Origin: an uncultured Bacteroidales bacterium
GTDB taxonomy: Bacteria > Bacteroidota > Bacteroidia > Bacteroidales > FEN-979
Assembly (NCBI GenBank): GCA_903828645.1
Contig: CAIKNA010000285.1
Location: 1-64,000, forward strand
Direction: 5' to 3'
DNA: 64,000 nucleotides
Position numbers and translations under genes: made by a program. Below the pieces are notes generated by a model. The model saw nothing but the letters and a program-made list of their open reading frames with translations, did no database searches and was not told the origin of the DNA. Shown here in pieces: positions 1 through 64,000 of the stretch. Every line of letters begins with the position of its first letter. The stretch's first letter is position 1.

Positions 1-152
1 GAAAGCACCATCGCGTTCGGTTCCACGATTTCAGCCCCGATGGCCTCCTTCATCCAGATGTTAAACTGTGCCATGGGGCCATCTGATACATTTTTTTCAT
101 CAAGCGTCGAAAAATTGTATTCCCTGCGCAAACCGGAGAGTTCGTTTGTCAT
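1..152 (-). CDS. pdxH: Pyridoxamine 5'-phosphate oxidase, N-terminal part (runs off window)
   Basis: Manual reverse-strand translation MTNELSGLRREYNFSTLDEKNVSDGPMAQFNIWMKEAIGAEIVEPNAMVLS resembles the PdxH N-terminus. Confidence 0.75.
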   Translation of the reverse strand, partial: MTNELSGLRREYNFSTLDEKNVSDGPMAQFNIWMKEAIGAEIVEPNAMVL

Positions 153-235
153 TTTTACACCATAAAATTTATGTATACCTGATAGGTTAAACTCAATAAA
201 TATTACCTTTACAAAATAATTTTAATCCCTCGGAT

Positions 236-727
236 ATGTCAAGCAAAGTTACGAAAGCCGAACTCTCGGAGTTCAAAAAAAACAAAGATGCAGTGAAGGA
301 ATTTTCAAACGGGGAAATTACGGTGTTCTGGAAGGCTGAGTTGTGCATCCACTCTGCAAATTGCCTGATCGGGCTGCCCGAAGTATTCAATTCCAAGAAA
401 AAACCATGGGTTAATGTGCATGCCTCCAACAGCAAAGAGATCATGAAGATCGTCGACACATGCCCATCGCGTGCTCTTACATACCTGAAAAGCAATAAGT
501 TCGTTACATCAAAACCACGTGCCACCGCCAAAATGAAATCAAAGTTTGCGCGTGTTCAGATCCTGAAAAACGGCCCTGCGCTGATCACCGGCAACTTCAT
601 CGTCCGTGACGCAAAAAAGAAGAAGATCAAGATCGAAGGAGAGGTCGCAGCAATCTGCCGTTGCGGGGGCAGCAAGAAAAAACCGTTCTGCGACGGCAGT
701 CACCTGAGGATCGGGTTTACCGACTAA
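236..727 (+). CDS. Divergent 4Fe-4S mono-cluster domain (Fer4_19-like) fused to CDGSH iron-sulfur domain
   Basis: N-terminal WKAELCIHSANCLIGLPEVF...CPSRAL and C-terminal CRCGGSKKKPFCDGSH motif. Confidence 0.85.
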   Translation: MSSKVTKAELSEFKKNKDAVKEFSNGEITVFWKAELCIHSANCLIGLPEVFNSKKKPWVNVHASNSKEIMKIVDTCPSRALTYLKSNKFVTSKPRATAKMKSKFARVQILKNGPALITGNFIVRDAKKKKIKIEGEVAAICRCGGSKKKPFCDGSHLRIGFTD

Positions 728-869
728 ACAATTGACGATTGACGATTGACGAATTCAGATATAGTTTGCAGATCGTGATTATCCAAATCAAATAAAGATC
801 AGATTGCCATTGTTCCTTTAACAGGAACAGGTACCCTTCCTTTTCATTGCGTCATTAAAAATTAACATT

Positions 870-1997
870 ATGGTTATTGGAATTTTAAAAGAAGAGGGTC
901 CTGAAAAGCGGGTTGCCCTGCTTCCAGAATCCGTTGCAACCCTTGCCAAAATGATGGTTACCGTCATCGTGGAAAAAGATGCGGGCATGGCTGCCTATGC
1001 ATCCGATAAAGATTATGAAGCCGCAGGGGCGAAGATCATGTCAAAGACAGAGATTATCAGCCAGGCTGAATTGCTCATCAAGGTGAATCCTCCGACGGAG
1101 GCGGAACTTAAAGAGATGCGGGCGAATACCGTTTTGCTGGCGGTTCTGAATCCCTTTTTCAACACGGAACAGATCAGTAGGCTGGCAGCCGCGAATATCA
1201 CTGCCTTCAGCCTTGACGTCATTCCACGTACCAGCCGTGCACAGTCGATGGACATCCTTTCGTCGATGGCTACGGTTGCAGGGTATAAAGCAGTGCTTAC
1301 CGCTGCCAATTCACTGCCGAAATTCTTCCCGATGTTTATGACGGCAGCGGGCACCATCACACCTGCCAAGGTATTGATCCTGGGGGCGGGCGTTGCCGGG
1401 TTACAGGCCATCGCCACTTCGAGAAAACTAGGCGCCGTGGTCGAGGTGTTCGACGTCAGGGCGGCCGTCAAGGAGGAGGTGACCGGCCTCGGCGGGAAAT
1501 TCATCGAAGTGGAAGGTGCCATTGATGACAAGGCTGCCGGCGGGTATGCCGTTGAACAGACCGATGAATTCAAGAAGAAACAGGCCGCCATGGTTCACGA
1601 CCACGCCGTTAAATCGGATGTGGTGATCTGTACCGCACAGATCCCCGGGAAAAAGGCGCCGCTCCTGCTGAGAAAAGAGACGGTGAATGCCATGAAACCC
1701 GGAGCCGTGATCATCGACCTGGCTGCCTCGACAGGCGGCAACTGCGAAGTGACCCGCGACGGGGAGACCATTATTCTCGGAGGAGTGAAGATCATCGGGA
1801 ACTCTAATTTCCCGGTCGATATGCCTTCCGATGCAAGCAAAATGTTCGGCAAGAATGTCATCAACTTCCTGAAACTGATGATCAGCGCCAAGGGAGAATT
1901 CAACCTCAACTGGGATGATGATCTCGTCAGGGGGACCTGCGTGACCCGAAACGGGGAGATCGCAAATGAACGGGTAAAAGCAATGATAACAACATAA
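870..1997 (+). CDS. pntAA: NAD(P) transhydrogenase subunit alpha part 1
   Basis: MVIGILKEEGPEKRVALLPESV; GAGVAGLQAIATSRKLGAVVEVFDVR; operon with PntAB/PntB. Confidence 0.93.
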   Translation: MVIGILKEEGPEKRVALLPESVATLAKMMVTVIVEKDAGMAAYASDKDYEAAGAKIMSKTEIISQAELLIKVNPPTEAELKEMRANTVLLAVLNPFFNTEQISRLAAANITAFSLDVIPRTSRAQSMDILSSMATVAGYKAVLTAANSLPKFFPMFMTAAGTITPAKVLILGAGVAGLQAIATSRKLGAVVEVFDVRAAVKEEVTGLGGKFIEVEGAIDDKAAGGYAVEQTDEFKKKQAAMVHDHAVKSDVVICTAQIPGKKAPLLLRKETVNAMKPGAVIIDLAASTGGNCEVTRDGETIILGGVKIIGNSNFPVDMPSDASKMFGKNVINFLKLMISAKGEFNLNWDDDLVRGTCVTRNGEIANERVKAMITT

Positions 1998-2008
1998 ACA
2001 TACTGATT

Positions 2009-2317
2009 ATGAATGAAATGTTAAAATTTTTCTTCGAATACCGGGAAGCGATCTTCATCATCATTTTATCCATTTTCCTTGGGATAGAGGTGATTTCGCA
2101 TGTTCCTTCGGTATTGCACACCCCCCTGATGTCGGGGGCAAACGCCATTCACGGTGTGGTGATCATCGGGGCGATCATCGTGATGGGACATGCAACCAAC
2201 CTGCTCTCCATGATCCTCGGATTTGTCGCGGTGGTGCTCGGAACCCTGAATGTTGTGGGCGGTTTCGTGGTCACCGACCGGATGCTGGAAATGTTCAAGA
2301 AAAAGAAAAAACAATAA
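2009..2317 (+). CDS. pntAB: NAD(P) transhydrogenase subunit alpha part 2 (membrane)
   Basis: Small membrane protein EVISHVPSVLHTPLMSGANAIHGVV. Confidence 0.92.
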   Translation: MNEMLKFFFEYREAIFIIILSIFLGIEVISHVPSVLHTPLMSGANAIHGVVIIGAIIVMGHATNLLSMILGFVAVVLGTLNVVGGFVVTDRMLEMFKKKKKQ

Positions 2318-2326
2318 CGGGGCATT

Positions 2327-3799
2327 ATGGAAACGATACAAACTATTACAAAAACCTTCGATTTTACAGGTTATCTATCGATCCTGGAATTGTCGTACAT
2401 CCTGGCTTCGGTACTCTTCATCCTGGGACTGAAAAAACTAAGTCATCCCGACACGGCGCGCAGCGGGAATCTTTGGGCCGCCGGCGGCATGGTTCTCGCC
2501 ATCCTCTGCACCATCCTGCTCCACAAATCGAAACTGGAGGACGGCACTTACCAGGAGATTCATAATATTCCATGGATTCTCGGGGCACTTGTCATCGGCA
2601 CGGCTGTTGGCTGGGTGGCTGCCAGGAAGGTGAAAATGACGGCAATGCCGCAGATGGTCTCGTTGTTCAACGGGATGGGCGGCGCCTGCGCAGCGCTGAT
2701 CTCCATGATGGAATTTCCAAGGATGCAGACGACACTTGCCGCGCACCAGGCAACCTCGATGTTCAGCGGCGAAGCGCTCGCCATCCTGCTGGGACTCATG
2801 ATCGGGGGCGTTTCATTCGCCGGAAGCATGATCGCCTTCGCCAAACTGGATGAACGGCTGGGCGACATTAAAAGCCCGATCCTGCGTTACATCAATCTTT
2901 CGTTCCTCTTCATCCTTTTTGGTTTTGTCATTTTCGTGATGTTTAAAACCCCGGTGGCTGGCGAAAACTGGATGATATACACCCTTGCCGGGCTGGCCCT
3001 GGTCTACGGTGTTACCTTCGTGATGCCCATCGGCGGTGCCGACATGCCTGTGGTGATCTCGCTTCTCAACTCTTTTACAGGGGTTGCGGCGGCCATGGGC
3101 GGCTTCCTGTATCACAACCAGGCAATGCTGACAGGCGGCATCCTCGTCGGTTCCTCCGGCACCATCCTGACCATCCTCATGTGCAAGGCCATGAACCGGT
3201 CGTTGCTGAATGTCATCATCGGGGCCTTTGGCGGAAATGCAGCCGCAAGCGCCCAGAGCGGCGATAAAACGGTGAAGGAGATATCCCTGAGTGATGCTGC
3301 CATCCTGCTGAGTTACTCCCAGAAGGTCTTGGTTGTTCCAGGCTACGGTCTTGCCGTTGCCCAGGCCCAGCATCTCTGTCATGAACTGGAAAACCTCCTG
3401 GCTTCGAAGGGAGTCGAACTGAAATACGGCATCCACCCGGTGGCCGGCCGCATGCCCGGACACATGAACGTGCTGCTTGCCGAAGCCGATGTCGCCTATG
3501 AAAAACTCCAGGAGATGGAAGACGCGAATAACGAGATGTCAAATACCGACGTCGTAATCGTTGTAGGCGCGAACGACGTAGTAAATCCCGCCGCCGAAGA
3601 TGATCCTTCAAGCCCCATTTACGGCATGCCCGTCATCAAGGTGTGGGAGGCGAAAAACACGATCATCATGAAACGCAGCATGGCCAAAGGATATGCTGCA
3701 ATCGAAAACAACCTTTTTTTCCTGCCCAAATCCCGCATGCTCTTTGGTGATGCCAAAGCAACCCTGCAGAAACTTGTAAGCGAAATCAAAAATCTCTGA
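2327..3799 (+). CDS. pntB: NAD(P) transhydrogenase subunit beta
   Basis: VPGYGLAVAQAQH, IHPVAGRMPGHMNVLLAEA, VVIVVGANDVVNPAA motifs. Confidence 0.95.
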   Translation: METIQTITKTFDFTGYLSILELSYILASVLFILGLKKLSHPDTARSGNLWAAGGMVLAILCTILLHKSKLEDGTYQEIHNIPWILGALVIGTAVGWVAARKVKMTAMPQMVSLFNGMGGACAALISMMEFPRMQTTLAAHQATSMFSGEALAILLGLMIGGVSFAGSMIAFAKLDERLGDIKSPILRYINLSFLFILFGFVIFVMFKTPVAGENWMIYTLAGLALVYGVTFVMPIGGADMPVVISLLNSFTGVAAAMGGFLYHNQAMLTGGILVGSSGTILTILMCKAMNRSLLNVIIGAFGGNAAASAQSGDKTVKEISLSDAAILLSYSQKVLVVPGYGLAVAQAQHLCHELENLLASKGVELKYGIHPVAGRMPGHMNVLLAEADVAYEKLQEMEDANNEMSNTDVVIVVGANDVVNPAAEDDPSSPIYGMPVIKVWEAKNTIIMKRSMAKGYAAIENNLFFLPKSRMLFGDAKATLQKLVSEIKNL

Positions 3800-3823
3800 T
3801 CCCGATTTGGTTGGGACAAAAAA

Positions 3824-3850
3824 AGAGGGCACCCTTTGGGGAGGCCCTCT
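3824..3850. terminator. Bidirectional rho-independent terminator between convergent genes
   Basis: AAAAAAAGAGGGC...GCCCTCTTTTTTT: 7-bp stem with A tract before and T tract after. Confidence 0.85.
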
Positions 3851-3869
3851 TTTTTTGTCTGCCTGAGAA

Positions 3870-4166
3870 TTATTTTTTACCTTTTTTGGCAGGTTTTTCA
3901 GCTTTGGCTGGTTTTGCAGGTTTGAATAATTTCGGGAATTTCTTCACGGAATCAGCATGTGCAATAGAGTCGGCAATCTGTTTTTCTTGTTGAACTTTTG
4001 CAATAGAATCGGCGATTCTCTGCTGCTCAGCCTGCACCATTGCTAATGAGTCGGCAACACGGATTGAGTCAGCAATTCTTTTGTCTTCGATTTCCTTTGC
4101 ATTCGGGCCACAGGAGTACATGAAAGCTACTACTCCGATAACTAATAATGTTGCAAGTTTTTTCAT
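3870..4166 (-). CDS. Small lipoprotein with repeated IADSI segments and Lys/Pro/Ala-rich tail
   Basis: Signal peptide plus lipobox-like FMYSCGPN; repeated (R/Q)IADSI units; KPAKPAKAEKPAKKGKK tail. Confidence 0.75.
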   Translation of the reverse strand: MKKLATLLVIGVVAFMYSCGPNAKEIEDKRIADSIRVADSLAMVQAEQQRIADSIAKVQQEKQIADSIAHADSVKKFPKLFKPAKPAKAEKPAKKGKK

Positions 4167-4416
4167 TGTCTATTGATTTTTTGGAATTTAATGTGCAAAG
4201 ATACTTCAATCGGCTGCTACCCTCCAAATATTTAGGCCACTATTTTTAACATTTTTTAACATTTGACATAATGCCCTGAATGTCAACATGAAAATAATTC
4301 ATACATTTTATAAGTTTAACACCGTGTTTCCCCATTTTCAACTTCTTTACATTCCGGCCGGCGCTGACCGCTAAAAGGAAATCTGAAGCCGCGTGACCGG
4401 CGCAGAGGGAATTGCG

Positions 4417-4424
4417 TATCTTTG
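4417..4424 (+). promoter_or_regulatory. Bacteroidota -7 box TATCTTTG for rarA
   Basis: Matches TAnnTTTG; box ends 4 nt before ATG at 4429. Confidence 0.7.
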
Positions 4425-4428
4425 TTAC

Positions 4429-5697
4429 ATGTTAGTACCATTGGCAGAGCAACTGAGGCCCGATTCGCTGGAAAACTACCTGGGTCAGGAACACCTGATC
4501 GGTAAGGGAGCCATCCTTCAGCGCGCCATTGAATCGGGCAACGTGCCATCGATGATCCTCTGGGGTTCGCCGGGCATCGGTAAAACCACGCTGGCCTACA
4601 TCATTTCGAAACAATTAAACCGAACCTTCTACACCCTGAGCGCCGTCAGTTCGGGGGTTAAGGAGGTGCGCGAAGTGATAGCCAGGGCGCAGGAGGCGAG
4701 CGACAGCCCCTTCCTGTTCATCGACGAGATCCACCGTTTCAGCAAATCGCAGCAGGACGCGCTGCTGGGTGCGGTTGAGAAAGGTGTTGTGACCTTCATC
4801 GGCGCGACGACCGAAAATCCATCCTTCGAGGTCATCTCCCCGCTCCTGTCGCGTTGCCAGGTTTATATCCTCAAGCCCCTCGAAGAACACCACCTCCTAA
4901 AACTGCTGGAGCAGGGCCGATCGCACCTTGAAAACACTTTAAAAATCAACATTGAGGTTCCTGAGCCGGAGGCAATCCTGCGCATTTCGGGAGGAGATGC
5001 CCGGAAACTCCTCAACGCACTGGAGCTGATCGTTACGACCGAGATGAAACAGTCACTCCCTGTGCGTATCACCAATGAGAAGACCATTCAGATCATCCAG
5101 CAGAACCTGGCCATGTACGATAAAACCGGGGAGATGCATTACGACATCATTTCGGCCTTTATCAAATCGATGCGCGGGAGCGACCCGAATGCTGCCGTGT
5201 ACTGGCTGGCCAGGATGATCGAGGCCGGGGAGGATCCGAAATTCATAGCCCGGCGGATGCTGATCCTTGCTTCGGAAGACATCGGGAATGCCAACCCGAA
5301 CGCACTGCTGCTGGCAACCTCCTGTTTCCAGGCCGTGGATGTGATCGGCTATCCCGAGTGCGACCTGATCCTTTCCCAGACGGCCATCTACCTGGCATGT
5401 TCTCCAAAGAGCAATGCTTCATACCTTGCCATCAGGAATGCACAAAAGTCGTTCAGGGAGGCCGGCGACCTGCCTGTCCCACTGCATATCCGCAACGCGC
5501 CGACCAACCTGATGAAAAAGATTGGTTACGGGAAAGATTACAAGTATGCCCATGATTATGATAAAAATTTCATTGAGCAGGAGTTTCTTCCCGAGAAGAT
5601 CAAAGGCTCCAGGTTCTACGACCCCCAGGACAACCAGCGCGAGAACGAGATCAGGGCGAGGATGAAGGCGTTGTGGAAGGGGAAATACAAATATTAA
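4429..5697 (+). CDS. rarA: Replication-associated recombination protein A, AAA+ ATPase (start revised from 4393)
   Basis: [55 protein letters not shown]; the 4393 start lies upstream of the promoter box. Confidence 0.92.
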
Positions 5698-5817
5698 ATG
5701 GCGAAAAGGTGAAAAGGTGAAATGGCGAAAAGGTGAAAAGGTGAACAGGTGAAAAGGTTAACAGGTGAACAGGTGAACAGGTGACAAGGTGACAAGGTGA
5801 CAAGGTGGAGAGGTAAA
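5698..5817 (+). repeat. Octanucleotide tandem array (~15 copies, AAGGTGAA/CAGGTGAA/ATGGCGAA)
   Basis: Read directly; begins at the first base after the rarA TAA. Confidence 0.95.
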
Positions 5818-5843
5818 AAAGGTAAAAATGGTTTAAATGACGT

Positions 5844-5857
5844 ATTGCCTATTGCCT
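5844..5857 (+). repeat. Heptamer ATTGCCT x2
   Basis: Direct reading; same unit (reverse complement) as the array at 13826-13860. Confidence 0.6.
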
Positions 5858-5868
5858 TACTGAAGTAT

Positions 5869-5876
5869 TATCTTTG
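5869..5876 (+). promoter_or_regulatory. -7 box TATCTTTG upstream of kdsA
   Basis: TAnnTTTG match, 22 nt before ATG at 5899. Confidence 0.7.
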
Positions 5877-5898
5877 TAACAATCTAAATATCAAACAT

Positions 5899-6714
5899 AT
5901 GGATGGCATGTTTTTCAATGACCTGAGGGATCGCAGGGGTGGGAATTTTTTCCTGATCGCAGGGCCTTGTGTAGTGGAGAATGAAAAAATGCCGCTTGAG
6001 ATTGCGACCCGGATCAAACAGATCACGGACAGGCTGGACATTCCCTTTATTTTCAAGGCCTCCTACCAGAAGGCGAACCGGTCGCATCCCGATTCGTTTA
6101 CTGGGATCGGGCTTGAGAAAGCGCTGGCGCTCATCCTGGAGGTTGGCATCGAACTGGGCATCCCGGTACTCACCGACATCCACACCGAACAACAGGCAGC
6201 CATCGCGGCCGGGTTCGCGGATGTGCTGCAGATCCCTGCGTTTCTCTGCCGGCAATCGGACCTGCTGGTTGCCGCCGGGAAGACCGGAAGGGTGGTGAAC
6301 ATCAAAAAAGGGCAATTCGCTTCAGCCGAATCGATGCAGTTTGCCGTTGAAAAAATCCTGCGAACCGGCAACAACAAAATCATGCTTACCGAACGTGGCA
6401 CCACTTTTGGTTACCGCGACCTGATCGTGGATTTCAGAAACATACCCGAAATGCAGGCCATCGGCGTGCCGGTGGTGGTCGACGTGACCCATTCGCTTCA
6501 ACTTCCCAACCAGCCAAACGGTATTACGGGCGGGCGCCCGGATCTTATCGGGACCATGGCCAGCGCTGCGATTGCGGTGGGTGCCGATGGTATTTTCCTG
6601 GAAACCCATCCCGATCCGCTGAATGCAAAATCGGATGGCGCCAACATGCTGCCACTGGACCAGCTCGAAAAGCTGCTCGAAAAGCTGGTGAGGATCAGGA
6701 AAGCGGTTTATTGA
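5899..6714 (+). CDS. kdsA: 3-deoxy-8-phosphooctulonate synthase (start revised from 5797)
   Basis: FLIAGPCVVENE, FKASYQKANRS, LTERGTTFGYRDLIVDFRN, VFLETHPDP. Confidence 0.94.
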   Translation: MDGMFFNDLRDRRGGNFFLIAGPCVVENEKMPLEIATRIKQITDRLDIPFIFKASYQKANRSHPDSFTGIGLEKALALILEVGIELGIPVLTDIHTEQQAAIAAGFADVLQIPAFLCRQSDLLVAAGKTGRVVNIKKGQFASAESMQFAVEKILRTGNNKIMLTERGTTFGYRDLIVDFRNIPEMQAIGVPVVVDVTHSLQLPNQPNGITGGRPDLIGTMASAAIAVGADGIFLETHPDPLNAKSDGANMLPLDQLEKLLEKLVRIRKAVY

Positions 6715-7889
6715 ATCTTCAAGCCTTTGATACCGCCTGTTTCCTTATGGAACCGGACCTGCCACTTCCCGGCGGGCAGCCAGCTGACAACGCCAAGCTG
6801 ACTGACAAGGCACTGCGTCTCTTCCTGGACATTCTCATCGAGTTTAACGGTAACACGCGCCAGTTCAGGAATCCGATAGGAGAAACCATGAATTTTGGGC
6901 TCCTTTTCCGCCTTTGAAAGATAACTGGCTACCGTATTGGTGTTGCCGACACGCTGGATCCTGATGGTAACCACTTTGCCACCCGGTTCGTCCAGGTCGA
7001 TCAGCCCCTTTGATTTGTGGAATTTAAAGACCGGGATCTCGGTGTTGATCTGGTTGGGAACAGGAATGTACTTATAACTGAACGACATGCTTTTGTGAAC
7101 ACTCACCCCCGTGAACAACTTCATGTATTCCTTTTCCATGGTCTTCAGCTGAAGGTCCATGTATTCCAGCGTCTCCTTGTTGTAGTTGACCTCCTGCTGC
7201 CCGCTGATCAGGGTGTAGCGGTTATCCTTGATCTTCGAGATGAAGTCGGCCGCCTCTTTGGCTTTCTGTTCAGGAGATTTTTCGACGATGGTCTTTTTAA
7301 GGTACTGTCTTTCCACCGTCATGGTGTCGAGGTTGATCTTGCGGATGATGGTGTCCACTTTTTCGAAAATACTCGCATCCGCCGAATACTTGAAAAGTTC
7401 GCCGAAGGCATCCCGGTCGTTTTCCTGTGCTGCTTCAACGGTCTTCCTTACGCGCATCGGGGCCGTAAGCGAATCGTCCTTCCCTTCGATGGTTCCGAGA
7501 ATCAAGCCGGCATCGCTCAGCGAGAGCAGACCATCCTTCTCCCCTTTCGATATCTTATCGCCGAGTTCAATAAAATAATATTGCTCCGGATCGGGTTCGG
7601 GATAGGTGGTGATCGATATTTCACTGATCCTGTATTCGATTGAATTGGCACTGATCACATTTTTCAAGCCCAGGAACCGGAGGGCAAAATCGGCATAGGG
7701 TCCCCTGAAGTTTTCAACGCGGTCAATCCTGACATCAACCTTTACCACGGTTCGCGGAAGAGAATAAAAAATCCCTTCCTTTGACAGAGGTGACGCGTTG
7801 TTATCAATGTGCAGTACATTGATCTGGCCGAAAACGGTGCAGATCCCGAAGATCTGTACCGTGACCAGCAATAGGAATATCTTCTTCAT
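6708..7889 (-). CDS. DUF4831 family secreted protein
   Basis: Signal peptide; YSLPRTVVKVDVRIDRVENFRGPYADFALRFLGL typical of DUF4831. Confidence 0.75.
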   Translation of the reverse strand: MKKIFLLLVTVQIFGICTVFGQINVLHIDNNASPLSKEGIFYSLPRTVVKVDVRIDRVENFRGPYADFALRFLGLKNVISANSIEYRISEISITTYPEPDPEQYYFIELGDKISKGEKDGLLSLSDAGLILGTIEGKDDSLTAPMRVRKTVEAAQENDRDAFGELFKYSADASIFEKVDTIIRKINLDTMTVERQYLKKTIVEKSPEQKAKEAADFISKIKDNRYTLISGQQEVNYNKETLEYMDLQLKTMEKEYMKLFTGVSVHKSMSFSYKYIPVPNQINTEIPVFKFHKSKGLIDLDEPGGKVVTIRIQRVGNTNTVASYLSKAEKEPKIHGFSYRIPELARVTVKLDENVQEETQCLVSQLGVVSWLPAGKWQVRFHKETGGIKGLKIQ

Positions 7890-7897
7890 AACAGTTT

Positions 7898-10084
7898 CTA
7901 TCTTGTAAATAAAAGTTCACGGTATTTTGGCAGGGGCCACAGTTCATCATCAACGAGCAGCTCGAGCTTGTCGACATGATAGCGGATCCTGTCGAAGAAG
8001 GGAAATACCTTTTCGCAATAGGCGAAGGCCTTTTCTTCGGTTTCGCTGAGGCGGTTGGCATCTTTCCTGGCTTCGATCATCAGGTTGACATAGGTTTTGA
8101 TCTTGTCAACGTGTTCGGAAATCTCGGTGATGGTCTCCATCTGGTTCTGCGATAGTTTGCCGTAGGTCTTGAGGTCGAGCACCTGTTTGAGTCCCTTCAC
8201 ATTTTCAATCAGCGTGTTCTGGTAGCGGATGGCCACGGGGATGATATGGTTCCCGGCCAGGTCGCCCAGAACACGCGATTCGATCTGGACCTTCTTGGTA
8301 TAATTCTCCAACCTGATCTCATGACGGGCCTCAAGCTCCCGTTTTGAAAGAACATGGTTGCTTTCAAAAAGTTCCAGGGTCCTTTTGTGAACGAAGGCCT
8401 TCAGCGCCTCCGGGGTTGTCTTGAAATTTGAGAGGCCGCGCTTTGTTGCCTCCTTTACCCACTCTTCCGAGTAATTGTTACCTTCAAACCTGATCTTTTT
8501 CGACTCCTTGATGTACCGTTTGATAACCTGGAAAATGGCCTGGTCCTTTGTTTCCTTTTTCGCTATGAGGGCATCCACATCCAGTTTGAACTTCCGCAGC
8601 TGGTTGGCCACGATGAGATTCAGAACGATCATCGGCGGGGCACAGGTCTGTGCCGAACCGACCGCCCTGAATTCAAACTTGTTGCCGGTAAATGCGAAGG
8701 GCGAGGTACGGTTGCGGTCGGTATTGTCGAGCAGGATTTCCGGAATTTTCGGCAGATCCTTCAACAGTCCGTCGGTTTCGGAATTGATGAAAACATGCGA
8801 ATCGGCCTTCTCAATGGCATCCAGCATCTGGGTAAGCCTCGCGCCTATGAAGACGGAGATGATGGCAGGCGGCGCCTCGTTGGCCCCAAGGCGATGGTCG
8901 TTGCCCGGCGAAGCAATGACCGCGCGGATGAGATCGGCATGTTCATGAACTGCCTTCAGGATATTGACCAGGAAGGCCAGGAAACGAAGGTTGGATTTTG
9001 TCGTTTTCCCGGGCGATAAAAGGTTTTCGTGCGTATTGGTTGCCAGCGACCAGTTGTTGTGTTTCCCCGAGCCGTTTACGCCGCCGAAAGGTTTTTCGTG
9101 GAGGAGCACGGTAAGGTTGTGCCGTTTCGCGATTTTGTCGATGAGGTGCATCATCAGCTGGTTATGGTCAATGGAGAGGTTGACCTCTTCGAAGACCGGC
9201 GCACATTCGAACTGGTTGGGTGCAACCTCGTTGTGACGCGTTTTTACGGGGATTCCGAGCCGGTGGGCTTCGTATTCAAATTCCTGCATGAAGGCAAGCA
9301 CCCGCTGCGGGATGGTCCCGAAGTAGTGGTCCTCCAGTTGCTGATCCTTTGCCGAAGAGTGCCCGAAGAGGGTCCTGCCGGTAAGCACCAGGTCGGGACG
9401 TGCCTGGTAAAGGGCGCTGTCGACCAGGAAATACTCCTGTTCCCAGCCGAGGGTCGAAAATACCTTCGTGATATCCTTGTCAAAGTACTGGCATACATCC
9501 ACGGCCGCCTTATCGATCGTATAGATGGCTTTCAGCAAAGGCGTCTTAAAATCAAGCGCTTCGCCCGTGTAGGAAACGAACACGGTGGGAATGCACAGTG
9601 TGCGGTCGGTGATGAAAGCGGGCGAGGTGGGATCCCAGGCGGTGTAACCACGGGCTTCGAAGGTGCTTCGGATTCCCCCGCTCGGAAAACTCGAGGCATC
9701 GGGTTCCTGCTGGGTGAGTTCGCTCCCCCTGAATTTCTCGATGCCTTTGCCCCCTTCGACAGGATCGACAAATGCATCATGTTTCTCGGCAGTTGCGCCG
9801 GTAAGCGGCAGGAACCAGTGGGTGTAATGAGTGGCGCCCCTGCTGATGGCCCACGCCTTGATCCCCGCGGCAACCTGGTCGGCAATACGGCGGTCGATCT
9901 TTTCGCCCTTTTCGATTGAATTCATCACCTGCGTGTAGGCCTCTTCGGTGAGGTATTCGCGCATGGCGGCATTGTTAAAAGTTAACTCTCCAAAATATTC
10001 TGACGCTTTCTGGCCGGGATATTTCACCAGTTGCTGACTCCTGGTCATCGCCAGCTCCAGTGCCCTGAAACGCAAATTATCCAT
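7898..10084 (-). CDS. glnN: Glutamine synthetase type III
   Basis: 728 aa; ATHYTHWFLPLTG, KPFGGVNGSGKHNNWSL, RTSPFAFTGNKFEFRAVGS. Confidence 0.93.
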   Translation of the reverse strand: MDNLRFRALELAMTRSQQLVKYPGQKASEYFGELTFNNAAMREYLTEEAYTQVMNSIEKGEKIDRRIADQVAAGIKAWAISRGATHYTHWFLPLTGATAEKHDAFVDPVEGGKGIEKFRGSELTQQEPDASSFPSGGIRSTFEARGYTAWDPTSPAFITDRTLCIPTVFVSYTGEALDFKTPLLKAIYTIDKAAVDVCQYFDKDITKVFSTLGWEQEYFLVDSALYQARPDLVLTGRTLFGHSSAKDQQLEDHYFGTIPQRVLAFMQEFEYEAHRLGIPVKTRHNEVAPNQFECAPVFEEVNLSIDHNQLMMHLIDKIAKRHNLTVLLHEKPFGGVNGSGKHNNWSLATNTHENLLSPGKTTKSNLRFLAFLVNILKAVHEHADLIRAVIASPGNDHRLGANEAPPAIISVFIGARLTQMLDAIEKADSHVFINSETDGLLKDLPKIPEILLDNTDRNRTSPFAFTGNKFEFRAVGSAQTCAPPMIVLNLIVANQLRKFKLDVDALIAKKETKDQAIFQVIKRYIKESKKIRFEGNNYSEEWVKEATKRGLSNFKTTPEALKAFVHKRTLELFESNHVLSKRELEARHEIRLENYTKKVQIESRVLGDLAGNHIIPVAIRYQNTLIENVKGLKQVLDLKTYGKLSQNQMETITEISEHVDKIKTYVNLMIEARKDANRLSETEEKAFAYCEKVFPFFDRIRYHVDKLELLVDDELWPLPKYRELLFTR

Positions 10085-10148
10085 GATTGCTATGATTAAG
10101 TTAAGTAGACAATAAAAACGAACATTCCGGTTGATTGTTGCTCAAAAA

Positions 10149-11603
10149 TCAACGGACCGGCCGCTTCCGAAAAAGCAGCAACCCGGCAAATGTAAGAAAT
10201 CCATTTAAAATCAGCAGTTCAAACCCGAAGTGATAGCCATGGAAGATATTAACAGAGTACTCGCTGAGAAACCAGCAGATTGCCGGGGATGCCAGTGCAA
10301 TCAGCGGAACCCGGCGGTCGATGACTTCAAATTTTGTGAATAACCCGAAGGCATAGAGTCCGAGGAGCGGGCCGTAGGTATACCCGGCGACCGTGAATAA
10401 CTTGTCGATCACCGCCCGGTCGTTGATGGCCCGGAAAAGGACGATCACCACCAGCAGGATCATCGCAAAGGCAATATGAACCATCTGCCGCGTCCGTTTT
10501 TTCGCCTTCTCGGGAAGGTCGTCGCGCTTGCCCAGTCCAAGGAAATCGATGCTAAAAGAGGTGGTCAGCGACGTAAGGGCCCCGTCGGCACTGGGGTAGG
10601 CAGCGGAGATCAGTCCGATCAGGAAAACAAGTCCCGCCACAGGTCCGAGATGGGTGATGGCGATTACAGGGAAAAGATCGTCACTCCTTGCCGGGACCCT
10701 GATCCCTTTCGCGGTGCAAAACAGGAACAGGCTTGCCCCGAGGAACAGGATCACAAAATTGACCACCACCATGATCCCGGTGAAGGTAAACATGTTTTTC
10801 CGGGCATCCGCCAGGGAGCGGCAGCTGAGGTTCTTCTGCATCATCTCCTGGTCGAGCCCGGTCATGACGATGGCGATAAAAGCTCCGCTAAGCAGTTGCT
10901 TCACGAAAAAACGCCGGTCGCTCCAGTTGGTGAATATCATGTCGGAATAGGAGCTGCGGTAAATCTGGCTGATCATCCCGCCCAGGCTCAGTCCCATGCT
11001 GCTGATGATCAGCCAAACCGAAAGCACCAGCGAAAGAAGCATGAAGGTGGTCTGGATGGTATCGGTCCAGATGATGGTCTTTATGCCACCCTTGAAAGTA
11101 TACATCAGGATGAGCAGGATAAAAATCAGCACCGTTACAAAGAACGGGATGTGCCAGGCGTCGAAAATGAATACTTGCAGCACGTTGACGACCAAAAACA
11201 TGCGGAAGGAGGCGCCGATCACCCGCGACAGGATGAAATAAAAGGCACCGGTCCGGTACGACCAGAAACCAAACCTGGTCTCCAGGTATGAATAGATTGA
11301 GGTGAGGTTGAGCCGGTAATATAGCGGGAGGAGCACATTGGCAATGGTGATGTAACCGAAAATATACCCTACCACCACCATCATGTATGAAAAGCCCGAT
11401 GTTCCCACCCATCCGGGCACCGACATGAAGGTCACCCCCGACATCGACGCCCCGATCATGCCATAGGCCACCACGAACCAGGGAGATGCCTTGTTGCCCA
11501 GGAAAAAACTCCGGTTGGTCGATTTCCGTGCGGTAAGCCATGTGATGACAAACAGGATGGCGGTGTAGGCCAGGAAACAAAGGAGGATGATGGTGGGGCT
11601 CAA
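10149..11603 (-). CDS. Sodium:solute symporter family protein
   Basis: ~13 TM segments; YGMIGASMSGVTFMSVPG, GLISAAYPSADGALTSLTTSFSIDF. Confidence 0.88.
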   Translation of the reverse strand: MSPTIILLCFLAYTAILFVITWLTARKSTNRSFFLGNKASPWFVVAYGMIGASMSGVTFMSVPGWVGTSGFSYMMVVVGYIFGYITIANVLLPLYYRLNLTSIYSYLETRFGFWSYRTGAFYFILSRVIGASFRMFLVVNVLQVFIFDAWHIPFFVTVLIFILLILMYTFKGGIKTIIWTDTIQTTFMLLSLVLSVWLIISSMGLSLGGMISQIYRSSYSDMIFTNWSDRRFFVKQLLSGAFIAIVMTGLDQEMMQKNLSCRSLADARKNMFTFTGIMVVVNFVILFLGASLFLFCTAKGIRVPARSDDLFPVIAITHLGPVAGLVFLIGLISAAYPSADGALTSLTTSFSIDFLGLGKRDDLPEKAKKRTRQMVHIAFAMILLVVIVLFRAINDRAVIDKLFTVAGYTYGPLLGLYAFGLFTKFEVIDRRVPLIALASPAICWFLSEYSVNIFHGYHFGFELLILNGFLTFAGLLLFRKRPVR

Positions 11604-11629
11604 CGTCAGGAAGGGTTAGAGGGTTAATT

Positions 11630-11701
11630 AGCGAAATAGCGAGGTAGCGAGGTAGCGAGGTAGCGAGGTAGCGAAATGGCGAAATGGCGAAATGGCGAAA
11701 A
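11630..11701 (+). repeat. Octanucleotide tandem array (~9 copies, AGCGAGGT/GGCGAAAT)
   Basis: Direct reading; shares the ATGGCGAA phase with the array at 5698. Confidence 0.95.
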
Positions 11702-11714
11702 TGAGACACGAAAG

Positions 11715-12269
11715 TCAGAGCGCATTGGCAAGGGATATCAGGTCAGGAAAAAGAAAGTCGATTTGCCTGGGATGTTTTTGTGCCACGGATGGATCGCCAG
11801 CGATGAAGACCGTTGTCATGCCGGCACGTTTGCCGAAAATCATGTCCGACAGCGAGTCCCCGGCCATGACGGAGCGGTTGAAGAGGATGCCCGGAAATTG
11901 TTTGCGGGCCTTCAGGGCCATGCCGACATTCGGTTTGCGCATGACCGACCGTTCTGCATGCAGGTGGGGTGAAACCAGCACGCCGTCAATTTTTCCCCCG
12001 CAGCGGGCGATTTCTTCGGTCATCCGGCGGTGAATCGACTGCACTTCCGCATCGGTCATAAGTCCCTTTCCGATCCCCTGCTGGTTGCTCACCACGACGA
12101 TCCTTCCGAAGACGGAGGAAAATTTCCTGATTGCATCCGTCACTCCCGGCAGGAACTCAAACTGTTCCCAGGTTTTGACATAATCACCCACGATGCGCCG
12201 GTTGATCACACCGTCGCGGTCGAGAAAGAGGGTCCAGGCCGGATCAATCGTTAAATTCCGCAAACTCAT
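11715..12269 (-). CDS. gmhB: D-glycero-D-manno-heptose-bisphosphate phosphatase (HAD-IIIA)
   Basis: LFLDRDGVINRR, VVSNQQGIGKG, RKPNVGMALKA, VMAGDSLSDM. Confidence 0.85.
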   Translation of the reverse strand: MSLRNLTIDPAWTLFLDRDGVINRRIVGDYVKTWEQFEFLPGVTDAIRKFSSVFGRIVVVSNQQGIGKGLMTDAEVQSIHRRMTEEIARCGGKIDGVLVSPHLHAERSVMRKPNVGMALKARKQFPGILFNRSVMAGDSLSDMIFGKRAGMTTVFIAGDPSVAQKHPRQIDFLFPDLISLANAL

Positions 12270-12945
12270 GCTGTGCTTTTTGATAATCCCCGGGGATGCC
12301 GATATCGAGAAAGTAACCTTCACATGGAAATCCGAACATGGCCGCTTCCGTGTATAACATTTCAAAACAATGCTTTTCAATGGAAAAACGACCCCTGAAT
12401 TCGGGTTCCATCAGGAAGCGTTTCTCTATAATGTAAACGCCGCCATTGATAAACCCCGGGCCGGCGTTTTCCTCTTTTTCGGCAAATCCCGTGATGCGCC
12501 GTGCCCGGTTCATCGAAACCCGCCCGTAACGGCCGGTCTCCTTCAGCTTGCGCAAAGCCAGGGTGGCATCGGCCTTTTTTTTAAGGTGAAATTCCATCAT
12601 GGCATTGTAATCAACCCTGAAGAGGCTGTCGCCATTGAGCACCAGTGCCCTGGGTTCCTTGATTTTCCAGAAGGCAAGCCTGATCCCTCCCCCGGTTCCC
12701 AGGGGTTCGGTTTCAATGGCGTAATCGATCTCCATTTCTTTATAGCGGTTGCCGAAGTGCCCGGTAATGATCTCATGTTTGTACCCGACGGAAAGTACGG
12801 CCCTGCCGACTCCCCGGGCAGAAAGGTAATCGAGCAGGTATTCGAGGAAGGGCCGGCCGCTGACAATTGCCATCGATTTGGGGACGTCGCTGACAAGTTC
12901 CTTCAGACGTGTTCCGAATCCCCCGGCCAGGATGATTGCCTCCAA
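12244..12945 (-). CDS. hddC: Nucleotidyltransferase, probable D-glycero-D-manno-heptose-1-phosphate guanylyltransferase
   Basis: MEAIILAGGFGTRLKELVSDVPKSMA; lies between gmhB and gmhA. Confidence 0.8.
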   Translation of the reverse strand: MEAIILAGGFGTRLKELVSDVPKSMAIVSGRPFLEYLLDYLSARGVGRAVLSVGYKHEIITGHFGNRYKEMEIDYAIETEPLGTGGGIRLAFWKIKEPRALVLNGDSLFRVDYNAMMEFHLKKKADATLALRKLKETGRYGRVSMNRARRITGFAEKEENAGPGFINGGVYIIEKRFLMEPEFRGRFSIEKHCFEMLYTEAAMFGFPCEGYFLDIGIPGDYQKAQHEFAEFND

Positions 12946-12947
12946 CG

Positions 12948-13526
12948 TCAGCCCTCCTTGGGAAACAGGGTGGATTCTACCAGCTCGCAGATGATGTGCC
13001 CGACCATGATGTGCGATTCCTGGATCCGGGGCGTGTCCTGCGAAGGTACATTGATCAGAAAATCGGCCAGTTCGCCCAGCTTCCCGCCCGATTCGCCCGT
13101 CAGGGCAACCGTAACGATATCGAGCTCCTGCGCCACCTCAAATGCCCTGATGATGTTTTTTGAATTGCCGGATGTGGATATCCCGATCAGTACATCACCC
13201 TTTTTGCCGATCCCTTTCAGCAACCGCGCATATACCTCGTCGTAGGCGTAGTCGTTTGCAACTGCCGTAAGATAGGAGGTATTTACATGCAGCGCTTCGG
13301 ATGGCAGCGGGGGCCGGTCGTAATAGAACCTTCCTGAAAATTCGGCCGCGAGGTGCTGGGCATCCGCCGCACTGCCCCCGTTTCCGCAGAAAAGCACTTT
13401 GTTCCCGTGTGAAAAGGCATTGGTGCATACCACCGAGACCTTCCTGATCTCGCTGATAAGGTAGGAGTTTGTCATCAGCTTCTGCTTGACCTCTATCGAC
13501 TCCCTGATGGATTCTATGATTCGCAT
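12948..13526 (-). CDS. gmhA: Phosphoheptose isomerase (SIS domain)
   Basis: VLFCGNGGSAADAQHLAAEFSGRF, GISTSGNSKNI; start revised to MRIIESIRES. Confidence 0.88.
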   Translation of the reverse strand: MRIIESIRESIEVKQKLMTNSYLISEIRKVSVVCTNAFSHGNKVLFCGNGGSAADAQHLAAEFSGRFYYDRPPLPSEALHVNTSYLTAVANDYAYDEVYARLLKGIGKKGDVLIGISTSGNSKNIIRAFEVAQELDIVTVALTGESGGKLGELADFLINVPSQDTPRIQESHIMVGHIICELVESTLFPKEG

Positions 13527-13599
13527 TGTATATGGTCTATTTGATAATTGTTTAAATAAAAAACACGCTATTTCCCTTTTCCAAAACGCTACCCCCACG

Positions 13600-13634
13600 C
13601 GTCATTCGTCACTCGTCATTCGTCACTCGTCACT
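13600..13634 (+). repeat. Heptanucleotide tandem array (CGTCATT/CGTCACT x5)
   Basis: Direct reading; abuts the stop of the nitroreductase remnant. Confidence 0.92.
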
Positions 13635-13801
13635 TAAAACTTCCCCAAATGTACCACCTCCCCCATCCCCTTCCTGACCAAATGATGGTTGCGGTCGTCG
13701 GGTTCCTTGCCCGGGTGGCCCAGTGTGAGGCAAACGATCGGCCGGTCCAGGTAATTCCGCACCGAATAACGCTCTTTAGCCAGGTCAAGAAAGGTTTTCA
13801 T
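13634..13801 (-). pseudogene. Internally deleted nitroreductase remnant (55 codons)
   Basis: Manual translation MKTFLDLAKERYSVRNYLDRPIVCLTLGHPGKEPDDRNHHLVRKGMGEVVHLGKF*: nitroreductase-like N-terminus joined in frame to nitroreductase-like C-terminus. Confidence 0.65.
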
Positions 13802-13825
13802 AAATTTAGGTATTTATCTATTTAT

Positions 13826-13860
13826 GGCAATAGGCAACAGGCAATAGGGAGCAGGCAATA
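13826..13860 (+). repeat. Heptanucleotide tandem array (GGCAATA/GGCAACA/GGGAGCA x5)
   Basis: Direct reading. Confidence 0.85.
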
Positions 13861-13887
13861 AAAACCTTATACCGAACCATCAACTTT

Positions 13888-13954
13888 TTTTACCATTTTA
13901 CCATTTTGCCCTTTTACCCATTTCACCTTTTTACTATTTTACCATTTTACTATC
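13888..13954 (+). repeat. Degenerate octanucleotide array (TTACCATT/TTCACCTT/TTTACTAT, ~8 copies)
   Basis: Direct reading; reverse complement matches the AAGGTGAA family; abuts the hddA stop at 13955. Confidence 0.75.
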
Positions 13955-14977
13955 TTATATCGTCCACGTTGCCAGTCCCCGGGAGGTAAATTCATACCGT
14001 TTAGTCTGGCCGCCGAATTTCTGCAAAGCTTCGATCACCCTGGAGCGGTTGTTCCCCGGGCAATAGAAGAACATAAAGCCGCCACCGCCCGCCCCGGATA
14101 TTTTCCCGCCGGTTGCGCCGTGTTTCATAGCAGTTTCGTAGATCTCGTCGATGTAATTGTTGCTGACCCCCTGCGCCAGGTTCTTTTTGAACTGCCAGCC
14201 AAAATCGAGGATCTCCCCTATCTTGTCCAGTTCCCCCTTCAGGATGGCCTCTTTCATCATGACCGCCTGCTCCTTCAGTTTGTGCATCGCCTCCAGCGAT
14301 TTTTCATTTTTCGCGATCACATTCCTGGTCTGCTGTTCAATGATCTTCGAAGAGAGCCGGCTGGTTTCCGTGTGGTACAATACCAGGTTGTGGGCAAGTT
14401 CATCAAGGTATTTCTCCCTGATCCTCAATGGATTTACAATAACCTTATCCTCTTTTGAAAATTCCATGAAGTTCACACCGCCGAAGGTTGCCGCGTACTG
14501 GTCCTGTTTGCCGCCGGCCATGGCCAGGTCGGACCGTTCGATCTCATAGGCCAGGTGGGCCAGGTCGTAATCGCCCATGGGAATGTTGAGCCATTCGGCG
14601 AAGGCGCCAACGATGGCGACGACCAGGGTGGATGAGGTGCCGAGTCCCGATCCCGGGGGGGCGTCCACATAGGTTGTCAGTTCGAAGGAGAGCGGCTTGC
14701 GGGCGAAATCACGGACAATCCTGTTGTAAATTCCCTTATGCAGATCGAGGCTACCGTCGATGTCGAGGTGACCGGCCGATTCGAAGGTGTAATACTCCTT
14801 TTTGTCCATGGAATTGAAAACGATCTTCCCGTCGGAGGTCGGCCTGATGCTCGCATAGGCATACATGCTGATGGTGGCGTTGAGGATCGCCCCGCCATAG
14901 AGTTCTGAAAAGGGGGCCACATCGGTGCCGCCTCCTGCGAGTCCGAGACGTAAGGGTGCTTTGCTGCGGATGATCAT
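13955..14977 (-). CDS. hddA: D-glycero-alpha-D-manno-heptose-7-phosphate kinase (GHMP kinase)
   Basis: IIRSKAPLRLGLAGGGTDVAPFSELYGG, PPGSGLGTSSTLVVA, KISGAGGGGFMFFYC. Confidence 0.9.
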   Translation of the reverse strand: MIIRSKAPLRLGLAGGGTDVAPFSELYGGAILNATISMYAYASIRPTSDGKIVFNSMDKKEYYTFESAGHLDIDGSLDLHKGIYNRIVRDFARKPLSFELTTYVDAPPGSGLGTSSTLVVAIVGAFAEWLNIPMGDYDLAHLAYEIERSDLAMAGGKQDQYAATFGGVNFMEFSKEDKVIVNPLRIREKYLDELAHNLVLYHTETSRLSSKIIEQQTRNVIAKNEKSLEAMHKLKEQAVMMKEAILKGELDKIGEILDFGWQFKKNLAQGVSNNYIDEIYETAMKHGATGGKISGAGGGGFMFFYCPGNNRSRVIEALQKFGGQTKRYEFTSRGLATWTI

Positions 14978-14982
14978 AACTT

Positions 14983-15010
14983 AAAATTCAAAGTTCAAAA
15001 ATCAAAACGG
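14983..15010 (+). repeat. Degenerate heptamer array (AAAATTC AAAGTTC AAAAATC AAAACGG)
   Basis: Direct reading. Confidence 0.5.
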
Positions 15011-15034
15011 GAAAAAAGACAACCATTGGTACCC

Positions 15035-16180
15035 CTATGATTTGCCGGTGACCAGCACCGAAATGGCATCAATCATATTTCCCCAGGAATACTTCTGTTT
15101 TTCAAGGAGGGCATTTGCGGCATACTCCTCCTCTTTTCCCTCCCTGTAAAAACGTAAAATCGCTTCGGAAATTTCACCGGGATCGGGTGCAACCACGAAT
15201 CCCACCTTTTCATGCGGCACGAATTCGGCCAGTCCGCCGACATTGGTGATGATCATGGGTTTGTTGAAATGGTAGGCGATCTGTGTGACACCGCTTTGGG
15301 TGGCGCTTTTATACGGTTGCACCACCACATCGGCAGCGCAGAAATAGTCCAGGACGCGGCTGTCGGGGATAAAATCGTTGCTCATGACCACCCGGTCTTC
15401 AAGATGCAGCCGTTCTATGATCTCCATGTAGGGCTTCGGATCGCCGTAAAATTCGCCGGCGACCAAAAGTTTAACTTTCATCTCCCGCAGCCGTTCATCG
15501 CCGAAGGCCTCCAGCAGCAGGTCAAGTCCCTTGTAATCACGGATGAATCCGAAGAAAAGGACATACCTGGAAGCGGGGTCAAGCCCGAGCCGGTTAAGCG
15601 CTTCCTGCTTCAGAACAGGGAGGCCGAAGTTGTCGTATAGCGGGTGCGGACAGTAGACTTTGGGTTTGCGGGGATCAAAGGTCACCAGGTCCTCCAGAAC
15701 CGAACGCGACATAGCAACGCAGCCATCCACCGACCTGATCCAGTAACCCGACAGCAACCGGTCGCCGGGCCTCTTTTCGTGCGGGATGAGGTTGTCGATG
15801 ATGGTTATGATCTTTGTATGACGGTTCCCGCGGATGATCCGGCAGATGGTTCCCAGGCAGGGCGCCATGAAGGGCATCCAGTACTTTACGATCACCAGGT
15901 CGGGCTTCATCTTCCGCAGTTCAAGACCAACCTTTATCCAGTTGAACGGGTTGATGCTGTTCACCCTGGCACGGATCGGGATGCCGGCTGGGGCCGGTTC
16001 GGTAGAGTATTGCGTTTTGCCGGGGAACAACACCGAAGGGTACTGCAGGCTGAAGGTATAAATCATCGCATTCTCGCCCCTGTCAAGGTATTCGCGTATC
16101 AGTCGTTCGTTGAATGTGGCCAGTCCGCCGCGAAGCGGGTGGGCCGAACCGATCAGTACGATTTTTTGCGGTTTTGTCAT
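15035..16180 (-). CDS. Glycosyltransferase family 4 (start revised from 16573)
   Basis: MTKPQKIVLIGSAHPLRGGLATFNERL; YVLFFGFIRDYKGLDLLLEAF; 4-nt overlap with the next gene. Confidence 0.85.
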   Translation of the reverse strand: MTKPQKIVLIGSAHPLRGGLATFNERLIREYLDRGENAMIYTFSLQYPSVLFPGKTQYSTEPAPAGIPIRARVNSINPFNWIKVGLELRKMKPDLVIVKYWMPFMAPCLGTICRIIRGNRHTKIITIIDNLIPHEKRPGDRLLSGYWIRSVDGCVAMSRSVLEDLVTFDPRKPKVYCPHPLYDNFGLPVLKQEALNRLGLDPASRYVLFFGFIRDYKGLDLLLEAFGDERLREMKVKLLVAGEFYGDPKPYMEIIERLHLEDRVVMSNDFIPDSRVLDYFCAADVVVQPYKSATQSGVTQIAYHFNKPMIITNVGGLAEFVPHEKVGFVVAPDPGEISEAILRFYREGKEEEYAANALLEKQKYSWGNMIDAISVLVTGKS

Positions 16181-17118
16181 TCCATGCCAAGTTTCTCTTC
16201 GATCAGGTAACTGTTCCGGTCGGCAGAGCTTCTTGAGATCAGTTCGCCAAGGAACCCGGCGACAAACAGTTGTGTTCCGATGACCATCGCCAGCAGACCG
16301 AAGAAAAACAGCGGCCGCTCCGTCATCTTGAAGGCAAGGTTGAAATATTTTTCGTAGGCGAGATACCCGGCGATGATGAAACCACCCAGGAAGATCAGGC
16401 TTCCCCACAGGCCGAAAAAATGCATGGGCCTTTTCCCGAACCTGGAGGTAAAGGTGATGGTGAGCAGGTCGAGATATCCCTTGTAAAACCGGTCGAGCCC
16501 GTACTTTGTCCTGCCGAACTTTCGCTTCTGGTGGTGCACCACCTTCTCCCCGATCGCCGTAAAGCCGGCCCATTTAGCCAGGAAGGGGATATAGCGGTGC
16601 ATGTCGCCATACACTTCGATGCTCTTAACGACCGCGTTCCTGTAAGCCTTGAGGCCACAGTTGAAATCATGAAGCATGATCCCCGACATCCGCCGGGCCG
16701 ACCAGTTGTAGAATTTTGTCGGGATTGTTTTGGAGAGCGGGTCGTGGCGTTTTTTCTTCCAGCCCGAAACGATGTCGTATCCCTGGTCCATGACCATGTG
16801 GTACATTTCGGGAAGTTCGTCGGGACTGTCCTGGAGGTCGGCATCCATGGTGAATACCACATCGCCTGCCGCTGCGAGGAACCCCACGTTGAGGGCCGCA
16901 GCTTTGCCGTAATTGCGTCGGAATTTGATTCCCCTTACCGGGGGGTAGGCGGCTTTGAGTTCCCGTATTATATTCCAGGAATGGTCCCTGCTGCCATCGT
17001 CGACAAAGATGATCTCGTATGAAAAATTGTTTGCCGCCATGACCCGGTCGATCCAGGATGTCAGCTCAGGCAGGGATTCCTCCTCGTTAAGGAGTGGGAT
17101 TACAATGGAAACATTCAT
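16177..17118 (-). CDS. Glycosyltransferase family 2, polyprenyl-phosphate sugar transferase-like with C-terminal TM helices
   Basis: MNVSIVIPLLNEEESLPEL, DADLQDSPDELPEM, two C-terminal TM segments. Confidence 0.88.
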   Translation of the reverse strand: MNVSIVIPLLNEEESLPELTSWIDRVMAANNFSYEIIFVDDGSRDHSWNIIRELKAAYPPVRGIKFRRNYGKAAALNVGFLAAAGDVVFTMDADLQDSPDELPEMYHMVMDQGYDIVSGWKKKRHDPLSKTIPTKFYNWSARRMSGIMLHDFNCGLKAYRNAVVKSIEVYGDMHRYIPFLAKWAGFTAIGEKVVHHQKRKFGRTKYGLDRFYKGYLDLLTITFTSRFGKRPMHFFGLWGSLIFLGGFIIAGYLAYEKYFNLAFKMTERPLFFFGLLAMVIGTQLFVAGFLGELISRSSADRNSYLIEEKLGME

Positions 17119-17128
17119 CCGAAGCGGA

Positions 17129-17665
17129 TTACATGGTTGTTTTTAGAGTCGGGTCTTCCTTTTTCAGGAAAAACGCAAGAATTAACGAGATGATGGCAGA
17201 AGAAATTGCATAGACGACAAGTCCCCACAGGGTCATCATGACGGGTGACATGAATTTTGCGGTCATGTTCATGGCCTGTTCTACCTGCTCATCGCTCATG
17301 CCGGGCCTCGAAGTAACCATGTTTGTCCTGATCTGATCCATCAGTTCCTGGATAAACCCCGGGTGGATAAACTTGATGAATACGAACATGTATATCGTTG
17401 CAAGTATACCTGCAAACAGCCCGATCCAGAAGCAGGAGGTGAAGGCCTTTCCATAAGAGATATAACCATTGGGAAATTTTTTACGGAACTCAAGCGTCCC
17501 ATAGAGCATCCCCGCTGCGAGCAGCAGGTAGCTGATCCAGCTGAGCGTTTTATTCAGGTATAGGTCGAGGAGAAACATGATCAGTGAAAATACGATCAAG
17601 GCTCCACCTGTGATAAAACCATAAAATATTCCATTCGAAATGGCCGAATTTTCTTTTTCTTCCAT
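17129..17665 (-). CDS. DUF4199-like integral membrane protein
   Basis: Four TM segments; GKAFTSCFWIGLFAGILATIYMFVFIKFIHPGF. Confidence 0.7.
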   Translation of the reverse strand: MEEKENSAISNGIFYGFITGGALIVFSLIMFLLDLYLNKTLSWISYLLLAAGMLYGTLEFRKKFPNGYISYGKAFTSCFWIGLFAGILATIYMFVFIKFIHPGFIQELMDQIRTNMVTSRPGMSDEQVEQAMNMTAKFMSPVMMTLWGLVVYAISSAIISLILAFFLKKEDPTLKTTM

Positions 17666-17742
17666 GGTGAGGATTTTTAATGATGTTACTTGGCAAACTT
17701 ACAAAAAAATAGACAGTCATGCAGATTGTGCCCGAATATTTG

Positions 17743-17750
17743 TATTTTTG
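17743..17750 (+). promoter_or_regulatory. -7 box TATTTTTG for SRP RNA
   Basis: TAnnTTTG match 4 nt before the RNA 5' stem. Confidence 0.7.
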
Positions 17751-17754
17751 CAGT

Positions 17755-17851
17755 GGGTAAGTCTTATACGACCAGCTCCCAACTAACCCCCCCAGGTTCG
17801 GAAGAAAGCAAGGGTACGATGGTTGAGCGGTGCGATATAAGGGGCTTACCC
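17755..17851 (+). ncRNA. ffs: 4.5S / small SRP RNA
   Basis: CCAGGTTCGGAAGAAAGCAAGGG apical core; terminal stem GGGTAAG/CTTACCC; trailing T run. Confidence 0.85.
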
Positions 17852-17859
17852 ATTTTTTA

Positions 17860-17890
17860 TTTACGATTTACGAATTACGATTTACGATTT
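17860..17890 (+). repeat. Heptamer array (TTTACGA/ATTACGA), left arm of perfect 31-bp inverted repeat
   Basis: TTTACGATTTACGAATTACGATTTACGATTT is the exact reverse complement of 17992-18022. Confidence 0.97.
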
Positions 17891-17951
17891 GGTAAATCGT
17901 AAACGTGTCGGGAAATCCGGGTTGTTTCTTTTCCAGGTTTGATGAAAGTCC

Positions 17952-17959
17952 TATCTTTG
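17952..17959 (+). promoter_or_regulatory. -7 box TATCTTTG between the inverted repeats, oriented toward the YrdC gene
   Basis: TAnnTTTG match. Confidence 0.65.
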
Positions 17960-17991
17960 AACCAAATAATCCGACAACGCGTCAATTTTAT

Positions 17992-18022
17992 AAATCGTAA
18001 ATCGTAATTCGTAAATCGTAAA
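17992..18022 (+). repeat. Right arm of the 31-bp inverted repeat; last base is the A of the ATG at 18022
   Basis: AAATCGTAAATCGTAATTCGTAAATCGTAAA read directly. Confidence 0.97.
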
Positions 18023-18639
18023 TGTTACTAAAGATCCATCCCGACAACCCCAGCGAACGCCAGCTGAAGATCGTGGTCGATTGTCTCCGGCGCGGAGGGG
18101 TTATAATCTATCCTTCCGATACGGTATATGGTTTGGGGTGCGATATTACGCAGATCAAAGCGGTGGAGCGGGTGGCGCAGATCAAGGGGATCCGACGCGA
18201 AAAGGCCAATTTTTCATTCGTGTGCAGCGACCTCAGCCAGCTTTCGGGCTACTCCAAACCCATTCCTAACCACACGTACAAAGTTATGCGTCATGCGCTT
18301 CCGGGCCCATTCACCTTCATCCTGAACGCCACGAGCGAAGTTCCCCATTTTTTCCAGAGCAAAAAGAAGACGGTCGGCATCCGTATTCCCGATCATAAGG
18401 TCCCGATCCAGATCGTGGAATTGCTCGGCAACCCCATCATGACCACTTCCATCCATTCGGAGGATGAGATCATGGATTACCTGACCGACCCGGAGCTGAT
18501 CCACGAAAAGTTCCTCAAGCTGGTCGATATCGTCATTGATTCAGGCCATTGCGGGAACATCCCCTCCACGGTTGTTGACTGTACGGGTGATGAAATGATC
18601 GTGACCAGGCCGGGAAAAGGCGACATAATGCAATATTAG
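18022..18639 (+). CDS. L-threonylcarbamoyladenylate synthase family (Sua5/YciO/YrdC)
   Basis: GGVIIYPSDTVYGLGCDI, PGPFTFIL, VGIRIPDH, PSTVVDCT. Confidence 0.9.
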   Translation: MLLKIHPDNPSERQLKIVVDCLRRGGVIIYPSDTVYGLGCDITQIKAVERVAQIKGIRREKANFSFVCSDLSQLSGYSKPIPNHTYKVMRHALPGPFTFILNATSEVPHFFQSKKKTVGIRIPDHKVPIQIVELLGNPIMTTSIHSEDEIMDYLTDPELIHEKFLKLVDIVIDSGHCGNIPSTVVDCTGDEMIVTRPGKGDIMQY

Positions 18640-18665
18640 CACCTGGTTAACAGCCATTTATAAAA

Positions 18666-18693
18666 TTTTTAATTTTTAATTTTTAATTTTTAA
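18666..18693 (+). repeat. Heptamer TTTTTAA x4
   Basis: Direct reading. Confidence 0.85.
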
Positions 18694-18702
18694 TTATTGT
18701 CG

Positions 18703-18710
18703 TAATTTTG
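18703..18710 (+). promoter_or_regulatory. -7 box TAATTTTG for tRNA-Lys
   Basis: TAnnTTTG match 20 nt before the tRNA. Confidence 0.65.
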
Positions 18711-18730
18711 CACCCTCAAATTCAGAGGCT

Positions 18731-18806
18731 GATTAGCTAGCTCAGCCGGTAGAGCATCGCCCTTTTAAGGCGGGGGTCCTGGGTTCGAATCCCAGGCTGA
18801 TCACCA
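18731..18806 (+). tRNA. tRNA-Lys(TTT), CCA encoded
   Basis: Cloverleaf folded by hand: acceptor GATTAGC/GCTGATC, anticodon loop CTTTTAA, T arm CTGGGTTCGAATCCCAG. Confidence 0.97.
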
Positions 18807-18807
18807 A
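18791..18807 (+). mobile_element. Putative attL: tRNA-Lys 3' end
   Basis: CCCAGGCTGATCACCAA repeated exactly at 22515-22531. Confidence 0.7.
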
Positions 18808-18830
18808 GGAGGCTTAACGGCCTCCTTTTT
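18808..18830 (+). terminator. Rho-independent terminator after tRNA-Lys
   Basis: GGAGGC TTAACG GCCTCC TTTTTTT. Confidence 0.9.
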
Positions 18831-18856
18831 TTATGCCTCTTATACAATAATAGTGA

Positions 18857-20650
18857 TTATACATTCGTGTTATCCTCTTGCGTTTGAGTAGGTTTTTTTT
18901 CCAACTTCTCAATTGTTTTCTTTGCATTTGCCAATCGTACTGCTTTATTTTTCTCTACCAACTTTTCTTTAGACCATTTTTCTAACCTGTGATGTAATGG
19001 TATAAGCAATGCTGCAATACACACCAAAGCCAATAACATCATCAACGGAGCATGATTTGTTATTCTTTCCAAATACGGATGCAATAGCAGGTTCAGGAAC
19101 TCAAACACAATCAGCAAAGCCATCACACTCAAAAACGCTATCAGTTTTGTGTTGGTGATAAAACTGCGGCTGAGTAATAAAAAGAGAATGATAAAAGAAA
19201 TAATGCCAAGGGCAATTAAAGCGTATTGAATATTTTGTTTTCGTTCTTTTTCGTCCTGCTTTTGTTTGACAGCAATGGATTTTTGTCTTTCCTGCTCATT
19301 TAAAGTCAGGTTTTTAATGTCTCTTTTATTAGCGGCGTTATTCAAACTGTCTGATAATTTTACCTCCATCATTAAATAATTGAAAGCAGTATCTTTATTG
19401 CTGTTTTTATAAAGCTCGGCAAGGTTCCTGTAAATAACAGGCATAAGTATTTCCTCAGGCATTGTTTTCAGTGCCTCTTTGTAATAAACAATTGCTGAAT
19501 CTGTATGCCCGTTTGATTTAAATGCTTCACCAAGCCCCATGCAGATTAGTCCGTGAATCCAATTGTCATAAGATGTTTCGGCCTTATTCATCATCAGCGC
19601 CAGGCTTTCTTTATAATAGGACATTGCTATCGACAAATTGCCCAACTGATAATTAACCTTGCCAAGACCATATAAGGTAAATGCATAAGTTGCCGGATTG
19701 GAAATTTTTATTTCATTGTTTGCTAAAGCATTTGATTCCTGAAAATAAGGCAAAGCAGAATCTGGGATATTAAGAACTATATATTTATATCCAATGTTAT
19801 TCGCACTGTTTATCACCCTTAATATATTTTCTCTGTGCTTTTTGTATATTGCGTACGCTTTTTTATTATACAAAATCGAACTCTCTTCGTCACCTAAATT
19901 ATCATACACGCCACCTAATTCAAGCCATGTACCGGCAATGCCGGATGTATCGCTCATCTTTTCATAAAGTTTCAGTAAATCAAAATTAAGTTCCAGTGCT
20001 TTCCTGAAATTTCTATTCCTTGTATAAACCTGTTCGATCTGAGCCAGGCTGCTTGCCCGGTATTTGTCATTTTTTAATTTCCCAGCTAATTCATAAGCAC
20101 GGCTAAGATACAGCAAGGCGGTGTCATTTTTAGAATAATAAAAACGTGCGTATTCAGTAAGGCTGATAATTGTGTTGGTGTCTTGTTTGAATTCCTTTAT
20201 AACACGTTGCAAACTGTCCAGGTACTTTTTTTGTGATGAGGCAATGATGGCAAGGAGGTATTTAAATTCTTTTTCATTCTGAATGTTGTTTAAGTCGCTG
20301 TCAGCTTGAATGTGATCATAATCAAAGTAGCCCGCGTCAATTGATTTTTTCAGGGACCGTAACGCCTGCGCTTTATTACCCGTCAACGAATAGACGCAAC
20401 ACAGACTATAATAAATATTCGGTAAATAATAGCTATATTTTTTCCTGACTTCAGCAGAGAGTTTACCGTATTGCAATCCAGATTCCTCAGCTAATTTTTT
20501 GTAGATAGCCGTATCTTTTTGGTTGTAGGCGTGGAGGAGCAAACTTTCCCTGTGCCGTGCGGATTTTAAAAAGTCGCCTTCAGTAATTTGTGCTTGGGTA
20601 ACAGTTAAGATGAAAGAAAAAAGGAAGAGTAGTGTTTGTTTAATTTTCAT
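18857..20650 (-). CDS. TPR-repeat protein with signal peptide, three TM segments and C-terminal coiled coil
   Basis: Multiple TPR units (e.g. YAFTLYGLGKVNYQLGNLSIAMSYYKESLAL) followed by hydrophobic segments. Confidence 0.8.
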   Translation of the reverse strand: MKIKQTLLFLFSFILTVTQAQITEGDFLKSARHRESLLLHAYNQKDTAIYKKLAEESGLQYGKLSAEVRKKYSYYLPNIYYSLCCVYSLTGNKAQALRSLKKSIDAGYFDYDHIQADSDLNNIQNEKEFKYLLAIIASSQKKYLDSLQRVIKEFKQDTNTIISLTEYARFYYSKNDTALLYLSRAYELAGKLKNDKYRASSLAQIEQVYTRNRNFRKALELNFDLLKLYEKMSDTSGIAGTWLELGGVYDNLGDEESSILYNKKAYAIYKKHRENILRVINSANNIGYKYIVLNIPDSALPYFQESNALANNEIKISNPATYAFTLYGLGKVNYQLGNLSIAMSYYKESLALMMNKAETSYDNWIHGLICMGLGEAFKSNGHTDSAIVYYKEALKTMPEEILMPVIYRNLAELYKNSNKDTAFNYLMMEVKLSDSLNNAANKRDIKNLTLNEQERQKSIAVKQKQDEKERKQNIQYALIALGIISFIILFLLLSRSFITNTKLIAFLSVMALLIVFEFLNLLLHPYLERITNHAPLMMLLALVCIAALLIPLHHRLEKWSKEKLVEKNKAVRLANAKKTIEKLEKKPTQTQEDNTNV

Positions 20651-20794
20651 ATGTCAAAGTTGATTTCTCGCAGTCAGTTCAAAGTTAGCAGGTCGCCCAG
20701 GCATGACGCATAACGATTGCATAAACTGAACAGACTGTGGTATTTTTGTAATAGGTAAAATTACAATAATATCCATACTTAAATCGGGCAACAG

Positions 20795-20825
20795 TAAAAA
20801 GCCTGCCAGATCACCCCGACAGGCT
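20795..20825 (-). terminator. Possible terminator (minus strand)
   Basis: Minus strand AGCCTG...CAGGCTTTTTA, 6-bp stem. Confidence 0.45.
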
Positions 20826-20869
20826 CTTCAACTAACCTGCTTATGAAAACAGCTACAACGCTTCTTGAA

Positions 20870-21130
20870 TTAAATTATTGGCGGGTTGGGATCCATCAAT
20901 AGAACTCCTTCATAAAAGGCCATTGGCGAACCCTGTTTGCACAGGAAGCCGAACTTGTGGCCTTTATCCTTGTCGGTCTCCTCACCGCAGGTTGTTTCGA
21001 TGGTTTCGATGTGGGCAAGGTTGCAAGACTCCCCTATCAGGTACCGCTTATTTGAGGCGACGTTCTGAATGATGACAATCCCTTTGAATCCGATCCAGAA
21101 GTTCCGGATCTGTTTCTGTAGTGCTTTATC
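20870..21130 (-). CDS. Hypothetical protein, possibly a C-terminal remnant; ORF track extends it to 21259
   Basis: Open frame ...LQKQIRNFWIGFKGIVIIQNVASNKRYLIGESCNLAHIETIETTCGEETDKDKGHKFGFLC...; no good start; upstream part overlaps the divergent ATPase promoter. Confidence 0.35.
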   Translation of the reverse strand, partial: DKALQKQIRNFWIGFKGIVIIQNVASNKRYLIGESCNLAHIETIETTCGEETDKDKGHKFGFLCKQGSPMAFYEGVLLMDPNPPII

Positions 21131-21181
21131 GATGCCCGGGTAAAATAATTCTCTTTTCAGAAAAATGTTTAATCGTTTTAT

Positions 21182-21189
21182 GTATTTTT
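21182..21189 (+). promoter_or_regulatory. -7 box TATTTTTG upstream of the ATPase
   Basis: TAnnTTTG match 27 nt before ATG at 21217. Confidence 0.55.
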
Positions 21190-21216
21190 GTAATTGAAAT
21201 TCATAATTACATAAAA

Positions 21217-22380
21217 ATGATACCAAGAAAATTATCCGGTGCCATCCTGAAATTTGCAAAGAAATATCCGGTAGTTTCTGTTACCGGCCCGCGACAATCG
21301 GGTAAAACAACGCTTGTCAGGTCACTTTTCCCGAACCATAAATACCTGTCCCTTGAAAATCCGGAAACAAGGCACCGTGCGCTTAATGATCCCAAAGGTA
21401 TTTTTGACCAGGTGGACCAATTGCTGATCCTGGATGAAATTCAGCATGTTCCTGAATTATTATCCTATATACAGGTAATCTCAGATGAACAAAAGATCCC
21501 TGGACAATTTATACTTACCGGTTCCCAAAGCTTGTTACTTAGTGAAAAGATATCCCAGACGTTGGCCGGAAGAACGGCTATCTTGAAACTCCTCCCCTTC
21601 AGTCTGACTGAAATTGAAAATTTGAAACAAGTCAAGGATTTTTCTTACGAGGACTTCATCTTTAAAGGGTTCTTTCCGAGAACATATGACCAGAATATCT
21701 CCCCGGAAGAATTTTATCCATTTTACCTGGAGACTTATGTTCAAAGAGATGTGAGGGAAATTCAAAATGTCAGGGACCTTAACACCTTTACCAATTTTGT
21801 GAGGTTATGTGCAGGACGCACGGGCCAATTGATTGATTATTCTTCCCTGGCTAAAGATACCGGCGTCAGCGTCAGCACAATTAAAGGCTGGATTTCAATC
21901 CTGGAAGCAGGTTACATCATTTTCCAATTGTATCCCTACTACAGGAATTATGGAAAAAGAGTTATCAAATCGCCTAAAATCTATTTCACCGATCCGGGGT
22001 TGGTTTCATATCTTCTGGGAATAAAAAGCGCTGAGCAATTGAAAACGCATTACCTGAAAGGCGCTTTGTTCGAAAACCTGGTCATTCTGGAGTTGCTGAA
22101 ACAGCGATATAACAATGGAGTCCCGCAGGATATCTGGTTCTTTCGCGACAGCAATCACAATGAAGTGGATGTTGTCGCAGAAAATGAGTTGCTGCAATGG
22201 ATGGAAATTAAATCCGCAAGAACTTTTTCACCAGATTTTATCACCACATTCCGGTTTCTTGATAAAAACGAGGAGGCAGGGAAGGATAATAAGTCGATCA
22301 TATATGGCGGTGATGACACTTTCACATATAAAGGATATAAAATAGTATCATGGAGAGATCTAAGGAAGTTTGAAACGTAG
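21217..22380 (+). CDS. AAA ATPase with DUF4143 domain (AAA_14 family)
   Basis: VTGPRQSGKTTLVRSLFPNHKYLSLE, LILDEIQHVPELLSYIQ, FILTGSQSLLL, LFENLVILELLKQ...FFRDSNHNEVDVV. Confidence 0.9.
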   Translation: MIPRKLSGAILKFAKKYPVVSVTGPRQSGKTTLVRSLFPNHKYLSLENPETRHRALNDPKGIFDQVDQLLILDEIQHVPELLSYIQVISDEQKIPGQFILTGSQSLLLSEKISQTLAGRTAILKLLPFSLTEIENLKQVKDFSYEDFIFKGFFPRTYDQNISPEEFYPFYLETYVQRDVREIQNVRDLNTFTNFVRLCAGRTGQLIDYSSLAKDTGVSVSTIKGWISILEAGYIIFQLYPYYRNYGKRVIKSPKIYFTDPGLVSYLLGIKSAEQLKTHYLKGALFENLVILELLKQRYNNGVPQDIWFFRDSNHNEVDVVAENELLQWMEIKSARTFSPDFITTFRFLDKNEEAGKDNKSIIYGGDDTFTYKGYKIVSWRDLRKFET

Positions 22381-22514
22381 ACTGTATCAGTGTTTTAAGG
22401 GGTATGGTCACTCTACCGGATCTTCATCCTCAAAAAAACACAAATCTGATACAGCGACAATATAAATATTCGGAATCCTTAGATAAATGGTCATTACAGC
22501 AAAAGTGTCCAAGC

Positions 22515-22531
22515 CCCAGGCTGATCACCAA
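22515..22531 (+). mobile_element. Putative attR: 17-bp copy of the tRNA-Lys 3' end
   Basis: Exact CCCAGGCTGATCACCAA; upstream GTGTCCAAGC partly resembles the T arm. Confidence 0.7.
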
Positions 22532-22563
22532 AGGCCACTTGATTACCATGCCAAAACAACGAA

Positions 22564-22590
22564 AACCAGCGGAAACGCTGGTTTTTTTTT
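22564..22590 (+). terminator. Rho-independent terminator downstream of putative attR
   Basis: AACCAGC GGAAAC GCTGGTT TTTTTTT. Confidence 0.9.
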
Positions 22591-22758
22591 ACTCCCTTTT
22601 ACGGCAGTTTCATACATAATTATGGATCAAGAGGAATTACCGGATACGACGCACTTTCCCTATAGCCGCTGTATCCATTGCATATGAATCCTGTATCAAT
22701 CCTATATCGTTTCTATATCTGGTCACCCTCGATCGACCCTGCTGCCAACCATGTAGCT

Positions 22759-22805
22759 CCCTGTTAAAGCCCTGATAAAACCCTGATAAAACCCTGATAA
22801 AGCCC
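22759..22805 (+). repeat. 11-bp tandem repeat CCCTGATAAAA x4
   Basis: CCCTGTTAAAG CCCTGATAAAA CCCTGATAAAA CCCTGATAAAG CCC. Confidence 0.95.
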
Positions 22806-22983
22806 TTGGTCGTATATTTGTCACTCCCGCCATACACAGCAGGGCATCACGCTCCATGACAATGTCAGCTATGGCATCACAACCTTGGATATACCAGGTA
22901 TCAATTCAAAATTTCCTATGGTTGTCCTGTCATTGGAATTTATCCGGTTTATACGTGAATAAGGATGACAAATTACCATGTTG

Positions 22984-23004
22984 ACCTGTTGTGCATAAAC
23001 AGGT
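22984..23004 (+). promoter_or_regulatory. Inverted repeat ACCTGTT-N7-AACAGGT just upstream of the -7 box of the AraC gene
   Basis: Perfect 7-bp arms ending 2 nt before TATCTTTG. Confidence 0.55.
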
Positions 23005-23006
23005 TG

Positions 23007-23014
23007 TATCTTTG
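23007..23014 (+). promoter_or_regulatory. -7 box TATCTTTG
   Basis: TAnnTTTG match 22 nt before ATG at 23037. Confidence 0.7.
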
Positions 23015-23036
23015 TACCGGACAACCCGCTTTTATC

Positions 23037-23984
23037 ATGCATCAACCTCCTGAAAATCAAAAAGAAAAAGAATATCATTCCAGGATCAGGAAAGTATTGT
23101 CATACATCCAGGAAAATCTTTCAGAAGAACTGCCACTGACAACACTCTCTGAACTAGCCTGTTTCTCGCCATTTCATTTTCAAAAAATATTTTCCCGGTA
23201 TGTTGGTGAATCCCCGAAACAATACATGATGCGGCTGCGTATGGAAAGAATTGCCCACTACCTGGTGCTCTACCCGGCATTGAGCATCGGGGATGCAGCT
23301 TTTCAAAGTGGTTTTTCTTCTTCATCCACCTTTATCCGGGCATTTAAAAAATATTATGGGACGACTCCGGAAGGCTTCAGAAATCTTTCATTGGATGAAA
23401 TCAGCAAGATTGGCACATCGAAACCTCGTAAAGGTCAATCCTATGAACTCCAATCATCCGAATTTTGGAGTCTGAACCTGATGAATGAAGACGTTACAGA
23501 TTTGACTCCTGAAATGAGAATCGGCGTTAAGATGATTCGTTCTTTGAATGTTGCTTTTATCGACTCCCACCTGGGTGATGAAGATGCCATCCCCAATACT
23601 TTCAAAGCGCTGACCCGTTGGGCTGCACCGAGGGACCTGATTACCCCTGACACACAGTTTATCGGTATTTTCCTTGACATGCCCTTTTTCACTGAATACG
23701 ATAAATGCAGGTACAGGTCATGCATCAGTTTACCCGAAGGTTTTATTGCACCAAAAGATATTGGTTCCGCTATAATCCCAGGTGGTAAATATGCCTGTTA
23801 CCCGATGAAAGGATCAATCCGGAGCGTTTTTAAAAGCCTGATAGCCTTCGGTCATGGATGGCTGGAACAATCAGGCTACCAGATTGCTGAGATTACCGGG
23901 TTTGAATTGTACCCGGAGAATCCGGCATCAAGACCCTATGAAAGCATTCAACGACAGATATTCATCCCTGTCAAACCTGCATGA
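23037..23984 (+). CDS. AraC family regulator with GyrI-like effector domain
   Basis: LSELACFSPFHFQKIFSRYVGESPKQYMMRLRMERIA, AFQSGFSSSSTFIRAFKKYYGTTP; C-terminal GyrI-like domain. Confidence 0.9.
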   Translation: MHQPPENQKEKEYHSRIRKVLSYIQENLSEELPLTTLSELACFSPFHFQKIFSRYVGESPKQYMMRLRMERIAHYLVLYPALSIGDAAFQSGFSSSSTFIRAFKKYYGTTPEGFRNLSLDEISKIGTSKPRKGQSYELQSSEFWSLNLMNEDVTDLTPEMRIGVKMIRSLNVAFIDSHLGDEDAIPNTFKALTRWAAPRDLITPDTQFIGIFLDMPFFTEYDKCRYRSCISLPEGFIAPKDIGSAIIPGGKYACYPMKGSIRSVFKSLIAFGHGWLEQSGYQIAEITGFELYPENPASRPYESIQRQIFIPVKPA

Positions 23985-23987
23985 TGA

Positions 23988-24015
23988 TTTACGATTTTCG
24001 ATTTTCGATTTTTGT
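23988..24015 (+). repeat. Heptamer array TTTACGA TTTTCGA TTTTCGA TTTTTGT
   Basis: Direct reading; starts 4 bp after the AraC gene stop. Confidence 0.85.
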
Positions 24016-24104
24016 GTAATTCAGGATCCGGTCACGGATTGTGCATTGTCAATCATCAAGGCTGACTACATTCGCAACTCGGCATTCGCAAATCTTAAAT
24101 AAAC

Positions 24105-25085
24105 ATGGAGGAAAATAAAATGAAAAATGGGCATTGGTTATCAATAATCGGGCACACGAAAATTATTGCAGCAGCCGGAGTCATTGGATCAATTCTGATG
24201 CTGATCCTGATGCCGCAAATGAAATGGTTGGCTGGCCTGACACTGGGCGTTGTACTCATCCACATAGCACTGCTGCTCGTGTTATCCTTGTCGGTGGTGG
24301 TTGTAATGCCAGGGAGTTTAAAACAACGGCTGATGATGTTCGTGCACAGGAAGAGGAATAATAAAAATTTTGACGCGGGCTGGAGTGCCGGCTGGTTAAA
24401 TGGATTCTGGGTGACTTCTGTGGTTTTCCTTGCACTGGCTGTTCACATTTACTTTACATTTCCCGATTTTCAATTACTTGCTTATTTGTTGTTTCTGTTG
24501 TCAGTAAATTTTTTCATCGGGAATCTTATTATCCGCTCCCCTAAGCATACCCGGTACCTGACATTGCCCTGGGTAAAGCTCTATAAGGAAGGGAGTACAC
24601 AAATCCTTGATGCAGGATGCGGGGCCGGAAGGACAACGATTGCCCTGGGTAAAATTTATCCAGGGACCATCACAGCAATCGATCTTTTTAACTCCGACTA
24701 TATTGCCGGTGGCGGAAATACGCTGCTGGAGCGAAACCTGGAGATTGCAGGAATGTCGAACCGGGTGAAGATCGTTAAGGGAGATATTACCAAAACCGCG
24801 TTTCAGGAGGAAACTTTTGATGCCGTGGTCAGCTCATTCATGATTGACCACCTGGGGGATCAAAAATTCAGCGCTTTGCAGGAGATTAACCGGATACTCA
24901 AACCCGGAGGCCGTATGCTGATGATCGTATTTACGCCAAACCTGACATCATTCGCAATCATGAATATCCTCTCCTTGTTCCTGACTTCCGGGAAACAATG
25001 GAAAAAACTTTTTGAGAGGACCACTTTTAAACTGATTGAAGAAGGGGAAGTGAACGGGGGATCCTGGTTTTTAATTGAAAAATGA
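24105..25085 (+). CDS. SAM-dependent methyltransferase with N-terminal TM helices
   Basis: ILDAGCGAGRTTIALGKIYPGTITAID, DAVVSSFMIDHLG, N-terminal hydrophobic segments. Confidence 0.85.
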   Translation: MEENKMKNGHWLSIIGHTKIIAAAGVIGSILMLILMPQMKWLAGLTLGVVLIHIALLLVLSLSVVVVMPGSLKQRLMMFVHRKRNNKNFDAGWSAGWLNGFWVTSVVFLALAVHIYFTFPDFQLLAYLLFLLSVNFFIGNLIIRSPKHTRYLTLPWVKLYKEGSTQILDAGCGAGRTTIALGKIYPGTITAIDLFNSDYIAGGGNTLLERNLEIAGMSNRVKIVKGDITKTAFQEETFDAVVSSFMIDHLGDQKFSALQEINRILKPGGRMLMIVFTPNLTSFAIMNILSLFLTSGKQWKKLFERTTFKLIEEGEVNGGSWFLIEK

Positions 25086-25732
25086 TCACCATGTACCAGA
25101 TATTCATCGGGAGCCTTATTTTGAGTATTATTCATGCCTTAATCCCTAACCATTGGCTCCCCTTGATTGCCGTCGGAAAAACGGAGAAATGGACGCAAAG
25201 CCAGACCTTATGGGCTACCGTTATCACCGGCACGGCACATACCCTGAGTACCATTATTTTCGGCATTGCAGCAGGTTTTATCGGCTACAGAATGTCAGCA
25301 AAATATTCTATAATTTCTGAAACAATTGCCCCGGGAATCCTTATCGGGTTAGGGCTGATTTATATTTGTCTTGGTTTCCTCCGCCACAGCCACCATCATT
25401 CGTTTGATTTGAAACCGGTGACATCAAAACCCGGACACCAGAAATCCAGGTGGATTGCCGTTCTCACTTCCCTCAGTATCGCTATGTTTCTGACACCTTG
25501 CATCGAAATTGAAGCCTATTACTTCCAGGCAGGTACCATTGGCTGGATCGGAATTTTCATTGTATCGGTGGTTTACCTTGTTACCACTGTTGGGGTCATG
25601 CTCCTTCTTGTTTACCTTGGTATAAGCGGTGTGAAAACTTTCAACGCCCATTTTCTTGAACATCATGAGAAAGGAATAACGGGTGTCGTACTGATTGGCC
25701 TGGGAATCCTGGCTTTGATCATAAAATTTTGA
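25082..25732 (+). CDS. Polytopic membrane protein with HSHHHS cluster, possible metal transporter
   Basis: ~6 TM segments; ALIPNHWLPLI, GTAHTLSTI, RHSHHHS. Confidence 0.55.
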   Translation: MITMYQIFIGSLILSIIHALIPNHWLPLIAVGKTEKWTQSQTLWATVITGTAHTLSTIIFGIAAGFIGYRMSAKYSIISETIAPGILIGLGLIYICLGFLRHSHHHSFDLKPVTSKPGHQKSRWIAVLTSLSIAMFLTPCIEIEAYYFQAGTIGWIGIFIVSVVYLVTTVGVMLLLVYLGISGVKTFNAHFLEHHEKGITGVVLIGLGILALIIKF

Positions 25733-25827
25733 CGGGGTCCTTTTTGGACAAGCCTATGGTCGTGCGATCGCGCTGTTACTGATTGTTAATGACTTGTTAA
25801 CGCGGTTGATATGCCCCGCAAAAAGAC

Positions 25828-25835
25828 TAATTTTG
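25828..25835 (+). promoter_or_regulatory. -7 box TAATTTTG for the histidine kinase
   Basis: TAnnTTTG match 9 nt before ATG at 25845. Confidence 0.55.
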
Positions 25836-25844
25836 CGGTCTTCT

Positions 25845-27098
25845 ATGAAACTGAACCGAACCTGGCTTTTTGTCACAATATCTTCCATCGCACTGTTAAC
25901 TGTGCTGGTAATCCAGGTGAATTGGATATTCCAAACAGCAAAAATAAAGGAAGAACTGTTCAATGAAAAGGCGAACATGGTTCTTTCAAAAACAACCGAT
26001 GCACTGCGTTCTGACAAAGAGACCTGTATGAAAATCGGAGCATGTGCTGAAAGGGATGGCACCTCTGAATCGGCAATAAAATTGGGGAAAAATGAAGTTC
26101 ATAAAATAGATTCGTTACTGACCCATTTTATGAGATTTTACAACTTCCATATCGATTACACTTTTGCGGTGGCCAAACCGGGATGCCTGACCACTTTAAA
26201 TGAAAGCGGGTCTGCCAATTACGTTTATTATAAACCTTTGGAAGGTGAGGCCGGCAAAAATGATTTTGAACTGAAGCTCATCTTTCCTGAGAAAAAGCAT
26301 TACATATTAGCGGAGATGGGGTCTTTGTTTATCACCTCTGTCATCCTGATCCTTGTTGTAATTATCATGTTCTGGCAAACCATCCTGTCGCTCATGAAAG
26401 AGAAAAAAATATCGGAGCACACCGCCGACTTTTTAAATAATATGACCCATGAATTTAAAACTCCATTAACAAACATTGCGCTGGCCGGGAAGATGATCCT
26501 GAAGTATTCCGGTACAAAGGATGGAGATAAAATAAAACATTACTCGGGAATAATTCTTGAAGAGAATGAGAAACTGAGACTTCAGGTCGAGCAGGTACTG
26601 AGTATGACCGCACTTGAGCGGGGTGAAATTCCATTTCGGATAACGGAATTGGATTTCCATGGGCTGATTTATGATGCGCTAAAATGTATCGGCATACAGA
26701 TCGAAAACAAACAGGGGAATTTAAGATTAAACCTGGAAGCCGGAAGGTTTGTGGTAATGGGCGACAGGACACATCTTACCAGTGCGATGTGCAATCTGAT
26801 CGACAACGCTGTCAAATATTCGGGTGACAAACCTGAATTATCCATTCAAACATCCAATATTGGTCAAAATTTAGTTGTTGTTGTTTCCGATCAAGGCATC
26901 GGTATTGAAAGGGAATATCAAAAGAAGGTTTTCGATAAATATTTCAGGGTCCCTACCGGGGATGTGCATGATGTAAAGGGATTTGGACTCGGTTTAGCTT
27001 ATGTAAAAAAGATTTTCGAAATGGTTGGAGGAACCATTGAACTTTATAGCGACAAAGGAAAGGGAACAACATTTACAATTACAATCCCCTATGTCTGA
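25845..27098 (+). CDS. Sensor histidine kinase
   Basis: NNMTHEFKTPLTNIALAGKMI H-box, NLIDNAVKYS N-box, GFGLGLAYVKKI G-box. Confidence 0.93.
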   Translation: MKLNRTWLFVTISSIALLTVLVIQVNWIFQTAKIKEELFNEKANMVLSKTTDALRSDKETCMKIGACAERDGTSESAIKLGKNEVHKIDSLLTHFMRFYNFHIDYTFAVAKPGCLTTLNESGSANYVYYKPLEGEAGKNDFELKLIFPEKKHYILAEMGSLFITSVILILVVIIMFWQTILSLMKEKKISEHTADFLNNMTHEFKTPLTNIALAGKMILKYSGTKDGDKIKHYSGIILEENEKLRLQVEQVLSMTALERGEIPFRITELDFHGLIYDALKCIGIQIENKQGNLRLNLEAGRFVVMGDRTHLTSAMCNLIDNAVKYSGDKPELSIQTSNIGQNLVVVVSDQGIGIEREYQKKVFDKYFRVPTGDVHDVKGFGLGLAYVKKIFEMVGGTIELYSDKGKGTTFTITIPYV

Positions 27099-27792
27099 AG
27101 AAAGGTTTAAAATTCTGCTTGCGGAGGATGACCTTAATTTGGGCATCCTTTTAGTCGATTACCTGGAGACTGTGGGTTTTGACGTGAAACTTTGCAAAGA
27201 CGGCGAACTGGCCTTAAAAGCATTCCAGGGCAATCAATTTGATCTGTGCCTGCTGGACGTCATGATGCCGAAAATGGATGGTTTCACTCTTGCTAAAGAG
27301 ATCAGGTTAAAGGACGAAAAGGTACCAGTTATTTTTATCACTGCAAAGTCATTGAGGGAGGATAAATTAAAGGGATACAGCCTGGGCGCTGACGATTATA
27401 TTACCAAACCATTTGATGAAGAGGAATTGCTTTGGAAGATCAGGGCAGTTATTCGCAGGGTTCATGAAAACAAAGGTGAACGCAGGCCTGAAATTACTTC
27501 ATTGGGAAAATACACCTTTGATAGGAGCAATCAATCCTTAACCATAGGCGGTAAGGTAAAACGAATAACAGAAAAGGAATGTGACATTCTTGGCTATTTA
27601 TCTGCCCATCGGAACAATGTTTTAAAACGGGAAGAGCTTTTAACAGAACTCTGGGGGGAGAACGATTATTTTTTCGGCAGGAGTCTCGATGTCTTCATCA
27701 CCAAAATACGTAAATACCTGAAGGAAGATCCGGAATTAAGCATCGAGAATGTTTTTGGAGTCGGGTTCATATTTAATGTTCCTGCAAAATAG
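27091..27792 (+). CDS. Response regulator, OmpR family
   Basis: ILLAEDDLNLG, CLLDVMMPKMDG, C-terminal winged helix; overlaps the kinase stop. Confidence 0.93.
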   Translation: MSEERFKILLAEDDLNLGILLVDYLETVGFDVKLCKDGELALKAFQGNQFDLCLLDVMMPKMDGFTLAKEIRLKDEKVPVIFITAKSLREDKLKGYSLGADDYITKPFDEEELLWKIRAVIRRVHENKGERRPEITSLGKYTFDRSNQSLTIGGKVKRITEKECDILGYLSAHRNNVLKREELLTELWGENDYFFGRSLDVFITKIRKYLKEDPELSIENVFGVGFIFNVPAK

Positions 27793-28064
27793 CAGTGACC
27801 CTGTTTTTAGATTGTTTTGTACATCAATCTGAAAAGTCTCAAAGCTACGCTTCTGCTCCGGTCATCTTTGATTCGGTTGATCCTTAACCGCATTTCTAAA
27901 TGAATTTTAAACAATCTCTTATGGGGAATAAAAATATTTATCCGTAAAAGAAATCAGCTTGTCGGGTAATCGTCCTTTTATACAAGCTTTAAGCTGGCGA
28001 AAACTATACTGGCGCATATCCTGTTTTCGCAGGCAATTGGTTTCGGGATATCTTAAAGAACCCT

Positions 28065-28072
28065 TATCTTTG
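28065..28072 (+). promoter_or_regulatory. -7 box TATCTTTG for cysC
   Basis: TAnnTTTG match. Confidence 0.7.
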
Positions 28073-28103
28073 CGCACAAACTCATTAAACCTGCAACTCT
28101 GGC

Positions 28104-28712
28104 ATGACACCCATCAACGAAAATATATTCCCTGTATTTCATGAGATACTGGGCAGGGCCGAAAAAGAAACATTATTACACCAGCGGTCAAAAGTGATAT
28201 GGCTTACGGGATTATCAGGGGCTGGAAAAACGACGCTGGCGAAGTATCTCGAAGAGGCGCTCCATAATAAAGGGTTTCTTACCCAGGTCCTTGACGGGGA
28301 CAACATCCGGTCGGGAATCAACAACAACCTTGGTTTTAGCGACAGCGACCGCTACGAAAACATTCGCAGGATCGCCGAGATTTCAAAGTTGTTCATGGAT
28401 TGCGGTGTAATAACCATCAATTGTTTCATCAGCCCTACCGAAGACATCCGCGACCTTGCGCGCCGGATCATTGGACAGGATGATTTCATTGAAGTTTATG
28501 TAAATGCTCCCCTGAACGTTTGTGAAGCACGAGATGTAAAAGGTTTATACACCCGTGCCCGGAGAGGGGAGATCAAGGAGTTTACGGGCATCACCTCGCC
28601 GTTTGAGACACCCGAAAATATTGACCTTGAAATCCGCACCGATCTGCTTTCCATCGAAGAATCGGTTGAACAGATCCTGGAGGTGATCCTGCCTAGGATT
28701 GATTATCATTGA
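28104..28712 (+). CDS. cysC: Adenylylsulfate kinase
   Basis: VIWLTGLSGAGKTTLAKYLE, LDGDNIRSGINNNLGFSDSDR, EVYVNAPLNVCEARDVKGLY. Confidence 0.93.
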   Translation: MTPINENIFPVFHEILGRAEKETLLHQRSKVIWLTGLSGAGKTTLAKYLEEALHNKGFLTQVLDGDNIRSGINNNLGFSDSDRYENIRRIAEISKLFMDCGVITINCFISPTEDIRDLARRIIGQDDFIEVYVNAPLNVCEARDVKGLYTRARRGEIKEFTGITSPFETPENIDLEIRTDLLSIEESVEQILEVILPRIDYH

Positions 28713-31700
28713 TCCTGTAAACACCGCACGGAAAAACCATTTCTCCTTCCCGAAGAATAATCAGAAACCGACACAACCGCATTGTTCAATCCATGTGCTT
28801 TGGCCTGCCATAAACCTGTTGGTTCTGAGGACCAGAAAAACGTTGCGGCGAAATCAGGCGGATTGAACGACCAGTTCGTTTGATTCTGGTAAAGAACTCC
28901 TCCCATCAAGGCTTTAAAACTGCCTGCTCCCTTATCTCTGAGTAACTCGCCCGCTGCAGCTTGACCACCATAAAAACCGAACAGTTCAGCCCATTCTGCT
29001 TCTGCCGGAACATGCCATCCCGGAGGGCACAACCCCTGGTGTCCTTCAACGGCCTGATCATATCGCATAAGCTCATCCCATTGATAAATGCCGCCGAAGA
29101 TGTTGCAATTTGCTTCATTGTTGTTGAGGCAATATTTATCATTTACACAATTATCCGTTTGGGGATCAGTCGCGATTTTGAGTGTGCCATAGTTTAAGTT
29201 CCCTGCAAACCAGCATTGGGTTCCTATCCGCACAATCGGGTAAACCCTGAGATCACGCAGGTCGGTTAGAGCCGGATCCACCAGGCAATTTGCAGGAGGC
29301 TCGCCATGGTTGTTTATCACCTGCAACTTGCTTACCGCACACATGCCTGAGGGAGGATATGTATAGGTTACGGTGTGGGCACCCTGGCCGGCAACGGAAG
29401 GATCGAAAAAACCAGTTAATGAATTTACCCCGTCCCCTGAATAAACACCTCCGCTTGGAAGGCCTCCCCTCAGCCTGAAAGGTTTGGCATAGACAGCTGT
29501 TACTATATCATGGCAGGCTGCATAGGTAACCACGGGGACTGTGACCACTGCTATGGTCAGGGATGCACTTATGGCAGGGTTGACCGTCGGACATAAAACA
29601 TCGGCTGTCAATTCGCAGGTGATCTCATCATTGGCGACCGGGATGAAAGAGTAGATGGCATTGGTGGCACCGGGTACAGGCTGACTATTTACTTTCCATT
29701 GATACAAAGGAACAGCCCCGCCATTCACTGGGATGGCTGTGCAGGTTACAGGGGTTCCACCACAAACCAAAGTGGCGGAGACCGAAACCGAAACACTCAC
29801 GTTTACAAGGGGATTCACCGTCATCGTCACCGGGGTGGAAATGGCCGGATTACCTGTCGGACAGGCCGCACTGGAAGCCAGTTTACAGGTAATAACATCA
29901 TTGCTTACGGGGATAATTGAATAGGTGATACCGGTTGCTCCGGAAATTTCGACACCATTTACCTGCCATTGATAGGCAGGTGTCATCCCTTCATTCACGG
30001 GCACTGCCGTGAAGGTTACCGTTGTACCCGAACAAACCTCATCGGTTACGGGTGCAATTGAAATGCTGACCGGAAGGTACGGGTTCACTGTCATGATCAC
30101 GGAACCCGATGCAGAGGGATTAACAAAGGCACAGGTAGCATTTGAAGTCAGTACACAACTGACAAGGTCATTGTTTACCGGCACATAGGTAAAAACAGTG
30201 TTACCCGTTCCTGCATCGGCACCGTTGACCTTCCACTGGTAAGATGGCGCATTGCCGCCGTTGACGGATGTTGCTGTAAAGGTAACGGGCGTCCCGGCGC
30301 AAACCGGGTTTGAAGAGGGTGCAATCGTTATGCTAACGGTAAGAACCGGGTTCACGGTCATGGTCACAGAACCTGAATTAGCCGGGTTGCCTGTTGCACA
30401 CACTGCATTGGAAGTAAGTTCGCAGGTGAGTACATCATCGTTTACCGGGACATAAGTATAACCGGAACCGCCCGTTCCTGCATTCGTTCCATTGACTTTC
30501 CACTGATAGGCTGGCAAAGTTCCCCCGTTGGTGGCAATCGCAGTGAAGAGCACCGGCGTCCCGCCACAAACCGGGTTGGCTGAGGATGAAATCGAAACAC
30601 TTACCGGCAGAATTGGATTCACAAACATGGTCACTGCACCGGATGTAGCCGGGTTCCCCGAAGCACACATTGCATTGGAAGTGAGCTGGCAAGTGATTGC
30701 ATCATTGTTTGCAGGAACATAATTATAAACTGAACCTGCTGTTCCGGCATCGATTCCGTTGACCTTCCACTGATAGGATGGAGCAGTGCCTCCATTGATA
30801 ATGGTGGAAGTAAAAGTGACAGATGTGCCGGCGCATAAGGGGTTGGAAGATGATGCAATCGAAATGGCGACCGGAAGAACCGGGTTAACGGTCATGGTCA
30901 CGGGGGCGGAAGTTGCCGGGCTGCCGGTTGAACAGATCGCATCGGAGGTGAGTTCACATGTGATCACATCATTGTTTGCCGGCAGATATATATACACGGG
31001 ATTACCTGTTCCGGCATTGGTACCGTTGACTTTCCACTGGTAAACCGGTGCAGCGCCGCCATTGGCCACTGTGGCTGTAAAGGAAACGGAGTTGCCCGCA
31101 CATACCGGGTTGGAGGATGGTGCGACCGAAATGGCAGCCGGAAGGACAGGGTTCACAGTCATGGTTAAAATACCGGAGGTTGAGGGATTGCCTGTCGCGC
31201 AGGTTGCATTTGAGGTGAGTTCACAGGTTATCAGGTCATTGTCGGCGGGCAAACAGGTGAAAATTGAAGTGCCTGTTCCAGCATTGGTTCCGTTGACTTT
31301 CCACTGGTACAATGGCACCGTGCCACCATTGATGGTCGTTGCAGTGATGGATATTGGTATTCCGGTACAAACCGGATTGACAGAAGGAGCAATCGAAACA
31401 CTGACCGGCAGGTTTGGGTTAACGGTCATGGTAATGGGTGCCGAAGTATATGGACTTCCTGCGGCACAGACAACATCTGAGGTCAGAGTGCAGGTGACAA
31501 TGTCACCATTTACCGGTGTACAGGTGAATACCGGCCCATTTAAACCGACTGCTCCTCCGTTGACCTTCCATTGAAACAGGGGGGCTGAACCCCCGTTTAT
31601 TGTTGTTGCCGTGTAAGTCACCGCTGTTCCATAGCAGACCGTGCTTCCCGGGCTGGAAGTCACCGAAACGGAAACAGGCAGATTAGGGTTGACTTCGGCA

Positions 31701-32620
31701 AAGATGGGCAGCGATGTAACAGTGTTGGCGGATGAACATGTTGCATTCGACATCAAGGTACAGGTTACAACATCGCCATCTGCCGGGGGATACGAAAATG
31801 TAATGGAATTCGTCCCTGCAGGAAGTCCGTTGACTTTCCATTGAAAGGTAGGATTTGAACCACCATTGGAAGGCCAGCTTGTAAAGGTAACAAAGGTGCC
31901 AGCACACACTGGGCCGGTCGGAGATTCAGTTATAGTGACATTCACGGGTATTGCCAGAACGGTCATGGTAATGACGTTTGAAGGCGAAGGATTCACCGTT
32001 GCACAAGATAACTGGGAGTTCATAAGGCATTGAACAGCATCTCCATCAAGCGGGAAGTACGAATAGGTTGTGCTGCTGGTGCCCACATGGTTACCATTAA
32101 CGTACCACTGGTATGAAGGGGAAGGGCCTCCAAATGTTGAAGTTACGGTAAAAGTCACCGGGGTCAGCGCGCAAATCGGGTTTCCGGATGCAACAATAGT
32201 GACGATCGGGGCAAACGATGAACCGATTATCATGTTGATCCCGTTAGAGTATGCCGGGTTGCCGCTCACGCAAAGTTCACCGGAAGTCATTTTACAGGCG
32301 ATAACATCCCCATCTGCGGGGGCATATTCAAAAACAGGAAGATTTGGTCCGGTATTCGCCCCATTCAGCAGCCACTGGTAAGCCGGGGATACACCTCCGT
32401 TGACCGCATCGGCCGTGTAGGTCACAGGAATTCCGACACAAGCCGGATTTGAAGAACATACAACAGAGACACTTGCCGGTAAAATCGGGTTTACCGACAT
32501 TAAAATCGGGTTTGATGTTGCCGGATTGCCAGTGGCACAGGAAAAGCTTGATGAAAGTTGAAAACAAGCGTTGCGCCACTTTTTAAAACGCTCCAGGTAG
32601 AGGAGGTCAGGGTGGAGGAA
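28706..32620 (-). CDS. Large secreted-type protein: 11 full ~90-aa Ig-like repeats plus a partial one, then C-terminal FISUMP domain; current frame lacks a signal peptide
   Basis: Repeated NPxLPVSVSIAPSSNPVCAGTPVTFTATxxNGGxxPxYQWKVNGTxAGT...CELTSNATCATGNPATSxxVTMTV; C-terminal GTQCWFAGNLNYG...CPPGWHVPAEAEWAEL...GFSVRCLQ. Confidence 0.85.
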   Translation of the reverse strand, partial: FLHPDLLYLERFKKWRNACFQLSSSFSCATGNPATSNPILMSVNPILPASVSVVCSSNPACVGIPVTYTADAVNGGVSPAYQWLLNGANTGPNLPVFEYAPADGDVIACKMTSGELCVSGNPAYSNGINMIIGSSFAPIVTIVASGNPICALTPVTFTVTSTFGGPSPSYQWYVNGNHVGTSSTTYSYFPLDGDAVQCLMNSQLSCATVNPSPSNVITMTVLAIPVNVTITESPTGPVCAGTFVTFTSWPSNGGSNPTFQWKVNGLPAGTNSITFSYPPADGDVVTCTLMSNATCSSANTVTSLPIFAEVNPNLPVSVSVTSSPGSTVCYGTAVTYTATTINGGSAPLFQWKVNGGAVGLNGPVFTCTPVNGDIVTCTLTSDVVCAAGSPYTSAPITMTVNPNLPVSVSIAPSVNPVCTGIPISITATTINGGTVPLYQWKVNGTNAGTGTSIFTCLPADNDLITCELTSNATCATGNPSTSGILTMTVNPVLPAAISVAPSSNPVCAGNSVSFTATVANGGAAPVYQWKVNGTNAGTGNPVYIYLPANNDVITCELTSDAICSTGSPATSAPVTMTVNPVLPVAISIASSSNPLCAGTSVTFTSTIINGGTAPSYQWKVNGIDAGTAGSVYNYVPANNDAITCQLTSNAMCASGNPATSGAVTMFVNPILPVSVSISSSANPVCGGTPVLFTAIATNGGTLPAYQWKVNGTNAGTGGSGYTYVPVNDDVLTCELTSNAVCATGNPANSGSVTMTVNPVLTVSITIAPSSNPVCAGTPVTFTATSVNGGNAPSYQWKVNGADAGTGNTVFTYVPVNNDLVSCVLTSNATCAFVNPSASGSVIMTVNPYLPVSISIAPVTDEVCSGTTVTFTAVPVNEGMTPAYQWQVNGVEISGATGITYSIIPVSNDVITCKLASSAACPTGNPAISTPVTMTVNPLVNVSVSVSVSATLVCGGTPVTCTAIPVNGGAVPLYQWKVNSQPVPGATNAIYSFIPVANDEITCELTADVLCPTVNPAISASLTIAVVTVPVVTYAACHDIVTAVYAKPFRLRGGLPSGGVYSGDGVNSLTGFFDPSVAGQGAHTVTYTYPPSGMCAVSKLQVINNHGEPPANCLVDPALTDLRDLRVYPIVRIGTQCWFAGNLNYGTLKIATDPQTDNCVNDKYCLNNNEANCNIFGGIYQWDELMRYDQAVEGHQGLCPPGWHVPAEAEWAELFGFYGGQAAAGELLRDKGAGSFKALMGGVLYQNQTNWSFNPPDFAATFFWSSEPTGLWQAKAHGLNNAVVSVSDYSSGRRNGFSVRCLQDQ

Positions 32621-32868
32621 CCGGTCGTTTTGATATAAATTTTTACCGGACAACCAACCGGGTTACCCGTGTTCACGTACCATCCGATAGATGTAATCAG
32701 GGTTGATGTAGTCAAACCTGTATAAAGGGTTGCTGAGCGTTCATACCCGTAATACATCCCAAAAGGCTGCTTCTGCGTTGCAGTTCCAGTTCCTATAGTA
32801 AGGACAGTTTGTGCTGACACCAATTGGCAAAATGCGAAAAACGCCAGGATTAGTAATGTTTTCTTCAT
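32560..32868 (-). pseudogene. Signal peptide and N-terminal domain of the repeat protein, out of frame with the repeats
   Basis: MKKTLLILAFFAFCQLVSAQTVLTIGTGTATQKQPFGMYYGYERSATLYT...WSVLKSGATLVFN, then the frame leaves the repeat register. Confidence 0.7.
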
Positions 32869-33124
32869 CAGGAAAGGCTCTTATAAAAACAAAATTGATC
32901 TCCTTATTAATGAATTGTGAATTTCGCAAACAACGAAAACTTTCACAGATCAAATTTTTATAAAGGTAGGCATGACCCTGATAGAAGTCAATTGTTGGAA
33001 TCCCCATGAGGGACTTACTTAAAACCGGAACAAGGAAGGATCGAATATTTCTTATCATCCTATGATCCAGAATGAAATCAATTCCGAATGACAAGTGGCT
33101 GTTACGCCAAAGAATCTGATAAAA

Positions 33125-34384
33125 TCAGTGAATTTCAAACCCAACCATCGATAGATGGTCCCAGAAACGGGGATAGGATTTCACAACTACATCCGGGTTG
33201 AGAATATTAAGGGATAATGCTTTCATGGCAAGTGGAGCCAGGGTCATTGCAGTCCGATGATCGCCATAGGTTTCGAAAGTAAGTCTGCCCGAAAAAGTAG
33301 TTTTTGAGGGGTTGATCTCCAGTGCCGTAATTAAATCGCCCTCCCTGGAAAATGTTACGACGATCCCCAGCTTTTCGATTTCGTTCTTCATTGCCCGTAA
33401 CCGGTCGGTCTCCTTGATCTGCAGACTGTGCACCCCTTCAAATCGTCCCCGGATCCCAATTCCGGCACAGGTTGCAATTACAGCCTGGGCAATATCGGGA
33501 AAATCGGTAAAGTCAAAATAAAAGCCATCTATTTTTTTATGAAACTTCGTTAACCGAATGCCACGATCCGTATATTCGGTTTTGATTCCGAAATTTTTGT
33601 AAATCACAGGTAAAATTGCATCCCCCTGAAGACTTTCAAAACGCAAGCCCAGCAGTTCAAGGTCCACTTCTTCAGCAAAAACCGCCGCCTCATACCAGAA
33701 TGCAGCCGCCGACCAATCCGATTCTACTGTAATTTCCTGCGGTTCATACCCCCCCGGCTTGACATGTATCCGGGTTTTTCCCTGTTTTACCTTTGCACCA
33801 AATAATTGCATCAGCCTTGTGGTCATTTCAGCGTAAGGGGTCGATACGGGTCGCCCTTTCAAATGCAGGATCAGTCCTTCAGGCAGAATCGGGGCGACAA
33901 GCAGCAATGCTGTTGTAAACTGGCTGCTTACTCCTGCGTCAATGGTCAGTTCCCTGCCGTGCAACTCTCTGCCGCTGATGAGTAAAGGCGGGTAACCCGG
34001 CTTTGCAAGAAAATCAATGGATGCCCCCAGGTGCTTCATTGCATCAGCCAATACCCCTATGGGTCGTTGTTTCATTCGCTCCGAACCGGTCAACACCCAT
34101 TTGCCGGGAATCATGGATAAAAATGAGGTGAGAAAACGCATGACCGTTCCTGCATTGGCTGTATCGAGTTCCACAACTTTTTTCCTGCCCGGTCCCTGAA
34201 GGACAATCTCCAGGAGATGTTGCAACAACAAAGTATCTTCCGCCTTCGATAAATTATTGATTGTAAAATCCTTACCACATAATGCACGAATCATGAGCAA
34301 CCTGTTGCTGATGCTTTTTGAGGCAGGAAGAGGGATGCTACCTTTTAAAATTTTATCAGGTTTGCTGAGGAGTATCGATTTCAT
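33125..34384 (-). CDS. aroA: 3-phosphoshikimate 1-carboxyvinyltransferase
   Basis: PASKSISNRLLMIRAL, ELDTANAGTVMRFLTSF, KETDRLRAMKNEIEKLG, YGDHRTAMTLAPLA. Confidence 0.92.
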   Translation of the reverse strand: MKSILLSKPDKILKGSIPLPASKSISNRLLMIRALCGKDFTINNLSKAEDTLLLQHLLEIVLQGPGRKKVVELDTANAGTVMRFLTSFLSMIPGKWVLTGSERMKQRPIGVLADAMKHLGASIDFLAKPGYPPLLISGRELHGRELTIDAGVSSQFTTALLLVAPILPEGLILHLKGRPVSTPYAEMTTRLMQLFGAKVKQGKTRIHVKPGGYEPQEITVESDWSAAAFWYEAAVFAEEVDLELLGLRFESLQGDAILPVIYKNFGIKTEYTDRGIRLTKFHKKIDGFYFDFTDFPDIAQAVIATCAGIGIRGRFEGVHSLQIKETDRLRAMKNEIEKLGIVVTFSREGDLITALEINPSKTTFSGRLTFETYGDHRTAMTLAPLAMKALSLNILNPDVVVKSYPRFWDHLSMVGFEIH

Positions 34385-35508
34385 TGGTTTGCAGGATAAT
34401 TATTGCCTGAGAGGGAATTGTAAAACTCAATGGCTTCCAGAATTTCCCTATTTTCACACGAAACGTTCATCAACGGATGGCCGGGCTTTGAAATAAGGGT
34501 AAACTGCAATTCTCCTTTGTGTTCTTTTTTATCATGCATCATCAGCTGCATAACTGCAGGTATGGATGAAATTTCAACCGGAATAACAGGAAACCCTTTG
34601 GCCAGGTAGGTTTTAATCGCATCCAGTTCTTCAACTGCAAGACCGGCTTTGAGATGCGAGAGATAGGATGCACAGATCATCCCGGCTGCGACCGCCTCTC
34701 CATGCAGCAGGAGATTGCCAGGCCGGATGTGTGAAAATGCCTCCAGTGCATGGCCGACCGTATGACCAAAATTCAGTACTTTCCGGAGTTTGCACTCCCG
34801 GTAATCCTGAACCACCACCTTGTTTTTATATTTCACCGTGCCGGCAATCAGGTCAAACCAGAACCTGCTTTCGACCGGCTTCTGAAGTAGTCTCCTTACC
34901 GGGTTTCTGAGGATTTTACGCCATAAATTTGCATCGCTGATCAGGGCAGTCTTGATAATTTCAGCCAGGCCCGAGCGAAGATGCTTCTCCGGCAAGGTCT
35001 TAAGAAATAGTGGCATGATAAAGACAGCCCTGGCCGGATAAAAAAATCCTACCTGGTTTTTTATATTTCCGAGGTTAACTGCCGTCTTTCCACCGATCGA
35101 GGCATCTGCCTGTCCAACGAGAGAAGTCGGAATATTGATATAGCTGATTCCTCGCTGGTAACCTGCAGCTACAAAACCACCAAGGTCACTCACTACGCCG
35201 CCACCAAGGTTTATCATTAAACTGGAACGGTTTGCTCCTGAGGCTATGAGTTCGTTCCACAGTTTTTCAGCATTTGCGAGTGTTTTAGATGACTCCCCTT
35301 CACCCGTTTCAATAACACGGGCATTTTCCAGGCAACGGGTTTTCTCAATGAGGTGAGGAAGACAATGTTCCCTGGTGTTTGGATCAACAAGGATGAATAT
35401 ATCAGAGGGACGCATGTTGTATACCAAACGGTCAATCGATGAAAAGGTATCATTTCCGAAGAAAATTGGCGTTCGGTCGGTGGTGGTGATCCTGCTGAAA
35501 AGTTTCAT
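34381..35508 (-). CDS. aroB: 3-dehydroquinate synthase
   Basis: LGGGVVSDLGGFVAAGYQRGISYINIPTSLVGQADASIGGKTAVNLGNIKNQVG, LNFGHTVGHALE. Confidence 0.93.
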   Translation of the reverse strand: MKLFSRITTTDRTPIFFGNDTFSSIDRLVYNMRPSDIFILVDPNTREHCLPHLIEKTRCLENARVIETGEGESSKTLANAEKLWNELIASGANRSSLMINLGGGVVSDLGGFVAAGYQRGISYINIPTSLVGQADASIGGKTAVNLGNIKNQVGFFYPARAVFIMPLFLKTLPEKHLRSGLAEIIKTALISDANLWRKILRNPVRRLLQKPVESRFWFDLIAGTVKYKNKVVVQDYRECKLRKVLNFGHTVGHALEAFSHIRPGNLLLHGEAVAAGMICASYLSHLKAGLAVEELDAIKTYLAKGFPVIPVEISSIPAVMQLMMHDKKEHKGELQFTLISKPGHPLMNVSCENREILEAIEFYNSLSGNNYPANQ

Positions 35509-35528
35509 TGCCTGAAAAGTCGGGAAAG

Positions 35529-36758
35529 TTAATGAAAAGCAGCCATTAAAAGGCTTATATCCTGAAATGGAATATTATACGATTTGCTGATAAATTGATT
35601 GGTGAGGATTCCGTTGTAAATATAGACCCCCTGCCGCACACCATGATCCCGTTTAAGCATGTTTTCGATGCCACCTTCGGAACCGATATCAAGAATGATG
35701 GGAACAATGATGTTGTTCAATGCCTGCGATGCCGTATGGGGCACTTTTGACGGGATATTTGGCACGGCATAGTGGGTAACGCCATGAACCTTATACACAG
35801 GGGATTTATGGGTAGTAGGTTTTGATGTCTCAAAACACCCCCCCTGGTCGATGCTCACATCGATGGCAACGGCACCATCTTTCATCTGCATGATCATCCC
35901 TTCGCTGATGATGCATGGCGTCTTGCCTTCGCGGGCGTGAATGGCCCCGATCAGGACATCGGCGGTCCGGAGCGATTCAACCAGCGCTTTGGGGTGTAAA
36001 ATCGAGGTAAATACCCGCATTCCAAGGTTGCTTTGAAGCCTGCGCAGGCGATATACGGAATTATCGAATACTTTGACCAGTGCCCCCAGGCCGATAGCTG
36101 AACGGGCGGCAAATTCCCCGACGGTACCCGCACCGATAATCACCACCTCTGAAGGAGTAATCCCGGTAAAGCCTCCAAACATCTCTCCTCTGCCAAATTC
36201 CGAACTCGCCAGATAGTCTGCTGCGATAAAGATTGAGGTACTGCCGGCGATTTCACTCATTGCCCGGATGATGGCAAGCTGGTTTGTCTTATCGCGGATT
36301 GTTTCAAAAGCAAGGGCAGTCACTTTTTTCGAAAGCACAGCCCTGAAATACTCTTCGCATTGCATGGCAATCTGGATGGCCGAAATGACCGTCTGTTTTG
36401 GCCGGAACATCTCAATTTCTGCCCGGTTTGCCGGCCCCACCTTGAGGATGATATCCGCTTTATAGACATCCCTGGGGGAATAAACAACCTGCGCTCCCGC
36501 CTCACTGTAAGCGTGATCGGTAAAATGGGCGGTAACTCCTGCACCGGCCTCTACCATCACCTGGTGCCCGTTGCGGCATAATAAAGCCACACCATCGGGC
36601 ACAAGCGACACCCTGTTCTCCTGCAGCGATACTTCCTTTGGAACACCGATGAGCAGGCTGCTGGGCTGGCGAGCCATCTCAAGCATCTCCTCCTGAGGCA
36701 TCAGGCGCTCAACCGGCGACATACGTATATAATCCGGGCGGGGATCTTCCATGGTCAT
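35529..36758 (-). CDS. ald: Alanine dehydrogenase
   Basis: IGVPKEVSLQENRVSLVPDGVALL, VIIGAGTVGEFAARSAIGLGALVKVFD; C-terminal VPNIPSKVPHTASQALNN. Confidence 0.88.
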   Translation of the reverse strand: MTMEDPRPDYIRMSPVERLMPQEEMLEMARQPSSLLIGVPKEVSLQENRVSLVPDGVALLCRNGHQVMVEAGAGVTAHFTDHAYSEAGAQVVYSPRDVYKADIILKVGPANRAEIEMFRPKQTVISAIQIAMQCEEYFRAVLSKKVTALAFETIRDKTNQLAIIRAMSEIAGSTSIFIAADYLASSEFGRGEMFGGFTGITPSEVVIIGAGTVGEFAARSAIGLGALVKVFDNSVYRLRRLQSNLGMRVFTSILHPKALVESLRTADVLIGAIHAREGKTPCIISEGMIMQMKDGAVAIDVSIDQGGCFETSKPTTHKSPVYKVHGVTHYAVPNIPSKVPHTASQALNNIIVPIILDIGSEGGIENMLKRDHGVRQGVYIYNGILTNQFISKSYNIPFQDISLLMAAFH

Positions 36759-36818
36759 GAAAATTTACACGAAGATACAAAAAAGGTAGAGTTACAGCAA
36801 CAGCAGGCAGGAGAAAAG

Positions 36819-37523
36819 TTATCCGACACGGCTTATTTTACGCAAAGCATCCACATCAAGGATCACTATTTCATGATCTGATATTTTCACAAGCCCTTCC
36901 CGATGAAAATCCCGCAAAATCTTCACAGCGCTCTCCCTCGACATGGCTGACAGCTCAGCCAGTTCAAATCGCGAAAGGATCATCGGAAATTTCACCTGTT
37001 TAAAAATCTCATCATACAGGTAAAGCAGGGCATCGGCCATGCGCCCTGGCATTTGTTTCTGGGTAAGGTAGATCAAACGGTTGTAAACAGCAAGAACATC
37101 ACGACTGAAATCCTTAAGGAACTCCTCGGCAAATGTATGGTTCCCCTTGAGTACATCTTTAAACACCTGGAGATTGATGAAACACACCGAAGCATCGGTC
37201 AGCGCGGTTATTGAATAATGATGACGCTGATCAAAATAAATACCAGGACCACCGATGAAACTGGTAGCTTTGACAATCCTCAATATGGCCAGCCGTCCAT
37301 CGAGCCCTTCGATGTATACTTTAGCAAGCCCGTTGTTCACTGAAAGAACATGCGACATAAATGTTCCCTGTTTCTTGATGGTTTCGCCTGCTTTGAACTC
37401 AACATGAATCTTATTGGCATCCACATAGTTCAATTCTTCAGGGTTCAACAGACAAAACAAGGGCGACATGCACTGGCATTCCTGGCAACTTCGGGGTGAT
37501 TTATCAAAATACTCTGACATCAA
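36819..37523 (-). CDS. Crp/Fnr family regulator with Cys-rich N-terminus
   Basis: CQECQCMSPLFCLL; cNMP-binding fold; ELSAMSRESAVKILRDFHREGLV helix-turn-helix. Confidence 0.88.
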   Translation of the reverse strand: MMSEYFDKSPRSCQECQCMSPLFCLLNPEELNYVDANKIHVEFKAGETIKKQGTFMSHVLSVNNGLAKVYIEGLDGRLAILRIVKATSFIGGPGIYFDQRHHYSITALTDASVCFINLQVFKDVLKGNHTFAEEFLKDFSRDVLAVYNRLIYLTQKQMPGRMADALLYLYDEIFKQVKFPMILSRFELAELSAMSRESAVKILRDFHREGLVKISDHEIVILDVDALRKISRVG

Positions 37524-37564
37524 AATACTGATTTTACATTTGAGTGCATAAAATTAACGCAAAA

Positions 37565-37578
37565 TTGACATATATCAA
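37565..37578. promoter_or_regulatory. Crp/Fnr-type palindrome TTGAC-ATAT-ATCAA
   Basis: One mismatch from TTGAT-N4-ATCAA; lies between the divergent regulator and FeS genes. Confidence 0.6.
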
Positions 37579-37714
37579 TGTTTGACAGGGAATATTTCCG
37601 GTTTTTTCAAATAAAATGTTCACTATAAAACGTCAAAATTGCCGGCATTATTGGAAGGTACCGAATGTATATCCAAGTAGATTTGATATCTGAAAACTAC
37701 GAACCTCAGGTTAT

Positions 37715-38662
37715 ATGAAACAAAAATCCTCAAACCGAAGAAATTTCCTGAAACTCGGCTTCGCCGCCGGAGCTACCGCCCTGATTGCCAGTGGAGGTAG
37801 TGTTTTATCTGCCTTCAGTGACCCGGAAGACAAAGAGACTGGTGAAAAAATGAAACTGCTTACCCCTGAAGGCAAACTGGTGGAGGTGGACAAAGGCCAT
37901 ATATGCTGCCAACCTGCAGGGAACCTTGAAGCCAGGCAGGGATTGCCAAATAAAAAGATGGTGATGGTCATCGATCTTGCTAAATGCCGGAATGCAAGAA
38001 AATGTCTCGAAGGATGCCAGAGCATGCACAACCTGCCTCCTCACATGGAATGGATCAAATTCTACCTTTTACGCGATTCGCCCGATTTATCTCCCTATTG
38101 GTTCCCGAAACCCTGCCTGCACTGCAATAACCCGCCCTGTGTCAAAGTTTGCCCCGTAGGAGCGACTTTTAAACGTACCGACGGAATCGTCCTGATTGAC
38201 AATGACCGTTGCATCGGGTGCAAATTCTGCATGGCTGCCTGCCCCTATTCTTCTAGGGTTTTTAATTGGGAAGAACCAAAAATAGCAAAAAGCAATCACC
38301 AGGCCCCCTATTCGCCTGAAACCAGTTCGCCGCCAAAAGTGGGAACGGTGAGCAAATGCGATTTCTGCCCCGACATGGTCAGAAAAGGGGAATTACCAAC
38401 CTGTGTCACCTCCTGCCCAAACGGGGTTTACTATTATGGAGATAAAAATGAAGATGCGGTGACAAATGGAACTGACACTGTACGATTCAGCGAGTTGATC
38501 GAATCAAGAGCAGCTTACCGCTTCATGGAGGAGCTCGGGACCGAACCAAGTGTCTATTATTTGCCTGCCGTTGACCGTGCATTTGATTACAAGGTAGGAT
38601 TTGAAGGACTAAGCGAAGAGGAAATTAGCTTGTATAAAACTGAAGCCAAAATAACTGAATAA
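37715..38662 (+). CDS. Tat-exported 4Fe-4S ferredoxin-type protein (HybA/DsrO-like)
   Basis: RRNFLKLGFAAG Tat motif; CLHCNNPPCVKVCPVGA, CIGCKFCMAACPY, CDFCPDMVRKGELPTCVTSCP. Confidence 0.9.
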   Translation: MKQKSSNRRNFLKLGFAAGATALIASGGSVLSAFSDPEDKETGEKMKLLTPEGKLVEVDKGHICCQPAGNLEARQGLPNKKMVMVIDLAKCRNARKCLEGCQSMHNLPPHMEWIKFYLLRDSPDLSPYWFPKPCLHCNNPPCVKVCPVGATFKRTDGIVLIDNDRCIGCKFCMAACPYSSRVFNWEEPKIAKSNHQAPYSPETSSPPKVGTVSKCDFCPDMVRKGELPTCVTSCPNGVYYYGDKNEDAVTNGTDTVRFSELIESRAAYRFMEELGTEPSVYYLPAVDRAFDYKVGFEGLSEEEISLYKTEAKITE

Positions 38663-38670
38663 ATAGAACT

Positions 38671-40890
38671 ATGTACGAGGACGAAAAAACACAGCAGAAT
38701 CTTTATGCCTTCAAGCCCCAACTGGAAAAAATGGACAAAAAGGGAATTGCCCTGATTGTGTTTCTTCTGATGGTGATCGGGTTTGGCATGTTTGCCCTGT
38801 ATACCCAGATTGTAGAAGGTCATATTGTTACAGGCATGCGCGACAATGTGGTATGGGGATTGTACATTGTCAACTTCATCTTTTTCATCGGTATCAGTTA
38901 TGCCGGGGCACTCATTTCCGGGATACTGCACCTGTTAAGGGTTCCCTGGCGCACACCCATCATCCGCATGGCCGAAATGATCACAGTGATATCCACCATG
39001 ATCGGGCCGACCTATATCCTGTTATGCATCGGGCGCCTCGACCGTTTGCCGAATTTATTGCTTTTCGGCAGAATCCAGTCGCCGATCATCTGGGATGTGA
39101 TTGCCATCACGACATATTTGTCTGGCAGCATCATCTTTCTCTACCTGGCCATGATCAGGGATCTGGCCATCCTCAGGGATAACCCGGTAAAAAATGCCAG
39201 GTGGCGGAATCCTATCTACAGGTTTCTGTCGGTTCGCTACAAGGATACTACAAAACAAAAAGAGTTGCTGAATGTTTCAACGGATTTGCTGTCGATCGTC
39301 ATCATTCCCCTGGCCATCCTGGTTCACTCCGTGCTTGCGTGGATTTTCGGAATGACACTGCGGCCGGGTTGGCACAGCACTATTTTTGCACCCTATTTCG
39401 TCATCGCTGCCGTTTATTCCGGAACCGGTGTGCTGATCGTGGTGATGTGGGTATTCAGGAAGATTTACCACCTGGAATCACAAATCACAAAGATCCATTT
39501 CAATTATCTTGGCATCATCATGATCATCCTGGGTGCCATGTATGGTTATTTCACCTTCAGCGAATACCTTACAAGCTGGTATGGTTCAATCAAATGGGAC
39601 ATGGAGGTTCTTTACAGGCTCTTTAACCCGAGCCAGTACTGGCACCTGTTCGTCTTTGCCGTTTTCATAGGAGTTTTATTGCCAATCATCATCGTCACCG
39701 TCCCGAAATTCCGAAACATCAACTCCATTGCATTTGCAGCCAGTATTGCAGTGCTCGCCCTCTGGGTTAAACGATACCTGATCATCATCCCCACCCTCGA
39801 ATCTCCTCTGCTTCCTCTCCACGATCTCCGTCCGGAATATGTTCATTATTCGCCAACCTGGGTGGAATGGGCCCTCACCTTCGCCGGCATCGCCCTGTTC
39901 ATCCTGCTCTTCTACCTGTTTTCAAAATTCATTCCCATCATCCCGGTTGTGAGAAGCGGTGAAGAAAAGGACTATTCGAGGCTGAGGAAGATCGTTTTTG
40001 AAAAACAGATGAAAAAAGTGATCAAACAGAATAAAAAAAACGCTATAGCTTCAACCGGGGTTATTATCCTGTTCCTCCTTATGTCGTCATCGGTTGCCAT
40101 GGCACAGGACGAAAACAAAATTCAACCTGTTTTAAAACTGGAATATTTTAATGTTGACTCCGTGACCAAACTTAATGCTACCTTGCGGACGAAAAAGGAT
40201 GGACGGTTTTCACCCATGCCTGGAATGGAAATTGATTTCACTCTTCTCCACGGAAATAGCCCAAAGTCAATCGGCAAGGCCATTACAAATGCAAAAGGCA
40301 TTGTATCCCTGCCCGTTCCTGCAGATGTGCTCTCCGGCGGTGGCGAAAAAGGTGTTTTTACTTTTGGAGCATCGTTTGCCGGGAAAGACAACTTCGAAAA
40401 GGCTTCTGCAGGAACCAGCATGAAACCGTTGCACCTGGAGATGTCATTTTTCCAGAAGGAAGGAGAAAAAATGGTCAGTCTGAAAGCGCTTGAAGCAGGA
40501 ATTAACAACCAGTGGACACCAGTGGATAATCTCGATGTCATGCTGTATGTTCCCCGGACCTTCAGCCTGCTGAAAGTCGGAAAGGTTACCATTGCAAATG
40601 GTTCGGCTACCCTGGAGTTTCCGACTACTGTCCCCGGAAATCAACTGGGCTATCTCACCCTGTTGGCAAAAGTTGAAGACAACGAGGTCTATGGCAATGT
40701 TGAAGCAAGCGGAACCATTAACTGGGGAAAACCTTTGCCCCCGGAAAAGATCATCATCCGGGGCCTTGGTGATACGAACGCCCCGCTGTGGATGGTATAC
40801 ACGCTCATCGTATTGCTCTCCCTCGTGTGGTTTCATTACATGTATGTGATCTTTACAGTATTCAGAATAAGGCATTTAGGTAAATCATAA
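38671..40890 (+). CDS. NrfD/PsrC-family membrane subunit with extra C-terminal signal-peptide-like segment, beta-rich domain and TM anchor
   Basis: ~10 TM segments, then ASTGVIILFLLMSSSVAMAQDENK and a non-TM domain ending in a TM helix. Confidence 0.82.
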   Translation: MYEDEKTQQNLYAFKPQLEKMDKKGIALIVFLLMVIGFGMFALYTQIVEGHIVTGMRDNVVWGLYIVNFIFFIGISYAGALISGILHLLRVPWRTPIIRMAEMITVISTMIGPTYILLCIGRLDRLPNLLLFGRIQSPIIWDVIAITTYLSGSIIFLYLAMIRDLAILRDNPVKNARWRNPIYRFLSVRYKDTTKQKELLNVSTDLLSIVIIPLAILVHSVLAWIFGMTLRPGWHSTIFAPYFVIAAVYSGTGVLIVVMWVFRKIYHLESQITKIHFNYLGIIMIILGAMYGYFTFSEYLTSWYGSIKWDMEVLYRLFNPSQYWHLFVFAVFIGVLLPIIIVTVPKFRNINSIAFAASIAVLALWVKRYLIIIPTLESPLLPLHDLRPEYVHYSPTWVEWALTFAGIALFILLFYLFSKFIPIIPVVRSGEEKDYSRLRKIVFEKQMKKVIKQNKKNAIASTGVIILFLLMSSSVAMAQDENKIQPVLKLEYFNVDSVTKLNATLRTKKDGRFSPMPGMEIDFTLLHGNSPKSIGKAITNAKGIVSLPVPADVLSGGGEKGVFTFGASFAGKDNFEKASAGTSMKPLHLEMSFFQKEGEKMVSLKALEAGINNQWTPVDNLDVMLYVPRTFSLLKVGKVTIANGSATLEFPTTVPGNQLGYLTLLAKVEDNEVYGNVEASGTINWGKPLPPEKIIIRGLGDTNAPLWMVYTLIVLLSLVWFHYMYVIFTVFRIRHLGKS

Positions 40891-40920
40891 TAATTAATAT
40901 CAACTAAAAATGGAGGTTTT

Positions 40921-41340
40921 ATGAAATCAAATCAAGTCAGATTAATCGTAATTTCAGCAGGGATGCTGGTAGCTTTGTCATTTGCAACAGCCCTGCATGC
41001 TCAAACGGCCGGCGGCTGGAATATCCCGGCGAAGGCCAAAACAACGAAAAATCCCGTTGCCTCGAGCAAGGAAAGTATCGCAGAAGGGAAAGACCTTTTC
41101 GGTAAACACTGCAAATCGTGCCATGGCGCCAAAGGATTGGGCGATGGTCCAAAAGCTGCAACGCTGGATGTTTCCTGCAGCGACTTTTCCACCAAAAAAT
41201 TCCAGGCACAGGCTGATGGTGAAATTTTCTTCCAGGTATCAGAAGGAAAAGGGAAAATGCCATCCTTCAAGAAAAACATTCCTGAAGATAACGGCCGTTG
41301 GGCAATTGTGAATTATCTCAGGACCCTGGCAGCAAAATAA
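40921..41340 (+). CDS. Cytochrome c class I, exported
   Basis: Signal peptide; GKHCKSCHGAKGLGDGPKA heme motif. Confidence 0.9.
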   Translation: MKSNQVRLIVISAGMLVALSFATALHAQTAGGWNIPAKAKTTKNPVASSKESIAEGKDLFGKHCKSCHGAKGLGDGPKAATLDVSCSDFSTKKFQAQADGEIFFQVSEGKGKMPSFKKNIPEDNGRWAIVNYLRTLAAK

Positions 41341-41350
41341 GGAGGGACCA

Positions 41351-43027
41351 ATGATACAGGAAAATCAGGATCAATCGACCGGCATCGGGGAGTTGCTTGC
41401 GAAAGTAAGATTCCTTGAAGAGAGGATTGAGAAGATTGAAGGTCAGTTGGAAGTTGCAGTTCACGGAATGGCACCGGCTCAGCCGGCCCGGTACCAGCCT
41501 GAACATTCGGAGAACCCTGCAGAGGAAGAGGTGTTCGTCGACAAGGGATTGATCGAATCGAACATCTTTGAATTTGGTCTGGCATGGTTTGGAAGCCTGG
41601 TATTGCTTTTCGGCATCGCATTCCTGTCGAACTTCGCCATGAAATACCTGAATGGCCCACTCGCCAGCTTCGTCGGTTACGGAGCTGTTACCGGCGTATT
41701 CTTCCTGGGCTGGTATCTCAGGAACTCATTCACCCACCTTTCTTTCATGCTGAACTTAAGTGCCCATCTGCTGGTATATTACATTACCCTTCGTTTGTTT
41801 TTCTTCACCGACCATCAGGTAATTCCCGTAAAAGGCATTGTTTTGTTCATGCTTTTCGGAGTAATCTGTGTCCAAAGTTACTTCGCCGTTCGCAGGAATT
41901 CTGAGTTACAGGCTGCAATTGCCCTGATGCTGTCGCTTGCAACCGCATTGTTCGCTGATTCCACTTTTTTCAGCCTGCCCCTGATCATCCTCACCGCCGT
42001 CTATTCCATGTTCCTGTTTATACGGTTCGGATGGTGGAAACTGATGCTGACAACGCTGATCTTTGTCTATATCGCTCAATGTATCTGGCTGCTTAACAAC
42101 CCGGTTATGGGAAATCCAATCGGGGCATTTGCAACCCATCCTTTTAATTTAATCTCGCTATTTGCCTATGGGGCCGTCTTCTCAGTGGTACCAGTAATCA
42201 GGCAGGAAGGTAAATTCCCTGACGGCATATACCCGGCCACCATCCTGCTCAACGGCATGAGTTTTTCGGCCGTGCTTTTGCTTGTGATTGCCTCTTACTA
42301 TTCGGGGAGCTATATCTGGATCTTCGCTATGATCTCGGCTTTGTGCCTTTTCTATTCAATATTCCTCAAATACAGAACAGCACGTATTTTCGATCCTGCA
42401 TTTTATGCCATTTACAGTTTCATGGCCCTGAGCGTGGCCGTGTATGGCTATTCAAAACTCCCCGATGCCATCTGGCTGCTTTCACTGCAAAGCCTGTTGG
42501 TGGTTTCCTGGGCACTTTGGTTCCGCTCAAAAATCATCGTGGTTATGAATACCCTTTTATTCATTGGAATCCTGGTAATTTATACGGCATTTTATCCCTC
42601 TGTGGATAAAGTCAATTTTGCCCTGGTCATCACCGCTTTTGTCAGCGCACGCGTGATCAACTGGAAAAAGGAACGGCTGACGCTCAAGACGGAAATGATC
42701 AGGAACATCTACCTGATCTCATTGTTCTTTACCATGTTATTTGCTTTGTACCACCTTGTACCAGAACAATACGTCACCCTCTCGTGGACGGGTGCGGCAG
42801 TGTTCTATTTCATCATGAGCCTGATCCTGAAAAACATAAAATACCGGTGGATGGCAATCGCCACTGTTCTCTCAACCGGCATATACCTCTTTTTCGTTGA
42901 TTTTTCACATCTCCAGACCGGATACAGGGTTCTTGCATTTCTTTTCCTCGCAGTCATTTCCCTGGGGGCATCCCTTTATTTTACAAAAAAAGTCAGAAAA
43001 AAAACGCAATCAGGTTCACTTTCCTGA
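41351..43027 (+). CDS. DUF2339 family multi-pass membrane protein
   Basis: N-terminal coiled coil followed by many TM segments; FEFGLAWFGSLVLLFGIAFL. Confidence 0.75.
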   Translation: MIQENQDQSTGIGELLAKVRFLEERIEKIEGQLEVAVHGMAPAQPARYQPEHSENPAEEEVFVDKGLIESNIFEFGLAWFGSLVLLFGIAFLSNFAMKYLNGPLASFVGYGAVTGVFFLGWYLRNSFTHLSFMLNLSAHLLVYYITLRLFFFTDHQVIPVKGIVLFMLFGVICVQSYFAVRRNSELQAAIALMLSLATALFADSTFFSLPLIILTAVYSMFLFIRFGWWKLMLTTLIFVYIAQCIWLLNNPVMGNPIGAFATHPFNLISLFAYGAVFSVVPVIRQEGKFPDGIYPATILLNGMSFSAVLLLVIASYYSGSYIWIFAMISALCLFYSIFLKYRTARIFDPAFYAIYSFMALSVAVYGYSKLPDAIWLLSLQSLLVVSWALWFRSKIIVVMNTLLFIGILVIYTAFYPSVDKVNFALVITAFVSARVINWKKERLTLKTEMIRNIYLISLFFTMLFALYHLVPEQYVTLSWTGAAVFYFIMSLILKNIKYRWMAIATVLSTGIYLFFVDFSHLQTGYRVLAFLFLAVISLGASLYFTKKVRKKTQSGSLS

Positions 43028-43099
43028 AATCGGGTAGGCTTTCCTGAAATGATCTGCTTCCCTTATTCATCCAGCGATTGTAAACCTCAATGATACGGG

Positions 43100-43334
43100 A
43101 AACGTGGTCATCCTCATTTGCTTCATGGCATTGATCAACTTCGGCATCTGGAAAAAGAAAGAACATCTGCGCATAGGGGCAATCGCACTTTTTGCCATAG
43201 TTCTGGCAAAGCTCTTCCTGTAGGATATCGCCTACCTCGACACAATATCAAAAACAATTGTATTTGTAGCACTTGGAGTCCTGCTGCTGATCATTTCATA
43301 TCTCAACAACAAGTATAGGAAACTGATATTTTAA
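43100..43334 (+). pseudogene. C-terminal remnant of a DUF2339-like protein with in-frame TAG at 43221
   Basis: Frame reads NVVILICFMALINFGIWKKKEHLRIGAIALFAIVLAKLFL*DIAYLDTISKTIVFVALGVLLLIISYLNNKYRKLIF*. Confidence 0.6.
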
Positions 43335-43741
43335 GAATCCGATTCAATGACTCTCCCCGGCTCACCGGTGATGCGAATACGGATCGTCTCTTCCGGGAGC
43401 AGGGATTCAATCAGTTCCGGCCATTCAAGAAAACAATAACTGCCGGAATAGAGATAATCTTCATACCCTATGTCAAACACCTCCCCTACATCCCTGATCC
43501 GGTAAAAATCAAAGTGAAAGATTGATTCCCCTGCGCCGGTTTTATATTCATTTATGATTGAAAATGAAGGGCTCTGAACAATGTCGGTCACGCCAAGTTC
43601 ATGGCACAATGCCTTGATGAAGGTTGTTTTACCTGCTCCCATGCTGCCATAAAAGGCAAAGACCCGGGCAGCGGGGAAAGTTTGGAGTAACTTCCCCGCT
43701 GCCGGTACCAGTTCGGATTCGGATTTACAGATTAATTTCAA
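43331..43741 (-). CDS. tsaE: tRNA threonylcarbamoyladenosine biosynthesis ATPase
   Basis: VFAFYGSMGAGKTTFIKALC, SPSFSIINEY, FHFDFYRI, FLEWPE. Confidence 0.92.
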   Translation of the reverse strand: MKLICKSESELVPAAGKLLQTFPAARVFAFYGSMGAGKTTFIKALCHELGVTDIVQSPSFSIINEYKTGAGESIFHFDFYRIRDVGEVFDIGYEDYLYSGSYCFLEWPELIESLLPEETIRIRITGEPGRVIESDS

Positions 43742-43803
43742 GATGCTGAAAAAGAATTATTTGTCAACAAAAAAATCGGCAATACCGGAAAACGCCTGCC
43801 TTC

Positions 43804-43843
43804 CCTCCTGCATTCCTGCATTTTTGCATTTTTGACATCCTGC
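43804..43843 (+). repeat. Octamer array (CCTCCTGC ATTCCTGC ATTTTTGC ATTTTTGA CATCCTGC)
   Basis: Direct reading; ends 2 bp from the porX stop. Confidence 0.75.
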
Positions 43844-43845
43844 AT

Positions 43846-45399
43846 TTATTTAGGCTTGAGCGTCACAAAGGGAATCATGATCTCTTCCATCGAAATGCCT
43901 CCGTGCTGAAAGGTATTCTTGTAGTAATTCACATAATAGTTAAAGTTGTTGGGGTAAGCAAAGAAATCGTTGCTGCGGCAGAAAACATAGGAAGAGTTGA
44001 CAGATGTTTTGGGAAGAAAAACATCGGCCGGGTTGCGGACCTCGAACACTTCGTTGTTTTCGTATTTCAAGGCCCTACCGGTTTTATAGCGAAGGTTGGT
44101 GTTGGTGTTCCTGTCGCCCAGAATTTTCACGGGGTTGTCAACACGAATAGAGCCATGATCGGTGGTAATCGCCACGTTGACATCCTTTTCAGCAAGGTAT
44201 TTCAGAATTTCGATAAGCGGTGAATGTTGGAACCAACTCACAGTGAGCGACCGGTAGGCCTTCTCGTCATCGGCAAGTTCGCGGATTATTTCCATCTCGG
44301 TACGGGCATGCGAAAGCATGTCGACAAAATTGTAAACGATAAAATTGAGTTTATTGACCATCAGGTTGGGCATCAATTCCACCAGCTTTTTCCCGTAGGT
44401 TTGATTCAATACCTTGTAATATGAGTACTTGACATCCCTCCCATAGCGTTTGAGCAATTCGCCAAGCAATTCACTTTCAAAATTATTTTTTGGTCCTTCC
44501 TCATCTTCATTGATCCATAATTTCGGATACTTTTTTTCAATCTCTGTAGGAAGAAGGCCTGCAAACAGTCCATTTCTCGCATACTGGGTCACTGATGGCA
44601 GGATGCTGTAATAAATTTCCTCCTTTTCGATGCGGAAGTAATCTTCAAGTATTGGCTGAAGGACCTTCCACTGGTCAAAACGAAGGTTATCGATGAGGAT
44701 GACAAATAAAGGTTTGTTGTCGTTCATCAGGGGGAATACTTTTTCCTTGATGAGGGTATGCGATAGTACAGGTTTGTCCTGGCCCTTGCCGCTGATCCAT
44801 TCAACGTAATTCCGTTCAACGAATTTGCAAAAGACCTGGTTTGCCTCGTCCTTCTGCATTTTGAGTACCTGGTTCATGCCGTCGTCCATCAACTGGCCCA
44901 GTTTCAATTCCCAGTAGGTAAGCTTTTTATATACTTCCGTCCATTCCTCAAAGTTCAGCCTGTTGCTGATCTCCATCCCGATGCTGCGGAACTCCTGCTG
45001 GTACTGATGGGTGGTTTTTTCACTCACCAGTTTCCTGTTCTCCAGGTTTTTTTTCAGACATAACAGTATCTGGTTGGGCTTCACCGGTTTGATCAGGTAG
45101 TCGGCTATGCTTGATCCGATGGCATCTTCCATGATGCTTTCTTCCTCGCTTTTGGTAATCATCACGACAGGCAGCGAAGGATAAATTGCCTTGACGCGCG
45201 TCAGTGTTTCAATTCCCGACAATCCGGGCATCTGTTCATCGAGGAAAACAATGTCAAAAGGTTTATTCTTAATTATTTCAATTGCATCGTGTCCATTGTT
45301 GACCGTTGAAACATCGTATCCCTTTTCTTTCAAAAAAATGATATGCGGCTTCAGGAGGTCAATCTCGTCATCAACCCACAAAATTGTGATCTTATCCAT
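43846..45399 (-). CDS. porX: Response regulator with PglZ/alkaline phosphatase-like domain, PorX (T9SS regulator)
   Basis: ILWVDDEIDLLKPH, FLDEQMPGLSGIETL; PglZ region LFVILIDNLRFDQWKVLQPIL, AITTDHGSI. Confidence 0.92.
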   Translation of the reverse strand: MDKITILWVDDEIDLLKPHIIFLKEKGYDVSTVNNGHDAIEIIKNKPFDIVFLDEQMPGLSGIETLTRVKAIYPSLPVVMITKSEEESIMEDAIGSSIADYLIKPVKPNQILLCLKKNLENRKLVSEKTTHQYQQEFRSIGMEISNRLNFEEWTEVYKKLTYWELKLGQLMDDGMNQVLKMQKDEANQVFCKFVERNYVEWISGKGQDKPVLSHTLIKEKVFPLMNDNKPLFVILIDNLRFDQWKVLQPILEDYFRIEKEEIYYSILPSVTQYARNGLFAGLLPTEIEKKYPKLWINEDEEGPKNNFESELLGELLKRYGRDVKYSYYKVLNQTYGKKLVELMPNLMVNKLNFIVYNFVDMLSHARTEMEIIRELADDEKAYRSLTVSWFQHSPLIEILKYLAEKDVNVAITTDHGSIRVDNPVKILGDRNTNTNLRYKTGRALKYENNEVFEVRNPADVFLPKTSVNSSYVFCRSNDFFAYPNNFNYYVNYYKNTFQHGGISMEEIMIPFVTLKPK

Positions 45400-45488
45400 A
45401 GTTTTTGTTTGCTTAGATAAATGTCGTAAGTTTGTTTTTATTGTGCCGGCAGGGCTGTTTTATATTTCTTTAACAAATTTAGTCGATT

Positions 45489-46724
45489 TTGTACACAACC
45501 AATAAGCAAAAGATCATCAATGACCCGGTTTATGGTTTCATTACCATTCCTGATGCACTTATCTTCGATGTAATAGAGCATCCCTACTTTCAACGGTTGC
45601 GGAGGATACTCCAGCTTGGCCTCACACACTATACCTACCCTTCTGCCCAGCATACCCGGTTTCAGCATGCACTTGGCGCCATGCATCTCATGGGGCTTGC
45701 CATCGGGGTATTGCGTTCCAAGGGGATCGAAATCAGCAATTTAGAGGCCAGGGGACTGAATCTTGCCATCCTGCTGCACGACATCGGGCATGGGCCATTT
45801 TCGCATACGCTTGAACTGGCAATTGTCCGCGACCTGAGTCATGAAGATCTCTCAAAACTTTTCCTCGCCGAACTGAACCGGCAGTTCAGCGGTGAACTTG
45901 ACCTTGCCTGTGCAATTTTCAACGATACCTACCCAAAGAAATTCATGCACCAGCTGGTGTCAAGCCAGCTTGACATGGACCGGCTCGATTACCTTGCGCG
46001 TGACAGTTTTTTTACCGGTGTGGCCGAGGGAGTGATAAGCTATGACCGCATTATTAAAATGCTCACGGTTTGCAACGATGAACTGGTTGTTGAAGGAAAG
46101 GGCATCTATTCGATTGAAAAGTTCCTGATTTCACGGCGGCTGATGTACTGGCAGGTATACCTGCATAAAACCGTGATCGCTGCAGACCAGTTGCTGGTGA
46201 ACCTGTTGAAACGCGCAAAATTCCTTGAAGAGAATGGTGCCTCACTCTTTGCCACTCCGGCATTTGAGACCTTTCTCCGATACAATCCAACCAGGCATGA
46301 TTTTGAGACAAACCTCCAGTGGCTCGACCTCTTTTCACAACTCGATGATTTTGATGTATTCGCTTCGGTCAAAGTGTGGGTCAGCCATCCGGATCCGATC
46401 TTATCGGACCTTTGTGAAAGACTGGTGAACCGCCGGCTTTTCCGGGTTGAAATGCAAACCACGCCATTCGATCCCGTTTACATAGCCATGGTAAAAGCGA
46501 AAACCGCTGAAAAATACAACCTTGCTGCGAAGGAGACCGGTTATTATTTCACCTGCGACAAGGTGGAGAACAAAGCATACAACCCCCGTCACGAGCGCAT
46601 CATGATCAAGGGGAAATTCAACGAACTTATTGACATTTCTGAAGCCTCGGAGCAACTCAACAACGCCGTGATGCCAACCACCGTGAGCAAGTACGTGCTT
46701 TGTTATCCGAAGGAGATAGGGTGA
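45489..46724 (+). CDS. HD-domain phosphohydrolase
   Basis: HTRFQHALGAMHL, ILLHDIGHGPFSHTLE, DMDRLDYLARDSF. Confidence 0.9.
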   Translation: MYTTNKQKIINDPVYGFITIPDALIFDVIEHPYFQRLRRILQLGLTHYTYPSAQHTRFQHALGAMHLMGLAIGVLRSKGIEISNLEARGLNLAILLHDIGHGPFSHTLELAIVRDLSHEDLSKLFLAELNRQFSGELDLACAIFNDTYPKKFMHQLVSSQLDMDRLDYLARDSFFTGVAEGVISYDRIIKMLTVCNDELVVEGKGIYSIEKFLISRRLMYWQVYLHKTVIAADQLLVNLLKRAKFLEENGASLFATPAFETFLRYNPTRHDFETNLQWLDLFSQLDDFDVFASVKVWVSHPDPILSDLCERLVNRRLFRVEMQTTPFDPVYIAMVKAKTAEKYNLAAKETGYYFTCDKVENKAYNPRHERIMIKGKFNELIDISEASEQLNNAVMPTTVSKYVLCYPKEIG

Positions 46725-46728
46725 TAGA

Positions 46729-46791
46729 TTTACGATTGACGATTGACGATTTACGATTGACGATTTACGATTGACGATTGACGATTGACGA
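46729..46791 (+). repeat. Heptanucleotide tandem array (TTTACGA/TTGACGA x9)
   Basis: Direct reading; starts 4 bp after the HD gene stop. Confidence 0.97.
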
Positions 46792-46899
46792 TTTTTAACA
46801 TATTGATTATCTGAATGTTTATAAATTTTTTCTTCGGGATAACGAAATATTTGGTAAATTGCGGCACTTTTTGATCCACAAAAAAATCACCAAGTTCAA

Positions 46900-47937
46900 T
46901 TGATGGAATTCACTGCCGCCCAGATTGCCGGATTTCTTAATGGAACCGTTGAAGGAAACCCGGAAACAAAGGTTTTCAACCTCTCAAAAATTGATGAAGG
47001 TAGGCCCGGAACTTTAACGTTTCTGGCAAATCCAAAATACACCCCTTTTATTTATAAAACGGAGGCATCCGTCATCGTTGTCAATGCCGATTTTATTGCT
47101 GCACAACCAGTGGCCGCTACCATGATCAGGGTAGCCGATGCCTACTCATCTTTTGCAACCCTGCTGGAAATGTTCGACCAGTCGAAACTTTCAAACACGG
47201 GTATTTCGACGCATGCCACCATAGACCCATCCTCCTCCCTGGGTGAAAATGCATTTGTAGGCGACTTTACCGTTATCGGAAAAAATGCAGTGATCGGGAA
47301 AAATGTAGTGATTCATCCCCAGGTATTCATTGGGAACAATGTAACCATCGGTGATTATTCCCTTTTATACCCCGGAGTAAAGGTTTATCACGACTGTGTG
47401 ATAGGCACTCATTGCACCCTGCACTCCGGAGTGGTAATCGGTTCCGATGGGTTCGGTTTCGCGCCTGTTGCCGGAAGCAATTATCAGAAAATCCCTCAAT
47501 TGGGGAATGTAATACTCGAGAACCAGGTGGAGATTGGATCAAACAGCACCATCGACCGGGCTACCCTGGGTTCAACAATTATCCGGCAAGGGGTGAAACT
47601 CGATAATCTCATCCAGGTAGGACACAATGCGGAGATCGGAGAAAATACAGTCATTGCTGCGCAATCAGGGATCAGCGGGTCGACGAAAATCGGTAAAAAC
47701 TGTATGATTGGAGGACAGGTGGGTATCATCGGGCATATTACCATCGCCGACAATGTGAAAATCGGGGCCGGGTCGGGAATTGAAGCCAGTATCACGAAGG
47801 AAGGAGCCATAATGCTTGGCGCTCCGGCCATCGAAATCAGCAAAGCCAGGCGCAATTTTATCCATTGGCGCAACCTCGATGAAATTGTCAGAAAGGTTTA
47901 CGCCATTGAAAAACAACTGAACAAGTCACATGAGTGA
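46900..47937 (+). CDS. lpxD: UDP-3-O-(3-hydroxyacyl)glucosamine N-acyltransferase
   Basis: Hexapeptide repeats; [10 protein letters not shown]...[11 protein letters not shown]; precedes LpxC-FabZ. Confidence 0.93.
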
Positions 47938-49321
47938 AAAACAAAGAACCATCAAGGCTCCGGTAAGTATCACCGGAGTCGGATTACATACCGGCAACGA
48001 AGTTATTATTACTTTCAAGCCCGCCCCTGAAAATTACGGGTATAAATTTCGCCGGGTCGACCTTACTACCGGAACGCTGGTGGACGCGGATGTGGATCAT
48101 GTGGTGGATACATCACGCGGGACAAGCATCGAACAGGACGGGGTTCGCATAGACACCATTGAACATGTGCTTGCTGCACTTGCAGGGCTGGAGATCGACA
48201 ATGCAATCATTGAACTCAACCAGTCTGAAACACCAATCCTCGACGGCAGCTCTAAGGTTTATGTGGAAGCGCTGAAAACGGTTGGAATCGTTGAACAAAA
48301 AGCGCTCCGTCAATATTTTGAGGTCACTTCAAACATCACTTACCTGAACCCTGAAAAAAAGGTGGAGATGATTGCCATCCCATCTGCTGAATTCAAAGTT
48401 TCGGTGATGATCGACTATGAATCAAAAGTATTGCAATCGCAAAATGCCACCCTGAACAACCTCCGCCAGTTTGAACATGATTTTGCTTCATGCCGCACTT
48501 TTGTCTTCATGCATGAGCTTGAATATCTGCTGAACAACAACCTGATCAAAGGCGGCGACCTGAGCAATGCCATCGTATTTGTTGACCGTGAAATGTCAGG
48601 CGTCGAACTTGACCACCTGGCTCACCTCTTCAATAAACCCAAAGTCAAGGTGTTGAAAGAAGGAATTCTGAACAACCTTGAACTTCAATATCCAAATGAA
48701 CCGGCACGGCACAAGTTACTCGACATCATCGGCGACCTCGCACTGGTGGGAATGCCTATCAAGGGACATATCATTGCCACACGGCCGGGGCACCACTCCA
48801 ATGTGCAGTTCGCCAAGCTGATCAAAAAGCAGCTCAAGAAGGAACGGCATACCGAAAATGTGCATACATTCGACCCCAATAAACCACCATTATACAATAT
48901 CAACCAGATTAAGAACCTTCTTCCGCACCGTCCGCCATTCCTTTTCATCGATAAAATCATCGAAATGGGAACAGACTATGTGGTGGGCGTGAAAAATGTC
49001 ACCATTAACGAAGCGTTTTTCGTGGGCCATTTCCCTGAAGAACCCGTCATGCCTGGCGTCCTCATGATTGAAGCCCTTGCACAAAATGGAGGAATTCTGG
49101 CCCTGAGCACCCTGGAAGATCCTCAGAATTATCTTACCCTGTTTGTTAAGATCGACAATGTAAAATTCCGGCACAAGGTAGTTCCGGGAGATACTCTTGT
49201 ATTCTTCTGCCAGTTTAATGGCCCAATGAGACGTGGTTTGATATCCATGAAAGGAGTAGCCTATGTTGGCAGCAAGATCGTTATGGAGGCCGAAATGATG
49301 GCGCAACTTCAACGTAAATAA
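47930..49321 (+). CDS. lpxC/fabZ: Bifunctional LpxC deacetylase / FabZ dehydratase
   Basis: [33 protein letters not shown]; Fab[34 protein letters not shown]. Confidence 0.96.
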
Positions 49322-49330
49322 TATTTTGTC

Positions 49331-50122
49331 ATGAACCAACCCTTAGCATATGTAAACCCACAGGCTAAAGTCGCAGCCAATGTGGTTATTGAACCATTTG
49401 TTTCGATCGATAAAAACGTGATCATCGAGGAAGGCACCTGGATCGGCTCCAACGTAACCATCATGGAGGGTGCACGCATCGGAAAGAATTGCAAAATATT
49501 TCCTGGAGCGGTCATCTCTGCAATTCCGCAGGATCTGAAATTTGCCGGCGAAGATACCATTGTAAAGATCGGGAACAATGTCACAATCCGTGAATTCGCA
49601 ACGATCAACCGCGGCACGAAAGCCAGTTATGAAACTGTTGTAGGCGACAACACCCTGTTGATGGCCTACGTTCATGTGGCCCATGACTGTGTCGTCGGCA
49701 ACAATGTAGTGATGGCGAACGGTGCAATGCTTGCCGGCCATGTAACTGTTGATGACTGGGCCATCGTAGGCGGTGGGGTGCTGGTCCTCCAGTTCTGCCA
49801 TATCGGATCTCACACCATTATCGCCGGTGGGTCGGGTGTTGGGAAAGACGTCCCTCCCTATACAAAAGCCGCCCGCGACCCCCTTTCGTATGTCGGGGTA
49901 AATTCGATCGGGCTTCGCAGAAGAGGTTTCAGTCCGGAGGTGATCAATAAAATCCAGGAAATTTACAGGATAATTTTCATCAAGGGGTATAATGTCTCCC
50001 AGGCAGTTGAGATCATAGAAGCCAAAGTGGAAGCCACACCCGAACGGGATGAAATCCTTTCATTCATTGCCAACTCAAGTCGTGGAATTATGAAAGGCTA
50101 TTCCAAAATGAGGGAAAAATAG
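49331..50122 (+). CDS. lpxA: UDP-N-acetylglucosamine acyltransferase
   Basis: NVTIREFATINRGTKA, MAYVHVAHDCVVGN, NSIGLRRRGFS. Confidence 0.95.
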   Translation: MNQPLAYVNPQAKVAANVVIEPFVSIDKNVIIEEGTWIGSNVTIMEGARIGKNCKIFPGAVISAIPQDLKFAGEDTIVKIGNNVTIREFATINRGTKASYETVVGDNTLLMAYVHVAHDCVVGNNVVMANGAMLAGHVTVDDWAIVGGGVLVLQFCHIGSHTIIAGGSGVGKDVPPYTKAARDPLSYVGVNSIGLRRRGFSPEVINKIQEIYRIIFIKGYNVSQAVEIIEAKVEATPERDEILSFIANSSRGIMKGYSKMREK

Positions 50123-50169
50123 CATCTGAACCGAAACCGCCTGCCCCTGGTGCCGGTCAAACAACCACG

Positions 50170-50790
50170 ATGAAAATCCAGCTTGCACAAATCGGGAAGA
50201 AATTCAATACGGAGTGGATCTTCCGGGATGTTTCATTTGAATTTGAGGAAAAATCAATATCAGCCATCCTTGGCCGGAATGGTTCAGGAAAGTCGACACT
50301 GCTGCAGGTGATGGCAGGCAACCTTCACCCTACTTCAGGAAAAGTTATTTATACGCATGGCGGGCTGAACATCGGCGGGGAGGAAATTTTCCGCCACCTC
50401 GCAATGGTGGCTCCTTATCTTGAATTAATTGAAGATTTCACCCTGCACGAAATGGTTAAATTCCATTTTTCGTTTAAGAGGTATCTGCCGGGGTACAATA
50501 ATTCATTGGTCACCGACCTCCTTGGGTTCCCTGCCATGAAGAACAAACAGATCCGCCAGTTTTCTTCGGGAATGAAACAACGGGTGAAACTGGTACTGGC
50601 CTTCCTTAGCGATGTTCCTTTGCTACTGCTAGATGAACCCACCATGAACCTCGACAAAACCGGCATTGACTGGTATCTTGAACTCATCGGAAAATTTGCA
50701 GGAAACCGCACAGTCATCATCTGCTCAAACCTTCATCAAACAGAATCGGCTTTTGCAAGTAAAGCCTTACAGATCGAAGATTTTAAATAA
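50170..50790 (+). CDS. ABC transporter ATP-binding protein
   Basis: ILGRNGSGKSTLLQVMAG, QFSSGMKQRVKLVLAFLSDVPLLLLDEPTMNLD. Confidence 0.9.
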   Translation: MKIQLAQIGKKFNTEWIFRDVSFEFEEKSISAILGRNGSGKSTLLQVMAGNLHPTSGKVIYTHGGLNIGGEEIFRHLAMVAPYLELIEDFTLHEMVKFHFSFKRYLPGYNNSLVTDLLGFPAMKNKQIRQFSSGMKQRVKLVLAFLSDVPLLLLDEPTMNLDKTGIDWYLELIGKFAGNRTVIICSNLHQTESAFASKALQIEDFK

Positions 50791-50843
50791 AAGGGAGGAA
50801 CTCTGACAAACAGGCAACCGGGACAAACCAGGAATCCCGCCCT

Positions 50844-50864
50844 TTGTCAATTGTCATTTGTCAT
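50844..50864 (+). repeat. Heptamer array TTGTCAA TTGTCAT TTGTCAT
   Basis: Direct reading. Confidence 0.7.
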
Positions 50865-50869
50865 TTTCT

Positions 50870-51595
50870 TTATGGGTGCCCCACGAAATAGTACTCACTC
50901 CCCTTTTCAAACATCCCGCAGAACTGAATTTCAGTAAGGGAAGGAGCATGATCGAGATAGCCCCTGAGGGTAGATATTCTCATTCCGCACTCCCGGGTCA
51001 GAAATGCATGCAACACATCCGGTTTAGAATTATAAAAGTCGGCGGCACCAAGGCCAAATTCAAAAATAATGACCGGTTTGCAGCGGCGGAGAGTGGCTAC
51101 GCCTCCTTTCAACACCCTGAATTCGGCTCCCTCCACATCAATTTTCATGAAGTCAACATGAAGATCGCCCGGAATGATGTGGTCCAGCAGTCCGGTTTCA
51201 ACCGTAATCTGATCGATATCGACATGCTTTCCGTCGTACTTTCGTTTTTTGATACCACTGTAAGCAGGGGCATTCAGGACATGCTGGAAAGTGGTGGTTC
51301 CTGCCTGATCATAGAGCGCTATCTGATGAATGAGCACATTTGAATCTCCGGAATACTTTTCGATGAGGAATTGATACAGCTCGGGGATTGGCTCAAAGCC
51401 TATTTTTTTTCCAAGCGGCGCCCCTTTGATCATCAGGTCAAGAATTTCTCCTTTATGGCATCCGATATCAATGCAATTCGAACCAGGTTTCAGACTGCGT
51501 TGAATAATTTTTTGGGTATAGGCGTCGTATTTTTGATTACGGGTCACCGCAATATGCAGCAGGGTAAGAAGTCGTTTCAGGAGTTGTTTCATCAT
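50870..51595 (-). CDS. FkbM family methyltransferase
   Basis: GSNCIDIGCHKGEILDLM, DFMKIDVEGAEFRVLKG. Confidence 0.87.
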   Translation of the reverse strand: MMKQLLKRLLTLLHIAVTRNQKYDAYTQKIIQRSLKPGSNCIDIGCHKGEILDLMIKGAPLGKKIGFEPIPELYQFLIEKYSGDSNVLIHQIALYDQAGTTTFQHVLNAPAYSGIKKRKYDGKHVDIDQITVETGLLDHIIPGDLHVDFMKIDVEGAEFRVLKGGVATLRRCKPVIIFEFGLGAADFYNSKPDVLHAFLTRECGMRISTLRGYLDHAPSLTEIQFCGMFEKGSEYYFVGHP

Positions 51596-51659
51596 CCGGG
51601 GTGAACCATATATTTCAATACAGGCGCAAAAATAACACATTTAATCCAAGATTTTTCAC

Positions 51660-51667
51660 TAATTTTG
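51660..51667 (+). promoter_or_regulatory. -7 box TAATTTTG for efp
   Basis: TAnnTTTG match. Confidence 0.6.
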
Positions 51668-51701
51668 CAACCCTTTTTAAATCAATCGTCAAAATATTTT
51701 T

Positions 51702-52268
51702 ATGGCTACAACAGCAGATATCAGGAATGGTCTGGTCATTGAATTCAACAACGACTTGTACAGCATCGTGGAATTTCAACATGTAAAACCCGGAAAAGGC
51801 CCGGCATTTATCCGCACCAAATTAAAAAGCCTGAAACATGGCCGCGTAATTGCAAACACCTTTGATTCAGGTGCGAAACTTGAAATTGCCAGGGTTGAAC
51901 GCAGAAAGTACCAATATCTCTTCAAAGAGAACTCTGACTACCATTTCATGCATACCGAGACTTTTGAGCAAATCTATGTTCCTGAATCACTCATCAATGC
52001 ATCACAGTTTCTGAAAGAGGGCCAGGAGGTTGAAATCCTCTTTCACGCTGATACTGAAACTGCGCTAACCTGCGAGCTCCCTCCCTTTGTAACCCTGAAG
52101 ATAACCTACACCGAGCCGGGGATGCGTGGCAATACTGCCACCAATACCCTGAAGGACTGCACCGTTGAAACCGGGGCAATCGTCAAAGTGCCTCTGTTCA
52201 TCAACGAAGGTGAAACAATCAAAGTGGATACCCGGACGGGTGACTACTCGGAGCGGGTGAAAGTTTAA
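51702..52268 (+). CDS. efp: Elongation factor P
   Basis: [52 protein letters not shown]. Confidence 0.96.
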
Positions 52269-52272
52269 GGTT

Positions 52273-53202
52273 ATGAAGTTTGTACTCCCGTTAAAACTCA
52301 GTGAACTGGCGGTCATGCTTGGTGCCCGGCCAGTTGGTGATCCTGACTTTCTGGTGACCGGGATGAACGAGATCCACATGGTCGAAGCGGGAGACCTGAC
52401 ATTTGTGGATCATCCCAAATATTATTCCAAGGCGTTGAATTCGAATGCCACCACCATCATCATAAACAAGGAGGTGGATTGTCCCCCGGGAAAAGCCCTG
52501 CTGATCAGCGAAAAACCTTTCGATGACTATGTTTCCCTTGTTATGCGTTTCCGCCCGTTTGAAAGAGCCCTTTCATCTGTGAGCGCCAGTGCCAGGATCG
52601 GCGAAGGAACGGTGATACAGCCGGGTGCATTTATCGGGAACCATGTTACGATCGGCAAAGATTGCATTATCCATGCAAATGCCAGCATTTACGACCATAC
52701 TGTAATCGGTGATCATGTGATCATCCATTCCGGTGCGGTGATCGGGGCAGATGCCTATTATTTCCAGCGGCGTCCGGAAGGCTATAAAAAACTTGAGTCG
52801 TGTGGCCGGGTAGTTATTGAAGACCATGTGGAAATCGGGGCTCTCTCAAGCATCGACAAAGGGGTTTCAGGTGATACCTTCATTTCGCGGGGGACAAAGT
52901 TTGACAACCACGTACAGGTAGGCCATGATACCTTTATCGGCAGGAACTGCCTGATTGGTGCATTCTGCGCAATTGCAGGGGTCACCAGGATCGAGGATGA
53001 TGTCATTTTATGGGCCAGCGTGCTGGTTAACAAAGACCTGGTGATCGGGAAAGGGGCCATTGTCCTTGCAGGATCGGGAACCGAAAAATCTCTTGAAGGT
53101 GGTAAAACCTATTGGGGCGCCCCTGCTATAGAAGCCCGCAAAAAATGGCGTGAAGTAGCAGCCCTGAAGATGCTGCCCGATATCCTGAGCAAACTGAAAT
53201 AA
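52273..53202 (+). CDS. LpxD-like acyltransferase, second paralog
   Basis: MNEIHMVEAGDLTFVDHPKYY N-terminal domain; hexapeptide repeats. Confidence 0.85.
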   Translation: MKFVLPLKLSELAVMLGARPVGDPDFLVTGMNEIHMVEAGDLTFVDHPKYYSKALNSNATTIIINKEVDCPPGKALLISEKPFDDYVSLVMRFRPFERALSSVSASARIGEGTVIQPGAFIGNHVTIGKDCIIHANASIYDHTVIGDHVIIHSGAVIGADAYYFQRRPEGYKKLESCGRVVIEDHVEIGALSSIDKGVSGDTFISRGTKFDNHVQVGHDTFIGRNCLIGAFCAIAGVTRIEDDVILWASVLVNKDLVIGKGAIVLAGSGTEKSLEGGKTYWGAPAIEARKKWREVAALKMLPDILSKLK

Positions 53203-53203
53203 C

Positions 53204-53231
53204 AAGTCACCCGTCACGCGTCACCTGTCAT
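53204..53231 (+). repeat. Heptamer array AAGTCAC CCGTCAC GCGTCAC CTGTCAT
   Basis: Direct reading; starts 1 bp after one stop and contains the stop of the convergent gene. Confidence 0.75.
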
Positions 53232-54705
53232 CTAACACACTCCCCTTGCTTTCCTTTCCCGAATAGATATCCAGCGCCACGATAGCTGCCATGAATCCCC
53301 AAACGGGAACAGAAGCCTTGTCGGTATCTAGGAAATTGTTCATTGTTCCGTGCAGGAAATAGGTCAGGAGTGCAAGCATCAGCGACAGGCTCAGCATTCT
53401 CACTTCACGATCGGCCGAACGCCGGTAAACACGCATGGCTACAACAATAAAAGATCCTACCAGTACAAATACGATCAACATGCCAGGCAATCCCTGTTCA
53501 GCCAGTGGGCCGATATATTCGCTGTGGGCATTCCCCTTGTCGCCTGCATTGGTGCTGATCAGTGTTTTCTCTCTCGCCCGCTGAAAAGGGGCATACTCGA
53601 ATTGATATGTTCCTGGTCCATAACCGAATACCGGCCTGTCTTCAAACATCCTTAGTGCCGACTGCCACCTGTTGATTCGCTCAAGATTGGAATTATCTGT
53701 TGAAATGTTGGAGATCGAGCGCAGATGCTCCACAAAATTGGCAGAGGGCCCCTGCCGGTTTTTCTCAAGACGGTCGAGTATCTGGAAAGAAAAAAGGTAA
53801 AAAAGGATACCTAAGATGACAGAGACAAAAAAGATCCATTTGAATTTGATCCTGAAAAGGACAATAAACAGCACCCCGAGAGCAAAAGCAAGACTCAGCC
53901 AGGCTGCGCGGCAATATGAAAGAACAAGCGCCGTGAGGAGGATCAAAAGGACGACTCCGGCAAAAAAACGGGTTGTCCCAGAGTAACATTTACTGAATGT
54001 GAATCCGCAAAAAAGTGGTATATACAACGACAGGATTGCCCCATAAGCAGTATGATCGTTGTAAAATGGTTCCATGACCCAATGCCCGGCCTGTTCATCA
54101 AATCCCCAGAGTGAGTGATTGTAAGTTGTATAGGCAATGACCCCGATGAGGGGTACGGTATAAAACCAAATGAAAAGATTGATGTTTGAACGTTTTTTAA
54201 ACAGCTGAATTCCAAGAATATAAAATGGGATTACAAACCAGAGGCGTGCAAGCAGGTGTTTGAATGAGACGAGTGGCATGTCACTCGTAATGCTGGTAAG
54301 CAACATCCAGACCAATTGCAACCCAATGACGATGGTAACCGGATGACTCCATATCTTTTGATCAACCTGGTTGTTGTAAAACAATTTAACGACAAACAGC
54401 AACAAAACCCCCAGCATCATTGGTTCTACCGGAAGTGAAACACCCACATTCAGGTCAAACTGGGTGATGTTGATGGCAACAGGGGTCAATGCAGTGATCA
54501 GCAGAAGAATTTTATCAAGGGAATAAAAATAGAGGTAAAGGATCACAAGGAAGAGCGGAAAGAAAAGAAGCCAATAGAAATCCCGGTAAATCAGATAGCA
54601 ATTCAATCCGATGAAAATGGCACTCAGCACATAAAGGATGGTAATCCTCTGGTTGCTGCCGGTAAGGTAACTTCGTATTTCGGCAACTTTATCCTTCATT
54701 GACAT
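53221..54705 (-). CDS. O-antigen ligase/polymerase family protein
   Basis: ~11 TM segments; RINRWQSALRMFEDRPVFGYGPGTYQFEYAPFQ...NAHSEYIGPLAEQGLPGM. Confidence 0.88.
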   Translation of the reverse strand: MSMKDKVAEIRSYLTGSNQRITILYVLSAIFIGLNCYLIYRDFYWLLFFPLFLVILYLYFYSLDKILLLITALTPVAINITQFDLNVGVSLPVEPMMLGVLLLFVVKLFYNNQVDQKIWSHPVTIVIGLQLVWMLLTSITSDMPLVSFKHLLARLWFVIPFYILGIQLFKKRSNINLFIWFYTVPLIGVIAYTTYNHSLWGFDEQAGHWVMEPFYNDHTAYGAILSLYIPLFCGFTFSKCYSGTTRFFAGVVLLILLTALVLSYCRAAWLSLAFALGVLFIVLFRIKFKWIFFVSVILGILFYLFSFQILDRLEKNRQGPSANFVEHLRSISNISTDNSNLERINRWQSALRMFEDRPVFGYGPGTYQFEYAPFQRAREKTLISTNAGDKGNAHSEYIGPLAEQGLPGMLIVFVLVGSFIVVAMRVYRRSADREVRMLSLSLMLALLTYFLHGTMNNFLDTDKASVPVWGFMAAIVALDIYSGKESKGSVLDDR

Positions 54706-55654
54706 CTGTTTCCAGGTCCTGGAATTTGTTGCGTTCTATCAAACCAATAATCAGGATGGCCAGGAAGAAAGCAGCCAGGGTGCTGAATACCACAATTAGC
54801 CAGCGTATCGGATATGCCTTTTTATCTGACACAAAAGGCTTGCTGAGAACATTCACGTAAGTATACTCCCTGTTGTAATCAAGCAGGGCGCGGTCGGCAT
54901 CCATTTTCATGGCACTGTAGGTACCCGATTCTGACCGGATCATTTCGGCAAGAACCAGCATTTCACCGCCTTTTTCCTCGAGGTTCTTCTTCATTGCTTT
55001 TGCCTCTGCCGAGCGCACAGAGCCTCCCCCGGTACTAAGATAAGCCCGCATCACCTCGCGGGTTTGGGCCTGGTATTCGAGGATTCCAAACTTGGTTCCC
55101 AACTCCTGTGCCGCGGTTTTCAGTGAATCCATGTAAACTTTTTTCACACCCATGATGAAATTATAGTTCTGGACAACCTCCCCAAATTTCGCTTTGTGCA
55201 TGGCCCTGATCTTCTTGTTGTAAACATCGAGCATTGAATTGATCATGTCGCGGGCCATTATTGGGTCCTTGTCCGATATTTCAATCTCAACAGCTTCAAA
55301 AGGGGTTTTGTTGACGCGAACCCGCTGGCTGTATATCCAGTTTAGGGTGCTCTCAAAATGCTTGTAGCTTGAATCAACTTCCCAGTGTTTAGCCAGGTTG
55401 AATCTTTTTACCAGTGAATCACGAATATCCCTCGACTGGAAAATCTCAATGCTCTGTTCCGTTTCACTTTCATCTGAATAGGGTGAAATGTTGGACGGGT
55501 ACAACAAACAACTTGATTTATAAAGGGGGGTGATAAATATCGGACTCGAAAAGAGAATAGAAAGCAGAATGGCTGCCACGATGACCACTACAAGCTGTAC
55601 CTTCCATTTAAGCACAATATCAATAATATTTTTACTTTTGAAAAAACTGTCCAT
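54689..55654 (-). CDS. Wzz/chain-length determinant-like protein
   Basis: Two flanking TM segments; KAYPIRWLIVVFSTLAAFFLAILIIGLIER. Confidence 0.8.
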   Translation of the reverse strand: MDSFFKSKNIIDIVLKWKVQLVVVIVAAILLSILFSSPIFITPLYKSSCLLYPSNISPYSDESETEQSIEIFQSRDIRDSLVKRFNLAKHWEVDSSYKHFESTLNWIYSQRVRVNKTPFEAVEIEISDKDPIMARDMINSMLDVYNKKIRAMHKAKFGEVVQNYNFIMGVKKVYMDSLKTAAQELGTKFGILEYQAQTREVMRAYLSTGGGSVRSAEAKAMKKNLEEKGGEMLVLAEMIRSESGTYSAMKMDADRALLDYNREYTYVNVLSKPFVSDKKAYPIRWLIVVFSTLAAFFLAILIIGLIERNKFQDLETDVNEG

Positions 55655-55669
55655 ATTTCGGATTTTATA

Positions 55670-56716
55670 TTATGATTGTCCTATCTGAAATTTCTTGTGC
55701 GAATTGTAGTCTGATATTTTTTCCATGATCATGATCACGATAATCGACATGAAAAGTGCTGCAATCGTTGATACCATGATGATCAGCCAGCGAACGGGAT
55801 AGGTTTTGCGTTCTGCCTTATAGGCATCGCTCACAATGAACTTCTGGGGCAGGTTTTCCTCTGCATCGACTTTTGCATGTTTATACTTGGTTTCAAGCAA
55901 GCTGAGCTGTTCTGTTTTATACTCCAGGGAATTTTTCAGAGCCATGTAGATTCCTCCATATTTCCCCAGGATATCGAGTTTCTTCTGCAGGGCTGCCTGG
56001 GCGGTTTTGTTCCCGTTCATGAGTGCAATGGCAAATTGCTGGTTGAGCACCTGTGACTGGTATTCCACGTCATTCACACCCAGGCTGCCAAGTGCAATCA
56101 ACGAATCCACAATCTGGTTCTTTTCGGCTTTCATGGCTTTGTATTCAGCTTCGACAACCTTGAACCCCTTGACCGAACGCTGGCGCATCATGTCGTTTTT
56201 AGCCGAATCAAGTAATGAGGCAATGGTATTGGCAATATCCGCGGCCACCTGGGGATCCTTGTCATTCACCGAAATCTGCACAGCCATGAACTCGGTTCGC
56301 CTGAACGTGATGTTGTTGTCATACTCTTTAAAGAGATTCGAATATTTAATTTCTGATGTACTGTCGATGTCGTAGTGGCGCATGAGGTCAAACTTGCGCA
56401 TTACCCTGTCGCGGATTTTATTGGAATTCAATATCTGAAGCAACTGCTCGGCCTGATCATCCTCCCCGAACGCCGTAATATCCTGTCCTTTAACCGATTG
56501 CTCGTTTAGCAATGATTTAGAGATTGAACTGCTGCTTGCAGGGAACATGATGACAGTCGATTTGAATTTGGGCGTTATAAACCAAGGTGAGGAAAAAAAC
56601 CATGAAACCACCACCGCAACTACCATTATAATGAACAAGGGTTTTCGCCATTTGTAGAGAAAGATCACGAGGTTTGAGGAATCGAAATCTTCTCCTTTTT
56701 TCATTTCATTGGCCAT
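55670..56716 (-). CDS. Wzz/chain-length determinant-like protein (adjacent paralog)
   Basis: Same architecture; RKTYPVRWLIIMVSTIAALFMSIIVIMIMEKI. Confidence 0.82.
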   Translation of the reverse strand: MANEMKKGEDFDSSNLVIFLYKWRKPLFIIMVVAVVVSWFFSSPWFITPKFKSTVIMFPASSSSISKSLLNEQSVKGQDITAFGEDDQAEQLLQILNSNKIRDRVMRKFDLMRHYDIDSTSEIKYSNLFKEYDNNITFRRTEFMAVQISVNDKDPQVAADIANTIASLLDSAKNDMMRQRSVKGFKVVEAEYKAMKAEKNQIVDSLIALGSLGVNDVEYQSQVLNQQFAIALMNGNKTAQAALQKKLDILGKYGGIYMALKNSLEYKTEQLSLLETKYKHAKVDAEENLPQKFIVSDAYKAERKTYPVRWLIIMVSTIAALFMSIIVIMIMEKISDYNSHKKFQIGQS

Positions 56717-56797
56717 AGAAGACTTTTCAAAATTGATGCCAAAGGTAGGGAAATAAACGGAATGTACAACAGGAGGTTCCTTGGAAAGGCTAAATAA

Positions 56798-58354
56798 TCA
56801 GCGGTCTTCGCGCAATATTTTGATCATGGATTTTAAATTCCAGAGTCGCAGAAATGCAGCAAGGAAAACAGAGGCAACCAGCATCAGTGCGAAATTGCCA
56901 AGCCAGGCTTTCTGTGCCGGCAGGAAAGACCAGTGTATAATCCAGAACCGGGAAATGACATTTATCATAACCACACCAAATAAAAACAGAAAGAGGGTAA
57001 ACAGGTAACGATAGTTTACTTTGAATTTAAAAACACGTTGTACCATCAGCACCTGGAGAATTGCCATGGTAAATTGTGTGACCAGGCTTGAAATGGCGGA
57101 GCCTGCAGCCAGCATATGCGGGATAAGGAGATAATTCAGGACCAGGTTGATGATTAAACCCATCAGTGCTATTAAGTTAAGTTGCCTCAGATTTCCGTTC
57201 GCAGTGAGCAGGGTGCCGAAAATGTAAGTAGTGGAAACCGCTATGAAACCCGGGATTAAAAGCCGGAAGACCTTGGTAGAAGCTGCGATATGGGTGTTAT
57301 ACAATAAATCCATCAATTCGTAACTGTAAAAAAATGAGCCGAACCCGATAATAATAGCCAGAGTAATGATGAGGGTAAAAGAAAGCTTGAGCATATGCTC
57401 GATGGGCTGCTTTTTTTTGAGCATCTTGGAAAAAATGGGGACCAGAAGGACGCCAAAAAGGTAGGCGATCATGTTGGCGGCATCGAGGAGCCGGAAACCG
57501 GATGCATAAATACCTGCCTGGAAATTGCCGGTCTTTTCTGCAAGCATATTTTCCAGTATCAATGGGTTCAGATGGTTGACAGAGGCCAAAATCCCGACCT
57601 GGACATTTGAAATTTTTGCCGGAAGCAGCCCCTCCAGCATCACGGGGTCAAGCCGATTGTACAATGTCATCAACAAAACCAGCAAGGCAAAAGGCATGCT
57701 TTGTTTCATGATCATCAGGAAAAACGGCCAGTTCCAGTTGAGTTTGCGAAAATGGGCTTTCTTGACGACAATAAAAAAAGCAAGTGCGGCAGTTATTGAA
57801 TACGCTGCGGTCTGGGAGTAGACAAACCACTCGATGCGGAACACCGATGAGGTTATGTGCCCCCAAAGCAACATCCCGCAAAAAAGGATCATCAGCAAAC
57901 GATCCAGCACGGAAAGCAGACTATCCGTTTTAAACATCATGAACCCTGAAATATTTGACCGCAGATAGAGGATGAATGAGAGAAGGAACTGGTTCAGTGC
58001 GAGCCAGCCCAGAAGCCTGAATTGATCTGCATTGTAACGCAGGATGAAAGCGACAACAAAAGCAATAACAACATACGTCAATCCAAGCAGCAGTTTTAGA
58101 ACAAGAATCCCAGAAAAATGTTTGTTAAGCAGGTGATTGTGCTGGGCAATATTCCTGTTGTTGAAGTTGGTAATCCCCAGGTCGAGGATGATGTTGAAAA
58201 GAAATGAAAAATTCAGGATCACAAAATAGAAGCCGTAATTTCCTACCCCAACACTTCGCTGTACGGTTAGGTCAATCCCAAAAATCCAAATGGGTTTTAT
58301 GAGGAGATTTAAAAAAAGGAGTAACCCCAGGTTTGTCAGGAACTTCCGCTGCAT
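56798..58354 (-). CDS. Polysaccharide flippase (Wzx/MATE-like)
   Basis: 12-14 TM segments; GVGNYGFYFVILNFSFLFNIILDLGI. Confidence 0.85.
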   Translation of the reverse strand: MQRKFLTNLGLLLFLNLLIKPIWIFGIDLTVQRSVGVGNYGFYFVILNFSFLFNIILDLGITNFNNRNIAQHNHLLNKHFSGILVLKLLLGLTYVVIAFVVAFILRYNADQFRLLGWLALNQFLLSFILYLRSNISGFMMFKTDSLLSVLDRLLMILFCGMLLWGHITSSVFRIEWFVYSQTAAYSITAALAFFIVVKKAHFRKLNWNWPFFLMIMKQSMPFALLVLLMTLYNRLDPVMLEGLLPAKISNVQVGILASVNHLNPLILENMLAEKTGNFQAGIYASGFRLLDAANMIAYLFGVLLVPIFSKMLKKKQPIEHMLKLSFTLIITLAIIIGFGSFFYSYELMDLLYNTHIAASTKVFRLLIPGFIAVSTTYIFGTLLTANGNLRQLNLIALMGLIINLVLNYLLIPHMLAAGSAISSLVTQFTMAILQVLMVQRVFKFKVNYRYLFTLFLFLFGVVMINVISRFWIIHWSFLPAQKAWLGNFALMLVASVFLAAFLRLWNLKSMIKILREDR

Positions 58355-58442
58355 GAACCAAGAATAAAAGTTGCCGGGAACGGTAACTTTTTATTATAAC
58401 TCAAAAAAAATTCAGATATTTGCTACAAAGTTAATAAAATTA

Positions 58443-59570
58443 ATGAACATAGCTGTTAATACCCGGCTGCTGATCCAGAACAGGCTCGAAGGAATCGGTT
58501 GGTTTACATACGAATCGCTGAAACGTATAACAACGCAACACCCTGAGCATCAATTCTTTTTTATTTTTGACCGTGAATACGATCCGGAATTTATCTTTGC
58601 AGATAACATCACACCCATTATCCAGTACCCGCATGCCCGGCATCCGGTGCTTTATTGGGCCTGGTTTGAAGTTGCCATCCCCAGGTTGCTCGAGCGGATC
58701 AAACCAGACCTCTTTTTGTCTCCCGACGGATTTCTCTCTTTAAAGACTCCGGTGAAATCCATGGCTGTTTTCCATGATCTCAACTTTGAACATTATCCAC
58801 AGGATATCCCCTACTGGACACGCCGTTATTACCGCCAGCATTTCCCAAAGTATGCTGCCAAAGCGATACGGATAGCAACGGTATCTGAATTTTCGAAAAC
58901 GGATATCGTGAAGCAGTACAAAGTGTCGCCGGATAAAATTGATGTCGTTTTCGACGGGGCAAATGATGAATATCTTCCCCTTACAAGGGATGAAAAGAAA
59001 AAGGTCAGGGAAAAATACAGCGAAGGTCGCCCCTATTTCATTTTCATCGGTTCGCTGCATCCGAGGAAAAATCTGGTTAACCTTTTCCGCGCCTTCGACC
59101 TGTTTAAAAAATCCAATCCTTCAGATGTAAAACTGCTTATTGTTGGCGCAAAAAAATGGTGGACCCGCGACATCGACCTTGCGTTTAACCGGATGGTTTT
59201 TTCAGACGATGTGATTTTTACCGGGCGCCTCAATGTTGATCTCCTTGCCAGGGTACTGGGGTCTGCCATTGCCCTCACCTATGTATCCTATTTCGAAGGA
59301 TTTGGAATTCCCATCGTGGAAGCTTTCCGCTGCGAAGTGCCTGTAATCACCTCAAATGTCACCTCCATGCCTGAAGTGGCAGGAGATGCAGCCCTGCTGG
59401 TGGATCCTTTTAACCCCGAGTCAATTGCAGAAGCGCTTTACAAAGCATACCAGTACGAAAGCATCCGTGAGGAACTCATTTTCCGTGGCCGCCGTCGTAA
59501 AAACATGTTCTCCTGGCAGCAAACTGCCGACCGGTTGTGGGAATCCATTGAAAAAGCTGCTAAATCCTGA
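58443..59570 (+). CDS. Glycosyltransferase family 1/4
   Basis: YFIFIGSLHPRKNLVNLFRAF, EGFGIPIVEAFRCEVPVITSNVTSMPEVAGDAALLVDP. Confidence 0.92.
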   Translation: MNIAVNTRLLIQNRLEGIGWFTYESLKRITTQHPEHQFFFIFDREYDPEFIFADNITPIIQYPHARHPVLYWAWFEVAIPRLLERIKPDLFLSPDGFLSLKTPVKSMAVFHDLNFEHYPQDIPYWTRRYYRQHFPKYAAKAIRIATVSEFSKTDIVKQYKVSPDKIDVVFDGANDEYLPLTRDEKKKVREKYSEGRPYFIFIGSLHPRKNLVNLFRAFDLFKKSNPSDVKLLIVGAKKWWTRDIDLAFNRMVFSDDVIFTGRLNVDLLARVLGSAIALTYVSYFEGFGIPIVEAFRCEVPVITSNVTSMPEVAGDAALLVDPFNPESIAEALYKAYQYESIREELIFRGRRRKNMFSWQQTADRLWESIEKAAKS

Positions 59571-59576
59571 TCTGCG

Positions 59577-60857
59577 ATGAACATTCTTCTGCTTGGCTCG
59601 GGAGGCCGCGAGCATGCGCTGGCATGGAAACTTTCCCAAAGCCCCCTGCTGTCCAACCTGTTTATTGCACCCGGCAATGCCGGAACATTACAATTTGGAA
59701 CCAACCTTGCCTTGTCCCTGAACGATTTCGATGAGATAAAAATAGCCGTCCTTAAACACCAGGTCAACATGGTGGTAGTTGGCCCTGAAGATCCCCTGGT
59801 GAACGGCATTCACGATTTCTTCCTGTCCGACCCCGACATCCGGCAGGTTCCGGTAATCGGCCCGGTAAAAAAAGCTGCCATGCTCGAAGGCAGTAAGGAT
59901 TTTGCAAAACAGTTCATGAACAGGCATGGAATACCCACTGCCAGGCATCAGACTTTCAGCAAACCGACCATTTCCGATGGGATCGATTTCCTTCACACAC
60001 TAAGGCCGCCATATGTATTAAAAGCCGATGGTTTGGCCGCCGGCAAAGGAGTGATCATATGTAAAACGCTGGAGGAAGCCGAGAGCGAATTCACCAGGAT
60101 GCTGTTGGATTCAACATTTGGCGCTGCATCCGACAAAGTGGTAATTGAAGAATTCCTTCCCGGAATTGAACTTTCGGTTTTCATTCTTACTGATGGCAAA
60201 AACTATAAAATCCTACCCGAAGCCAAGGATTATAAAAAAATCGGTGAGGGAGATACCGGCCCCAATACAGGTGGGATGGGTTCCATATCCCCGGTAGTAT
60301 TTGCAGATGCACTCTTCATGCAGAAAGTTGAAGAACGGATCATCCGGCCGACCATGAATGGGCTTCTGTCCGAAAAAATTGATTACAAGGGATTTATCTT
60401 TTTCGGGTTGATCAAAGTTAAGGAAGATCCTTATGTAATTGAATACAACTGTCGTTTGGGCGATCCCGAAACAGAATCGGTGATACCGCGGGTCACCAGC
60501 GACCTGGTTCAATTGTTTAAGGCAGTTGCCACCCAGGCACTGGATGCCGAGACTATTTTCACCGACCCCCGTTTCACAGCTACTGTTATGCTCGTATCCG
60601 GGGGCTATCCCGGTCATTATGAAAAGGGGAACATCATTTTGGGGGAGGAGCAGGTCACAGGAAGCATGGTTTTTCATGCCGGCACTGTGCTGAACTCAGA
60701 AAATGGCGACATCACTTCCAACGGAGGACGTGTGATGGCAATCACCTCATTTGGTGAAACCATGGAGGATGCCCTTTTAAAATCCTATGAAAACGTAAAA
60801 AAAATCAATTTCAAGGGAAAATATTACCGACCCGATATCGGCTTCGACCTAACCTAA
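59577..60857 (+). CDS. purD: Phosphoribosylamine-glycine ligase
   Basis: MNILLLGSGGREHALAWKLSQSP, VGPEDPLVNGI, DTGPNTGGMGSISP. Confidence 0.96.
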   Translation: MNILLLGSGGREHALAWKLSQSPLLSNLFIAPGNAGTLQFGTNLALSLNDFDEIKIAVLKHQVNMVVVGPEDPLVNGIHDFFLSDPDIRQVPVIGPVKKAAMLEGSKDFAKQFMNRHGIPTARHQTFSKPTISDGIDFLHTLRPPYVLKADGLAAGKGVIICKTLEEAESEFTRMLLDSTFGAASDKVVIEEFLPGIELSVFILTDGKNYKILPEAKDYKKIGEGDTGPNTGGMGSISPVVFADALFMQKVEERIIRPTMNGLLSEKIDYKGFIFFGLIKVKEDPYVIEYNCRLGDPETESVIPRVTSDLVQLFKAVATQALDAETIFTDPRFTATVMLVSGGYPGHYEKGNIILGEEQVTGSMVFHAGTVLNSENGDITSNGGRVMAITSFGETMEDALLKSYENVKKINFKGKYYRPDIGFDLT

Positions 60858-60878
60858 CACTTAAAACTTAACTTTAAA

Positions 60879-61874
60879 GTGTTTATCAAATTTTTCAAAT
60901 CCAGCTTTTTTATCCAGTATCTCGTTATCGGGATTACAGGGTTATGCCTTTGGATCAGCGCGTTCATTACCCCGCCGGGAATGCCTGCACCGGAGGGTCC
61001 TGTTCCGCTCTATTCCCTTTGCTATCAAATGTTTCACGGCATGCCGCTTCTGGCAACCGTAATTGGTTTTTGCCTGCTGCTGGCAGAAACGTACTGGCTG
61101 ACCCGGATTCTCAGTCACCACGAGCTTGTTCTGAAAAACTCCTCCCTTTCAGCGCTTGTTTTCCTGGTGATGATGAGTTTCCTGCCCGACCAGCTTACCC
61201 TCAACCCTATCAACATTGCCCTGGGATTTATGATCCTCATTCTTCATCATCTTTTAATCTCCTACAACAAGCCCGAACACCTCGACAGGATTTTCGCCGC
61301 AGGATTTTTTACTGCCATTGCCAGCATGTTTTATCTACCTTTCATCCTGTGGTTTGTATTCGTAATTGTGAGTTTCCTGGTTTTCCGTGCAGGCAACTGG
61401 CGCGCCTGGATGGCCGCTTTTATCGGGCTCATCACGCCATTCCTATACCTGGCTGTCTGGCATTTCTGGCACAATGAACTGGTCGTCAAAGCGCTGGAAT
61501 TCCCAATTTTTTTTGGTCATTTCCTTGTTTTCCCAAATCCGTTTCACGCCGACTTCTGGATGTTGTCGGGCTTTACACTGCTTCTGGCCCTGTGGGGTAT
61601 TTTCCTTTTCCAGGGAGGGCCTCAAAAAACGGTCGAGATCAGGGTTAAAACAAACATTCTGCTCTGGACCCTTGTTTTCACCCTGCTCTCTTTTGTCTTT
61701 TCCAGGTCGATGGCCATTTTTCACCCTGCACTGGCCATGCCGGCTCTGGCCATGGTCATAACAGGTACCCTGATAGGGTTAAAAAAGACCCGTGTCGCCG
61801 AGACGATCCTGCTGGTGTACTTCTTCAGTGTTTTGCTCAACAACCTGTTTATTCATAATTATATTTACCATTGA
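60879..61874 (+). CDS. DUF6427-like multi-pass membrane protein (GTG start)
   Basis: Polytopic; FIKFFKSSFFIQYLVIGITGLCLW. Confidence 0.65.
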   Translation: MFIKFFKSSFFIQYLVIGITGLCLWISAFITPPGMPAPEGPVPLYSLCYQMFHGMPLLATVIGFCLLLAETYWLTRILSHHELVLKNSSLSALVFLVMMSFLPDQLTLNPINIALGFMILILHHLLISYNKPEHLDRIFAAGFFTAIASMFYLPFILWFVFVIVSFLVFRAGNWRAWMAAFIGLITPFLYLAVWHFWHNELVVKALEFPIFFGHFLVFPNPFHADFWMLSGFTLLLALWGIFLFQGGPQKTVEIRVKTNILLWTLVFTLLSFVFSRSMAIFHPALAMPALAMVITGTLIGLKKTRVAETILLVYFFSVLLNNLFIHNYIYH

Positions 61875-61886
61875 TGAACGTTAAAA

Positions 61887-62468
61887 ATGCTTCTCAGCCA
61901 CTTTTCTCAAAACCTTTCAGAGGCAGGATGTGACGAAGCGGGGCGGGGATGCCTTGCAGGACCTGTATTTGCAGCCGCGGTGATCCTTCCCCACGATTTC
62001 AGGGATGAACTTCTGACCGATTCAAAACAGCTGTCCGAAAAGCAACGCGACAGACTGCGTCCTGTCATTGAAGCCAATGCCATCGCCTGGGCCGTTGCCA
62101 GTGTGGAAGCCGGGACCATCGACGAGATCAACATCCTCCGGGCATCCCTCCTTGCAATGCATCTTGCCATTGGTCATCTTAACATACAACCTCAGTTGCT
62201 GCTGATAGATGGCAACCGCTTTAATCCCTACCCCGGTATTCCACACCAATGTATCGTGAAGGGAGATGAAAAATTTTTGTCCATTGCGGCTGCATCGGTT
62301 CTGGCCAAAACCTACCGTGATTCCTTCATGAAGCAGATCCACGAAGAATACCCGGTTTACGGCTGGAGCAACAACAAGGGCTATCCTTCGAAAAAGCACC
62401 GGGAAATCATCGCCCTCTATGGAATTACACCATATCACCGCAAAACCTTCAGGATGATCGGGAAGTGA
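61887..62468 (+). CDS. rnhB: Ribonuclease HII
   Basis: [52 protein letters not shown]. Confidence 0.95.
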
Positions 62469-62533
62469 CGGGTTGATTACCGGTAATGGAATAAGTATTG
62501 ATAATTTTTTCGCCATAACTTATTTCTTCACCC

Positions 62534-62541
62534 TACCTTTG
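62534..62541 (+). promoter_or_regulatory. -7 box TACCTTTG
   Basis: TAnnTTTG match 28 nt before ATG at 62570. Confidence 0.6.
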
Positions 62542-62569
62542 TCACGGTTTTTTCCAAAAAAAACCAACC

Positions 62570-64000
62570 ATGAGAAATTTCAGAACCATTCTGATCGTGT
62601 TGGCAGTAGTTGTTGCCGTGGCAGGTTTTTCCTGGCTTGGCTACGCGCTGTACAACAAGTTCCAGCGCCCCTCTGAATCTCCCTTTAATGCGATCCCAGG
62701 CAACACAGCCCTGATCATACAATTGAACAAAGCTGGCAACCTGCTCGAAGAACTCAACCGGTCAAACCTTTTGTGGAGGGCTCTGTCACGCTTTCCCGGA
62801 ATCAGTACCGTAAAAAATGAGCTTCATTATGTCGATTCGGCAAGCCGTAAAAATGAGAAAATCAATAAAATATTCCAACAATATAACATACTGGTTTCCA
62901 TCACCCTGAGTGGCCGCAACAATTTTGGGGCACTCTATCTCGCTTCCGTCTCAGGGAGAGATCCCGAATCATACATTCTTGAATTCATAAATGAAATAAA
63001 CTCCCGGAAAGCAATCCTTTCAGAAACGCCCTATTCTACAACCCGGCTGCACCGGATCCAATCAGGTGGCAGCCGTGAAGCATTTTATTTTGCCGTGCTG
63101 AAAGGGGTTTTCATGGGAAGCTTCCATGCCGACCTGGTCAAACGGGCCATCGACCGCCTCTCTCTCAACACCCCGATGGCCGCTTCCTCGGGCTTTCGAA
63201 AGGTGCAGGCTTCCTCAGGGAAAAAGGCAGATGCCAACATCTACATCAATTACCGTTTTTTCTCCCTGGTCCTTTCGAAAATAACCCGGGAGGAAAATCT
63301 CCCTGACTTGTTGAAATTTTCAAATTTCGCAGACTGGAGCGGACTCGACCTGATCATAAAAAAAGACGAACTGCTATTCAACGGAATTACAGTGGCTTCA
63401 GACAGCAACCAGCAATTCCTGTCGCTTTTCACCGATCAGAAGCCCCAGAAAAAAGAGATTGCTGCCATTATTCCCGAAAAAGCACTCTATTTTACCGCTT
63501 ACGGATGGAGTGATCCTTCGCGCTTCTGTCAAAGATTTCAAAACAGGATGCAGCATGAAGAAAATTTTACCGGCGAACAAAACGATGTCATTTCCATGAT
63601 CGACCGCTACCAGCTGAATGTCAGCGAATATTTTCTTCCATGGATCGGAAATGAAGGCTGCCTGTTTGTGATGGAGGATCCTAAATCAAATGTGGAAATC
63701 GGGTTCACTGCGTTCAGTTCACGGGATACAATGCTTACGGCCACTTCCCTTTTCGCCCTGGCGGATACGCTCGGCATCCGCTACGATTCAATTCAATTCA
63801 AAGGACATAAAATTTACAGGCTGGCATTGCCTGCTTTTATTCCATCCCTCTTCGGCGAATTATTCGGCAAATTCGATGTCAATTGCTTTACATTTTTAAA
63901 GGATTATGTGGTTTTTGCCTCTCAACCCAAATACCTTGAACCGGTAATAGAGGCAGTTTCCGAACGAGCTACCCTTGCAAAGGACCGGGTTTTTAACGAC
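62570..64000 (+). CDS. DUF3352-like membrane-anchored protein, runs off window; absent from the ORF track
   Basis: Manual translation MRNFRTILIVLAVVVAVAGFSWLGYALYNKF...FNAIPGNTALIIQLNKAGNLLEEL...; open to the window end. Confidence 0.7.
   Translation, partial: MRNFRTILIVLAVVVAVAGFSWLGYALYNKFQRPSESPFNAIPGNTALIIQLNKAGNLLEELNRSNLLWRALSRFPGISTVKNELHYVDSASRKNEKINKIFQQYNILVSITLSGRNNFGALYLASVSGRDPESYILEFINEINSRKAILSETPYSTTRLHRIQSGGSREAFYFAVLKGVFMGSFHADLVKRAIDRLSLNTPMAASSGFRKVQASSGKKADANIYINYRFFSLVLSKITREENLPDLLKFSNFADWSGLDLIIKKDELLFNGITVASDSNQQFLSLFTDQKPQKKEIAAIIPEKALYFTAYGWSDPSRFCQRFQNRMQHEENFTGEQNDVISMIDRYQLNVSEYFLPWIGNEGCLFVMEDPKSNVEIGFTAFSSRDTMLTATSLFALADTLGIRYDSIQFKGHKIYRLALPAFIPSLFGELFGKFDVNCFTFLKDYVVFASQPKYLEPVIEAVSERATLAKDRVFND

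Follow-up and report, generated by a model that had tools for sequence, protein, structure and literature searches.

Many genomic islands in tRNA genes carry no integrase, and their mode of movement is an open question. An island of this kind occupies tRNA-Lys in the DNA analysed here, a stretch of 64,000 nucleotides from an uncultured Bacteroidales bacterium (the window). An earlier note, made from the sequence alone, had read it as a tRNA att duplication without an integrase, either passively mobilised or a remnant whose integrase had been lost. What could move such an island? In the present study, the locus was compared with related genomes, which were fragmented MAGs with one genome per species. 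The core of the earlier reading was supported. We consider it likely that the island is an integrase-less, att-bounded cassette in the 3' end of tRNA-Lys, that its right end consists of the attP arm of int391 phages plus the core, and that int391, the tyrosine integrase of tailed prophages, can recombine it when the phage is present.

The att repeat and the contents of the island

ARAGORN placed a tRNA-Lys(ttt) gene, the integration target, at 18731-18806 (+ strand). The 3' end of the gene serves as the left att core. The 17-bp repeat CCCAGGCTGATCACCAA was present, as the earlier note had described, at 18791-18807 and 22515-22531 (both +) with zero mismatches, and the shared core CCCAGGCTGATCAC covers 18791-18804. 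An intact tRNA gene bounds one end of the island and a displaced 3' fragment the other. When up to 3 mismatches were allowed, the window held 3 matches to CCCAGGCTGATCACCAA (the third at 15243, with 3 mismatches) versus 0.24 expected. The rest of the 5.1-Mb assembly contained one exact copy beyond the window pair, which belongs to another tRNA-Lys gene, at the end of contig C364. The 17-bp repeat is a real att duplication.

Each copy is followed by a different terminator (18808-18832 and about 22564-22590), also as first described. The left terminator, GGAGGCTTAACGGCCTCC with a T-run, belongs to a type-a left end (18808-18838, +) that was recognised by comparison with int391 prophages. In the window, this end is only 31 nt long and is without the arm repeats that come next in phages. 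The outer terminator, AACCAGCGGAAACGCTGG with a T-run, lies in a flank (22532-22613, +) that matches the left end of the int398 prophage family and the G006/G008 flank at 87-88%. It is therefore not simply the original tRNA terminator, as had been suggested; the flank either was left behind by an old int398 left end or is an ancestral sequence that the int398 phage carries too.

To the left of the hot spot, the conserved flank is the yrdC/Sua5 gene (18022-18639, +; PF01300, 9e-48), which adjoins tRNA-Lys in most congeners. To the right, conserved chromosomal synteny resumes at a cysC (adenylylsulfate kinase) homologue (28104-28712, +; 81% to G008 and 78% to G001), which in G006, G011 and JAPLDN likewise lies on the right-hand side of the last site. 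The earlier note had described the island as more AT-rich than upstream DNA. This was true (38.5% GC in 18810-22515 against 51%), but DNA just downstream has only about 43%, and the island is level with the lowest 3.7-kb stretches in the window.

Pfam agreed that the island encodes a TPR/transmembrane protein and an AAA_14/DUF4143 ATPase, and revealed no recombinase or integrase within it. The first gene (18857-20650, -) encodes a 597-aa protein with TPR families (up to 5.8e-16), a transmembrane part and a coiled coil. It is cargo private to the window copy: no close copy was found in the genus, and the best relatives are about 40% or partial and located elsewhere. The short ORF at 20870-21259 had zero matches in Pfam, PADLOC and NCBIfam and may not be a gene. 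The ATPase (21217-22380, +; DUF4143 1.9e-47, AAA_14 2.6e-28) has intact Walker A, Walker B and EVD...EIK motifs in the alignment and matches the PADLOC candidate defence family PDC-S01 (3.8e-97); most PDCs are unvalidated (PMC12988326). From this profile match, we infer that it is a candidate anti-phage gene. A sequence search found no PDB relative of the ATPase, a literature search on DUF4143 returned unrelated papers only, and the AlphaFold model had a pLDDT of 58, falling to near 30 in the nuclease-like part.

The right-end arm and the int391 phages

The distal att copy ends a conserved site of ~97 bp that is common to 20+ loci, spread over this genus of lake Bacteroidales and three of its sister genera. 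Mean column identity across 22 aligned copies was 83%. The site stands ahead of the extra cores in most congeners, and reversed-pattern controls gave 0 matches. In the window, the arm (ACACAAATCTGATACAG ... GTCCAAGC) spans 22431-22514 (+), based on the site alignment, an HMM and the match between left and right arms. The segment GTGTCCAAGC, previously described as degraded and T-arm-like, is part of this recombination arm and not tRNA debris.

The same site terminates prophages, where a primase gene and an XRE regulator gene precede it. In prophages with int391, the integrase starts directly after tRNA-Lys, the left-end terminator is the same as that of the window island, and the right end is the ~97-bp site; the element in G031:C7 encodes a terminase and a head-maturation protease. 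Integrases starting with MRNYSTYK are accompanied on the left by 4 ATACA repeats, and those starting with MRNYATYK by 3-4 ATACC repeats. The right arms are of the ATACA type in the tRNA-Lys phages of G017, G031 and G020, and of the ATACC type in the tRNA-Asp and tRNA-Arg phages, in which the same arm is joined to other cores. The window arm is of the ATACA type. Because the left-arm repeats match both the right arms and the subtype of the integrase arm domain, the ~97-bp site is identified, at the level of sequence, as the attP right arm of the int391 phage.

In IMG/VR, int391 was found at 92% identity on a 25.3-kb contig that is cut at the integrase start and carries no site. The exact site pattern gave 0 matches in that database, and searches there for the ATPase and the XRE protein confirmed no relatives. 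Three non-Bacteroidales site matches in genome contigs were without the arm and hence attributed to chance, and other cores found with the bare 14-mer were mostly chance matches without the arm. One bare-14-mer core lies near a type-c left end in G006:C211.

Cassette arrays and alternative explanations

At tRNA-Lys, segments without an integrase, 0.13-7.5 kb long, are arranged in arrays; the location is the same in related genomes, the cassettes vary and the tRNA ends are repeated. A type-e cassette is 99.4% identical between G009 and G015 over 5,329 bp, whereas a chromosomal locus is 70.9% identical, and its left edge lies exactly at the core. A lipoprotein cassette is 98.5% identical between G004 and G010 over 3.3 kb (yrdC, 75.5%), and a RhuM cassette of ~1.12 kb occurs in four genomes with different neighbours in each. 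The ATPase gene of the window island is 94-96% identical in G013 and G010 (yrdC, 75-77%), and the module of ATPase and right end (20796-22528, +) is shared with G013 at 90% nucleotide identity over 1.74 kb. As judged from these identities, the comparison shows that integrase-less cassettes move horizontally between species with base-exact edges. The cassette in the window, with its TPR protein and DUF4143 ATPase, is a member of a genus-wide set of cassettes, several of which carry candidate anti-phage genes. Conserved synteny of the two genes, which the earlier note had named as evidence against an island, was not found; the TPR gene is not kept at the site, and the ATPase is found repeatedly at tRNA-Lys, but as a shuffled, horizontally moving cassette.

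The earlier note had also suggested a search for an empty site in sister genomes. A near-empty site was present in G008, in which tRNA-Lys is joined directly to AAAAGGCCAATTGATTACCAGGCCAAAACAACG; this flank matches that behind the distal copy of the window, and no second att copy is present there. G012, G006 and G007 were rejected as empty sites, as in them the same flank is immediately followed by the left end of a prophage that carries an int398 integrase.

The best surviving alternative is that the island is an inert scar of a former int391-type prophage, in which internal deletions spared the left terminator, the cargo region and the right end, and which is now immobile. The type-a left end corresponds to that of int391 phages, the left ends in G013 and G014 are phage left ends cut just before the int start, and in G034 the site and the phage XRE gene flank a DUF4143 ATPase. 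Moreover, the gene-less segments at tRNA-Lys (129-207 bp) fit complete internal deletion, and the left arm is absent from the window copy. However, integrase-less cassettes are 98.5-99.4% identical between species that differ far more in chromosomal genes (71-76%), with edges at the core, and the RhuM cassette is intact in all four of its genomes beside different neighbours. We regard the scar as an unlikely explanation for the island. Part of the cassette family consists of deletion remnants, because some members look like phage left ends cut just before int (G013 and G014, whose cassette copies keep the left arm), and whole-phage transfer followed by deletion could be the source of some apparent cassette transfers.

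It is very improbable that the DUF4143 ATPase (AAA+ with a PD-(D/E)XK-like motif) is the mobility enzyme of the cassettes rather than cargo. DUF4143 genes precede 9 of the 16 sites for which the contig includes the upstream gene, and those adjoining sites come from at least two subfamilies that are only ~22% identical, even though the family counts no more than 235 members in 19 genomes. However, the RhuM, lipoprotein and gene-less cassettes share the ends without the ATPase, the other DUF4143 loci examined have no site nearby, and the ends have the classic form of tyrosine-recombinase att sites and match int391.

Two further explanations are scarcely credible. That the repeat arose by chance, is a decayed tandem tRNA-Lys or reflects an assembly error might be suspected, as the genome is a MAG that has 4.6% contamination and contains a second contig with tRNA-Lys, but, besides the low chance expectation given above, a conserved phage arm and no tRNA sequence precedes the distal core, and the presence of this arm in 20+ independent contigs refutes it. 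An old, vertically inherited accessory region lying fortuitously between two tRNA-like repeats would suit the ATPase cassette of G018, which at 75% nucleotide identity is about as diverged as yrdC (77%); however, the copies in G013, G010 and G006 are much more similar than core genes are, which refutes this origin for the ATPase module, and position and neighbours vary between genomes.

Proposed mode of movement and known systems

The preferred reading is thus of an int391-dependent cassette. The island has its right arm and left terminator in common with an autonomous int391 phage at the same target. We infer that int391 from a resident phage would bind the right arm of the cassette in trans and recombine the cassette core with the core of tRNA-Lys or of a neighbouring cassette. 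This recombination would let cassettes enter, leave and stack in tandem, and the cassettes would travel with the phage. The predicted joint of an excised circle is ...GTCCAAGC-CCCAGGCTGATCAC-CAAGGAGGC.... Neither such a circle nor a pair of empty and occupied sites from a single species was observed in the MAGs. The window copy does not hold a complete attP with both arms. It is probably immobile at present, or excised with low efficiency, and may be stranded, because its short left end is without the repeats of the left arm and a search of its own genome found no int391 at E<1e-30, but only int398-family fragments.

Islands of this general kind are already known. Alteromonas fGI1 is an additive flexible genomic island at a tRNA gene (PMC4119200), and in fGI-2 of 'Ca. 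Methylopumilus', 20-nt repeats of the tRNA-Lys end recur (330 bp-42 kb; PMC10872708). The present arrays resemble additive islands in the tRNA target, the repeated tRNA 3' ends and the tandem cassettes that differ between strains. In contrast, the repeat here is the mere end of a ~97-bp phage attP arm, and the cassettes are without integrases and are traced to a named integrase family via the match between arm and integrase subtype. CALINs, which are integron cassette arrays without an integrase (review, PMC11389934), are similar in their small cassettes, a single recombination site at each 3' end and an integrase supplied from elsewhere. However, the site here is an arm plus a tRNA core, anchored in a tRNA gene and without a conserved fold (an attC-like fold was rejected, with 6 weak pairs, none compensatory), and int391 does not qualify as an integron integrase, as it scores 40 bits with the NCBIfam profile, far below the cut-off of 265 bits. 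Phage satellites (P4, PICI, PICMI) and tycheposons are likewise small, phage-dependent tRNA islands, often with defence genes, but they have their own integrase, whereas an integrase is absent from the present cassettes, in which packaging or regulatory genes were not recognised either. Similar to MITEs and other recombinase-less hitchers, the cassettes are non-autonomous relatives, shortened by internal deletion, in which only the ends required for recombination are kept; unlike MITEs, they have a tyrosine-integrase arm instead of transposon inverted repeats, and they carry cargo genes. The phage-arm cassette family itself appears to be a new form of this general kind.

We tentatively speculate, while considering it somewhat doubtful, that a phage integrase gave rise to an integron-like system, with the tRNA gene as the docking site and the 97-bp arm as a portable tag by which single genes, notably candidate anti-phage genes, may be tagged, exchanged between species and stacked via the phage enzyme. 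If this holds, cassettes with candidate anti-phage genes are spread among the hosts of temperate phages by machinery that these phages themselves provide. For one genus, the locus offers a testable answer to how integrase-less tRNA islands move, in that the island terminates in the attachment arm of a phage family that has been identified. From the subtype of the arm, one can predict the integrase expected to move a cassette, and the 97-bp site provides a handle for finding more cassettes in freshwater Bacteroidales.

The tRNA-Lys locus across the genus

The order yrdC, tRNA-Lys was kept in 18 other species of this genus of uncultured lake Bacteroidales, and the sequence 3' of the tRNA gene varied from genome to genome. 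Conserved chromosome started again at cysC (28104 in the window), which also lay to the right of the last site or variable region in the related genomes G006, G008, G001, G011, and JAPLDN. Adjoining cysC, window positions 28706–32653 belong to a very long repetitive protein gene, the G008 homologue of which encodes 3,535 aa with internal repeats. In G018 (L048, 3970–6797), genes for a Type II restriction enzyme, a methyltransferase, and a Vsr-like nuclease are located immediately right of the last site.

The 17-bp tRNA-Lys end occurs in the window as two identical copies (18791–18807 and 22515–22531), an att duplication far beyond chance (0.24 matches expected when allowing 3 mismatches), which confirmed the repeat described in the earlier note. 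The one further exact copy in the 5.1-Mb assembly belongs to a different tRNA-Lys gene, with which contig C364 ends. The MAG thus has two loci with the order DUF4199-yrdC-tRNA-Lys; the one on C364 (L003, L043) encodes a YrdC approximately 86% identical to that of the window, and the contig stops 5 nt past the core (the tRNA 3'-end repeat); it is probably a sister species' contig in the bin.

The island encodes a 597-aa TPR membrane protein and an AAA_14/DUF4143 ATPase, and the gene content of 18791–22531 included no recombinase, in line with the lack of an integrase previously noted. The AT-richness claimed relative to upstream DNA was also found (38.5% GC in the island, 51% upstream); the DNA just downstream is itself only approximately 43% GC. 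The ORF at 20870–21259 may be spurious. Short stretches of 20709–21146 were also seen ahead of an ATPase gene of a different subfamily (G014:C187) and elsewhere in G004, G005, and G011.

The earlier note proposed a search for an empty site in sister genomes. In G008, tRNA-Lys directly abuts the flank found after the distal copy in the window, which G006 shares, and a second core was not found in that genome; therefore, G008 represents a near-empty site. Where a terminator would follow its tRNA-Lys, G008 instead has a small inserted sequence that forms a hairpin (GAGGGTGTCTCAAAAGG...CTTTTGAAATACCCTC; L040, about 1645–1715).

A phage arm beside the core

A pattern of 22 bases around the distal core revealed extra copies in most congeners, and the reversed pattern gave zero matches in the same search. 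The extra copies have approximately 97 bp in common (ACACAAATCTGATACAG...GAAACCCTACGTACATAGGCGAAACAGTGAAACCGTCCAAGC-CCCAGGCTGATCAC), a conserved arm plus core that we read as an attP right arm. GTGTCCAAGC, previously regarded as degraded and T-arm-like, is instead the terminal part of this arm. An attC-like identity was rejected because no conserved secondary structure was predicted for the site. In G006:C211 (L188, about 2656), an armless core copy is followed by a left end resembling our type-c.

Prophages end in the same site as the window cassette. In G017, G031, G020, and relatives, a TOPRIM primase, a small conserved ORF, and an XRE regulator precede it; the G031:C7 element encodes a terminase and head-maturation protease and is, therefore, a tailed phage. 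At tRNA-Lys, the phage left ends open with the terminator GGAGGCTTAACGGCCTCC, and the tyrosine integrase int391 (391 aa; Arm-DNA-bind_5/SAM_5/Phage_integrase) comes next. Relatives of int391 are located at tRNA-Asp and tRNA-Arg, and a site model detected, in the same genomes (L204–L209), arms adjoining a tRNA-Asp or tRNA-Arg core rather than the tRNA-Lys core, which suggests one phage family switching target through core replacement. A second integrase family at tRNA-Lys, int398 (G012, G006, and G007), has a different left end. In G034:C9 (L215 oriented 7770–8510), int391 is shortened to 246 aa, and the next genes resemble, by eye, an IS21-type insertion.

Integrases starting with MRNYSTYK have four ATACA repeats upstream; the right ends of the matching phages at tRNA-Lys carry ATACA as well. 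Those starting with MRNYATYK have three or four ATACC repeats, with ATACC right ends at tRNA-Asp, at tRNA-Arg, and in G034. Judged from these motifs, the matching of left and right arms is the behavior expected of arm-type integrase binding sites, and the ATACA arm of the window is, therefore, assigned to an MRNYSTYK-type phage.

Cassettes without an integrase

The same arm bounds segments lacking an integrase, which also form arrays: 3.7 kb in the window, 1.6 kb in G018 (ATPase only), 5.4 and 1.1 kb in G013, 1.1 and 7.5 kb in G009, 1.1 kb in G017, and 3.7 kb in G004. Gene-less segments of 129–207 bp, consisting solely of the left terminator and right site, occur in G002 (L051), G006 (L120), JAPLDI/G031 (L150, L212), and JANXZO/G034 (L145, L214). 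Two genomes have an int391 prophage integrated immediately behind such a mini-cassette.

A RhuM/Bro-N cassette approximately 1.12 kb in length was present in G009, G017, G013, and G005 (there cut by the contig start), with different neighbors at each occurrence. Against a baseline of 74–78% yrdC identity among the compared species, this cassette was 83–91% identical between species, and the window ATPase gene 94% in G013, 95–96% in G010, and 89% in G006. The G004 and G010 copies of a lipoprotein cassette shared 98.5% identity across 3.3 kb. For a LysR/isocitrate dehydrogenase/PurK/PurE cassette, G009 and G015 were 99.4% identical along 5,329 bp, against 70.9% at a comparable chromosomal locus. 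The similarity of this cassette begins precisely where the core stops, the core belonging to a cassette end in G009 and to the tRNA gene in G015; cassettes have moved horizontally with exact edges. These identities indicate that the highly similar cassettes moved recently in a form with no integrase seen. The 7.5-kb cassette of the G009–G015 pair (G009:C18, L118 oriented 1285–8828; G015:C210, L034) thus carries apparently core metabolic genes (isocitrate dehydrogenase, PurK, and PurE).

Additive flexible genomic islands are already known from tRNA genes (PMC4119200; PMC10872708) and resemble this family in their tRNA target, gene cassettes, and recurring copies of the tRNA end; integron arrays that lack an integrase, and other hitchers, have been described as well (PMC11389934). 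In the open-access literature, we found no account of a cassette family that lacks integrases, often has a single gene per cassette, is delimited by a phage attP arm, and can be attributed to an integrase subtype; in these respects, the present family appears to be new.

Mechanism, window copy, and cargo

We consider it probable that these are phage-arm cassettes at tRNA-Lys with int391 acting in trans: this integrase would recombine the cassettes, which may be co-transferred with the phage. An inert prophage scar is the main alternative. Of the phage-type left end, the window copy retains only the initial 31 nt (18808–18838), whereas its right site is full (22431–22528); left-arm repeats are absent from its left end, and int391 was not found in its own genome, in which contig C400 carries an int398-family gene fragment (66%). 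Set beside the movement with exact edges, a scar is an unlikely overall explanation; the window copy itself may well be inert at present, even with a mobile family.

The window array runs from tRNA-Lys through one cassette to an int398-like flank. This flank (22532–22613) matches the int398 prophage left end at 87–88% identity and, in G006 and G010, continues into int398 remnants; therefore, it is either the old remnant of an int398 prophage or ancestral flanking sequence that the int398 phage also carries.

Regarding cargo under the phage-arm cassette reading, a role in defense is proposed. The window ATPase matched PADLOC PDC-S01 (3.8e-97) and the RhuM protein PDC-S13 (1.4e-138), both unvalidated candidate defense families; PDC-S01 was reported as the fourth most common defense entry across prokaryotes (PMC12988326). 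A DUF4143 gene lay upstream of 9 of the 16 genus sites with the upstream gene on the contig (counted by hand), and DUF4143 matches totaled only 235 in 19 genomes. The site-adjacent genes form at least two subfamilies with a mutual identity of only about 22%. In G034, one is flanked by the phage XRE gene on one side and the site on the other, and is thus cargo at the right end of the phage. Only the window copy has the TPR gene, with relatives elsewhere in the genus being about 40% identical or partial.
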